From Artemia franciscana (taxonomy: Eukaryota > Arthropoda > Branchiopoda > Anostraca > Artemiidae): a DNA stretch of 64,000 nucleotides. Of the stretch, positions 1 to 64,000 are shown piece after piece. The notes beneath the pieces are model-generated. The model did not search any database, had not been told where the DNA came from, and saw only the letters and a list, made by a program, of their open reading frames with translations. Position numbers and translations under genes: made by a program. The stretch lies in assembly GCF_032884065.1 (NCBI RefSeq), contig NC_088881.1, positions 2,972,001 to 3,036,000 on the forward strand. Direction: 5' to 3'. Positions within the stretch are counted from its first letter, which is position 1. The number at the start of each line of letters is the position of its first letter.

Positions 1-1244
1 TTTTGAAGTAAAGTAGGCCTACTAGTGCTTATAGCCTATTTTTTCATACTCAATTCAGATAGGCTATAGAATATGTTTTTTTTTTTTGGGGGGGGGGGGG
101 GGGAAGTTAGCCTAGCCTAGGAGTTTAGTTCGATAAAGGAAATTTTTGGTATTTTCTCTTGTAGCCTAGAATTGGGGCTGTATGAAGAAAACAATTCTTC
201 GTTGATAATCCGCAGAAAAATCGTATTTAATATATTTTGACTGCAATTCCACAGTACCCCCCTTCTAATGTGCAAATATATAGCCTAGCCCATATGGTAT
301 AAGCCTAGAATTGGGGTAAATATATGACTGTCCATATTATTGACTTACCAATAAAGTGAACATACCACTTGATGCCTTTTTTTATGCTCTTTACGAATAT
401 ATTAATCGCTTCTATCGCAAGTTCAAATTTAAGCACTTTTTGACCTAATCTAACCCAACCTAACCTTATTATAAATAATTTTGGCACTGAGAAAATGTTG
501 TATTATTTTGTAGATAACTCATACTTTAATTGCAAATTCGTCATTTTTCGATAAAAGCCATTCTTTTTATTCGGAAAGAGCATAAAGGTATTGAGCGGTA
601 TGTTCACTTTATTGGTAAGTCAGTAATATGGAATGTTACATTTATCCCGGTTTTCATGGTCTTTATACCAGACAACATTAACTTCGGCTCGGTGGGAAAC
701 TATATTATTTTAGTTAGTATTTTGGGTAGACTAGTTAAGGTTACATATTTAATATAATGCAGTCTGGGCGGCCCCCTTTCCATAATTTTTTGTTATAGTT
801 TTCATAATATTGTTGATAAAGTATTAAATTTTCATCATATTTTGTTTTATTTCATTAGCATTAACCAAACTTCACTTCTCGACAGAACTTGAGTGTGGTG
901 GCTATAAGACACAAATACTGATTTTTAAAGAAATCAGACAGGCCGTCAATGTCTATCTATAGAAAGTTGCTTATTTTTGTGAGTTTGAATTCTTAATGTT
1001 GTTTGTAGGCTATGTCATCAACAGTTGGTTCTTAATGTGGAATATTGCTAAAGTGTTTAATTTTTCGCAATTTAATTTGCGAATCTTAGAAATTTCTTTT
1101 TGTCTCAAATATCATATGGGAAGCTAAACTGGCTTTGCTCGCCAAGAATGCCCTCATAAACCTAGGCTATGTGTACGCCTTTACCAAATTATAAATATAC
1201 AGCTGCCTATTTGCAGCCAAAAGTGCATAAAGACGATATTTGTG

Positions 1245-1591
1245 TATTATACACCACTCACTCAAGTTCACGCTGTGTAAAACTAGAGAACAAACCGGTT
1301 TCTTCGTTAGTTTCTTTCAGCTTAGCATGAGACAAGTGACAGAATAGGTGGAAAATATACAATTTGGGCTATATATTTGCATATTAGGGGGGAGGGGAGG
1401 TAAAGTGTTTGAACAGGAAACCAATTGGTACTTCATAATATGGGGAATAATTGGACCTTACACATTTTGCATGCAGACCCGCTATGCTTTAATTCCCCCT
1501 AATTTGCATCAAATTTGTTTTTAAAGTAACAATGGAACCGGTTTTTTCTCGAGTTTTACACAGCGTAAACTTGAGTGAGTGGTGTATAATA
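1245..1591. mobile_element. MITE, 347 bp, with ~40-bp terminal inverted repeats (left copy)
   Basis: The left end (TATTATACACCACTCACTCA...) is the inverse complement of the right end (...TGAGTGAGTGGTGTATAATA) for about 40 bases with one mismatch. The interior holds no protein frame I recognise. Size and structure fit a non-autonomous DNA transposon. The TA at the tips suggests a TA target, but the family is not certain. Confidence 0.85.
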
Positions 1592-2035
1592 GACTACACA
1601 AGTAACCAAAAACTATTGCAGCGATCACATATCCCTTTTTACAATTTGGTGAGCTGAGCAATATTAAGCTTTCAAGCATAAGGTATAAGGTGGTATTATT
1701 ATTTTATGTTATTATTATTATCTTACGTATTTACATATTATTATTTTATGGGTATACCATTTTATGTATTAGTACTATGATATTATCGGAAATAAGAGTA
1801 TTTTTGTTTTCTATAGGCTCTTCTAAAAGAAACAGTAATAACCAAAAAGAAGTGCCAATTGATTCTATTGTCAACACTTTCCAAACATAATTGTTACTAC
1901 CGTGACAATGGGCAGCATATCCCACACCCTAGACGTGGCGTCAATTCACGTTTAATGATGTTGAGAGTAAAGATCACCATCTAGTAGTGTCTTTGGTTAA
2001 TTTAAAGCTAATTTCAAAAGTGTAACTAAATCCCG

Positions 2036-3330
2036 GGGAGGTATGATGTTGATATACTTCAGGATGAGAACCTGAGAGAAACTTTCCTGGAACAGTTGAA
2101 TACTAAACTTGAGAGTTTAAAATTTGTTAACGTGGAAGATGGTTGGAATAATTTTAGAAGAAAACAATTTCGAAGTTGCAGGTGGTGTCTTAGGGGAAAA
2201 GTCAGGACTGCAGATGGGAATATTAGTGAAAAAGCTTTATGTTTAATAGAGAGGAGAAGGGGCTTGTACAAGAACTGTCTGTGGAGAAAGCATTGAAATA
2301 TGAACTAAGGATCTCTGAAGTGGAGGACATGGATAAAATTGCCGAGGCATTGGAAGACGCAGCTAGACGGCATAATAGTAAAATTGTACTGGTATGTTAA
2401 TAAATTGAGAGGGAGTAGTCGATCCGGACTTGTCCCAGTTAAAGATAGGAACAGGGTTACAAGTGAAAAGGAAAGAGATGAACCGAACGTTTTGAGAATT
2501 TGCTAAACCGAGATAGATTTGCAGAAAAAGATATACAGATAAATAAAAAAGTTTTATGATACCCTGAATATGAAGGAACATTTGCTTTATGATGAAGAAT
2601 TATCAACAGTACTAAAAGGATTAAAAAATAATAAGGCTCCAGGTGCTAATATTGTGGTAAATGGGTGAGGTTAGAAATAAGTTACTAAAGATTACGAATA
2701 TGATTTTTGAAAGAGGGGAAGTACCTAACGATTTTAGGAAAACTTTAATTAAATCATTGTGTAAGAAAGGCAATAAGAGTGAGTGTGGTAATTATCGAGG
2801 CATTAGTCTGGTCCCTATAGGTAGTAAATTACTTATTAATATGTTACTTTTTAGACTGAGAGATGTTGTTGACATGACAAAAAGGTGGAGGATGTGTCGA
2901 CCAAATTTTCACTTTTAAGTTAAGAATTGAGAAGTGCCTGAGTTGTCAAATACCTTTGGTCTTCAGTTGTATAGATTATGAACAAGCGTTAGATTCTATT
3001 GATAGAAAAGCCTTAGCAAAGGCCCTATCCTTGTATGGTATATCATATAAATATACTAAAGTGATTAGTGCTATTTACGAGAATAACACTGCTGCGGTTA
3101 AGGTAGGAAATGAGGTTAGCAGCTGGTTTTGTATTAAACCAGGATTTAAGCAGGGTTGTGTTGTTTCCCCCTTTATATGGATAATTTTGATGAACTTTTT
3201 CTTAAGGAGCGCACGAAAGGCAATGTGAGACCACGGAATTAAATTGGACGTAGATTATGCTGATGATTTAAGCATCCTAGATGAAAGTGGGAGCAAAATG
3301 AATGAACTTTTAGAGGTGTGCTTCTTGCAA
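2036..3330 (+). pseudogene. Degraded non-LTR retrotransposon ORF2, linker and reverse-transcriptase region (left copy)
   Basis: Pieces in different frames read like a LINE ORF2. The linker is near 2036-2400 (LQDENLRETFLEQL). The RT fingers are at 2661-2918, with NDFRKTLIKSL and GNYRGISLVPIGSKL. The palm is at 2956-3228, with CIDYEQALDSIDRKAL and FKQGCVVSPFIW, followed by the catalytic motif DYADDL near 3250-3270. RTs of this type copy the element's RNA at the target site. Frameshifts and stops separate the blocks, the endonuclease and the C-terminal third are missing, and the element is dead. The 3' tail of what looks like the same family appears at 21822, 39095, 55468 and 61690. Confidence 0.9.
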
Positions 3331-4142
3331 AATAAATTCATGTATGCATTCATTAGTCAGAAAAACTAAAGCTTTGACATGGGGGGATGGCTAAAAACTA
3401 GGTTCAGGAAGATTGCTATGTGAATTTCTATAGTCTTTCATCTAGCATCTGTAGAAAAGGCCCTAGTTTGGCGTCATTTTTCTATTTAATTTTGAAGTTT
3501 TATTTTGGTATTATAACGTACATCTGCGGATTTTTTTGGGCTAAAATTACATGTTTCTGGCTTGAATAGTTAGGTTGTTGACTCATTGCACAGACAGGGA
3601 TGGATTGTACACTCAAAAAGGTTCTTTTATAACTTTTTATAACATTATCCTAAATCGTGTCCTATCCTGCACTGTCTCCGCTTATTTGCAATGAATTGTT
3701 TAATTGCTTGTGTGATCATGTCTTGAATTCTTTTTTGTGTATTGATTTCAACTTTAATTTTAGGTTTGCCATTATCTGATCAAAGACTTAGGATTGATTC
3801 CCTGTAATAAGAGACGTGAATAAGAAGCAAAAAAAAGTCTGAAAAACCTGTTTTGTTTTTGGCTATCAAATGCTAAATTTTCGAAACAAGTTTTTGCTTG
3901 CTTTGATTAACGGAGTCACATTTTTGATAGGCAGATTATCCAATGCTTCAATTCTAGTTCCTGTGAGATTGTTATGACAGGTTGGCAGTGATAATTCTAT
4001 ATGGGGCATTTTTTTTTTCTTTACTAACCAGTCTTGTCAATTCGCAGAAATGAAGGAGGGAATAAAAATTGCAAAATATATGGAGAGAACTTCGTGCTGT
4101 CTTCATCTACAATGGAAATAGAAAAAATGCATTTTCGCATGC
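3331..4142. other. No gene seen
   Basis: AT-rich sequence between the LINE remnant and the SINE. I see no coding frame, RNA or repeat that I can name. The same stretch recurs at about 45059-45870 as part of the long duplication. Confidence 0.5.
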
Positions 4143-4380
4143 ATACTTGAGGTCTGCTTAGCGCAGGTCTCCTGAATCTATGCCTTTGGCCGGGTTTGTG
4201 GTTGGGGGCAAAATCCTCCGACGCTTCCCGTGCTTATCCCCCATACTCCAGGCACCCCATTTGGAGCTAGGCTTACAGAGTGACACCGCTAACCCCGTTC
4301 CAAACGAAATAACCAGGATTTGAACCCCGTCCTCACGAAAAAAGGCTTTCGAGTCTAGCATGCTAACCTGGTGAAGACGG
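4143..4380 (-). mobile_element. tRNA-Ser-like SINE (left copy)
   Basis: On the minus strand a tRNA-like head carries a perfect B box (GGTTCAAATCC, plus-strand 4316-4326). Upstream is an A-box-like segment with GGTTAGCATGCTAGACTCGA (plus-strand about 4351-4371). The GACTCGAAA stretch resembles the anticodon loop of tRNA-Ser(CGA). A non-tRNA body of about 170 bases follows toward 4143. It cannot be a working tRNA because the acceptor stem is absent. Pol III SINE is the best reading. Confidence 0.7.
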
Positions 4381-4387
4381 CTCTATG

Positions 4388-4640
4388 TTTCTTTTTATTA
4401 AATTACTTCAAAATATTTCTGTTTTTCAAAATCCGCCCCCTTCTCAATGGATGTCCCTGTGAGTGGCCGTACAGATGTGACATCAAATAGCGACGAAGAC
4501 CACACTGCCTCTCCATCACAAATATCAAAAAAAGAAGAACAATAGGAAATTCTTTTCGTTAGACATTGGAATTCTAATTTGAATGGATATTTCGGCCCTG
4601 TGCACAAGGGCCGTCTGTTTTTGAAATTTTTCTGTTAGTT
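4388..4640 (-). mobile_element. Penelope-like 3' end fragment with GC hairpin (left copy)
   Basis: On the minus strand a hairpin (GACGGCCC ... GGGCCGAAATAT, plus-strand about 4588-4616) is followed by a conserved stretch ending in GGCAGTGTGGTCTTCGTCG. The same pair of blocks follows the Penelope-like coding end at 11262-11876, which is why I assign the fragment to that family. Confidence 0.55.
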
Positions 4641-5034
4641 TTATTGGTCGCATGTCTTTTTAAGCATAAAGCTTTCCCCTCCAGTTATTTTTTTTTAGAT
4701 GTCGACTCCTGTGAATCATAAAAAAATAATAGACGCTACTTTTTCAGGTTCAAGGCTCTTTATAAAAGCAATGAATTACAGAATTTTATACATTTTTGCC
4801 GTTGGTGGGGAACAGCGCTGTATACCAACGATAAAAAACAATAACTACACCTTTTCAATGAAACAAAAATAACTAGTCTTGCCCGTAGGCTAGTTCTTAT
4901 TAAAGAAATAATATCGACATGCCATTCCGACCTACCGCCAACGCATGCCCATTTGAGACAATATTAACTTAATAACGTCAATTATCAGGCAACAGTGGGT
5001 ACAGCGACAAAATAATATGGAAAATATATTAAAA

Positions 5035-5050
<16 letters not shown>

Positions 5051-5110
<60 letters not shown>
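5051..5110. repeat. (AC)n/(TA)n microsatellite
   Basis: A short (AC)n run passes into about 29 TA repeats and ends at the start of the Helitron-related block. The matching run at 46778-46830 is shorter. Confidence 0.97.

Positions 5111-6165
<1,055 letters not shown>

Positions 6166-6223
<58 letters not shown>
6166..6223. repeat. (TA)n microsatellite flanking the Helitron 3' end
   Basis: The Helitron hairpin abuts this run directly, which suggests insertion into a pre-existing (TA)n tract. The partner run begins at 47898 and differs by a T at the junction. Confidence 0.95.
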
Positions 6224-6227
<4 letters not shown>

Positions 6228-6419
6228 ATTTGCTTTTAAAAATGTTGCTGGGTATTGCGCAGAGGGTAACGGCTGCTCGACTATGGTCAAAAAATGATTG
6301 AAAAGTGGTGGGAAAGTACTCTTCTAACAAAAAGAAAGTGCGTTTTCGTGCCTTTTTGTGTTTTTTTTTCAGTCATAAAAAATTAATTATTGTTTTTGTT
6401 TTTCAGAATAAGATTTGCC

Positions 6420-6507
6420 ATGGGACACACGGATCGGTGTCGGGTACAGACAGGATATCTCCTTGTGCTTTTTCTCTTCATAGTCGTAAAATCCAATGCG
6501 GATCAAG
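6420..6507 (+). CDS. Eph: Eph receptor, coding exon 1 (signal peptide), left copy
   Basis: ATG at 6420 opens 29 codons plus one base and stops at the donor gtaggc (6508). The peptide has a basic lead (MGHTDRCRVQ), a hydrophobic core (GYLLVLFLFIVV), and a likely cleavage site after KSNA, so it is a classic signal peptide. The last G joins TT of the next exon (8730) to make Val, giving DQVVLLDTT across the junction. The sequence tttttcag just before AATAAGATTTGCC (6407) looks like an acceptor, so a non-coding 5' exon may lie upstream. The exon is identical to 48147-48234. In this copy no third exon follows before the gap, so taken alone the copy is an incomplete gene. Confidence 0.8.
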
Positions 6508-8729
6508 GTAGGCAATTAAAATTACAATAAACTTTGTTATTTCTTGTGTGGTCACAAGAACTTAAGCATTTTCTGATGGTTTTTACTTTATTATTTTAAA
6601 TGCAATTAAATTTAAAAGTGCATCGATATGGTGAATTTGCGAATTTCACAGCGTGATAGTGTTAAGATTTTATTGTGATTTGGTGATATATGCTCTATAC
6701 TGGTTAGGATACAAAGGCTTTTACGACTATCTCAAAGTCAGACGGTATTTTGATTGAAGATAATGTGAGTATTCGATTGTAAATAAATGAAAAGAACAAC
6801 CTGAAATCCACTTAGAAAAGTCGCAAAAACCTTGGTCATATCCTGGAGCCTTTTCCAGTTAAGGAGTCAATAAGTTTAGGGAGTGTACGGATGATGGAGC
6901 TCCCTTTATTGAGAGGTCGTATACAAAGGTTTTGGAGTGTAAGATGATATAATAAATTATATATATTATAAATATATTATATATAATATATGATATAATA
7001 TAATAGCATAATAATAATAACTACATAATTATTCAATAATATTATTATTAATAATAATAATAGTTTTGATTTTGGAGAAATCTGGTACATCATTGCCGTC
7101 AGACCTAAAGGTGTGATGGCAAAATCTTTGCCATCAGGCTAAAGTGTCAAATCCGCCATTAGGAATACGGAGATAATTGCCAAAATCAGATTTGTTTTCA
7201 AAGGGGAGGGGGGTGAATGGGTTAATCTAGGCCAGAAAACACATCCTTTATTTGAGAATAGGTCCAAACAGTTTTTGACGATTATTTGATAATTATTGAA
7301 TTGCCAAATAGGAACTTCAGTGTAAGAAAAAATAGTCGTTTTCTGCACTAAACATTAGCGTAAATAAAAAAAGTCGTTTTTCTGTAAAATAGTACGAATT
7401 AAAAAAAAGTAGTATTTTGTTAATAATGTACCGTACGCATTTCTTGGAACAATCGTAATATTTTGAAATAAAATAAAATTTTGTTTTAAAACTATGACAA
7501 GCAAAAAACTCGATTTTTTCGTCTTTTGTCAAAAGACAATTTGAACCAACTAGTCGTAAATCAAGTAGGGGTACCGTATAATACAATAAAACAGGAGCTG
7601 CAAAATATACAAGCTACACAAACTAAAAAGGGTAATTCAAGAGAAAGCGATAAAGCTACTAATTGTATAGAAATGAACTTAAAAATTACAACTAAAACAA
7701 TTTTTTAACCATAAAAATTTATATTTAATAAATGAACCAATTCAGTATTATTTGATTGTGAATGTTGTTTTGAAGTGTGAAAATTTATATTATAATTCGT
7801 GTTCTATGTATAGAAGTAAGCGACTCAACTGGATGAGATGCGATAACGTGTACTAAAAAAGAAGTCACGTGCGCAATTGACATTTTTTTAAATTTCATCT
7901 TCAAAAAAAATATACATCTTTAAAAAATGTAATCCTGTTCTTTAACGTTATTTCCCCGTAGATAGTTCTACCAGTACTTATGTGTTATCCCGACCACACT
8001 CAAGTAGCTTAGCATAAGTGAAATAAACTACTATGCAGGTATATTTTAATTAAATATTTGATATATAGAGTTGGTTTGGTTAGTTATTTAATGTAATGCG
8101 TTCTGGACCGCATGCTTTCCTTAATTCGCTGTTGTACTTTCCTTAATTTTGTTACTAAAGCATTGCATTTTCATAAGATTATGATATATTTCATTATGAT
8201 TAGCCTAACTTTCATCCTTCTATCTTTATGTATTTTTATCTTTATATCTGTCCTCAGAAAAAAACAACTGAAAAGTAGTAAGTCAAAGACATTTCTCAAC
8301 CTTTGTCTCGCCTGAGAAGCCTCACCGAGATTTGCCTCGCCTCTGTCTGCATAGTCTAGAGAAATGCTTGAGCTTATGTTTTACATGAGTTACCGGGTAT
8401 TTACGCAAGAATGTATTCGGGGGAATGGGTAAGGGATACTAATGTAGACTATCACAGGTGCCAGTGGGGATGGAGGGCTGCTTCCTAGATTTTGTAAAAT
8501 ATGTTTTATGGTATTTTTGATGAAAAATGCATTATTTTGGTATTATCATTGAAAAAAAAACGAAAAATGTCCCCCGAGATGTTTAAATTTTGCCCCCAAT
8601 CCTTTACATCATTAGGTCGACGCCACTTTAAACTATACGAAAAACATCCTAAGATCTGCACCTCCACCCCTCTTGTTAACTTGTGTATATGATTTAGTCT
8701 TCAATTGGTACATTTCTTAATATTTTTAG
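6508..8729 (+). other. Intron 1 of Eph, left copy
   Basis: AT-rich, with a (TAA/TTA)-rich patch at about 6955-7070. From about 7970 to 8230 it holds part of an element related to the 325-bp MITE family (TACTTATGTGTTATC...CCACACTC, then AATGTAATGCGTTCTGGACC). I see no other gene. The same intron in the right copy is 48235-50450. Confidence 0.7.
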
Positions 8730-8809
8730 TTGTATTATTGGACACTACAAAAGAAGATACGTTAGATTGGACGAGATACCCCTTTGGACCCCTTTCATCA
8801 ACTCCAGGA
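8730..8809 (+). CDS. Eph: Eph receptor, coding exon 2 (start of ephrin-binding domain), left copy
   Basis: Eighty bases between the acceptor tatttttag and the donor gtaagt (8810). It completes a split Val codon and adds 26 codons that read VLLDTTKEDTLDWTRYPFG then PLSSTPG. LLDT...LxWxxYP is the start of the Eph ligand-binding domain in animal Eph receptors. It ends in phase 0, ready for an exon beginning W-I-E-E, which is found only in the right copy (54268). It is identical to 50451-50530. The downstream intron in this copy runs into the assembly gap. Confidence 0.85.
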
Positions 8810-10850
8810 GTAAGTTTATTTTTCTGTTCTATCGTCACTAGTTTTATTGAAATAGTAATCATTAGTTTATTTTTCAAAAAGAAAAAATCACCACTCAGCG
8901 TGCGCATACCATTTTCATTTTGTATTTGAAAAATATTATAGGCGCGAAATTCAATTTATTGAATTTCACTAGTTTTATTGAAATAATATTAGGTGTTTAG
9001 CAAAATGAATGTATACATATTTCAGGGATTCTTCTAAAAAAAATCCTAGTTTTAATTTTTAATTAATTGAAACTTGATTAAAGTAAAAATTTATATTTTT
9101 ACTTAAACCTCACGGGAGGTTTATTCCTAGGTTTGCTAGAGCATCCAGGATTTTTAATTTTTTCCCCACCATGCTTCAGGTGCATCTGGGGGCAAACTTT
9201 ATCCACCCGGACCAAAGATCTGCTCCTTAAGTTAAGATATTCTCCATAGTCTCCAAGACGGAGTAAAAAAAAAAAAACTTTCATCATCGTAAATTGTTCG
9301 TGGTAGTAATACCCTACTAATTAGTACCCTAACTTGGTATTATTTAGCACCCTCACTAGAACTACCCCTTCCGAAAACGAGATTTTTGTAAGCCCTGCAT
9401 AGGAACTAGATAACCCGCCCCGTTGCTTGGAATACGTCTCATCAATTGGTCTAATCTTTGTTCCTGTATCTTATATGGGCATGAAGATAATTAATTCTAC
9501 AATTAAATAATTAGATTTAGATACTACAATTAGATAATTAGTAGTTTCTGTTCTACGGAATCCGTTACATCTCTTTTTCTGTAGTGCTGAAATAGTTGGG
9601 ATACAAATTGTGTTTTTTTTCACAAATTTTGACACAAATTGTGTTTGTCTTACTTAGAAGGGTAGATGACAATACTTCTTGTACAATAACTGTCCGCCAA
9701 TTCCAATTGAAAAACTGAAAACTTACATTTGAATACATAGATACTAAATATATATATATTATAAGATACATAATTTTTAACGTACTGTCTTTTGAATTCC
9801 TCCAGTAGTCTCGTCTGCAACTGAAGTTTGTAAAAAAAAGTCATTTTTGGCAGGATTATTGTATCTTTGTATAAATAACCGTTTGTCAACAACAGTTAAA
9901 ACTTGTATTTCGGTTGGTATGTTCTAAATTTTAAAGTTTGTTACATATTGCTTTTTTTTGGGTTGTCTCATTCATATTGTCTATAGCTGAGATTTTTAAG
10001 TATGGAAAAGTTGTTTAAAATATTGTATTTCTGGTAAAAATAATTGTTCGTAAAAGATGATAGAAAAATGTAATGTGCACATTTGCAGTTCAGTAAAATT
10101 TATATTGTTGGACATACGAATTTGGAATTGAAACTGGAAATCTATAAAAATTACATTTTGACAGAAATATTACATGGGAGGTAATCCTAGTGTGAATTAG
10201 AATGTATTCCAATTGTCTTAAGGAATAAATTTTTCGATTTAAAGAATCTTCCCTTAAATTTAAAGAGACCAAGCCCCTAGATTAACTAGATGTCTTCAAT
10301 CGGGCAATGTGCTTTTATGGTTTGTATTGCGTTCAATTGTTTTATTGTATTAGACCGCCGTATATGGTAATTATACTGTTGAAGACTGTGATATACCCTT
10401 TGGTTAATTTGGCAATTAACCAAATTTACAATTGGTTACAAGTTTACAATTCTGAAATGTAAACTTGATGCCATATTCAGTTCGTCAGATCCACTTTTTT
10501 ATTTCAAACTACATGTTTTCTGCAGTTAATACATCATAGTCTTTTCTATTGTCCATGTATATTTTTTTTACATTTTTTTTTGGCGCAAAACTTAAGGGAG
10601 GGTTAAAGAAATAATTGAGTTACTACTCTTGAACACAATGATATATTTTTGTTGATTTGGCGCTAGTTTGGTTAGTTTTTATGTCAATTGTTTTAGCAAT
10701 TTGGTTATATCTCAATTGTTTCAACAATTTGTTTGATTTATATTTCAATTGTTTACACAATTTGGTTAATTTCGTTTCAGTTTTTTCAACGATTTCGAAA
10801 TATAAACTTGACGCCAGGTTCATTATTTTCTTTCTAATTGCATATTTTCT
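8810..10850 (+). other. Start of Eph intron 2, left copy, cut by the gap
   Basis: AT-rich, without a coding frame I trust. A small palindrome lies near 10402-10425 (GGTTAATTTGG/CAATTAACC). From 10655 to 10800 short CAATTGTTT-like motifs recur. The sequence stops at the N run. Confidence 0.6.
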
Positions 10851-10950
10851 NNNNNNNNNNNNNNNNNNNNNNNNNNNNNNNNNNNNNNNNNNNNNNNNNN
10901 NNNNNNNNNNNNNNNNNNNNNNNNNNNNNNNNNNNNNNNNNNNNNNNNNN
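10851..10950. other. Assembly gap (100 N)
   Basis: Exactly 100 undetermined bases, a common placeholder for a join of unknown length. Sequence before it is the end of the left duplicate. Sequence after it (10951 onward) does not match what follows the right duplicate at 52573. Confidence 0.99.
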
Positions 10951-11098
10951 CAACAGTTTTTTTTACAAAATACTGGTCGAATCGACGTTAACAACTACTT
11001 TCATCTCTCATGTAATATGTTTTAATTCAACAAATCTCACCACATAATTTTCCAAAATACCAAAAGAAAATATAAAGAAATTGAAACCATTTGTTTTT
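10951..11098. other. Sequence just after the gap, nothing recognised
   Basis: AT-rich sequence with no match to 52573 onward, so it does not continue the left duplicate. Confidence 0.5.
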
Positions 11099-11264
11099 AT
11101 AGCACTTGTATTTACCAAGTGACATAGCAATCGCAAATTCTGTCGGTCTGTCGGTCTGTCTGTCTGTCTGTCTGTCGGTCCCGGTTTTGCTACTTTAGGC
11201 ACTTCCAGGTAAGCTAGGGCGATGAAATTTGGCAGGCGTATCAGGGACCGGACCAGATCAAATT

Positions 11265-11528
11265 AGAATATTTTCTGAAAGATCTTCACTCATCAATGAT
11301 GATTTGGGGATAAAGCAGGTGGTTCGAGAATCAATCGAAATTAATCTCAAAATAAATAATAATATTTCTTTGAACAGGGACTTAGGGGAATACGCACTAA
11401 ATTCTTTATACTCAAATTTAATTAAAAATGATCGAACAAAATACTTTACTAAACCGATTTATAATAATATTGGACCAGCTACGAAAAGGCCTCTGAGACA
11501 GACTGCTAAAAAGCAAGGTTTGCTCTGA
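11265..11528 (+). pseudogene. Penelope-like polyprotein C-terminus (fragment)
   Basis: About 88 codons in one open frame ending at the stop at 11526-11528. The recognisable part is VRESIEINLKI, a short Asn-rich stretch, then LNRDLGEYALNSLY. In Penelope-like elements this segment closes the reverse-transcriptase/GIY-YIG protein. The RT and most of the endonuclease are absent, so this is a 5'-truncated copy. The start is arbitrary because the frame continues from flanking repeat sequence. Confidence 0.6.
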
Positions 11529-11741
11529 GAAATCGCATTTAACCACTTTGTTCTCTTTAGTTTGAATGAATTTATATTCTCACTTCATTCTTTTTGTCAG
11601 TCCTGGTTGAACTTTGTTGAAGTAAGGATGCTACGGCTGTTTTTAAAAAAGTTTTTAGAAAACATTATTTAGTTTTAATTGTCACAATTTAATGTAAGTT
11701 TATTTATATATACATAGTTTCTCTCTTGTTCTCGTATTGTG

Positions 11742-11772
11742 CTGAAGACGGCCCTTGGACATAGGGCCGAAA
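11742..11772 (+). ncRNA. Hairpin with hammerhead-like core motifs
   Basis: CTGAAGA (11742-11748) matches the hammerhead consensus CUGANGA. It is followed by C, a GGCCC/GGGCC stem, and GAAA (11769-11772), the second core block. Penelope-like elements are known to carry small hammerhead ribozymes. One unpaired C sits between the core and the stem, and I could not find convincing stems I and III, so activity is doubtful. Confidence 0.35.
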
Positions 11773-12661
11773 TATTCACAGAACTGATCTTCACTGTCTT
11801 GAAAAGATTTTCCCTATTGTTTCTACTTTGTATTTGTTTGTTATGGAAAGGCAGTGTGGTCTTCGTCGTTATGTTAGTGGAGAGATCGGGGTGAAACTTG
11901 ATGGGAAGAATAAGCACAAGTTTTAGATACGTGATTTACATAATTTGAACGGATCCGCTCTCTTTGGAGGAGCCCTGGGGTGTTAATTTGGAAAAATTAG
12001 AAAAACTGAGGTATTTTTAAGTTAAGAACGGGTGACTGGATCTTAATGAAATTTGATATTTAGAAGGAATTCATGTCTCAGAGTCCTTATTTCAAATCCC
12101 GACCAGATCTGTTGACATTGGGGGGAGTTGGAGGGGGAAATCAGAAATCTTGGGAAACGCTTAGAGTGGAGGAATCGGGACGAAGCTTGGTGGATAGTAT
12201 AAGCAAATGTTGTAGATACGTGATTGATGTAACCGTACTGGATTCGCTCTCTTTGGGGGAGTAGGGAGGAGGGTTTCAGTGATTTGGCGAGTTTGGTGCT
12301 TCTGGACGTGCTAGGACGAAGAAAATTGGTAGGAGTGTCAGGGAGCTGCACAAATTGACTTGATAAAGTCGTTTTCCCAAATTCGACCATCTGGAGGGCT
12401 AAAGGGAAAGGAATATTATAGAAAAACTGAGGTATTTATAACTTACGAGTGGGTGATCAGATCTTAATGAATTTTGATATTTAGAAGGACATCGTGACTC
12501 AGAGCTCTTATTCTAAATCCCGACCGGCATTAAGCCTCTGATTTTCCTATTAAATCAATCTATTTATTCTTAGAATTTTGTTAGAGCTCATACCATATGA
12601 GCTCTTGGCTCTTAGCTCTTCTTGCCTCGTCACAAGGGCCATATGAGCTCTTAGCTCTTGT

Positions 12662-13570
12662 TTACTATCTGATTCGAAAATTGTAAGAGAAACGAAGTTG
12701 CTCAAAATTGCCTAAATGACGGTTGTTATTTCCCATAAATACAGTTATTTCACCTTTTTAGACTATTTCGAACATGATGGCTATTTCAAAAACTTGATCG
12801 AATCATTTTTGGAGGGAGGGTAGTTAAAAAAGGGTATAGGATGGGGCTGGCAGTCCTTAACCATTCTTAAAAAATTGCAGATCCTTGTTTTTGATAAACT
12901 TGATGCACATAGTGCCTTTTGATTTGGTTTAACATGCCGTTCAAAGTTCTCCAAAGTTTCACCTTAATACCCTTAGCCTTTTAGGATACACTTAGAATCA
13001 AACTTTTCCAAATGCTAAATCCTTCATGTAAACAATGGAAAATTTGCATAATTTACAACCCTTGCACCGGGGCTGAGGGGGAGGAGTACATGATTTCTCT
13101 TGAGGCATAGCTACTAGACATTTGGACTAGTTTGAACTCATTCTGACTGGATGCATTTGGGAAAAAAGGGCGTAGGAGGCTGGTTGCCTTTCGATCATTT
13201 TTAACTCGTAAAAAGCGCAATAGAACTTTTGATTTCCAATCGAATGAGCCCTCTCCGAAGTTTAGATGACCACCCCTTCCATATGAAGTACTTTTTGGAA
13301 AAATGTATAAATAGTATTAATATATTGAAGCCTTATAGCCCTTTGCTATAGGCAACACTATAGCGATGCCTACAGAAATTTTTTTATTTGTATGTTATAT
13401 GTAGGAAAATCAACTTTTTTTTATAATTTATTGACAACCTTGGAAATGATAATGTGTGTACAAAAATGGAGGGATGGGGAACTTTATGTCGATGGTTATG
13501 TATTTTGGGTAATAGGTAGGAAAAATTTAAAAGCTTACAGTATATATCCATTTGTGTTTTTTTGTCGTTT
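12662..13570 (-). repeat. Spacer with a minus-strand piece of dispersed family R1
   Basis: From about 12780 to 13300 the minus strand shares blocks with the R1 copies at 16893, 18458 and 57350, for example the 'agggctcattcgattgg' segment followed by 'aaaagttctattgc'. The rest is unassigned. Confidence 0.45.
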
Positions 13571-15574
13571 TATGGCACTTGGTATTAACCAAATGACATA
13601 TAGCGATCGCAAAATCTGTTGTTCTGTCTGTCGGTCTGTCTGTCCCAGTTTTACTACTTTTAGGCACTTTCAGGTAAGCTAGGACGATGAAATTTGGTAG
13701 GTGTATCAGGAACCAGACTAGATTAAATTAGAAATTGTCGTTTCCCTGGTTTGACCATCTAGGGGGAGTGGGGAGACGGTTAAATCAGAAAGATTAGAAA
13801 AAAGGAGGTATTTTTAACTTACGAACGGGTGATGGGATCTTAGTGAAATTTGATGTTGGGAAGGATATCCTGTCTCAGAGCTCTTGTTTTAAATTCCGAC
13901 CGGACCAGGTGACATTGGGGGAGGCTGTGGTGGTGAAACCTAAAATCTTGGAAAACGCTTAGAGTGGAGGGATCGGGATGAAACTTGGTGGGAAAAATAA
14001 GAACAAGTCCTAGATACGTGATTGACATAATCGAAATGGATCTGCTCTCTTTGGAGGAGTTGGGGGGAGGGTTAATTCTGAAAAGGTATTTTTAACTTAT
14101 GAAGGAGCGATTGGATCTTATTGAAATTTGATGTTTTAAAGGATATAGTGTCTCAGAGCTCTTATTTTTAATCCTGACCGTATCCAGTGACATTAGGGGG
14201 AGTTAGGGGGGAGCCTAAAATCTTTGAAAACGCTTAGAGCCGAGGGATCGGGATGGAACTTGGTAAAACAAAAAATCACAAGTCCTAGATGCGTGATTGA
14301 CGTAACGGGAACGGATTCGTTCTCTTTGGGGGAGTTGGGAGGGGGGGTTCATTCTGAAAAATTAGAAAAAATGAGGTATTTTAACTTACGAAGGAATGAT
14401 CAGATCTTTATGAAATTTCATGTTTAGAAGGACCTCGTTGCTCAGATCTCTTATTTTAAATCCCAACCGGATCCATTGTCATTTTTTGGGGGGGGGGGGT
14501 CGGAAATTTTGAAAAACGCTTAAAGTGGAGAGATCAGGATGAAACTTGGTAGGAAGAATAAGCACAAGTCCAAGATAAGTGACTGAAATGACTGAACCGT
14601 AACCGCTCTCTTTGGTGGAGTTGGGGGGGGGGAGTAATTTGGAAAAATTAGAAAAATGAGGTATTTGTAACTTACCAACGGGTGATCAGATCTTAACGAA
14701 ATTTGATATTTAGAAGGATCTTGTGCTTTAGAACTCTGATTTTAAATCCCGACCAGATCCAGTGACATTGGGGGGAGTTAGAGGGGGAACCGGAAATCTT
14801 GGAAACCGGAAATCTTGGAAAACGCTTAGAGTGGAGAGATCGGGATGATACTTGATGGGAAGAATAAGCACAAGCTATAGATACGTGATTGACATAATTG
14901 GACCGGATCCGTTCTCTTTGGGGGAGCTGCGGGTTGTTAATTTGGAAAAATTAGAAAAATTCAGGTATATTTAACTTAAAAACGGTTGACCGGGTCTTAA
15001 TGAAATTTGATATTTAGAAGGAATTCATGTCTCAGAGCTCTTATTTCAAATGCCGACCAGATCTGTTGAGATTGGGGGATGTTGGAGGGGGAAACTGGAA
15101 ATCTTGGAAAACACTTATAAATGTCGTAGATTCGTGATTGACGTAACCGGACTGGATCCGCTCTCTTTGGGGGAGTTAGGGGGTGGGATTCAGTGCTTTG
15201 GCGAGTTTGATGCTTCTGGACGTGCTAGGACGATGAAAATTGGTATGTGTGTCAGGGAGCTGCACAAATTGACTTGATAAAGTCGTTTTCCTTGATTTGA
15301 CCATCTGGGGGGCTGAAGGGAGAGGAAAAATTAGAAAAATTGAGGTATTTTTAACTTACGAGTTGGTGATCGGATCTTAATAGATTTTGACATTTAGAAG
15401 GACCTCAGGACTCAGAGCTCTTATTTTTAATCTCGACTAGCATTAATCCTTTGATTTCCCTTTTAAAGCAATCTATTGATTCTTAAAATTTTGCTAGAGC
15501 TCATACCATATGAGCTCCTGGCTCTTGGCTCTTCCGACTTCGTCACAAGCGCCATATGATCTCATAGCTCTTGT
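13571..15574 (+). repeat. Large tandem-structured repeat element, copy B
   Basis: The clearest copy. It starts with the hairpin GGCACTTGGTATTAACCAAATG and a (GTCT)n patch, followed by several body units of about 290 bases (starts near 13800, 14085, 14375, 14650, 14950 and 15345), each with 'GATC(T)TTAATGAAATTTGATATTTAG'-like text and a G-rich block. It ends in GAGCTCATACCATATGAGCTC near 15497-15517 and an AGCTCTT-rich tail. Unit number differs between copies, so the body expands and contracts. Confidence 0.85.
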
Positions 15575-16892
15575 TCTAAGATATTATCCAGCTAGTTCCC
15601 TTATTTTTTCTAATTTTTGTCTTTAATATTTGATCCTGTTTTTCTTGATAGACCGAAAGGAAAATCGGAAGTCTAGGTTTTTCTATAAGGGTTGGGGTGA
15701 ATTAGAATTATAATAACGAACAATATTCCAAATAAGTTTCCTGCATTTCAAGACAAAAATGGGTGATAAAGTTCTTTTTTTCAACTATTTAAATATAGTG
15801 CCAAAATTTTATCTCTTTACACTTTCCGATTGTGGAGATTTTTATAATTTGGATTTTAAGATTCAATTTTCTTTTTTCAATCCCATAATCCAAAATGATA
15901 ATCCAGATTATCCAGCACTTTAACCTTTAACTGTATCGCCCTTTAAGCACTAAAAAATCCTAAGTCGAGATCAACAGGAAAAATGATTTCCTCTGTCATT
16001 TAATCAATTTTCATTAATTCTATGTTGATTTTCATTTGTATTATTTCCCGTCTTTCAATGAATAATTTGGGCTTTTAAATGAAATTTTGTTAATTTGTAT
16101 GTTTTTTTCTTTTTTTTCAACTTATCTTTATAGTGTGCAAGTAACCTTGTAAAGGCTAATATGTCTGAATATAAGTTCGATTTTCTCCTCTTCTTCAAAG
16201 CGATATCCTGAAAGAGAACAAGAAAACTGCTATATCAAGAATTTTGAAATAGATTTCAAAGATGTTTCCCGAAAAATTGGGGGGGGGGTACAGAAAGAAG
16301 GCTTGTGATTATCCAGCTTTTCTTGTGCAAAAATGTCTGTATTTTTAATACTTTTAAACGACTCGGATAAAAATTTCTGGGGGGAGAGAGGGTCGAACCG
16401 GGTAACCTCCCATCCCGGATACTGCCATGGGTACAATGCAGCTTAAGAAGATGTATTGGTGGGGATAAATATCCCGTGTTTTCATTATTAAAAGTCTAAT
16501 AATGAAAACACGGCTTCAAAACTAAACTTTTTTATATTCTGATCCGATTATTTGTTAGCCTTTAAGCAGATTTAGAGAATAAACTTTGAAGGATTCTCTA
16601 CTCCTATTTTTAGTATTTTGATGAGAATGTATAGTTTAAGAAAACAATCTTGGTTCTATTATCTTTTTTTCTTATTTCCCTCGAAGTAGCTATCGTTTTA
16701 TTGATGAGCTATCGTTTTATTGAGTTTCTGTTAGGGTATCAATTGATTGATATTTTTATTTTCACCGATAATTCAAAAAAATAATAAAAGAATGGAATAA
16801 ATATAGCCGCTACTGAAATGCCAAACGACCTTTGGACAGTGGCTCAATTAACTAACTGATTGAATCACAGAAAAATTGTATCATTCCTAATC
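15575..16892. other. Unassigned, with one perfect hairpin
   Basis: AT-rich sequence without a gene I can support. It contains the perfect 17-bp inverted repeat at 16474-16513. Confidence 0.5.
16474..16513. repeat. Perfect 17-bp hairpin with 6-base loop
   Basis: CCGTGTTTTCATTATTA (16474-16490), loop AAAGTC, then the exact inverse complement (16497-16513). In DNA it could form a cruciform. It may be what is left of a small foldback element. Confidence 0.9.
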
Positions 16893-17765
16893 AAGTTGTT
16901 TATGGTAACAAACTGTAAGTAAGGAGCGAAACGGCTCAATATTAACAGAAATTATAAAAAACGGAATTTTGACATCGATTGAAGCATCAAAATCGACTTA
17001 TTATGCTGATTCCAAATACATAATATTCATTAAGCATTGTGTTACCCATTAATGGCTACGAATCTGAAGAAATTTGCCTGATTTTCAAAAAGGGTGGACA
17101 CCCCCCCAAAAAATATTCATGTGATCTTGATGAAAATCATACCGTCAGATTTAGCGTATCAGAGAGCCCTATTGTAGAGCTTTCAAGCTAATATCTGCAA
17201 GGAATTTTGTACCTTTTGTCAGAAGATGTGTGGATGATTTTGTCACGGATGCATGTTTATTTTTTTTTTTTTTGTATTCTTTTTTCCAGGGGTGGTTGTA
17301 TTGTACCAAGGGTCCTCGAACATCGGACCATTTAAAGGAATTTAAAAATTATTGTGCCTTTTTAAGTGACCAAAAAGATCGGAGGTTAATTAGCCCCCTA
17401 CCACGACCCCTTTCTCCAAAAAAAAATATTTCATTTTGAAATGAAAGTATGCTAAGGAGAATTTTCAGGCTGAAGCGACTGCAATAAATTTTACAGAGGG
17501 GGTGGGGGGAATCTTTAGCGAGGATGGAATTGTCAGGAAGAAATTTTACGGGGTAGGGGATAATATTTTACGGGGGAGGAACTTTCCGTGGAGGATTTTC
17601 TCATGAGGAGAGGGAATTTCTCATGGAGGGCGAGCCAGATTTACCGGTAGTATTTGAAAGACGATCAGAAATTAAATTTAAAAAACAAGTTTTTTCAGTT
17701 GAAAGTAAGGAGCAACATTAAAATTCAAAACGAATAGAAATCATTCCGTAATGGGTTGTCCTCCT
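16893..17765 (+). repeat. Dispersed repeat family R1, copy 1
   Basis: It opens at GGTAACAAACTGTAAGTAAGGAG, continues with AAAAAACGGAATTTTGACATC and a block around GTATCAGAGAGCCC, then G-rich stretches, and closes with GAAAGTAAGGAGCAACATTAA. Copies at 18458 and 57350 share the order of blocks. I do not recognise an encoded protein. Confidence 0.75.
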
Positions 17766-18457
17766 TTAAGAATTTTTCAAGAAATGCCAGCTACATTTTT
17801 GGAGCCACTGCAAAAGTGCTCATCTACATTTGGCAATAGGTTGAATGCATAATTTATAGAGAGGGATGACTGAGCTGGATTGCGATAGGATTTTAGAAGG
17901 AAGACTCCAACGTAGCTTTCTGGCGGAGGAGGACTGATTGAGGTATGCACTCCTTTTTTCCAGAATATATAATTGGTTTGTATGAAACATTGAATAAAAA
18001 CTTGGCATCCCCCTATTGAGGTAACAACTCCCTTTACTGTTACGGTACTACCGCGTTGTGTATATCCGTTCCACTTTATGCTCTGTGCAAATCATACACG
18101 TATCAATTTTAATAGACTATCATTTATAATAGATAGGCAGCATGGGCTTTCGCGAGTCGCTTGCCCTTTATCTCCCATCAGGTGTGCTAATTCACGTAAA
18201 TGTAGGGGGTGGAACAGGGATTTTTTCAACTTTTTCAATGGAGAAGTAAAAAATACTTTTAAAAACGGGGCAATAACTTCTAAGGTGCCCCCCCCCCGTA
18301 ATTCGTGCCCCAGTATTTCATGTCACCAGCAACGGTTTCCTAGGGAGCATGAAGCAGTGTGCATTTAAGTCTGCATGTCATTGATTGACTCCATTCATGT
18401 TAGTTGCTGACGTAACTAACTAATTGAATAAAAAAAACTATTTCATTCATAATCAAA
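17766..18457. repeat. Dispersed repeat R2 within an unassigned spacer
   Basis: From about 18050 to 18420 the sequence (GCGTTGTGTATATCCGTTCC, then GCAATAACTTCTAAGGTGCC) is repeated with divergence at 22335-22680. No coding assignment. Confidence 0.6.
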
Positions 18458-19740
18458 CAGTTCATGGTAATGGACTGTAAGTAAGCATCGATACTGCTCA
18501 ATATTAACCGAAACTATAAAAAACGGAATTTTGGCATCACTAGAAATAACAAAATCGGCTTATTATGCTGGTTCCAAATATATAACACTCATTAAGCTTA
18601 GTGTTGACCCATAAATGGCTACGAGTCTGAGAAAATTAGCCTGATTTTCAAAAAGGGGGGAAACACATCCAAAAATTCAAGTGATCTTAAAGAAAATTAC
18701 ACCGCCAGATTCAGCGTATCAGAGAACCCTATTGTGGACAATTCAAGTTCCTATCTGCAAAAATGTGGAATTTCGCATCTTTTGCCAGACAAAAAATAGC
18801 GGATGCGTGTTTATTTGTTTTGTTTTTCTTTATTCCAGGGATGCTTGTATTGTACCAATGGTCCTAGAACATCGGATTATTTTAAGGTAGTTTAAAAGTT
18901 ATTTTGCCTTTTTACGTGACCAAAAAGATTGGAGGGTAACTAGCCCCCCTGCCACGACCCCTTTCTCCAAAAATCGCCCGATCAAAATTTTCAGATAGCT
19001 AATTTGTTCAGCATAGTTGAAAGGTCCCACAACTATGTCTTTAGAGAAAACATGACCCCCCAAAGCCCCTTGGGATATGTCCTTAAGTTATAAAATTTGC
19101 CCGTTGTTTACGCATAGTATTTGTTATTGGGAAGCATACAGACTATGTTTTGAAGGGAGGGGGGTCTGTATTTGGGATGGGTATCCATGGAAATAATTTT
19201 CCCTGGGGAGGGAAATTTCTAGAGGTAAAATTTTAAGAGGGAATTTGACAGAATTCCTATACTAAATTCTTTTTATTTGTCTTATTTTCTCTTTACCAAC
19301 TAAATTTCGTATGTGAATATATTCCGGGGAAAATTTTCAGCGTGTTTGGATTTTTGAGAAAAATTACCACGCAAGGGGGATTTCCGGAGTGATCGGAAAA
19401 AGGATTTCATTTTTCAAACGGAAGTATGCTATGAAGAATTTTTCAGGCAGCACGACGGCAAGAAATTTTACAGAAGGGTGGGGGATTTTTCAGCGATGAT
19501 AGAATTGTCTGAAAAAAATTCTACGGAGGGAGGGGGTGTATTTTACCTGAGAGGAACTTCCTGCAGAGCAGTTTCTCGTGAGGGGAGGGATTTTCTCATG
19601 GAGGGTGAGCCAGACTTAACTGCTGTATTAGAAAAACGATCAGAAGTTAAATTTGAAAAAACAAGTTATTTCACCTGAAAGTAAGGATCAACATCAAAAC
19701 TCAAAACTAACAGAAATTACTCCACTTATGAAGGTGTTGC
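18458..19740 (+). repeat. Dispersed repeat family R1, copy 2
   Basis: Same block order as 16893-17765 but longer, with extra G-rich sequence between 19020 and 19440. It ends with GAAAGTAAGGATCAACATC. Confidence 0.75.
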
Positions 19741-20264
19741 CCCCTCCTCAATACCTTGCCCTTTACGCTTAAATATGACTGCTTGTCACAATTTTTTAGA
19801 ACTTCTCCTGTAGCACAAGGGCCGTTTGATTAGAATAGGAAGCTTTTTTTAAAGCTCTAGAAGCTTTAGTATGAAGAGCAAGGTATTGAGGAGGGGGTAT
19901 CCCCTTCATCATTTTGGTTGTGTTTCTTCGCTATCGATCATTAATCGCATGATCAAAGGCTACTCCTCGGCGTTGAAAAAACAGCAACAAAATAGTATCG
20001 AAAGAAGGGACTAAATTGACTTTGCAGCCAGTTGAACTTTATCCTTTTCAATCGTAGAAATCGTGACGGATGAAAACTCGGAACAATATCTTATATAATC
20101 TAGTTGGTATTATAAAGCTATCCCTAACTTTTCAGGATTAAAATACCATAGGTGACACTAATTATTACGAAACTACCTCATTGTGTTACGTTATCGTTTG
20201 TACCCATTGCGTAAACATTTAATTCTGTCAGATTTAAAGAGATCGAATACAATATGCACCAATT
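19741..20264. repeat. Imperfect foldback followed by unassigned sequence
   Basis: CCCCCTCCTCAATACCTTGC near 19740-19760 is inverted near 19880-19900 (GCAAGGTATTGAGGAGGGGG). The arms match the foldback seen at 58745-59000. The remainder to 20264 is unassigned. Confidence 0.6.
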
Positions 20265-20880
20265 TCTAGCCCAAAGTGAACAGATTCTTACTTATAAGTC
20301 CCTCTCCCGTGATAGACATCAAGTTCACCGGAAACAAATAAATGGGTACATCAACTAGAAAAAGTTGCAAACCCCTCATTGCTGAAGATGATTGTAGCCC
20401 AACAGCCGATTATTACTTACAAGTCCCCTACATGTCTTACCACTGGAACCAAATTGGTTTAACCATAAAATAAACCGGAAACAAATAATAGGTACACCAA
20501 CTAGCAAAAGTGGCAAACTCCTCATTGCCGAAGATAATTATGAGCTAATAGCCGGTTCTCGCCCAAAGTGAACCGATTCTTACTTATAAGTCCCTCTCCC
20601 GTGATAGGCATCAAGTTCACCGGAAACAAATAAATGGGTACACCAAAAGGCCTAGTTGCAAACCCCTCATCGCTGAAAACTGTAGCCTAACAGCAGATTA
20701 TTCCTTACAAGTCCCCTACATGTCTTACCACTGGAACCAAATTGGTTTTACCATCAAATACACTGGAAACAAATAAAAGATACACCAAGTAGCAAAAGTT
20801 GCTAACCCCTCATTGCCGAAGGTGATTATTGCCTAATAGCCGACTGTTGCTTACAAGTCCTCTATATGTCTCATAATTTG
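20265..20880. repeat. Dimeric tandem repeat, ~292-bp period of two ~146-bp halves
   Basis: GCCCAAAGTGAAC(A/C)GATTC recurs at 20269 and 20561. Between these, a related half-unit carries ACAAGTCCCCTACATGTC, and CCGGAAACAAATAA closes each half. Two full dimers are present, a small higher-order repeat. Confidence 0.85.
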
Positions 20881-21401
20881 TATCGGCCTAGATTTCGTTT
20901 CAGTGTGTACCTTACTACTGAAGTTGTCAACCCCTTGAAACTTTCAAACTGGTATACCTCATGAAGGAATTTTGTACAAAAAAATGGATGTAATATACTT
21001 TGTACAGCTCATCAAGAGCTATCGATTGCCGTCAGAAAAAAAATACTATCTGTCTTAGGTCAAAAGTTGATTTTTTTTTGCCGTACGCCAACTTTCTAAC
21101 GTCACCACTTAGAAAGGAGCAAAGGTTAGACTCCGATTTCTTTAGCAATGAGAGAACCTTTAAAGTTTATTAGGTACATCTTATACCATTTCTCTACTGC
21201 AATCCCAAGTCCGAAAAACCGAATGATAAACTCAGCTGAAATCACGAACAGAAATGGGTAGAAACAATAGGTGGAAGTACTTTCGGACCCGTGGGAAAAT
21301 GCCACATTTTTGCTTCTGTAAGTTTTTCTATTTATCACTCAAAGAAGATATATTAGCTGTGGGACCGGGTAACTGCCGCATATATTTAACACTTATAGAT
21401 T
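20881..21401. other. No gene seen, possible 3' UTR of the minus-strand exon
   Basis: Mostly unassigned. A minus-strand AATAAA (plus-strand 21166-21171) lies about 235 bases downstream of the stop of the candidate exon at 21402-21683. Confidence 0.35.
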
Positions 21402-21683
21402 TTAGTCCATCTTCAATTTGAAAGTGATGCCTGCCTGCTTGCCTGCTAGAACGGAGCTTTCCACTCGGAAGCAGAAACATGCTTTGATGAAACGAAAGTT
21501 TGGCTGCACAACTTCAGATACTCCTCTCTGACATAGGCTATATAATTCCACTTCACTTCGCACACCATAGGCTCTGGCTCGTGGACGAGCAAAAACCATT
21601 CTTTTCAGCCCCAGGCAAGAGTTCTGCGGAGCTTTCCAAAATGTAATGGCATATTCATCAATCCGGCCTGAGGTCCACAATTT
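21402..21683 (-). CDS. Possible terminal exon of an unknown gene
   Basis: On the minus strand the acceptor-like ggtttttacag is followed at 21683 by 93 sense codons (KLWTSGRIDEYAITFWKAPQ near the start, GKQAGITFKLKMD at the end) and a stop at 21402-21404. The composition is richer in G+C and less repetitive than the flanks, which is exon-like. I do not recognise the protein, and no upstream exon is visible on the minus strand, where a plus-strand LINE tail at 21822 intervenes. It could be a real last exon, part of an unrecognised element, or chance. Confidence 0.4.
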   Translation of the reverse strand, partial: KLWTSGRIDEYAITFWKAPQNSCLGLKRMVFARPRARAYGVRSEVELYSLCQRGVSEVVQPNFRFIKACFCFRVESSVLAGKQAGITFKLKMD

Positions 21684-21821
21684 CTGTAAAAACCGCACAG
21701 GTTAGACCCTTACCAGTTTCCAGGAATAAGCTGAGATCGGCGGCATAGGAAAAAAAAACGGGACAAAACCAAAGTGTTGCTCTTGCAACACAATAAGCTG
21801 TGTAAAAAAAAAAAAAAATAA

Positions 21822-22055
21822 GGATCGATCCTCCTTTCCAGGACTGAAAGGCTAAGATGGCTAGGCTGGGTTTTATGAAGGTTGACAGATCGCCAAAGAT
21901 TGCGCTTTTTGATCATCCGTTTAGGGACAAGCGAAAAGCAAGTTGTCCTCGAAGGCGGGGTAAGACGTCAAAAGAAAGAAACTTGAAGAAAATTGGAACG
22001 TCATGAGAGGGTGTAAAGAGTGAAGCTTTGAATAGAGTGGAGTGAACGATGTTCA
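21822..22055 (+). pseudogene. LINE ORF2 C-terminal fragment
   Basis: GSILLSRTERLRWLGWVL, then shifted pieces of the segment around D-D-R-L-P-K-I, line up with the fragment at 39095-39382. RLRWLGHV is a common C-terminal landmark of this kind of LINE ORF2. Stops and frameshifts disable it. Confidence 0.75.
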
Positions 22056-22979
22056 GCTCTGTTTGGTTCAGGCACCTTGGTGCTGAACCAAACCGAGGTT
22101 CAGCACTTTGGGGTTCAGCATTCAGGCACCTTGGTGCTGAGCTGTCAGTTGTAGTGATGGCTGTATCCAGAATTTATCGCTAAGATACAGGATTCAGCAG
22201 GGATCACTGTACTTCTAACTTCGACAAAAAAACAAGCTGTTTTATAATGACATCGCTCATGATAGGAACATACAAAGAGGAAGGCTTGGCTTTGTCTGTC
22301 CCTTAAAATCCTAAATTTTCTTGAATTCTGGGCATTTCATTGCGTTGTGTATATCCGTTCCATTTTATCCTCGGTGCAAATCATAGACGCATAAATTTAT
22401 AATAGACAACAGACAGCGTGGATTTTCGCGAACCCCTTGTTTTTTATCTTCCTTCAGGGGGTGCTAATGCACGAAAATGTAGGAGGTGGAACAGGAATTT
22501 TTTTTCAACTTTTTCGATGGATAAGCCAAAAATATTTTTCAAAAAGGGGCAATAACTTCTAAGGTGCCCCCCTCCCCCTTAATTGGTGCCCCAGTATTTC
22601 AAGCCACAAGTAACGCTTTCCTAGGGTGCATGAAGAAAGTAAACTGGCTATTTAAGTTTGCATATCCCTTGTCATTAATTGTCACCATTCTTGTTAGCTG
22701 TTTACGTAAAATATATAGTGCTTTTTCTATATATTGGGGTCAAGGTCTTATTCACGGGAGAGGTTTTCGTGTTTGAACCTCCCACCCCCGAAATTGTTGT
22801 CCGAAGCGTATAAGACATAAGGAAAACGAATATGAACAAATTTTTGATGTTTTTTGAAAGTTGTTTTTCGTGATTTCGTGACCCCCTCCCCCCTTTAACG
22901 AAATCTTGGATACACCCTTGGTTTTTGTATCTTTTCAGATAATAAATCTATGGTCTGAATAGAAGCTCATAAAAAACCA
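22056..22979. repeat. Spacer including repeat R2, second copy
   Basis: 22335-22680 is a diverged copy of 18050-18420. Near 22080-22140 a short GGTTCAGCAC/GGTGCTGAAC-type motif repeats in both orientations. No gene seen. Confidence 0.55.
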
Positions 22980-24130
22980 AAGTAGTTGGTTTTCGTTTTG
23001 TATATAATTTCTATGAATTAGTCGTTAACTCGTTTTTTATTGTTCCACACCACTCGTAATAAAAATTTGTAAATACGAGCAATTTTGGTTTTCAAAGGAT
23101 TTTATGGTAAAGGGAGTAATTATGAAGAGTTTTCGACATGTTTTAAAAAAGAACTATAATTGACCAGCATTTGTTTTTTATTACCCATTTAGAATTAGCC
23201 AAAATTTGGATTTCGAACTTCTTTCTTTTATTGTTTTAGAGAAAAAATATTGAATTAAAAACAATTACCGTTGGTAATATAAATTAGGAAAAATGTGGAG
23301 CTATGATTTTCAAAAGTATTTCTAATGATCGTAGTAATTAGGAAAGGTCTTTAACATGCCTTGGAGGAAAAAACGTAACTGGGTTTTTAATTAGGGTTTT
23401 TATTGAGATGCTTAGACAAAATTTGGATTTCAAACATCTTTCTTTTATTGTTTAGAGAGAAAAAATATTGAATTAAAAACAATTACCGTTGGTAATATAA
23501 ATTAGGAAAAATGTGGAGCTATGATTTTCAAAAGTATTTCTAATGATCGTAGTAATTAGGAAAGGTCTTTAACATGCTTTGGAGGAAAAAACATAACTGG
23601 GTTTTTAATTAAGGTTTTTTTTTTAGATGCTTAGACAAAATTTGGATTTCAAACATCTTTCTTTTATTGTTTAGAGAGAAAAAATATTGAATTAAAAACA
23701 ATTACCGTTAGTAATATAAATTTTGGAAAATGAGGAGCTATGATTTTCAAAAGGATTTCTAATGACCGTAGTAATTACGAAGGGTCTTTAACATGCCTTG
23801 GAGTAAAAACATAACTGGGTTTTTAATTAGGGTTTTTAATGAGATGTTTAGTCAAAATTTGGATTTCAAAGATATTTTTTTTATTGCGTTCGAGGGAAAA
23901 GAAATAATGAAATAATTACCTGTGGTAATATAAATTTGTGAAAATGAAGAAATTAATTTTCAAAAAAAGCTATTATGACGGGGCTAATGATGAAGAGTCT
24001 TTGACATGCGTTTGATAAAAGAACTGTAAATGGCAAACATTTCTTTCTTCTTTTTTGTTAGTAACTTAATGTAATCAAAAATACAAATCTTGGTTATTTT
24101 TTATTGTTTTAGAAAAATAAAAACTTTTTA
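22980..24130. repeat. Tandem repeat of ~217-bp units
   Basis: CAAAATTTGGATTTC recurs at 23200, 23417, 23636 and 23853. The following blocks (AATATTGAATTAAAAACAA, GGTAATATAAATT, GGTCTTTAACATGCC) keep the same order. The middle units are nearly identical, and the outer ones at 22980 and 24070 are diverged. Confidence 0.9.
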
Positions 24131-25108
24131 CAACAATTATTTACAATATATTGCTCATAATAAAAAATTTACAAAAATGAACAAATTTGATTTTCAATAA
24201 AGATTTTTTTTTCAAGGGGGAGAATAAAAAATATTGTTTCATAGTTCGAATAAGAAAGACCCACCGAGTTCGAGAAAATGTTGTGTTTCTTGAGTGGGTG
24301 TGAAGTCGCCCCAATAAAACTATGATTAGCAAACAAATGGTTTGTTTTTATGATTCATGGACCGAAATTTATTTTAGTGTATCTTCATTTTTGTTTTAGA
24401 GGAAAAAACATTATTGAATGTAAAATAGCTGCCTATCAAGCAAAAATGAATTCTCCGCAACGCTTCCTTATCTGTAATCCGTGAAAAAAAACTTTTATAT
24501 CTTCATTTATAGCTCATATACAGAATAAAAAAATAAAAAAAAACAAAAAGGATTTTTAATCATAAATATATTTAGATATATTTAAATTAAGTATAGGAAA
24601 CTGTAAAAAGAATCCGCCAGGAAAACTACAAAAGAAAAAACAAAACAATGGAAGAGGCAAAGCTAAACAATATACTTCAAATCTTATATACAGTACTGAG
24701 CTGGTAAAAATGTACATATCTACATATAGGCCTACTGGAGTATGTAAAATAAATAAATAAAATCAATAAAACGCATCAATAAATGGAACAAAGCAATGAT
24801 TTACGATAGGCTTAGAAACATAACTGAATGACAAGAAGTAACAATAATGCTAATAAAAATCACAAAATCAGAAAAACGAGGGTATTTCCAGCAAGTGAAA
24901 AAGTGAAAATGCAATGCAAATATTTCAGCCGAGACCTCTGCTCAGCCGTTATCAGTGCAGAAATAGAAAATAATGCAAACATAGAAATAATAATAAAAGG
25001 CCATAAAAATCAATTACCAAAAGTTGTTATTACTTCAATTTTCGAAAAAAGCTAAAAATAAAATAAAAAAAATTTAGAGTAAAAGCTACAAATGGCAGTC
25101 TTCATATT
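24131..25108. other. Unassigned AT-rich stretch
   Basis: A 74-codon plus-strand frame at 24828-25055 is not recognisable. Around 24925-24960 the minus strand has a hairpin (GGCTGAG...CTCGGC then TGAAATATT) like that of the Penelope-type 3' ends. Confidence 0.4.
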
Positions 25109-25550
25109 CTAGAAAGAATTATTATTCTTTCTAGAGAATTCTTTCTTCTTTCTAAAGAATAATATATTCTTCCTCTTAATTTTTCATTTTCGAAATCTTC
25201 TTTTTTCTTTTGGAATAAAAATAATCTTTAAACGAGCTGTACTCATATATATTAGATAGGTGACTATTTTGGAAAATTGTTTTTGCCCTTCCCAGAACCC
25301 TTAATATATTTTATTAAAACATTCTTAAATTAGTGACTTGAAAACTAGAAAAAAACTGTCTTCCTATTCTTCCTCTTAATTTTTCATTTTCGAAATCTTC
25401 TTTTTTCTTTTGGAATAAAAATAATCTTTAATCTTTTTTTAGATTAAAAAAAATATTTTTTTTGCCCTTCCCAGAACCCTTAATATATTTTATTAAAACT
25501 TTCTTAAATTAGTGACTTGAAAACTAGAAAAAACTGTCAAAATAAAATTG
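25109..25550. repeat. Palindrome and ~200-bp tandem duplication
   Basis: TCTAGAAAGAAT/ATTCTTTCTAGA near 25109-25137 is a perfect 12-bp inverted repeat with a 4-base loop. TCCTCTTAATTTTTCATTTT recurs at 25171 and 25371 with the same downstream sequence, a two-copy tandem duplication. Confidence 0.85.
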
Positions 25551-25712
25551 ACTGTCGGTGAAGGGTTTGTGAATATCAACCACATCATTATTATTCTTAA
25601 CCTGAGTTAATTTTATTGTATTTCCATTAATTTGCTGCCTTGAAGCTCAATTAAAAAACTTGTTTCCGAGACTCTTTGTTTTTATATTGGTCGTTTTAAG
25701 GAAATAGAATTT
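25551..25712. other. Short unassigned spacer
   Basis: Nothing recognised. Confidence 0.5.
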
Positions 25713-27072
25713 TTATGGCACATGGTATTAACCAAGTGACATATAGCAATCGCAAATTATGTCGGTCTGTCGGTCCCGGTTTTGCTACTTTAGGCACTTC
25801 CAGGTAAGCTAGGACGATGAAATTGGCAGGCGTATCAGGGACCGGACCAGATTAAATTAGAAATAGTCTTTTTCCCGATTTGACCATCTTGGGGTGATCG
25901 GATCTCAATGAAATTTGATATTTCAAAGGATATCGTGTCTCAAAGCTCTTATTTTGAATCCGACTGGATATGGTGACATTGGGGGGAGTTTGGGGGGGGG
26001 AACCTAAAATCATGGAAAACGCTTAGATTAACTTCGTGGGAAAAATTAGGAGAAGTCTTAGATACGTGATTGGCGTAATTGGAACGGATCCGCTCTATTG
26101 GACGGGGGGGGGGGGGGGGGTAATTCTGAAAAATTAGAAAAAATGACGTATTTTTAACTTACGAAGGAGTGATCGGATCTTCATGAAACTTCATATTTAG
26201 AAGGATCTCGTAACTCAGATCTCTTATTTTAAATCCCATCCGGATCCAGCGTCATGGGGGGGGGCAGTTGGGGGGGACTGCAAATCTTAGAAAATACTTA
26301 AAGCGGAGAGATCAGGAGGAAACTGGATGGGAAGAATAAAAACCTGTTTAAGATACGTGACTGACATAACCGGACCGGACCTGCTCTCGTTGGTGGAGTT
26401 GGAGGGGGGGGGGGGGTAATTTGGAAAAATGAGGTATTTGTAACTTATGGAAGGGTGACCAGATCTTAATGAAATTTGATATTTAGAAGGATCTTGTGCT
26501 TTAAAGCTCTAATTTTAAATTCCGACCAGATCCTTTGATATTGGGGGGAGTTGGAGGGGGAAATCTTGAAAAACACTTGGAGTGGAGGAATCGGGATGAA
26601 GCTTGGTGGATAGAATAAGCAAATGTCCTTGATACGTGATTGATGTAACCGTACTGGATTCGCTCTCTTTGGGGGAGTTGGGGGAGGGGTTCAGTGATGG
26701 CGAGTTTGGTGCTTCTGGACGTGCTAGGACGATGAAAATCGGTAGGCGTGTCAGGGACCTGCACGAATGGACTTGATAAAGTTGTTTTCCCAGATTCGAC
26801 CATCTGGGGGGCTAAAGGGAGAGGAAAAATTAGAAAAAATTAGGTATTTTTAACTTATGAGTGGGTGATCGGATCTTAATGAGTTTTGATATTTAGAAGG
26901 ACATCGTGACTCAGAGCTCTTATTTTAAACCCTGACCGGCATTAAGCCTCTGATTTTCCTTTTAAATCAACATATTGATTCTTAGAATTTTGTTAGAGCT
27001 CATACCATATGAGCTCTTGGCTCTTAGCTCTTCTTTCCTCGTCACAAGTGCCATATGAGCTCTTAGCTCTTG
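25713..27072 (+). repeat. Large tandem-structured repeat element, copy C
   Basis: Full-length by both ends: GGCACATGGTATTAACCAAGTG and a short GTCGGTCTGTCGGTC patch at the start, then GAGCTCATACCATATGAGCTC near 26996-27016 and the AGCTCTT tail at the end. It has fewer internal units than copy B. Confidence 0.85.
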
Positions 27073-28120
27073 TCTTATTTAGTGTTGCTTCTTTTTTTTT
27101 GTTTAAAAACCCCATGGCATTTATAATCAACCCAGAATTATAATAAAATCTTCCAGCCTCTGCTCTTGACAGGTATTCATTCCCCTCTAGAGTTAGAAAA
27201 TACCCTTCCATTTGTATTTATGTTTTAAAAACCAAATATAGAACAATTACACGAAAATGTTTTTCCCTTGTTTGAGTCGGGGAATCGGGGGCTCACATTT
27301 CCACGGGGGGAGTTTTCAACAGGGTTGTGGGAATATTCCGGACACCGTTTTCATGTCTAGAATTCCCCTAATACTGGTCCACTGGTACTAAACAAGTAAA
27401 ACCTGTTTAAAGAAACTTTTAGATTGCATAGCATATTTGAAATTGGAAAAAGTAGGGAGATTGAAAGAAAATTTTGGGTTCAAAAATATTTAAAATCGAA
27501 GGTATTCATGTTTTTAAAATAAGCTTAACCAAAAGTTAAAAGTATATACCTCTCATTTGAAAATTGAATCATGTATATGAATGTATATAAACAAATTTTC
27601 TGAGTTTTTGAAGTTTTTGTACTTAAGTAGTCAGTTAAAAGTTTTAATAGAGAAATAAGTTATGCTCATTTATTTAAACGAAAAAACTGTCTTGACAAGT
27701 ATTTGTCACTTTTTTACCAATTTCCTCACATTATTCCATTTTTAATGTTATTCGTTGATTATGCCTGCATGGAAGAAGGAGACTGGTAATTTTATTATAA
27801 TTTTTGAATTTTAAATATACAAGATGTTGTCTTGCGGCGACAATCTCTGCAGGGGTGTACTTTTTCTTCTTTGTTGAGAAAAAACCCGTCAAAGTCTTGA
27901 GAAAAAGACACATTTATCTTCATGTATCACATCTACGTTTTACAAATCACCAATTTTTGTAATGACTCCAGAAAAGAAAAGAAAATAATGAGTTTTGAAG
28001 TAAAATCACAGGATATGATTAAGTAAAATACCTCTTTTGCTTTAACCTAAAGGGATTTTCTTAAGTATTTTAGGGTAGAAAAATCAAGGAAGTTTCGTTA
28101 TTTATATTCTTGATTTTTAG
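27073..28120. other. Unassigned AT-rich stretch
   Basis: Short frames only. The minus-strand frame at 27731-27913 resembles nothing I know. Confidence 0.45.
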
Positions 28121-28224
<104 letters not shown>

Positions 28225-28405
28225 ATATATCTATACTAGCTGTTGGGGTGGCGCTTCGCGCCACCCCAACACCTAGTTGGTGGGGGCACTTCGCCCCCCC
28301 AAGCCCCCCCGCGCGCGTAAGTCGTTACGCGCCATATTGGTTACGCGCCATTGTAGTTGTGTCCCTGTGTCCCACCTGTGAATATAGATAGATATAAAAA
28401 TATTT

Positions 28406-28549
28406 TTAACTACGTAAAACTTGCGAATATACAACATTCTTGGCTGTCCCATTGTCTGTGCATATAAATAGATTGTCAGGTTTACCGACTCTTGAACATG
28501 CAACATATAATTGTCCATTGGAAAAACAATCTGTATTCAGATCTATACC
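28406..28549 (-). pseudogene. Helitron RepHel helicase C-terminus
   Basis: Forty-seven codons and a stop in one open frame, from [19 protein letters not shown] onward. [11 protein letters not shown]-type text is helicase motif VI of Pif1-like Helitron helicases, whose Arg helps ATP hydrolysis. Here the usual His is Asn. The preceding INKAQGQSLE segment lies just upstream (plus about 28565-28605). The rest of the Rep-helicase protein is absent. Confidence 0.8.
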
Positions 28550-28779
28550 TTATTATTCTAATGATTGCCCTTGAGCTTTGTTGATGGTGATTGCTAATCG
28601 AACATTCCCTGTGTCCCCGTCGTCATTTATATATCCCCCTGTGCCCCCCGGCGTCCCCGTTGTTGTTGTTTCCCTGTGTCCCTGATTGCTAATTGAACAT
28701 TCCTTGTGTCCCGGTCGCTTTCTCTTTGAGTGTCTCGGTCGTCATTTATATTCCCTATTGTGTCCCTGTGTCCCACCTG

Positions 28780-28783
<4 letters not shown>

Positions 28784-28872
<89 letters not shown>
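28784..28872. repeat. (TA)n microsatellite inside the Helitron
   Basis: About 44 TA units between blocks of GTGTCCC-type minisatellite. Confidence 0.98.
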
Positions 28873-28878
<6 letters not shown>

Positions 28879-28879
28879 A

Positions 28880-29525
28880 TGGTGATTGCTAATGTTGATG
28901 GTGCTTTGTTGATGGTGATTGCTAATCGAACATTCCCTGTGTCCCCGTCGTCATTTATATATCCCCCTGTGCCCCCCGGCGTCCCCGTTGTTGTTGCTTC
29001 CCTGTGTCCCGGTCGTCATTTGTGTGTCCTGGTCGTCATTTATATTCTCTGTGTCCCGGTCGTCATTTGTGTCCCGGTGCTTTGTTGATGGTGATTGCTA
29101 ATCGAACATTCCTTGTGTCCCGATCGCTTTCTCTTTGAGTGTCCCGGTCGTCATTTATATTCCCTATGTCCCGGTGTCCCGGTTGTCATTTGTGTCCCGA
29201 TGTCCCGGTCTTTAATGTCGTCAGTCGACAAACATGACGTCAGTCGACACACAAACATGACGTCACCGGGACACAGGGACACAACTACAACGGGGACGCC
29301 GGGGGCACAGGCGGGATATATAAATGACGACCGGGACACAGGGATTGTTCGAATAGAAATTACAGACCGGGACACCGGGACACAAATGACGACCGGGACA
29401 CCGGGACTCAGGGAATATAAATGACGACCGGGACACTCAAAGAGAAATTACAAACTGGGACACCGGGACACAAATGACGACCGGGACACAGGGAATATAA
29501 ATGACGACCGGGACACAGGGACACA
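28880..29525. repeat. Helitron-associated minisatellite (GGGACAC/GTGTCCC units)
   Basis: Irregular repeats built from CGTCATTTATATTCCCTGTG and related units run on one strand to about 29215 and in inverse orientation from about 29265. Around the turning point GACGTCA and GTCGAC palindromes occur. Similar arrays sit at 5160-5680 and 46880-47410. Confidence 0.8.
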
Positions 29526-29849
29526 TCATTAGAATAATGAGGTATAGATCTGAATACGGATTGTTTTTCCCATGGACAATTATATGTTGCATGTTCAAGA
29601 GTCAGTAAACCTGACAATCTATTTATATGCACAGACAATGGGACAGCCAAGAATGTTGTATATTCGCATGTTTTACGTAGTTAAAAACATATATTTATAT
29701 CTATCTCTATTCACAGGTGGGACACAGGGACACAACTACAATGGCGCGTAACTAATATGGCGCGTAACGACTTACGCGCGCGGGGGGGGGCGCGAAGCGC
29801 CCCACCAACTAGGTGTTGGGGTGGCGCGAAGCGCCACCCCAACAGCTAG
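29221..29849 (+). mobile_element. Helitron 3' portion, plus strand
   Basis: Mirror image of the neighbour at 28236-29220. It has the minisatellite, the helicase end (29541-29684), GC palindromes, a terminal hairpin (29815-29843, arms GTTGGGGTGGCGC/GCGCCACCCCAAC, loop GAA), then AG and CTAG (29846-29849). A short (TA)n run follows. The two elements are joined head to head without 5' ends. Confidence 0.88.
29541..29684 (+). pseudogene. Helitron RepHel helicase C-terminus
   Basis: An open frame of 47 codons reading [19 protein letters not shown] and on to VLRS, then TAA. It keeps the motif VI His and Arg ([12 protein letters not shown]). This is the best-preserved of four copies in the window. 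Copies at about 5738 and 47468 have lost one T and shift frame. It is only the tail of a protein that is normally more than 1,000 residues. Confidence 0.82.
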
Positions 29850-31430
29850 TATATATATATATTCTTGAAAACTGCTCCGTATTTTTTGGGAAAATTGGCA
29901 TCCTGGTATATTCTGGCCTAAAAAAAAAACAATTTAGAATGGTCAGAAGTTTGACAAAAATCCGTAAAGAACCTTAATTTTAGGGGGGGGGGAATATGTA
30001 TGTGAATGACGTCATTCTCACTTGTCACACATATGTAGAAAAATTGAAGATTTTCATGCATGGAAAAGTTTACATTAAATTGCTTAAATTCTGAACACTT
30101 GTGATTGCAAAAATATTTCTATAAATTTCAAATAAATTACATAATCATAATAAATAATAAATTATTTAAATTAAAATAATTACATAATCTATAAAATTTC
30201 AAATAAATTACAACTATTCAAAAACCTTATAAAAAGCTTGATGCTTAGTAAAAATCTTTGTTACAAATCGGATTTCATAATAGCCTTAGTAGGAAAAGAC
30301 ATTAAATTGCGTAAATAGCAAAAAACTTTTGATTGGGACGTTGAGGAGGGAGTAGTCCCTTTCATATACGAAGTAATTTCTGTTCGTTTTAAGTTTTAAT
30401 GTCGAGAATCCATATATAGAAGCCTGCCGCGTGCCGTGGTCTGGCGGCGAAGCCACCAGTCTGCTCTGCCAGTCAGCTTAGTCAGTCTTATTCAAGGTTT
30501 GATGGTAAATGTTAAATCTCAGAAGTGGGTTAGAAACCTAATCTAACCTTTAGGCTACGCTATAAATCTAAGAAACAGGTTAGAACCCTAATCTAACTTC
30601 CCTAACTTAACCTAACTTTAACCTCTCGCCATCCAACCTTGCATAAAACAGACAAAGCTGACTAAATGCATGGAGAAAAAAGAGGAATGTCGAATTAAAG
30701 TATGTTTTGAATTAAAATGGAATAGTTGTGGACATCAAGTCATGGCTAATTGTAGAAAAAGCCAAGACAGATAGTTCGATTGAGTGAGAAGAAAAATCTG
30801 GCATTAAGTTCCCCCCTTAATTGCCGACGTTACCATCTCCAACTTATGCTACACCTCTCATGTCACTCCACAATGCCGAACTAGAGTCAATCTGTTGGAG
30901 GTTCTAGCATGGTATTTACGCTCGGTTTTTCCATTATAATGGAAATTAAGTTTTTGTTTTTGTTTACACTTTTTGTCTACATGCTTTTTTGTTATTTGTT
31001 ACAAGTCGGGCAGAAATTTCGTGGGGGGATATGTTCAAACCAGGTAACCCCCCTGGATACGACCTTGCTGGGGGAACGGGCTCTGAGGTATCTCTGTATC
31101 TCCCTATAAGAACATATGCAGCTCTTGTTAAATGACTGGAAGTCTTATTCGTCTTCAGTTTTCAAAATAATAAATTCCTGAAAGACACCACAGTTTTGTT
31201 ATCTCTTTATTTGTTTAAAATGGAACCGGATTTAGTCACATTGTTTAGCTACATTGTTTTACAGCTAGTTTAGAATGGGTCTACTACTATTAACCTTACC
31301 ATTGCTACTGCTAGATAGTCACAGTTAAGTTAAATACGAGAGTATTTGTTTTGTTACCCATGCTATACTAAGTCAGGATATCAATTAACGAAAATGTTGA
31401 GGGGTACAAGGCAAAGCCATATCCTGGGGA
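29850..31430. other. Unassigned
   Basis: A few degenerate blocks (29940-30400) share text with family R1, such as 'ACGAAGTAATTTCTGTTCG' near 30380. 30415-30660 is less AT-rich with short CCTAACTTAACCTAAC motifs. No gene seen. Confidence 0.4.
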
Positions 31431-31985
31431 AGGAGGTAAGGGGTTTTAGCCCCCGAAATGTTTGGCTGACTCATAACAACGTAACAACCTGAATATAAAA
31501 AAATTGCGTGCGTTTTTAAGTTTTTTTGTAATCTTCCCCCTAAAAAAAGCCATTTTTAAACATCCCCAAAAAATTCTGGGTACAGGGTGGGGGAGGTGGG
31601 CTAGTTGCCCTCCAGTTTTTTGGTCACTTAGAAATGGCACTAAAACTTTATATTTTCTATTCAAATGAGCCCTTTCGTGATCTTCTAGAACAATTAGCTT
31701 GATACTATCACCCCTAGTAAGAACAAAGAAAACAAATAAACATGTATCCGTGATCTTTCTTCTGGCAAAAAATTCAAAATTCCCTGTTTTGAAGATGAGG
31801 GCTTGAAACCTCTAGAGTAGAGTTCTCTGATATGCTGAATGTCATGGCGTAATTTTCTTTTAGATTCCTGGACTTTTGGGGGATGAATTAGCATGAAATA
31901 CCAATTTTTTATGCATCTATTAATATAAAAATTCATTTTTTTAGGGCTTTGATTACAATTGCATCTACAAAAAATCGTCAAAAAA
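31431..31985 (-). repeat. Dispersed repeat family R1, minus-strand fragment
   Basis: The inverse complement shares the blocks 'GTGACCAAAAAA(C)TGGAGGGCAACTAG' and the segment around CAGAGAACTC with copies 16893-17765 and 18458-19740. Confidence 0.6.
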
Positions 31986-32799
31986 AATTAATAAAAACAC
32001 ATGAAATATGCTTGTGAGTTTTTCCCTCAACTGTAAAATTTATATTCTGTAACACACCGCGCTAAGGGCGTAATTTTCCAAGGGTCAGGGGGGCAACCTC
32101 TCCTCGCAAACCTCAGTGTGCCTCCATGGTTTCATTTTGCCCCCCCCAAGCTTAAATTTAGTTTTTCCTAAAATCTTTTCAAAACCAAGATAAACCTGCA
32201 TAATTCAAGCATCCAGACAAACGTGTCAGTTTTCTTTACTATGTCTTTACCTTTTTTTGTAGATATACAGCTCATTTTTTGGTTTTTACTTTCATTTTCA
32301 TTTGATTTGGAAAAGCCGGCTCTAACTTTGTCTTCCCCCCAAACGTCGCAGGATTTTGAGGAAATGACGCCACTGCAACGCACTATAAATTAGCCTACCG
32401 CAATCACTCTGTAGCTAAGTATCATTGCTTCATGGAATTTTGGAATCTTTAGTCATTTACATAATGTTAGTTTTTATTTTTTTATACGTAATTTTGTAGT
32501 TGGTGTGATTCTTTTATTTCACTTTCTTCTCATTGAGTTTTTGTTTTGCTGTGGTTATTGATTGCAATTTATATTTTTCTTCTTTTTGTACTGAGGACTG
32601 CTGAGCGAAGGTCTCCGTCCAAAAAAATTGCTTTAGGTTCTGTTTTTCTTTGCCTGAAGATTTGTCCTAGTTAGTTATTTCCTTCTATTTTATTTTTTAT
32701 TTTTAATTATCTTTTCTTCTTGATTATTTTCCTAGTTAATAATTCTGCGTTGTATTTTACTTTATGTTCATCTTGGGTAACAACTATTTTTTTTTTCAG
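31986..32799. other. Unassigned, possibly intronic
   Basis: AT- and T-rich sequence rising to a long pyrimidine tract just before 32800. No confident upstream exon was found. Confidence 0.4.
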
Positions 32800-32873
32800 A
32801 GAGAGTCCGCCATATTCAAGAAAAACTTGAAGAATTTATTCAAAGCCTCAATGAAGAAAAGTCTCATCTGTGA
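32800..32873 (+). CDS. Possible short terminal exon of an unknown gene
   Basis: After a strong acceptor (a run of T then cag, ending 32799) comes a partial codon and RVRHIQEKLEEFIQSLNEEK, then SHL and a TGA at 32871-32873. The peptide has a charged, coiled-coil-like pattern. AATAAA follows at 32980-32985, a fitting poly(A) signal about 107 bases after the stop. I cannot name the gene and see no earlier exon, so this rests on signal strength alone. A chance match in AT-rich DNA is quite possible. Confidence 0.33.
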
Positions 32874-33091
32874 TTCCTAGAGTTTATGTTCTTCCTTTTT
32901 TTGTTAAATCAATTATTTTTTTTTCTGATTAATTTATGTAAAACATACAAATTAAACACATTGTTTATTAGAACTTTCTAATAAAATTTAGGAAATTTTC
33001 TTTAGACACTTGGCCATTAAGCTATAAGTTATGATTTAAAACAATTTCAGGTACATATATTTTAATAAATTGTTATAAATTTTAATGTTGC

Positions 33092-33360
33092 TTCTACTAT
33101 ACTGGTACAGCAGTGTTGGTACAATGGTATATGAGATACGGAGGTGGTGCTTATTTGCCACTCCCCCCTTCAAAACTCTGGATTCCCCCAAATAAAATGG
33201 TTTTTTCCGGTTTTTTTTTACGTTCTACTATAAGTTTTTAAGTTCTACTATACTGGTACAGCAGTGTTGGTACAATGGTATATCAGATATGGAGGTGGTG
33301 CTTATTTGTCACTCCCCCTTCAAAACTCTGGATTCCCCCGAATAAATTTCTTTTCCGTTT
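33092..33360. repeat. Two-copy tandem duplication, ~151-bp period
   Basis: TTCTACTATACTGGTACAGC recurs at about 33092 and 33243, and both copies continue through CTTCAAAACTCTGGATTCCC with few changes. Confidence 0.9.
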
Positions 33361-33390
33361 TTTTGTACGTGCCTCTTTATTTACCCTTTA

Positions 33391-33715
33391 GGTACTTATC
33401 TGTTGTAGCCACCACAATCAAGAAGTGAAGTTAGATTAATTCTAATTAAATATACCTAAGTATGATGGAAATAAAATACTTTAATAACAAAATTATGGAA
33501 ACTACAACAGATCATTATGGAAATCAGGCCCCCCAAGACGCGTTAAATTAAATGGTTTCTAACCTAACCAAAAATACCACCTAAAAGATTTAATTAGACA
33601 TACCTGCATTGTAGTTTACAAACACTCTCTCACGCTAAGCTGAAAGAAACCATACAAAGAAACCGGTTCTGTCATACCAAGAACTTGAGTGTGGTGTCTA
33701 TGACAGATAAGTACC
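33391..33715. mobile_element. MITE, 325 bp, GGTACTTAT...ATAAGTACC
   Basis: The first ~26 bases (GGTACTTATCTGTTGTAGCC) are inverted at the end (...GACAGATAAGTACC) with a few mismatches. Exactly the same length as the relative at 59191-59515. The ends share the CCACAC block, and both elements have similar internal text around the middle. Confidence 0.8.
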
Positions 33716-33832
33716 ACCCTCTATATTATTTTGCTGACAATATCACGGTTTATACAGTTGTCCATGAACAGATATTATTATTTATTTTATATTATTTTGC
33801 TGACCCTATCAAGCTTCCTTGTTCCTACAAAT

Positions 33833-35250
33833 GAATTAATTGGAGATAGTCCAGTTGTCTAATGGCTGAATGACTAAGACTAAAGGTGCAAAACTAAGGA
33901 GCTACTAATCATCCAAACGAGGTTCTCGCGTCGAGAATCCAACTTCATCTTCAGTGATTAAGCTATCAAGAGAATTAACAAACTTCGGATTAGGAATTCA
34001 TTTCTCCTAAGAATGTACATCTCGCAGTTTTCATTTTGCCGCCCACAGCTCAATCGGATTCTATTTTTACAAGAAAGCTGGGTGTGATTCTTTGCTCGAA
34101 GAGCCTGCTACCGTCAGGGTTTCCACTGAATTAATTGGAGATAGTCCAGTTGTCTAATGGCTGAATGACTAAGAATAAAGGTGCAAAACTAAGGAGCTAC
34201 TAATCATCCAAACGAGGTTCTCGCGTCGAGAATCCAACTTCATCTTCAATGATTAAGCTATCAAGAGAGTTAACAAACTTCGGATTAGGAATTCATTTCT
34301 CCTAAGAATGTACATCTCGCAGTTTTCATTTTGCCACCCACAGCTCAATCGGATTCTATTTTTACAAGAAAGCGGGTGTGATGCTTTGCTCGAAGAGCCT
34401 GCTACCGTCAGGGTTTCCACTGAATTAATTGGAGATAGTCCAGTTGTCTAATGGCTGAATGACTAAGACTAAAGGTGCAAAACTAAGGAGCTACTAATCA
34501 TCCAAACGAGGTTCTCGCGTCGAGAATCCAACTTCATCTTCAATGACTAAGCTATCAAGAGAGTTAACAAACTTCGGATTGGGAATTCATTTCGCCTAAG
34601 AATGTACATCTCGCAGTTTTCATTTTGCCGCCCACAGCTCAATCGGATTCTATTTTTACAAGAAAGCTGGGTGTGATGCTTTGCTCGAAGAGCCTGCTAC
34701 CGTCAGGGTTTCCACTGAATTAATTGGAGATAGTCCAGTTGTCTAATGGCTGAATGACTAAGAATAAAGGTGCAAAACTAAGGAGCTACTAATCATCCAA
34801 ACGAGGTTCTCGCGTCGAGAATCCAACTTCATCTTCAATGACTAAGCTATCAAGAGAGTTAACAAACTTCGGATTGGGAATTCATTTCGCCTAAGAATGT
34901 ACATCTCGCAGTTTTCATTTTGCCGCCCACAGCTCAATCGGATTCTATTTTTACAAGAAAGCTGGGTGTGATGCTTTGCTCGAAGAGCCTGCTACCGTCA
35001 GGGTTTCCACTGAATTAATTGGAGATAGTCCAGTTGTCTAATGGCTGAATGACTAAGAATAAAGGTGCAAAACTAAAAAGCTACTAATCATCCAAACGAG
35101 GCTCTCGCGTCGAGATTCAAACTTCGTATTGGAAATTCATTTCTCCTCAGAATATACATCTCGCAGTTTTCCTTTTGCCGCCCACAGCTCAATCAGATTC
35201 TATTTTCCTGTACGAGAAAGCTGGGTGTGATTCTTTGCTCGAATAACCTG
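33833..35250 (+). repeat. Tandem array of ~295-bp units (about 5)
   Basis: GAATTAATTGGAGATAGTCC recurs at 33833, 34128, 34422, 34717 and 35012. The first four units are nearly identical and the last is diverged with an internal deletion. Each unit holds TGGCTGAATGACTAAGACTA and, about 70 bases on, GGTTCTCGCGTCGAGAATCC, which resemble the A- and B-box regions of a Leu/Ser-type tRNA. This could be a tRNA-derived SINE amplified in tandem. Confidence 0.93.
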
Positions 35251-35270
35251 TTTCCACCTTTGGCTCGAAA

Positions 35271-36310
35271 CTGCTATTTTAGCACTATTTCATTATGTGT
35301 AGCACTATAGAACGTTATCAGGGTTGCCATTTGTAGTATAAAAGTGCTATTCTAGCACTATTTCATTATGTGTAGCACTATAGAACGTTATCAGGGTTGC
35401 CATTTGTAGTATAAAAGTGCTATTCTAGCACTATTTCATTATGTGTAGCACTATAGAACGTTATCAGGGTTGCCATGTGTAGTATAAAAGTGCTATTCTA
35501 GCACTATTTCATTATGTGTAGCACTATAGAACGTTATCAGGGTTGCCATTTGTAGTATAAAAGTGCTATTCTAGCACTATTTCATTATGTGTAGCACTAT
35601 AGAACGTTATCAGGGTTGTCATGTGTAGTATAAAAGTGCTATTCTAGCACTATTTCATTATGTGTAGCACTATAGAACGTTATCAGGGTTGCCATTTGTA
35701 GCATAAAAGTGCTATTCTAGCACTATTTCATTATGTATAGCACTATAGAACGTTATCAGGGTTGCCATGTGTAGTATAAAAGTGCTATTCTAGCACTATT
35801 TCATTATGTGTAGCACTAGAGAACGTTATCAGGGTTGCCATTTGTAGCATAAAAGTGCTATTCTAGCACTATTTCATTATGTGTAGCACTATAGAACGTT
35901 ATCAGGGTTGCCATGTGTAGTATAAAAGTGCTATTCTAGCACTATTTCATTATGTGTAGCACTATAGAACGTTATCAGGGTTGCCATTTGTAGCATAAAA
36001 GTGCTATTCTAGCACTATTTCATTATGTGTAGCACTATAGAACGTTATCAGGGTTGCCATGTGTAGTATAAAAGTGCTATTCTAGCACTATTTCATTATG
36101 TGTAGCACTATAGAACGTTATCAGGGTTGCCATTTGTAGTATAAAAGTGATATTTTAGCACTATTTCATTATGTGTAGCACTATAGAACGTTATCAGGGT
36201 TGCCATTTGTAGCATAAAAGTGCTATTCTAGCACTATTTCATTATGTGTAGCACTATAGAACGTTATCAGGGTTGCCATTTGTAGTATAAAAGTGCTATT
36301 TTAGCACTAT
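35271..36310. repeat. Tandem array of 73-bp units (about 14)
   Basis: AACGTTATCAGGGTTGCCAT recurs every 73 bases from 35311 to about 36259, with one 72-base unit. Each unit contains the hairpin AGTGCTA-TTC-TAGCACT. Two variants differ at TTTGTAGTA versus TGTGTAGTA/TTTGTAGCA and partly alternate. Confidence 0.95.
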
Positions 36311-36405
36311 GACAATCACTTTTTTTTTTACTTTAGCACCAAACATCGCTGCGTAGCACGCAAATTTTTGTAGCACTTTGAGTATTGATCTTGTTGGCAA
36401 CCCTG
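36311..36405. mobile_element. Possible hAT-like terminal end beside the 73-bp array
   Basis: TTGGCAACCCTG at 36394-36405 is the inverse of CAGGGTTGCCA, which occurs in every 73-bp unit from 35319 on. CAGGG-type ends are typical of hAT transposons. I could not find a matching 8-base target duplication. Confidence 0.4.
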
Positions 36406-37215
36406 GTTACCATCCAGTTTGATTATCCTCTGTATAAGTGCTCAGGATGCCCAGTATTCGTAGAAGGTCCAAAAACCGCACCGGCACTCTCCAGAGGATT
36501 CCAAATACAGCCTCAAGGTCGAAGTGTAGAACCAATCAGGTAACTTTACTACCACTCAGTGAGAGGTTTGATATGGTAATTTGAAGTGGTGTCAACATCT
36601 TTCTACAAGTATATCCAGTTCCTTTCCCAGAGGCGAGGTGTCTCAACTTGTACTGCCGTTTGTTCAGCCAATATGGCAAAGACGCAGAATGTGGTATGGT
36701 CAGATTACTACAAGAGAAGGCACGTTCAACAGAGTACTTTTAGAGCAGCTTTGCAAGACGTGGTTCCACGATTTGGAATGATCCCACGAGGAAACCCTCG
36801 TGGAATTATCGCGATAATATCCCTGGAAACCCAACTGTTAATTTCTTTGAAAGAACAATTCTAGAAACACAACTCAAGGGAAAAAATCTAGGTAAATGGT
36901 TAATTAATGACGTTCTTAGCATTCCTTAAGTTCCCTAAGTTCCCTAGCATTCCCTAAGTTCTTAGCAGGCTGGTGTCGTGAAGCTTGTCACAAAGTTTTT
37001 TATATAAGTTTTATTTTGCATATAATTACAATGTTGTTATATAATGAACGTATTATAAAATATATATTAAATATGTTTGATGTTAGGAGAGTTTAGTCTG
37101 GTTTTCACCAGACTATGTTACATCTTTCAGACCGAGTAATTGTATAGAGTAAAACTGTTTTCCTACCAGCTATTAAACTGAAAAAACGAACATTTTGTAG
37201 AAAATGGATAAAAAC
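36406..37215. other. Unassigned
   Basis: Two overlapping plus-strand frames of 66 and 92 codons at 36581-36864 resemble nothing I know. Short CCCTAAGTT repeats lie at 36915-36965. Confidence 0.4.
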
Positions 37216-37800
37216 AAACATTTTCCAGCTGAAAGTAAGGAGCAACATTAAAGCTTAAAACGAACCGAAATAATTTCATATATATGGGGACATAACCCTC
37301 CTCAATACCCATCCCTTCACGTTGAGCCTTTTTTCGAACTTTTGAAAAAGTTTCTGATTCTAATTAGAAGTTATTTTTGGGGGACATAATGTCAAACTTT
37401 GGTCTAACGAATGGGGTATTGAGAGGGTAGGCCCCCTCAGTACCCGGCAGGCCCCCTCTTGCAAGGAGTAACCCTATTAAACGAACAGCTGTTGTATATA
37501 TTGTATTTATACTTATTCATCAATAGATTTTTCTCGAAAATGACACTATAATTTTGTTTTTATTGAAATCGGCATACTACCATTTCCTAGCTGGGAAAAC
37601 GATTTGGATAGGCATAAGACTTCAAGAAAGTTCGTCTATGGCCCTTATTTTGTAAAAAAAAAAACATATGAGAGAGGTTAAAAATACTTGGAATAGCTAC
37701 AATAAATGTTGCCGAAGATTATAGTCTGTGTTTTAAAAAGCACACCGCAATATAATTTGAATATTGATAATATAGAAGTAATCTTCGTACTTGTCTATTT
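37216..37800. repeat. Arm of the foldback/R1 family, then unassigned
   Basis: GAAAGTAAGGAGCAACATTA at about 37230 and CCCTCCTCAATACCCATCCC nearby match the arms of the foldback at 58745. A related inverted block lies near 37410-37430. Confidence 0.55.
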
Positions 37801-38190
37801 TGAATACTCATGGAAATCCGCCCTCTTCTCAATGGGTGTCCCTGTGAGTGGGCGTTAAGACTGTGACACCAAATAGCGACGAAGACCACACTGCTTTTCC
37901 ATCACAAACATTAAAAACAAGAACCATAGGAAATCTTTTTCGTTAGACATTGGAATTCTAATTTGAATGATTATTTCAGTCCTATGTCCAAGGGCCGTCG
38001 TGTTTTTAAAATTTTTATATCAGTTTCATTGGTCGTATATCGTTGTAAGTCTTTTTTTCTTTTTTGTATAATTAGATTTTGCTGAGGCCGGTCCTTGGCC
38101 ACAGGACCGGAATATTCATTGAAATTAGAACTCCACTGTTTTACGAAAATAATTTCCTATTGTTCTTTTTTTTATGTTTAGAACTGTGAC
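37801..38190. mobile_element. Two Penelope-like 3' end fragments in opposite orientation
   Basis: 37810-38000 matches the minus-strand fragment at 4388-4640 (ATGGGTGTCCCTGTGAGTGG and GCGACGAAGACCACACTGC). At 38081-38117 a plus-strand hairpin (CCGGTCCTTGGCCACAGGACCGG) precedes AATATTCATTG, and a block like that after 11772 follows. Confidence 0.55.
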
Positions 38191-38584
38191 ACCAATTCAA
38201 AAAAGTGTCGGGGGTTGAGCAAACAGTAATTTTTTTTTTAATGCGTGTAGGCCAATTTTTCGAAAAAATTTACTTTAAACATTCCGAAGAAACTCATACG
38301 TAGTTGACAAATAGGTTTTGATATTTATTGCATTCTTCTAATTAGCACTTCTAGTCTTTAGTTTACAGTTTGTTGTTTGATTTTTCTTCTATTGCGTATA
38401 AGCTTTGAAGTTTTTTTTATCTCTTTTGTTTTTTATATCCCTTTTTTCTATTGAAGAAAATTTCCGCATGTTTTGGATATATTTGTTTCGATTTCGTTCA
38501 AAGCTTGGTCAGTCAGTCGAGTATCCTGAACAGTCCGTAGGACAATCCGTAGAACAGAGTTATAATAGCTATATTATAGCTAGA
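38191..38584. other. Unassigned
   Basis: T-rich. Short CAGTCCGTAG-like repeats lie at 38510-38560. No gene seen. Confidence 0.4.
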
Positions 38585-38880
38585 GCTATAATATATCGCT
38601 TTCTTAATGAAATTTGATATTTAGAAGGACCTTGTGTCTCAGATCTTTTCTTAAATCCTGACCAGATCCAGTGACATCGGGGGGAGTTGGAGGAAGAAAC
38701 CAGAAATCTTGGAAAATGCTTAGAGTGGAGAGATAGCGATGATACTTGATGGGAAGGATAAACACAAGTCCTAGATACGTGATTGACTTAGCCGGACTGG
38801 ATTGGATCTCTTTGGGGGAGTTGGGAGGGGGATCAATTCGGAAAAATTTGAAAAATTGGGGTGTTTTTTACTTACGAACC
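38585..38880 (+). repeat. Large tandem-structured repeat element, one-unit fragment
   Basis: One body unit of the elements at 11099, 13571 and 25713: AATGAAATTTGATATTTAGA, then CAGTGACATCGGGGGGAG, then ATACGTGATTGACTTAGCC. Both ends are absent. Confidence 0.7.
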
Positions 38881-39094
38881 CGAAGTTTTGTTATCTGACG
38901 CTTGAACTATGTTTAACGAAAGGGCTATCTCAAACAATCTTTATCATATGGTTCATGGGAAAAAGAGGTTGGGGGGTAGTTGCCCCCCCTCTTTTGTCTC
39001 TTAATCTAATCTCTTTTGTCTCTTAAAAAGTGAACTAGAATTTTCAATATGTAATCAAATCCTCTCTGAGGCTTATACGAGCATCCCTATTTCA

Positions 39095-39413
39095 AATAGT
39101 AGGCTGTACGAAAAGTGCGGCTCAATCCCACTTTCTAGGGCTATAATGAAAAAAAGGTTGAGATGGCTAGGGCACGTTCTGCCGATGAAGGATGACAGAT
39201 TGCCGAAGATTGTCCTTTTCAGCTAACCGTCTAGGGCTAAACGGAAAGGACATTGTCCTTGTTTGGAGTGGGAGGATGTCATAAAGAAAGATTTAAAGGA
39301 AATGGGAACTTCCCGGGAGAGTGTAAAGAGGGAGGTTTTGAATAGAATGGGATGGAGGAGGAGCATGCGTAGCAGTGCGTAGCGAGTGCAGTGAATTATT
39401 ATTATTATTATTA
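39095..39413 (+). pseudogene. LINE ORF2 C-terminus and 3' end with (ATT)n tail
   Basis: A near-continuous frame reads NSRLYEKCGSIPL, KKRLRWLGHVLPMKDDRLPK, one in-frame stop, then AKRKGHCPCLEWEDVIKKDL and WRRSMRSSA before the terminal stop. It ends in about seven ATT repeats (39394-39413), a typical microsatellite tail of this LINE class. Upstream parts are missing through 5' truncation. Confidence 0.85.
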
Positions 39414-39837
39414 GTAACAACAAGCTCGTGCGTATGGGGGCCTGCACCCCCTCAAAATCCGGAATTTTTCAAAAAACTTACTATTGACATTATTTAAATA
39501 TTTTTTATATTAGTTATACTAGATTATTGGGCTGGCTGAGTTGTTATAATAGAATGGTCAACTTGGTTACGACTAATTTAATTACGACATCTTATGCATG
39601 AAAATTCATTAACATATAACTAATTTTGAACATCTATCATGTACTTAAGAAGGGGGTCTAGACCCCTTGAATTATCTAATGTTTTCGTCAATTTCTTCAT
39701 ATTCAAATTATTAGCTCATTTTTCTATTATAATGGAAACAACTCTGAACCCTCTCATAAGCGTCTCAACCCTCTCATAAACTAGGCTTCTTAGAATTTTT
39801 ATCAAAAAAATGATCTTATTATTATTACTGGCCACAC
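39414..39837. other. Unassigned
   Basis: No frame or repeat recognised. Confidence 0.4.
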
Positions 39838-40301
39838 CGATACTTATGTATTATAGCAACCACACCAAGGAAATGAAATCATAATCATGAAAATACCAAA
39901 ATGTGATGAAAATATATTACTTTACTACGTGTCATCATAATCATGAATATACCAATATATGATGGAAATATACTACTTTAGTAACAAGGAATATACTAGT
40001 ATATTCGGAACAGTATATAGTATATAGGAACATACTTAGTAATATACTAAGTATGGAATATACTTTAATTATAAGTATAAAAGTATAATACCAAATAAAT
40101 ATAGAAAGCAGGCCTCCCAGAACGCATTATATTAAATATCTAACCTAACCACTTCTATATATTAAATATTTAATTAAAATATACCTGCTAAGATACCGTT
40201 TATCTCGCTCAGGCTAAGCTGATCATCTGCGAGTGGACCCTCAAAACCGGTTTCATTACAGATCAAGGACAACAGTGTGGTCACTATAACACGTAAGCAC
40301 C
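39838..40301. mobile_element. Diverged member of the 325-bp MITE family
   Basis: The left end is TACTTATGTATTATAGCAAC with CCACACC. The right end is GTGTGGTCACTATAACACG then TAAGCACC. It is longer than its relatives because of a TATACTAGTATAT-rich insertion near 39990-40080. Confidence 0.65.
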
Positions 40302-41292
40302 GCCACTCCAAAAAATGCCCGTGTAAATCTATTTCCTAGCCCACCATAAAGTGCCCAATTATACTCTTTATTGACTGTCCATTATGGCGAGCACTATCAA
40401 CTTCTCATAGCTGATCATTGTGAAAAATAGGCTATATTTTTGTTCTTTAATCAGGCAAATAACAGCATAAAAATGTCAGATATATAAAAAAAAATTATGG
40501 CCGGGTTCATGGATCCTATAAAGGAATCGTAACCTGCCAACTGCCACAATAAACAGCTTCCGAAATGAGGAAATGTTTCCTGGCTATGGTTTGGCGTTGA
40601 GAGTGTCTATCCCCTTAGCGGAGTCGGCTACAGCCAGAGCTCCGAGTCGCAAATATCTAATCGCCATCTTGAAATGGTCTTCAGTCTTATTTTGTCTTTG
40701 AAAGAGTTAACATGGATCGTAATTGATAAAAGAATTACAGCGGGTCTTCGGATTTATTTGATAATGAAGATTAGTTAGTTTAGCTCGTAGTTTTGTAAGT
40801 ACTTATTTAATTTTGATAATATAATGCTTTAATAATATTTTGTTTAATGGATTTACTCACCGCCAAACAGTTTTTTGGCTGGATGATAGAAGCCTAGAAT
40901 TAGTGCCGTTTGAAAGAAACATGTTAAGAAAACAATTCTTAGTTGATAATTCACAAAAAAATTGTAATTAACATATTTTGACTGCAATTTCAGTGTACCC
41001 CCCATCTAATGTGCAAATATATAGTCTAGCCCAAATTTGGTAAAATTCTAGTTAATTGACTTCTTGCTATCTCAGAAAGGGTTTAGGTTAGGAAAATGAA
41101 ACCTTCAGTGATGAATCTGCAGACTAAAGTATGTCCCGGGAAGGTATTTTGAAGCAACTACCTCCACTCCTTTCCCCTCTATATCATTATTCGTTTTCGA
41201 AAGAATCGTTTTCGTTTTCGTTGATCGGATATTTGAAATCGCGAATCTGTAATAGTTTAGGAACAAATTTGGGTTATATATTTGCACATCAG
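40302..41292. repeat. Unassigned, with a diverged copy of the region at 167-300
   Basis: 40890-41045 (GCCTAGAATTAGTGCCG..., CAAATATATAGTCTAGCCC) is a diverged relative of 166-292 and 41893-42018, and so lies just upstream of the right duplicate. No gene seen. Confidence 0.6.
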
Positions 41293-41383
41293 GGGGTGGG
41301 GGTAAAGCATAGCATATATTAAATACGTAAACTAACCATTGCTGTATTTAATATATGCTATGCTTTACCCCCCCCCCCCCCTA
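41293..41383. repeat. Inverted repeat with ~30-bp arms
   Basis: GGGGGTAAAGCATAGCATAT(...)AAATAC is inverted after a short spacer as GTATTTAATATATGCTATGC(...)CCCCC. The arms pair almost fully over about 30 bases. Confidence 0.88.
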
Positions 41384-42971
41384 TTGTGCAAATATATAAT
41401 AACTCCATAACGGTGAGTTTGCGGTAATTTTGCAAGAGAGAAAAGATGTTCCAAAAGTCAAAATGCATTTATTAACAGTAGTTTCAAGACCCTAAACAAT
41501 TGTTCAGGTAATAGGGACATTGCCCATAATTTTTTCTCCTAATTATTGGAATGCCAACGCCCCTGGATGTATCGCCCAAATTATATATTTTTTGTTGATG
41601 TTGTTATATTTTTTTTGTTATATTTTTTTTTTGTTGATGTGTTATATATATTTTTGTTGTTTTATATAAAAAATTATATATTTTTTCCCCGTTTTATTTG
41701 AAGAAAATTGGTAGTCCAATGGCATCATTTTGAAGTAAAGTAGGCCTACTAGTGCTTATAGCCTATTTTTTCATACTCAATTCAGATAGGCTATAGAATA
41801 TGTTTTTTTTTTTTGGGGGGGGGGGGGGGGAAGTTAGCCTAGCCTAGGAGTTTAGTTCGATAAAGGAAATTTTTGGTATTTTCTCTTGTAGCCTAGAATT
41901 GGGGCTGTATGAAGAAAACAATTCTTCGTTGATAATCCGCAGAAAAATCGTATTTAATATATTTTGACTGCAATTCCACAGTACCCCCCTTCTAATGTGC
42001 AAATATATAGCCTAGCCCATATGGTATAAGCCTAGAATTGGGGTAAATATATGACTGTCCATATTATTGACTTACCAATAAAGTGAACATACCACTTGAT
42101 GCCTTTTTTTATGCTCTTTACGAATATATTAATCGCTTCTATCGCAAGTTCAAATTTAAGCACTTTTTGACCTAATCTAACCCAACCTAACCTTATTATA
42201 AATAATTTTGGCACTGAGAAAATGTTGTATTATTTTGTAGATAACTCATACTTTAATTGCAAATTCGTCATTTTTCGATAAAAGCCATTCTTTTTATTCG
42301 GAAAGAGCATAAAGGTATTGAGCGGTATGTTCACTTTATTGGTAAGTCAGTAATATGGAATGTTACATTTATCCCGGTTTTCATGGTCTTTATACCAGAC
42401 AACATTAACTTCGGCTCGATGGGAAACTATATTATTTTAGTTAGTATTTTGGGTAGACTAGTTAAGGTTACATATTTAATATAATGCAGTCTGGGCGGCC
42501 CCCTTTCCATAATTTTTTGTTATAGTTTTCATAATATTGTTGATAAAGTATTAAATTTTCATCATATTTTGTTTTATTTCATTAGCATTAACCAAACTTC
42601 ACTTCTCGACAGAACTTGAGTGTGGTGGCTATAAGACACAAATACTGATTTTTAAAGAAATCAGACAGGCCGTCAATGTCTATCTATAGAAAGTTGCTTA
42701 TTTTTGTGAGTTTGAATTCTTAATGTTGTTTGTAGGCTATGTCATCAACAGTTGGTTCTTAATGTGGAATATTGCTAAAGTGTTTAATTTTTCGCAATTT
42801 AATTTGCGAATCTTAGAAATTTCTTTTTGTCTCAAATATCATATGGGAAGCTAAACTGGCTTTGCTCGCCAAGAATGCCCTCATAAACCTAGGCTATGTG
42901 TACGCCTTTACCAAATTATAAATATACAGCTGCCTATTTGCAGCCAAAAGTGCATAAAGACGATATTTGTG

Positions 42972-43318
42972 TATTATACACCACTCACTCAAGTTCACGC
43001 TGTGTAAAACTAGAGAACAAACCGGTTTCTTCGTTAGTTTCTTTCAGCTTAGCATGAGACAAGTGACAGAATAGGTGGAAAATATACAATTTGGGCTATA
43101 TATTTGCATATTAGGGGGGAGGGGAGGTAAAGTGTTTGAACAGGAAACCAATTGGTACTTCATAATATGGGGAATAATTGGACCTTACACATTTTGCATG
43201 CAGACCCGCTATGCTTTAATTCCCCCTAATTTGCATCAAATTTGTTTTTAAAGTAACAATGGAACCGGTTTTTTCTCGAGTTTTACACAGCGTAAACTTG
43301 AGTGAGTGGTGTATAATA
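42972..43318. mobile_element. MITE, 347 bp, with ~40-bp terminal inverted repeats (right copy)
   Basis: Counterpart of the element at 1245-1591, with the same inverted ends and interior, carried along by the long duplication. Confidence 0.85.
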
Positions 43319-43762
43319 GACTACACAAGTAACCAAAAACTATTGCAGCGATCACATATCCCTTTTTACAATTTGGTGAGCTGAGCAATATTAAGCTTTC
43401 AAGCATAAGGTATAAGGTGGTATTATTATTTTATGTTATTATTATTATCTTACGTATTTACATATTATTATTTTATGGGTATACCATTTTATGTATTAGT
43501 ACTATGATATTATCGGAAATAAGAGTATTTTTGTTTTCTATAGGCTCTTCTAAAAGAAACAGTAATAACCAAAAAGAAGTGCCAATTGATTCTATTGTCA
43601 ACACTTTCCAAACATAATTGTTACTACCGTGACAATGGGCAGCATATCCCACACCCTAGACGTGGCGTCAATTCACGTTTAATGATGTTGAGAGTAAAGA
43701 TCACCATCTAGTAGTGTCTTTGGTTAATTTAAAGCTAATTTCAAAAGTGTAACTAAATCCCG

Positions 43763-45058
43763 GGGAGGTATGATGTTGATATACTTCAGGATGAGAACCT
43801 GAGAGAAACTTTCCTGGAACAGTTGAATACTAAACTTGAGAGTTTAAAATTTGTTAACGTGGAAGATGGTTGGAATAATTTTAGAAGAAAAACAATTTCG
43901 AAGTTGCAGGTGGTGTCTTAGGGGAAAAGTCAGGACTGCAGATGGGAATATTAGTGAAAAAGCTTTATGTTTAATAGAGAGGAGAAGGGGCTTGTACAAG
44001 AACTGTCTGTGGAGAAAGCATTAAAATATGAACTAAGGATGTCTGAAGTGGAGGACATGGATAAAATTGCCGAGGCATTGGAAGACGCAGCTAGACGGCA
44101 TAATAGTAAAATTGTACTGGTATGTTAATAAATTGAGAGGGAGTAGTCGATCCGGACTTGTCCCAGTTAAAGATAGGAACAGGGTTACAAGTGAAAAGGA
44201 AAGAGATGAACCGAACGTTTTGAGAATTTGCTAAACCGAGATAGATTTGCAGAAAAAGATATACAGATAAATAAAAAAGTTTTATGATACCCTGAATATG
44301 AAGGAACATTTGCTTTATGATGAAGAATTATCAACAGTACTAAAAGGATTAAAAAATAATAAGGCTCCAGGTGCTAATATTGTGGTAAATGGGTGAGGTT
44401 AGAAATAAGTTACTAAAGATTACGAATATGATTTTTGAAAGAGGGGAAGTACCTAACGATTTTAGGAAAACTTTAATTAAATCATTGTGTAAGAAAGGCA
44501 ATAAGAGTGAGTGTGGTAATTATCGAGGCATTAGTCTGGTCCCTATAGGTAGTAAATTACTTATTAATATGTTACTTTTTAGACTGAGAGATGTTGTTGA
44601 CATGACAAAAAGGTGGAGGATGTGTCGACCAAATTTTCACTTTTAAGTTAAGAATTGAGAAGTGCCTGAGTTGTCAAATACCTTTGGTCTTCAGTTGTAT
44701 AGATTATGAACAAGCGTTAGATTCTATTGATAGAAAAGCCTTAGCAAAGGCCCTATCCTTGTATGGTATATCATATAAATATACTAAAGTGATTAGTGCT
44801 ATTTACGAGAATAACACTGCTGCGGTTAAGGTAGGAAATGAGGTTAGCAGCTGGTTTTGTATTAAACCAGGATTTAAGCAGGGTTGTGTTGTTTCCCCCT
44901 TTATATGGATAATTTTGATGAACTTTTTCTTAAGGAGCGCACGAAAGGCAATGTGAGACCACGGAATTAAATTGGACGTAGATTATGCTGATGATTTAAG
45001 CATCCTAGATGAAAGTGGGAGCAAAATGAATGAACTTTTAGAGGTGTGCTTCTTGCAA
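43763..45058 (+). pseudogene. Degraded non-LTR retrotransposon ORF2, reverse-transcriptase region (right copy)
   Basis: Same RT blocks as 2036-3330: fingers at 44389-44646, palm at 44684-44956, then the DYADDL motif. A one-base insertion near 43890 adds a frameshift in the linker that the left copy lacks, and a few bases differ near 44030-44040. It is inactive for the same reasons. Confidence 0.9.
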
Positions 45059-45870
45059 AATAAATTCATGTATGCATTCATTAGTCAGAAAAACTAAAGC
45101 TTTGACATGGGGGGATGGCTAAAAACTAGGTTCAGGAAGATTGCTATGTGAATTTCTATAGTCTTTCATCTAGCATCTGTAGAAAAGGCCCTAGTTTGGC
45201 GTCATTTTTCTATTTAATTTTGAAGTTTTATTTTGGTATTATAACGTACATCTGCGGATTTTTTTGGGCTAAAATTACATGTTTCTGGCTTGAATAGTTA
45301 GGTTGTTGACTCATTGCACAGACAGGGATGGATTGTACACTCAAAAAGGTTCTTTTATAACTTTTTATAACATTATCCTAAATCGTGTCCTATCCTGCAC
45401 TGTCTCCGCTTATTTGCAATGAATTGTTTAATTGCTTGTGTGATCATGTCTTGAATTCTTTTTTGTGTATTGATTTCAACTTTAATTTTAGGTTTGCCAT
45501 TATCTGATCAAAGACTTAGGATTGATTCCCTGTAATAAGAGACGTGAATAAGAAGCAAAAAAAAGTCTGAAAAACCTGTTTTGTTTTTGGCTATCAAATG
45601 CTAAATTTTCGAAACAAGTTTTTGCTTGCTTTGATTAACGGAGTCACATTTTTGATAGGCAGATTATCCAATGCTTCAATTCTAGTTCCTGTGAGATTGT
45701 TATGACAGGTTGGCAGTGATAATTCTATATGGGGCATTTTTTTTTTCTTTACTAACCAGTCTTGTCAATTCGCAGAAATGAAGGAGGGAATAAAAATTGC
45801 AAAATATATGGAGAGAACTTCGTGCTGTCTTCATCTACAATGGAAATAGAAAAAATGCATTTTCGCATGC

Positions 45871-46108
45871 ATACTTGAGGTCTGCTTAGCGCAGGTCTCC
45901 TGAATCTATGCCTTTGGCCGGGTTTGTGGTTGGGGGCAAAATCCTCCGACGCTTCCCGTGCTTATCCCCCATACTCCAGGCACCCCATTTGGAGCTAGGC
46001 TTACAGAGTGACACCGCTAACCCCGTTCCAAACGAAATAACCAGGATTTGAACCCCGTCCTCACGAAAAAAGGCTTTCGAGTCTAGCATGCTAACCTGGT
46101 GAAGACGG
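45871..46108 (-). mobile_element. tRNA-Ser-like SINE (right copy)
   Basis: Duplicate of the SINE at 4143-4380, with the same B box and anticodon-loop-like segment on the minus strand. Confidence 0.7.
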
Positions 46109-46115
46109 CTCTATG

Positions 46116-46368
46116 TTTCTTTTTATTAAATTACTTCAAAATATTTCTGTTTTTCAAAATCCGCCCCCTTCTCAATGGATGTCCCTGTGAGTGGCCGTAC
46201 AGATGTGACATCAAATAGCGACGAAGACCACACTGCCTCTCCATCACAAATATCAAAAAAAGAAGAACAATAGGAAATTCTTTTCGTTAGACATTGGAAT
46301 TCTAATTTGAATGGATATTTCGGCCCTGTGCACAAGGGCCGTCTGTTTTTGAAATTTTTCTGTTAGTT
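46116..46368 (-). mobile_element. Penelope-like 3' end fragment with GC hairpin (right copy)
   Basis: Duplicate of 4388-4640, with the same hairpin and conserved downstream block on the minus strand. Confidence 0.55.
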
Positions 46369-46762
46369 TTATTGGTCGCATGTCTTTTTAAGCATAAAGC
46401 TTTCCCCTCCAGTTATTTTTTTTTAGATGTCGACTCCTGTGAATCATAAAAAAATAATAGACGCTACTTTTTCAGGTTCAAGGCTCTTTATAAAAGCAAT
46501 GAATTACAGAATTTTATACATTTTTGCCGTTGGTGGGGAACAGCGCTGTATACCAACGATAAAAAACAATAACTACACCTTTTCAATGAAACAAAAATAA
46601 CTAGTCTTGCCCGTAGGCTAGTTCTTATTAAAGAAATAATATCGACATGCCATTCCGACCTACCGCCAACGCATGCCCATTTGAGACAATATTAACTTAA
46701 TAACGTCAATTATCAGGCAACAGTGGGTACAGCGACAAAATAATATGGAAAATATATTAAAA

Positions 46763-46777
<15 letters not shown>

Positions 46778-46830
<53 letters not shown>
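46778..46830. repeat. (TA)n microsatellite, right copy
   Basis: Shorter than its partner at 5051-5110. Confidence 0.97.

Positions 46831-47897
<1,067 letters not shown>

Positions 47898-47951
<54 letters not shown>
47898..47951. repeat. (TA)n microsatellite flanking the Helitron 3' end, right copy
   Basis: Partner of 6166-6223, with an extra T at the junction. Confidence 0.95.
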
Positions 47952-47954
<3 letters not shown>

Positions 47955-48146
47955 ATTTGCTTTTAAAAATGTTGCTGGGTATTGCGCAGAGGGTAACGGC
48001 TGCTCGACTATGGTCAAAAAATGATTGAAAAGTGGTGGGAAAGTACTCTTCTAACAAAAAGAAAGTGCGTTTTCGTGCCTTTTTGTGTTTTTTTTTCAGT
48101 CATAAAAAATTAATTATTGTTTTTGTTTTTCAGAATAAGATTTGCC

Positions 48147-48234
48147 ATGGGACACACGGATCGGTGTCGGGTACAGACAGGATATCTCCTTGTGCTTTTT
48201 CTCTTCATAGTCGTAAAATCCAATGCGGATCAAG
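48147..48234 (+). CDS. Eph: Eph receptor, coding exon 1 (signal peptide)
   Basis: ATG at 48147, then 29 codons plus one base to the donor gtaggc. It has a basic N-terminus, a run of Leu/Val/Phe/Ile, and a small-residue site SNA before DQ, marking a secreted or type I membrane protein. An acceptor-like tttttcag 13 bases before the ATG suggests the start codon lies in the second exon of the transcript. The exon has no visible homology on its own. Its assignment rests on the phase-1 junction that produces DQ-V-VLLDTT with exon 2. Identical to 6420-6507. Confidence 0.82.
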
Positions 48235-50450
48235 GTAGGCAATTAAAATTACAATAAACTTTGTTATTTCTTGTGTGGTCACAAGAACTTAAGCATTTTC
48301 TGATGGTTTTTACTTTATTATTTTAAATGCAATTAAATTTAAAAGTGCATCGATATGGTGAATTTGCGAATTTCACAGCGTGATAGTGTTAAGATTTTAT
48401 TGTGATTTGGTGATATATGCTCTATACTGGTTAGGATACAAAGGCTTTTACGACTATCTCAAAGTCAGACGGTATTTTGATTGAAGATAATGTGAGTATT
48501 CGATTGTAAATAAATGAAAAGAACAACCTGAAATCCACTTAGAAAAGTCGCAAAAACCTTGGTCATATCCTGGAGCCTTTTCCAGTTAAGGAGTCAATAA
48601 GTTTAGGGAGTGTACGGATGATGGAGCTCCCTTTATTGAGAGGTCGTATACAAAGGTTTTGGAGTGAAAGATGATATAATAAATTATATATATTATAAAT
48701 ATATTTATAATATATGATATAATATAATAGCATAATAATAATAACTACATAATTATTCAATAATATTATTATTAATAATAATAATAGTTTTGATTTTGGA
48801 GAAATCTGGTACATCATTGCCGTCAGACCTAAAGGTGTGATGGCAAAATCTTTGCCATCAGGCTAAAGTGTCAAATCCGCCATTAGGAATACGGAGATAA
48901 TTGCCAAAATCAGATTTGTTTTCAAAGGGGGGGGGGTGAATGGGTTAATCTAGGCCAGAAAACATCCTTTATTTGAGAATAGGTCCAAACAGTTTTTGAC
49001 GATTATTTGATAATTATTGAATTGCCAAATAGGAACTTCAGTGTAAGAAAAAATAGTCGTTTTCTGCACTAAACATTAGCGTAAATAAAAAAAGTCGTTT
49101 TTCTGTAAAATAGTACGAATTAAAAAAAAGTAGTATTTTGTTAATAATGTACCGTACGCATTTCTTGGAACAATCGTAATATTTTGAAATAAAATAAAAT
49201 TTTGTTTTAAAACTATGACAAGCAAAAAACTCGATTTTTTCGTCTTTTGTCAAAAGACAATTTGAACCAACTAGTCGTAAATCAAGTAGGGGTACCGTAT
49301 AATACAATAAAACAGGAGCTGCAAAATATACAAGCTACACAAACTAAAAAGGGTAATTCAAGAGAAAGCGATAAAGCTACTAATTGTATAGAAATGAACT
49401 TAAAAATTACAACTAAAACAATTTTTTAACCATAAAAATTTATATTTAATAAATGAACCAATTCAGTATTATTTGATTGTGAATGTTGTTTTGAAGTGTG
49501 AAAATTTATATTATAATTCGTGTTCTATGTATAGAAGTAAGCGACTCAACTGGATGAGATGCGATAACGTGTACTAAAAAAGAAGTCACGTGCGCAATTG
49601 ACATTTTTTTAAATTTCATCTTCAAAAAAAATATACATCTTTAAAAAATACAATCCTGTTCTTTAACGTTATTTCCCCGTAGATAGTTCTACCAGTACTT
49701 ATGTGTTATCCCGACCACACTCAAGTAGCTTAGCATAAGTGAAATAAACTACTATGCAGGTATATTTTAATTAAATATTTGATATATAGAGTTGGTTTGG
49801 TTAGTTATTTAATGTAATGCGTTCTGGACCGCATGCTTTCCTTAATTCGCTGTTGTACTTTCCTTAATTTTGTTACTAAAGCATTGCATTTTCATAAGAT
49901 TATGATATATTTCATTATGATTAGCCTAACTTTCATCCTTCTATCTTTATGTATTTTTATCTTTATATCTGTCCTCAGAAAAAAACAACTGAAAAGTAGT
50001 AAGTCAAAGACATTTCTCAACCTTTGTCTCGCCTGAGAAGCCTCACCGAGATTTGCCTCGCCTCTGTCTGCATAGTCTAGAGAAATGCTTGAGCTTATGT
50101 TTTACATGAGTTACCGGGTATTTACGCAAGAATGTATTCGGGGGAATGGGTAAGGGATACTAATGTAGACTATCACAGGTGCCAGTGGGGATGGAGGGCT
50201 GCTTCCTAGATTTTGTAAAATATGTTTTATGGTATTTTTGATGAAAAATGCATTATTTTGGTATTATCATTGAAAAAAAAACGAAAAATGTCCCCCGAGA
50301 TGTTTAAATTTTGCCCCCAATCCTTTACATCATTAGGTCGACGCCACTTTAAACTATACGAAAAACATCCTAAGATCTGCACCTCCACCCCTCTTGTTAA
50401 CTTGTGTATATGATTTAGTCTTCAATTGGTACATTTCTTAATATTTTTAG
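48235..50450 (+). other. Eph intron 1
   Basis: Starts gtaggc and ends tatttttag. Contents as in the left copy: a TAA-rich patch at 48680-48790 and a partial MITE at about 49690-49950. No further exon seen. Confidence 0.75.
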
Positions 50451-50530
50451 TTGTATTATTGGACACTACAAAAGAAGATACGTTAGATTGGACGAGATAC
50501 CCCTTTGGACCCCTTTCATCAACTCCAGGA
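50451..50530 (+). CDS. Eph: Eph receptor, coding exon 2 (start of ephrin-binding domain)
   Basis: Eighty bases bounded by tatttttag and gtaagt. It encodes VLLDTTKEDTLDWTRYPFG then PLSSTPG. The Eph binding domain typically opens with LLD(T/S), a variable stretch, then LxWxxYP and a turn before the W that starts the next strand. Here that W is the first residue of exon 3. The exon is far too short to stand out as an open frame. Identical to 8730-8809. Confidence 0.87.
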
Positions 50531-53500
50531 GTAAGTTTATTTTTCTGTTCTATCGTCACTAGTTTTATTGAAATAGTAATCATTAGTTTATTTTTCAAAA
50601 AGAAAAAATCACCACTCAGCGTACGCATACCATTTTCATTTTGTATTTGAAAAATATTATAGGCGCGAAATTCAATTTATTGAATTTCACTAGTTTTATT
50701 GAAATAATATTAGGTGTTTAGCAAAATGAATGTATACATATTTCAGGGATTCTTCTAAAAACAAATCCTAGTTTTAATTTTTAATTAATTGAAACTTGAT
50801 TAAAGTAAAAATTTATATTTTTACTTAAACCTCACGGGAGATTTACTCCTAGGTTTGCTAGAGCATCCAGGATTTTTAATTTTTTCCCCACCATGCTTCA
50901 GGTGCATCTGGGGGCAAACTTTATCCACCCGGACCAAAGATCTGCTCCTTAAGTTAAGATATTCTCCATAGTCTCCAAGACGGAGTAAAAAAAAAAAAAC
51001 TTTCATCATCGTAAATTGTTCGTGGTAGTAATACCCTACTAATTAGTACCCTAACTTGGTATTATTTAGCACCCTCACTAGAACTACCCCCTTCCGAAAA
51101 CGAGTTTTTTGTAAGTTCTGCATAGGAACTAGATAACCCGCCCCGTTGCTTGGAATACGTCTCATCAATTGGTCTAATCTTTGTTCCTGTATCTTATATG
51201 GGCATGAAGATAATTAATTCTACAATTAAATAATTAGATTTAGATACTACAATTAGATAATTAGTAGTTTCTGTTCTACGGAATCCGTTACATCTCTTTT
51301 TCTGTAGTGTTGAAATAGTTGGGATACAAATTGTGTTTTTTTTTCACAAATTTTGACACAAATTGTGTTTCTCTTACTTAGAAGGGTAGATGACAATACT
51401 TCTTGTACCAATAACTGTCCGCCAATTCCAATTGAAAAACTGAAAACTTACATTTGAATACATAGATACTAAATATATATATATTATAAGATACATAATT
51501 TTTAACGTACTGTCTTTTGAATTCCTCCAGTAGTCTCGTCTGCAACTGAAATTTGTAAAAAAAAGTCATTTTTGGCAGGATTATTGTATCTTTGTATAAA
51601 TAACCGTTTGTCAACAACAGTTAAAACTTGTATTTCGGTTGGTATGTTCTAAATTTTAAGGTTTGTTACATATTGCTTTTTTTGGGTTGTCTCATTCATA
51701 TTGTCTATAGCTGAGATTTTTAAGTATGGAAAAGTTGTTTAAAATATTGTATTTCTTGTAAAAATAATTGTTCGTAAAAGATGATAGAAAAATGTAATGT
51801 GCACATTTGCAGTTCAGTAAAATTTATATTGTTGGACATACAAATTTGGAATTGAAACTGGAAATCTATAAAAATTACATTTTGACAGAAATATTACATG
51901 GGAGGTAATCCTAGTGTGAATTAGACTGTATTCCAATTGTCTTAAGGAATAAATTTTTCGATTTAATGAATCTTGCTTTAAATTTAAAGAGACCAAGCCC
52001 CTAGATTAACTAGATGTCTTCAATCGGGCAATGTGCTTTTATGGTTTGTATTGCATTCAATTGTTTTATTGTATTAGACCGCCGTATATGGTAATTATAC
52101 TCTTGAAGACTGTGTAATACCCTTTGGTTAATTTGGCAATTAACCAAATTTACAATTGGTTACAAGTTTACAATTCTGAAATGTAAACTTGATGCCATAT
52201 TCAGTTCGTCAGCTCCACTTTTTATTTCAAACTACATGTTTTCTGCAGTTAATACATCATAGTCTTTTCTATTGTCCATGTATTTTTTTTTACATTTTTT
52301 TGGGGTGCAAAACTTAAGGGAGGGTTAAAGAAATAATTGAGTTACTACTCTTGAACACAATGATATATTTTTGTTGATTTGGCGCTAGTTTGGTTAGTTT
52401 TTATGTCAATTGTTTTAGCAATTTGGTTATATCTCAATTGTTTCAACAATTTGTTTGATTTATATTTCAATTGTTTACACAATTTGGTTAATTTCGTTTC
52501 AGTTTTTTCAACGATTTCGAAATATAAACTTGACGCCAGGTTCATTATTTTCTTTCTAATTGCATATTTTCTTCAACTAATACATCGCCGTCCTTACTAT
52601 TGTCGTATAAATATGGTTTAATTGTTTGGAGTGAAACTTAAGGGGAAGGGTTAAAGAAATAATTGAATTATATGAAGGGCTGTTTAACAATGTCCAAATT
52701 CTGTATATTAATAGGTAGGAAAAACGATTCAATTATGGTTGCAGGGATACCTGCAACTTAGTAAAGAGCGAATGACGACCCATAATAACCAAAAGTTTAC
52801 AAGTATGTTTAGAAAACTGTCTGGTGAGAAAAAATTTCCATTTGAAGCTGATACAGGAATGATAACTATTGTTTCAATTAACCGAAAATGGCTTTGGATC
52901 GAAACGAAAAGTTCACCATTAACTATCGTCGAAAACCCCATAAAGGAAACTTAGTGTTCCCAACCCTGAATACCAATCATTTTTGCATGGGTAGCACTGA
53001 TGTGTCTTTAAAAGCTAATTTTTATTTCGTTATTTGTGCAATATATATGCAATATCGGATCAAATAAACTAAGTCGTACTGTTTCCCTAAATTTGTAGAA
53101 TTCCGAAAAACTAGCGCTTTACTGAAAACTGATCTTACGTGAGGTTTTGAGAGCATTAAAAATTGGAGGTTGTCTAAATATATTTCTAGAGATGTAATAG
53201 CTGTTATGGCAAAAAAATCTGATTGGGCATGAACGTGTGGTACTTAGTTCAGTTTATTCATATGATGATCAAAGAAAGTAATGAAGGGATACCATAGACC
53301 TGAGAAGATACTAAAATTCCCTTATTTCATGGCCCTCGGAAGACTGTTGAGAGCCTTATGAGTTAATTTATCAGCTTCCGTAGAGTACTTATTCTCTTTT
53401 CTTAATCGTATTTTTCAATAAACCAATATTTTTTCGGAATTCTGCAAATTCAGGGAGATATTACAAGTCAATTTATTTTGAACCAATATCGTAGGTGTAT

Positions 53501-54267
53501 GTTGCATAAACTGTGAGGCTAATAGTTTTTGTTCATTTAATCTCTGCTCTTTACTTCTACAGGGAAACAATTTTTTAATTAATTGAGTTAGACCGCTGTA
53601 TATGGTTATTGGATTCTTGAGGATTGCGTTGTAACCCTTTGTTATTTTTCGCTGTTAAACTATTCTAAATGTAAAATTGGTACCATGTTTAGTTCTTCAG
53701 GTTCTCTGTTTTCTTTCAAGTTATTAGTTATTCGGCAATTATCGTATCATGTTTTATTTCTATAGTTCATAGGTGACAGTTAAACGGAGGGGTATTTAAA
53801 AAAAGGCGAACTATATGAAAGAATATAAAGTAATATTCACAATCACAAGAATTGTTCCTCTATTTTCTTTCGGATAATCCTGTATTTTCCTGTTGTCCCT
53901 ATATTGTATGGGCAAAGGAGGGACAGAGAGGTCAGAAGAGTTTTCATTTCTTCTCTATATTTTTTATCCCTCATCCTCTAGATTCTCAAAAATATCTTTT
54001 TTGGTATTTTCATTGAAAAAAGCAAGAGATTTTGACAAAAAAAACTCTTGGATTTTGATAAATTGCATCCCCCCCTACAATGCCATGTACTGATGTCACT
54101 GAGGAGAGCTATTTACAAATAGGCGACTTACATTAAATAACTTGAGGCAATATTTACAGGCGAGTATAAGCCTAAAGGCCTTCCTATTTAAATGTTCTTG
54201 TCCAGTTTGGGGATGTACTATTTTTCATATATTTTATCTTGGATTAATTTGAATTTTACTTTTGCAG
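50531..54267 (+). other. Eph intron 2
   Basis: 3.7 kb, from gtaagt to ttttgcag. 50531-52572 is duplicated at 8810-10850, and the rest is single-copy in the window. It holds the possible retropepsin-like remnant at 52745-52954 and otherwise no feature I can name. Confidence 0.8.
52745..52954 (+). pseudogene. Possible retropepsin-like remnant in Eph intron 2
   Basis: A 69-codon frame after gttgcag reads GYLQLSKERMTTHNNQKFTS, then KKFPFEADTGMITIVSINRK, and later SSPLTIVEN before TAG. F-E-A-D-T-G followed by hydrophobic residues and, about 18 residues on, SPLT resembles the active-site strand and following region of retrotransposon aspartic proteases. No RT or integrase lies nearby, so at most this is a relic. 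It could equally be an unrelated exon or chance. Confidence 0.3.
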
Positions 54268-54597
54268 TGGATCGAAGAAAGTTTTACAAATTTTGAGAAA
54301 GGAATAAATTGGCGATCATATGTGGTGTGCGATGTGGCATATAATAATGTGAATAATTGGTTGTGGACCCCTTTTGTCGAAAGGGGCGAAGCTAATAGAA
54401 TCTATATCGAAGTGAAATTTTCAATGCGTGATTGTAATCTATTTCCTGGCACTGCGCTTTCGTGTAAGGAAACATTTAGTCTTTTGTATTATGAATTTGA
54501 CGCAGCAACAAGGGAACCCCCTCCATGGGAGCCGGAGAGTTATAAGCTGATTGACAGAATTGCTGCGGACGAAGGAAGATTCACCTCTTCAAATGAG
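54268..54597 (+). CDS. Eph: Eph receptor, coding exon 3 (core of ephrin-binding domain)
   Basis: Exactly 110 codons between ttttgcag (ends 54267) and gtaagt (54598), phase 0 at both ends. Landmarks of the Eph ligand-binding domain appear in order: SYVVCDV, NNWLWTPFV, RIYIEVKFSMRDC, LSCKETFSLLYYEFD, and LIDRIAADEGRF. The three Cys (in VVCDV, MRDC and SCKETF) match domain cysteines that form its disulfides; the partner of the first lies in the next exon. The jelly-roll domain binds the ephrin loop outside the cell. Compared with the family about 40 residues of the domain are still missing after SSNE, to be supplied by an exon beyond 64000. This exon occurs once in the window, which matters for the duplication. 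Confidence 0.94.
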
Positions 54598-57349
54598 GTA
54601 AGTTTATTCACTTTTTAAATAAAACCATCGATATGATACGGTACTTTATTAATAAACACAATTATAACTCTTTACTTTATGCATTTACTGCGTGTAGTAG
54701 TAAAAATTAACCATTTTTTAAACATACCAAAAAATAAAATAATAAATAACTAACAAAAAAAAAAAAAACACACCATAACAAAAGAAAAAAAAGATCAATC
54801 TCCATCACAATATCCCTTCCAAAAGAAAAAAAAATCTCACAACAACCCTACTCCCTCACTACCACTTCCAACCAACCAGACCTCCGTATCACGTCCTATT
54901 TCCTCATAAATAGAGATTTTAGAATCAACCTCTATAAACTGCTTCAATGGATCAAACAAAACATTATCGTTATAGCCTACTATTCAAATGGACTTGTAGA
55001 CTCAAGTGATGGACTCCCAGTTGTCGCTCCTGGTATGTGTCTCGGAGGGCCACTTGCTCCAGAATGTGTGTCACACTTTGTGCCATCTAGACCGGCGAAT
55101 GTTTTGAATGTGACCCTCAGGTATGGGTTTGGATGACTGGTGGTAAAAATATTAATGAAGCACCAAAATTCGAATGAGTCACTGTTTATCATCACATATC
55201 ATCACATTTTGTGCATTAGTCTGTTGACATTTGGGGCGCTCGGTGTTAAAGGGGGATCAATCGTGTTAGATTTTAATTTTTGATCTAAATTTTTCTTTAC
55301 ATTTAAATTTTAAAACTTTAATTTTTTTTTAAAATTAAATTTTTTAAAACTTTTATTTACATAATAAACAAAAATATAAACTATTAGAGATATAAATCAC
55401 TATCCTAAATTAAAAATAATAATAAAAAGAATTTTGTAAATACCAAATGCTAATAATTAATTTCATCACTAAGCCGCCTGAGGCCAACACATTTTCCTTG
55501 TTTCCATTTTCCTCCGCTCAATATCTTCAAAGCTTTGAATTATTTATTCATATCCTTTTACTCTGTGCTTCAAAAGCTTGTACCTTAAAAATAAGACCCG
55601 AGACACTTATAGTCACACCTGTGGATAAAATCAAAACCGCTTACGATTAAAGAACCAAAAATTATCCCGTGGATACTTTGGTAAGTTGAGCTATGTTAGA
55701 GTTTTTGATCGTAAATATTGACCCATTAGGGTGAAAATTTATGCGATCATTTTCTGAAATTAGGCTACATTTGCGAAAACAGAAAGAATTTTATAAGAAT
55801 TGAAAGAAATAAAAAGAAAAAATAATAATTTTATAAGAATAGATAGAATTAAATAGAAATATTTTTTTAAGAATAGAAGGAAATGTTTCTATCGAAACCT
55901 TTGCTCCACCATCGTGGAGGGTTCCCAGATTTGAACCCCCCTGAAATTTTTATGATGTGTTATGTGTATAAAAATATACCCCCCCCCCCCAACCGAAAAG
56001 AATTCTGGATACAAACTTGTCCACAGTACATTGAAGCAACAATTCCTATCTGGCGATAGATATAGAATTCTCAGGATGGAGACACTCAAACTGCATTACA
56101 AGTGGAAAAAAAAAACAGACGAATCCTATTCATTTCAGGACTAATCCCCAAAATTAAAATATATAATTTTTATATATTTATATAAATATATAATATATTA
56201 TATATAAATATATAATATATTAATATATTATATAAATATATAATATATTTAAAATATATTTTTTAGTAAAATTAGTGCATGGGGAAATAGCTTCTGATGG
56301 GGAAATGCCCCCTCGATCAACAGGTTTGACCATGGTTCGCATGGGCACAACTTTTCTGAATTTTTGTCAACTTTCAAGTATTGCTGTAAAGTGGTTTGGC
56401 ACAGAACCTACATTCACTATCCTATTAAATATATCATATTGGCATTTGATTTGGTAAGAGTGAAGATCAAAACCTTTATTTAATGATCCTCTGACTTGTG
56501 ATACAAAAATAGTTCGCAAGAATCTGTGCCCGCCCCTTGAATAGAAAAATACTTTTGGGTGAAAGGCATCCATGCATTCAGATACCCGGTCCGCTCTTAA
56601 TTCTTTTCATTACGATTCAGTAATTATTTAAACCGCTAGGCAGACTTGATTTCTTTAGCTAATTATTGGCATACTCCTAGATGATTTAAATAATGTTGCA
56701 TCTTAACACAGGTCACGACTTCAGTAAGATTATTCTTTTCGATAAGAAGCCAAAATTTTTGCGATCTTCTGCCAATTTGCAGGGTTTTTTCCTGCCATTT
56801 CGAACATTTTTCAACAAATTGCCTCTGCACACTGGTGGGTCTGAAGGGAGCCCGGGCCCCTCAAGATTTTTCTGGTGCCATCTTATCCTGTTTTTTCTTC
56901 TTTTTTTTTAATTCTTTTTTAGAGGAAATTTGTCAAGTTGGTCGACATCTTTGTCACATTGACACCCCTCCAAGATTTTGCTAATTGGCGTCCTTGTCAC
57001 GTTGGGTCTCCCCCACGATTTTGCTCTAGATCTGACCCTCTTTCTGCATTACTTTAAGTAACACGATTACAAAAATTGGCAATGTATCTCTTGTTTCGAG
57101 AGTGCCTTGATTAAAAGAAGGTGCTATATTTCTGTTATTATTCTTAGTTTTGCGTTTTATACTGAATATATGCCCTGCTGCCTCCCCCCGTGATTACTGC
57201 ATAGACTTGTCGTGCTACGTACTTTCCAGGTCCTATCTTAAATAGTCCGTGCAATCGTGTATAATTCTAGTGACAAAAATACTATAAGTTATGCGACCGT
57301 TATTCTTTTATAAAGTTTATCGTAACCAAGTTGAATTTAATTATCAAAC
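54598..57349 (+). other. Presumed Eph intron 3, first part
   Basis: Contains an A/C-rich stretch (54735-54860), a minus-strand LINE tail (55468-55580), and a TATAAATATA-rich patch (56158-56262). No next Eph exon was found. Confidence 0.5.
55468..55580 (-). pseudogene. LINE 3' end fragment, minus strand
   Basis: On the minus strand GCGGAGGAAAATGG is followed by TGTGTTGGCCTCAGGCGGCT, matching the end of the ORF2 seen at 61690-61912 (VGLRRL in frame). Only the last ~35 codons are recognisable. Confidence 0.55.
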
Positions 57350-58270
57350 AGTTCGCGGTAACGAACTGTCGTAATGAGCCACCCGGCTCAATAGTAACCT
57401 AAACTCCAAAAAATGGAATTTTGGTACCAATAGCTACATCGAAAGAATTGCATTTTCACGCTGATTCTAAATATATAAGTTTCATCAAGTTTAGGTTTAC
57501 CCATCAAAAGTTACGAGCCTGAGAAAATTTGCCTTATTTTAGAAAATAGGGGGAAACACCCCCTAAAAGTAAAAAAAAATCTGAAAATCACACCATTAGA
57601 TTCAACGTATCAGAGAACCCCACTGTAGAAGTTTCAAGCTCCTATAGGCTATACACGAATGTGGAATTTTGTATTTTTTCTCAGAAGACAGATCATGGAT
57701 GCGTGTTTATTATTATTATTTTTTTCCGAGGGGTAATCGCATGGAAGCAGTGGTCCTAGAGTGTTGCAAGAGGGCTCATTCTAAAGGAAATTAAAAGTTC
57801 TAGTGTCTTTTTAAGTGACAAAAAATTGGAGGGCACCTATCCCACGCTCATTTTTCCCAAAGTCACTGGATCAAAATTTTGAGATAGCAATTTTGTTCAG
57901 CATAGTCGAAAAACCTAATAATTTTGTGTTTCGGGACGACTTAATCCTCCGCAGTCCCTGGGGGAGGGGCTGTAAGTTACAAACTTTAACCATTCTTTAC
58001 ATATAGTAATGGTTATTGGGAAGTGTACAGACGTTTTCAGGGGGACTTTAACACGTTAAAGGGGGGTTGGGGGAGGGGGTTACGTGGTAGGATCTTTCCA
58101 TGGAGGAATTTATCACAAGGGAAGAAAATTCCCGTGAAGGGGCCCGGGCCGCTGGATTTTCTAGCATTATTTAAAAAAAAATTAGAAAATAAATAAAAAC
58201 AGTTTTTTCAGGTGAAAGTAAGGAGCAACATTGGAACCTAAAACGAACATTAGTTATTACGTATATAAGG
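57350..58270 (+). repeat. Dispersed repeat family R1, copy 3
   Basis: It opens at the palindrome CAGTTCGCGGTAACGAACTG, passes the AAAATGGAATTTTGGTACC and GTATCAGAGAACCCC blocks, and closes with GAAAGTAAGGAGCAACATTG. The order is as in 16893 and 18458. Confidence 0.75.
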
Positions 58271-58740
58271 AGGTTCAAACCTCACTCTTTACGCTAAAGT
58301 ATTTTAGTAATTTCAACTATTTATTCTACGGTCTTTGTGATTCAGGGATCAATGTTAAAGAATTGGGACCAAATGTAAGCTTTAGTGCAAAAAGCGAGGT
58401 ATTGATGAGGGGGAGACCCCCTCATATACGTAATAAGAATATACAAATACAGAATTTCGTAACGTAAGTTAATCCGAAAGTTACGTATATTTATTACTAA
58501 TAAAAACGTTCGTAAAAAATTTAAAAGTTCTAGTTGCCTTTTTAAGTAACCAAAAATTGCAGTGCAACTAGGCCTCCTCCCCGACCCCCTTTTTTACCAA
58601 AATCGTCCAATCAAAACTATGAGAAAGCCATTTAGCCAAAAAGAAAATAATTTGCAAATTTTGTTTTAATTATTCATGTGCGGTGAGCCAAAATCAAGAC
58701 ATGCATTGATTAAAAAACGTTCAGAAATTAATTAAAAGAA
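58271..58740 (+). repeat. Imperfect foldback and R1 fragment
   Basis: CTCACTCTTTACGCTAAAG near 58280 and AGCGAGGTATTGATGAGGGG near 58395 are parts of the same arms as in the foldback that follows. 58510-58740 is another R1 piece. Confidence 0.55.
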
Positions 58741-58744
58741 AACG

Positions 58745-59000
58745 AGTTTTTTAACTGCAAGTAAGGAGCGACATTAAAACTTAAAACGAACAGTATTTAT
58801 TCCGTATATGAAAGGGATTCTCCTCTCCTCAACACCTCGCTCTTTACGCTAAAGTTTTGTATTGTTTTAAAAATTAGAGTTGTGAGAAAGAGTCAAACTT
58901 TAGCGTAAAGAGCAAGGCGTTGAGGAGGGGACAACCCTTTCATATACGGAATAATTACTGTTCGTTTTTTTGTCGCTCCTTACTTGCAGTTAAAAAACTG
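58745..59000. repeat. Foldback element with ~110-bp arms
   Basis: The left arm runs from GTTTTTTAACTGCAAGTAAG through CTCGCTCTTTACGCTAAAG (to about 58857). The right arm is its inverse from about 58890 (CTTTAGCGTAAAGAGC) to CTTACTTGCAGTTAAAAAAC at 59000. The loop is about 30 bases. The arms are found singly at several R1 ends, so the foldback may have formed from two inverted R1 ends. Confidence 0.9.
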
Positions 59001-59190
59001 TTTTTTTTAATTAATATTAAGCCAATATTGACCTGAAATATTTTCTTTTCTAACTTTGAGGAAGGGTGTTCAATACTTGTTACATAGAATTTGTTATATA
59101 GTTGAAATGACTTTGAAAGAAATACTTGTCTGTGGCCCGCATGAAATGGTGGTGTTCGACCCTTTGTCAGCACTTTTCCTGAGAGCGAAA

Positions 59191-59515
59191 GGTACTTACG
59201 TATTATAGCGACCACACTAAAGTTCTTGATTTGAGTAAAACCGGTTTCTCTATCTGCATTAGGAGATATATAGCTTGGTCAGGAAAGAAAAAACCCAGCT
59301 ACAATGCAGGTATAATCTAATCAAATGTTTAATATATACATTTGGTTAGGTATTCAATGTAATAAGTTTTAGGCGGCCTGCTATTTATAATTTTCTTCTG
59401 CCTTTTCCATAATTTTGCTGCTAAAGTATTATATTTTCATCATATTTTGGGTATATTTCATAATGATCAACCTAACCTCACTTCTTTCGTGTGGTCACTA
59501 TAAGTTGTAAATACC
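59191..59515. mobile_element. MITE, 325 bp, GGTACTTACG...TAAATACC
   Basis: The left end GGTACTTACGTATTATAGCG with ACCACAC is inverted at the right end (GTGTGGTCACTATAAGTTG, then TAAATACC). Same length as 33391-33715. Internal text such as TTCAATGTAATAAGTTTTAG also occurs in the partial copies near 8080 and 49800. Confidence 0.82.
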
Positions 59516-59574
59516 GAGTGGAGTTATGCTACGAGCGAAATGTGTTTCCATCTATTATTTTCCAAAAACCTACT

Positions 59575-59990
59575 CTCTTTTATTTGCTGGACTTAAAAAT
59601 CTGTAATCGTATTTTTCTTGGAAAGAGTTTTCAAGCAGTAGGGACAACTTCGCTATCAGGTCGCGTGCTGTGTATACTCGTGCGTTTGTGTCGTAGCATT
59701 CCAATTTTCTATATTTTATTGTTTTTTCTTCTGAATTTCCGCGTTATATCTTTCAGTAATACCTCTAGGAATCTACCCTTTTATTTCTATTATTTGCTGG
59801 ACTGCAAATCTGTAATCATGTTTTTCTTGGAAAAAGTTTTCAAGCCGTAGGGATAACTTCGCTATCAGGTTACGTTGTGCGTATACTCGTGCGTTTGTGT
59901 CGTAGCATTTCAGTTTTCTATATTTTATTGTTTTTTCTTCGGAATTTCCGCGTTATATCTTTCAATATTGCCTCTAGGAATCTACCCACA
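59575..59990 (+). repeat. Two-copy tandem repeat, ~209-bp period
   Basis: ATTTGCTGGACT, then GGAAA(G/A)AGTTTTCAAGC, then GTATACTCGTGCGTTTGTG recur 209 bases apart. Open frames here (59491-59850, 59877-60065) simply follow the repeat and resemble no protein I know. Confidence 0.88.
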
Positions 59991-61689
59991 TCAATCGAGC
60001 ATGTTCGTCGTATTCATGTCTGGCCTACCCTTCGTTATGCGTCATTATTCGCAATCATTCTATAATTTTATATTCCTATTTTGCTAACTATGAATGAAAC
60101 TTGCATTGTTGTTTATTCCATTAGAAATCTGGTAAACATATGCCAATCATACCCTTCTCAGCTAGCTACAATACTTGTCAGGGAAATGGCAGCAGTGTTT
60201 TAACGCCACAGTGGCTGTCCGCCACCTAATGTTTTCCGCCACTTTTTAATTCAGGTAGGTCAGAATAGACATAGGCATAGACATAAGAACAGACATAGAC
60301 TAACCTAACCTGTCTATTCTGATCCCATTAATCCTCTTGATAATGCAAGATTTCCTGGGTGATTAACAATATTCCCTTTTAAAGCCATAGACGACGCAGA
60401 ACATCCCAAGCGTTTAGCTTGTGGATAACTGATCCCCGAATTGAGCCGGGTAGCCAATCCTTTGAGGATGGAAACACAAGAAGAGTCAAAGGAAAAGTTA
60501 GAGGGATGGGGGTTGGTGTAGTTACCAAAACTGATTTGTCATTACGTTTGATTTTGGAGAAATAACTCGTATTTTAGACACTGAGTCATCAAAATTGATT
60601 CAGACACCCATGGGAAAACATGTCTTAAATCTAAGGGGTGCCCACTTTCTGCCACCACATATGGATCTCAGAACGTCACATGTGTCGCACAGTTTCTGCC
60701 GCGCTAAACGCATCTCCGTGGCGCTCGGCACGCGCCACCTGGTGTGTGTAATTTCTGAAAGTAGGTGCCTCCTCGCTTAAATCCACTTTAGTAACTAATT
60801 GGGCCCTGCCTGGGGGTCCGTAGGTGATAGAAGAGACGATAATGATAACCAAAATCCCCTTGTAATGCCATATATGACGCTTAATATTCGTTAGGTTTGC
60901 AGTGATCCCAGACTAAAATATGGCGATTAGCGTTTTTACTTTTCAAAATGGAAACTTGAGAATACGTTCAAAACTCGCATTTTGAATTTTAATTCCAACT
61001 CCAGAAAAGGTAAAAAGGTGTATTTTTCATGAATAAGGGTCATTTTAATTGTATAATTACGTTCGTACAAGGATCTCGGTATCTAAATAATCGGGAAAAA
61101 TGTGATGTTTTGGTTCATATTATATTCAGGACATGATTCTGTGAGCCCGTTTGTCTTGTATCTCTGTTAGCTTAATGATGGATTATTGAAAAACAATTTT
61201 TCCATTGCTGGTCAGATGTGTTACCGTATTCTGAAATATTTCGAAATTGTGATTAGGTGATGTATTGATTGCAAAAGAAGAACCAATTTTAAGGCAATTA
61301 TCATCAGTACCTATTGGTATTGCTGATACATCTGCGCTTGTGGGTATTTGGGTACATTGGTACATGTGGAATTTTTAGTGTTGTGAGACGAGGTGCAAGC
61401 ACTGCCAAAGGGTGTGTCTATAAAATCATCCACTTTAATAGTTTTTTAATCTTCCAGGGGAAAGGGGACTTCAACCAACTATATCCTTTTAAGGCTTGCA
61501 TGCCCAAGCAGGGGGGGGGGGGCTCATACCCTGGAATATTGAGTCGCAATATCCTAAAAGAGCACTATTTTCCGACCTTTGGGTTTGACCTGACCTGTAA
61601 TGGTTAGACCTATGTCGTCTTTAACGAACTCTGTGGATTAGCCTATTCGAATTTTGTTGTATTTGGCTGTGAAACTCTTTTTTTAGATC
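59991..61689. other. No gene seen
   Basis: Mixed single-copy-looking sequence. 60590-60780 is less AT-rich with a 61-codon frame that I cannot assign. A poly-G run lies at 61511-61522. Confidence 0.45.
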
Positions 61690-61912
61690 AGTATTACTAC
61701 TGCTACTAAGAACTCACCGTAGCACCAAGCCGTCTGAGGCCAATGCGGCCGCGCACACTCCTCCATTGCAAACTGTTCAAAGGCTCTCTTTACATCATCC
61801 CAGGAAGCTTCCTTACATCTTCCCACTCCAACTAAGGACGATCTGCTTTTCGTTTAGGCCTAGACAATTGGCTGAAAAAAAAAAACAATCTTTTGCAATC
61901 TGTCATCATTTA
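61690..61912 (-). pseudogene. LINE ORF2 C-terminus and 3' end, minus strand
   Basis: On the minus strand broken frames read DDRLQKIV, then RPKRKAD and LEWEDV, and finally GLRRLGATVS followed by a stop and a TAGTAGCAGTAGTAATAC tail. It matches the plus-strand copy at 39095 and keeps the last ~20 codons that copy has lost. This tail (CGGCTTGGTGCTACGGTGAG) is nearly the unit of the minisatellite at 62794-63702. Confidence 0.75.
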
Positions 61913-62793
61913 TCCACAGAACGCACTCCAGTCATCTCAGTCTTTCTCTCATTATAACCCTAGATAGTGGGACTGGACCACACCTTTAGTACAGTCTACT
62001 GTTTGAAATGCAGCCAGTCAATTGGGTACCTAATTTCCCTGGGAAATATCTAGCACCCAAGAAGTATAGCTTTTTTATAATAGTTGTTCCTATTTAAACT
62101 TTTAAATCCATATAATATCTATTTAAACTAAGCCGCGCTTGGTATGCAAAATGTTTCATTGTTTATAGTGTACGCAAGGACCTTGGGACTGAGGGCCCCC
62201 TGGACTGGAATATGAAGATTCAAAATACATTTCAATATTTTATTTTCCATTGAATATAAATTGCCTGTGTTTTGTTGAAGATGCCCCCCCCCCGAAACGT
62301 TGGGTTTTATTATTTCTTATGTATTTCCATGCATTTTGAAAGCTTATCGAATTTAATATTCAGTGAAATGAATGCTGATAAATGAAAATTTTTGCTAATA
62401 AACTGAATATTCAGTTGAAGAAGTATAGGTAAAACTATTGAAAATTGTTTGCTTTTAAGTTTTAGGGGGAGGGTGAACGAATTGCCCTTTATCCCCTTAG
62501 ATGCTCGCTTGTGCTTGTTTAGCGTGTATATACCCTTATAGCAGGATATATGTGCATACAAGAGAGCTGGGGAGGAGTGGTTCGGTTTTTTGAAGGAGCG
62601 GACGGATCTAAGTACGATTATATCCATGAATTCATTGAGATAATAGAATCGATTTTACTGTATTTCCTAGTTTGCCTTAAAAAATTGGGAAATAGTTGTG
62701 AAATTATTAAGAATAATTTTGTTTGGATAAAGGAGCTTTTTGGAGACAGCTTGTATTTGTAAACAATTCCTTCTATTTATAGTAGTTTATAGT
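61913..62793. other. Unassigned
   Basis: AT-rich. A 70-codon plus frame at 62550-62762 has no recognisable motif. Confidence 0.45.
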
Positions 62794-63702
62794 AGCTTGG
62801 TGCTGCGGTGAGTTGTTAGTAGTAGTAGTATTTATAGTAGGTTGGTGCTGCGGTGAGTTGTTAGTAGTAGTAATATTTATAGTAGCTTGGTGCTGCGGTG
62901 AGTTGTTAGTAGTAGTAGTATTTATAGTAGCTTGGTGCTGCGGTGAGTTGTTAGTAGTAGTAGTATTTATAGTAGCTTGGTGCTGCGGTGAGTTGTTAGT
63001 AGTAGTAGTATTTATAGTAGCTTGGTGCTGCGGTGAGTTGTTAGTAGTAGTAGTATTTATAGTAGCTTGGTGCTGCGGTGAGTTGTTAGTAGTAGTAGTT
63101 GTATTTATAGTAGCTTGGTGCTGCGGTGAGTTGTTAGTATTAGTAGTATTTATAGTAGCTTGGTGCTGCGGTGAGTTGTTAGTAGTAGTAGTATTTATAG
63201 TAGCTTGGTGCTGCGGTGAGTTGTTAGTAGTAGTAGTAGTATTTATAGTAGCTTGGTGCTGCGGTGAGTTGTTAGTAGTAGTAGTAGTATTTATAGTAGC
63301 TTGGTGCTGCGGTGAGTTGTTAGTAGTAGTAGTATTTATAGTAGCTTGGTGCTGCGGTGAGTTGTTAGTAGTAGTAGTATTTATAGTAGCTTGGTGCTGC
63401 GGTGAGTTGTTAGTAGTAGTAGTAGTATTTATAGTAGCTTGGTGCTACGGTGAGTTGTTAGTAGTAGTAGTATTTATAGTAGCTTGGTGCTGCGGTGAGT
63501 TGTTAGTAGTAGTAGTAGTATTTATAGTAGCTTGGTGCTGCGGTGAGTTGTTAGTATTAGTAGTATTTATAGTAGCTTGGTGCTGCGGTGAGTTGTTAGT
63601 AGTAGTAGTAGTAGCTTGGTGCTGCGGTGAGTTGTTAGTAGTAGTAGTATTTATAGTAGCTTGGTGCTGCGGTGAGTTGTTAGTAGCAGTATTTATAGCA
63701 GT
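62794..63702 (+). repeat. Minisatellite, ~45-bp units, ~20 copies
   Basis: Unit: AGCTTGGTGCTGCGGTGAGT, TGTTAGTAGTAGTAGTATTT, ATAGT. Lengths vary mainly by number of GTA triplets, with one deletion near 63600. Because almost every length is a multiple of three, frames stay open on both strands (308 codons at 62813-63739 and over 100 on the minus strand). The translated repeat (FIVAWCCGELLVVVV) is not a protein. The unit equals a LINE ORF2 end plus its TAG-repeat tail. Confidence 0.93.
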
Positions 63703-64000
63703 ATGCTGTAATTGTAACACCGTAGCTTCAAACGGGTGAGTAGGAGAGGGTAGTTTAGGCATGTTTCGTGGACATTCTTCTGACTGATAAAAGGGGTACC
63801 CTATCCTTTCTATTTGTTTGTATATATCGTTAGTCGGGTATCAAAAGGTCGTATCTCCATAATTGTAAATTTTCAGAAGAGCGAAAAAAAAACCTCACAA
63901 CTTTTTTTCTCCTTAGATAGCTGTAATGTAAAACAAAAACGGCTTTGAAATGTGTTGATTTTATATATCAATTGGTTCTTGTTTTATGGTTATCGGAGGG
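63703..64000. other. Unassigned to window end
   Basis: Nothing recognised. Confidence 0.5.

Follow-up and report, generated by a model that had tools for sequence, protein, structure and literature searches.

The question raised by this locus is whether three short exons on scaffold C19 of the Artemia franciscana assembly (1.27 Gb in 6468 contigs) form the beginning of an ordinary Eph receptor gene, and whether the second copy of two of them, lying across an assembly gap, belongs to the animal or to the assembly. The window, C19:2972001-3036000, is the whole stretch of 64,000 nucleotides that was analysed, and the gene and both copies of the repeated block described below lie on its plus strand. 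Coding exon 1 (window 48147-48234, C19:3020147-3020234, 88 nt) carries the start codon and the signal peptide and ends in phase 1 at the donor gtaggc. Exon 2 (window 50451-50530, C19:3022451-3022530, 80 nt), in which the ligand-binding domain begins, runs from phase 1 to phase 0 between an acceptor ending in ttttag and the donor gtaagt, and exon 3 (window 54268-54597, C19:3026268-3026597, 330 nt), which encodes the bulk of the ephrin-binding domain, is in phase 0 at both ends and lies between an acceptor ending in ttgcag and a second gtaagt donor. The first-pass annotation had placed these exons correctly in coordinates and length, with GT-AG junctions present, and the in-phase joining that it described was found as well (phases 0 to 1, 1 to 0, 0 to 0), as was every motif that it quoted from the translation (VVCDV, NNWL, MRDC, SCKETF and IAADE).

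A profile search of the 166-residue peptide from the three joined exons matched the Pfam family Ephrin_lbd (PF01404) with an E value of 1.1e-38 and 133.5 bits, and the peptide starts, as judged by eye, like a signal peptide, with the hydrophobic stretch YLLVLFLFIVV and then SNA/DQ, so that the proposed combination of a signal peptide and an ephrin-binding domain was borne out. Exon 3 by itself gave 119.5 bits (E = 2.1e-34), indicating that exons 1 and 2 contribute 14 bits, and PF01404 was the sole Pfam family listed for it at E <= 1, with no other family fitting this exon better. The description of the gene as hidden was therefore too strong, since exon 3 alone is recovered by an ordinary profile search. 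Among solved structures, all 36 matches to the exon 1-3 peptide at E <= 0.001 were Eph receptors, the best being EphB2 (E = 4.7e-25). Upstream of the start codon, window 48134-48146 is the putative end of the 5' UTR as read from the sequence, and an acceptor-like AG at 48132-48133, just upstream, suggests a non-coding 5' exon upstream of 48134.

Further exons had been expected past position 64000, and 11 more coding exons were found there, in order and on the same strand, giving a predicted gene of 14 coding exons that spans C19:3020147-3185098, about 165 kb of the scaffold. The later domains were located by Eph-like queries against sequence up to C19:3236000. Consensus queries covering the remainder of the ligand-binding domain had no hit among the 60 matches listed, all of which belonged to the cysteine-rich query; exon 4 (C19:3052935-3053271), which also matches PF01404, starts 26.3 kb after exon 3, outside the window, and joins it in phase. 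It is followed in the final model by exon 5 (C19:3068635-3068790, 156 nt, donor CAC/GTAAGT), exon 6 (C19:3087040-3087212) and exon 7 (C19:3101898-3102333) and, after the two short exons discussed below, by exon 10 (C19:3154004-3154413), exon 11 (C19:3166597-3166806), exon 12 (C19:3175390-3175568), exon 13 (C19:3177601-3177759) and exon 14 (C19:3184825-3185098). A first model of the junction between exons 5 and 6 was dropped for its wrong donor and non-AG acceptor, and a canonical junction was used instead. All 13 predicted introns, the longest of which reach 32.6 kb, are GT-AG with fitting phases, and the predicted coding sequence of 3012 nt has one terminal stop and encodes a protein of 1003 residues.

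Two short exons were placed by scanning. The transmembrane exon 8 (C19:3134953-3135064, 112 nt) was the sole candidate in its 51.7-kb interval, where the reverse strand gave 0. Over the full 264 kb the same scan gave five plus-strand and seven minus-strand candidates, and the other four on the plus strand all lie within the 45-bp tandem array near the end of the window. The juxtamembrane exon 9 (C19:3141179-3141246, 68 nt) is one of three candidates whose phase fits, against two in the reverse-strand control, so that the scan by itself cannot set it apart; it was picked on the grounds that its peptide, KKQPSDCDALEYRNGD, resembles Eph juxtamembrane segments. A phase 2-to-2 alternative for this exon, with one candidate, was left unused. 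With the kinase-side exon only, the Pfam transmembrane family is matched at 53.7 bits (positions 45-73); the draft protein with both short exons reaches 73.9 bits (positions 1-73), an improvement that supports the pair and, together with the resemblance of its peptide, places exon 9 in the model.

The predicted protein has the complete Eph order of signal peptide, ligand-binding domain, cysteine-rich domain, two fibronectin III domains, transmembrane segment, juxtamembrane tyrosines, kinase and SAM domain. The full-protein Pfam run, made on a draft of 1005 residues where the final model has 1003, listed 15 families. Those above their cut-offs in the draft included Ephrin_lbd at the N-terminus (PF01404, E = 2e-55, covering positions 1-176 of 176), Ephrin_CRD (PF25599, E = 3.3e-17), fn3 in two stretches (E = 4.3e-25), EphA2_TM (PF14575, E = 1.7e-20), PK_Tyr_Ser-Thr (PF07714, E = 2.9e-97) and SAM_2 (E = 2.9e-18); SAM_1 gave E = 1.7e-16. 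In the same draft, two narrower models scored below their cut-offs, SAM_EPH (22.3 bits, cut-off 27) and Ephrin_rec_like (PF07699, 21.5, cut-off 23.1), and a phosphatase N-terminal family came weakly over its own cut-off in the fibronectin region (33.7 vs 30). The kinase motifs VAIKT, HRDLAARN and DFG are intact, the juxtamembrane tyrosines lie in YVDPHTYEDP at residue 614, and cysteines 77, 112, 122 and 193 fit the two disulfides of Eph ligand-binding domains. The best solved kinase match was EphA4 (E = 4.4e-150), and among the best 60 of 129 structure matches the top 43 were Eph receptors. On the predicted protein, the gene is almost certainly an Eph receptor, and its full domain layout indicates an ordinary one.

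A six-frame search of the genome with PF01404 gave two matches, with both of its two candidates scored, and these are exons 3 and 4 of the predicted gene; the search scores the best candidates only, and a very diverged extra Eph copy could escape it. A search with EphA2_TM gave one match among 10 candidates scored, at C19:3154042, within the same gene. By these searches the predicted gene is the only Eph receptor gene found in the genome. The ephrin family likewise gave one match, an exon (L028) on the minus strand at C1:30372271-30372456 that reads CRITNPNPRIIAVCDKPNKLMYFTITFRSFTPQPGGLEFRPGQDYYFI. The single TAG in this match directly precedes VSKEEYDSC, where the frame opens, and resembles the acceptor of this exon, and a gene for an ephrin ligand is likely to be present in the genome.

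What the first-pass annotation overlooked is that the 5' end of the gene occurs twice, on either side of a gap in the assembly. A second copy of coding exon 1 lies at window 6420-6507 (100% identity over 148 nt) and one of coding exon 2 at window 8730-8809 (100% identity over 140 nt), both on the plus strand and both with identical 30-nt flanks; exon 1 with its flanks occurs at two places genome-wide, namely window 6420-6507 and 48147-48234. They belong to a large repeated block with two copies, here A and B; an assembly gap, exactly 100 N long (window 10851-10950), lies between them. Copy A reaches its 3' end in the window (1-10850), its final base directly adjoining the gap, and copy B (window 10951-52572), collinear with C19:2934712-2982850, starts at the first base after it. 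In an alignment of 10865 columns, window 1-10850 and 41728-52572 are 99.39% identical, with 31 mismatches and 15 gap openings. Copy A extends leftwards beyond the window through C19:2934712-2972000, collinear with window 10951-41727, in three long blocks of 98.8-99.2% identity and shorter ones of 95.9-98.0% around tandem arrays. In all, the 48,139 bases that end at the gap overlap the 41,622 bases that directly follow it.

The copies differ in a segment of about 8.1 kb, C19:2961232-2969318, that is found in copy A only and has its counterpart at window 38880-39028; as the alignment reads, this is an insertion or deletion difference between the copies. The segment is built in part of repeats that occur elsewhere in the region. 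Two tandem arrays, one with a 295-bp unit in 4.4 copies (window 33832-35125) and one with a 73-bp unit in 14.3 copies (35268-36310), lie where the alignment offset between the copies changes, by 335 and 949 bases, suggesting that array length differs between them. Each copy also holds one reverse transcriptase fragment (PF00078, E = 1.7e-9), at window 2878-3228 and 44606-44956.

These results bear on three readings of the locus. As long as three exons alone were seen inside the window, with exon 1 recognizable merely as a signal peptide, they might have been a decayed Eph fragment, that is, a pseudogene, or a chance set of open reading frames; with 11 further exons in order, with frame, splice sites and catalytic motifs intact, and with no other Eph ligand-binding domain found in the genome search, the probability of this is close to nil. 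The second copy of exons 1 and 2 is, on the layout of the sequence, very probably an assembly artefact, as indicated by block edges that fall exactly at both edges of the 100-N gap and by an identity of about 99% in the long blocks. The exons at 6420-8809 would then most likely represent the second haplotype of this locus, which the assembly failed to merge where the contigs join, and most likely not a second gene. The alternative is that the block of 41-48 kb is a real tandem duplication, which would give the gene its first two coding exons twice, possibly as alternative first exons or promoters. The copies do share one orientation and one 36.5-Mb scaffold, they differ by about 1% and by the 8.1-kb segment, exon 1 with its flanks is present twice in the genome, and a tandem duplication that was split where its copies meet would show an identical layout. 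Against this stand the coincidence of both block edges with the gap edges, the fact that exons 1 and 2 and the 30 nt flanking them are fully identical in both copies, and the gap itself, which is typical of false duplications (Ko et al. 2022, PMC9516828), and we regard a real duplication as improbable.

Ko et al. (2022, PMC9516828) count a gap that lies between the members of a duplicated pair on a single scaffold as a primary mark of false duplication, with read depth and k-mers as further marks, and the false duplications that they describe are likewise near-identical copies on one scaffold across a gap, with exons gained. A real tandem duplication would leave the identity of the gene as an Eph receptor unchanged. 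That the only Eph gene found really has its 5' end duplicated in tandem, with two sets of first exon and promoter, is more doubtful still; if true, the two promoter sets could drive one receptor in different tissues. The joint reading of an ordinary Eph receptor 5' end and an artefactual second copy of exons 1 and 2 is also very probable, although as a conjunction it is a trace less certain than either part. With 41-48 kb of sequence standing on both sides of the gap, an automatic annotation could give this assembly two Eph 5' ends or a spurious second Eph gene, and the probable false duplication is worth flagging to users of the assembly.

The view that this is the only recognizable host gene in the 64 kb is plausible, with one reservation. 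Past base 10950 there are 568 stop-to-stop open reading frames of at least 40 residues, the Eph exon included, and of the 14 non-Eph frames of the window that were run against Pfam, only the reverse transcriptase fragment, in both copies, passed a cut-off. On a rough codon score trained on the Eph gene, five non-Eph frames rank above exon 3, one of them a tandem array and the other four with no Pfam match, and unrecognized exons in the window are therefore possible. A tRNA search of the window found none, and an Rfam search of the window gave no match at gathering score. The 45-bp tandem array (20 copies, window 62780-63691) holds a plus-strand frame of 317 residues and two minus-strand frames, which were rejected as a gene for their low complexity. 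Elsewhere in the genome, TTAGG arrays are long and abundant (overlapping 40-base matches: 21325 forward and 10639 reverse, with 0 and 0 for the control), a repeat content that suggests an arthropod genome. One such array on C1, near 2592354-2592927, lies 2.6 Mb inside the scaffold and is either an interstitial telomere-type repeat or a scaffolding error.

Judging from its family, the predicted receptor would sit in the cell membrane, where its N-terminal domain would bind ephrin on a neighbouring cell and this contact would cluster the receptors. The clustered kinase would be expected to phosphorylate the juxtamembrane tyrosines of YVDPHTYEDP and downstream partners, and the SAM domain, perhaps with the C-terminal FLV, may aid assembly. 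The outcome would be adhesion or repulsion, with cells usually repelling one another or forming a boundary.

The Eph gene is a further invertebrate member of a well-known family, to which this prediction adds one more receptor. In domain order, kinase motifs, the two juxtamembrane tyrosines and the SAM domain, it agrees with the Eph receptor tyrosine kinases of other animals (Drosophila Eph, vertebrate EphA and EphB), and no function-altering difference from known Eph receptors was seen in the predicted protein. One structural difference is that the long exon 3 of vertebrate Eph genes, of about 664 nt, is here 330 + 337 nt with an intron between. Drosophila has a single Eph and a single ephrin, and the one Eph gene and one ephrin exon found here are a Drosophila-like complement. 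In Mellott and Burke (2008, PMC2405795), non-chordate and cephalochordate Ephs form a clade separate from the vertebrate Ephs.
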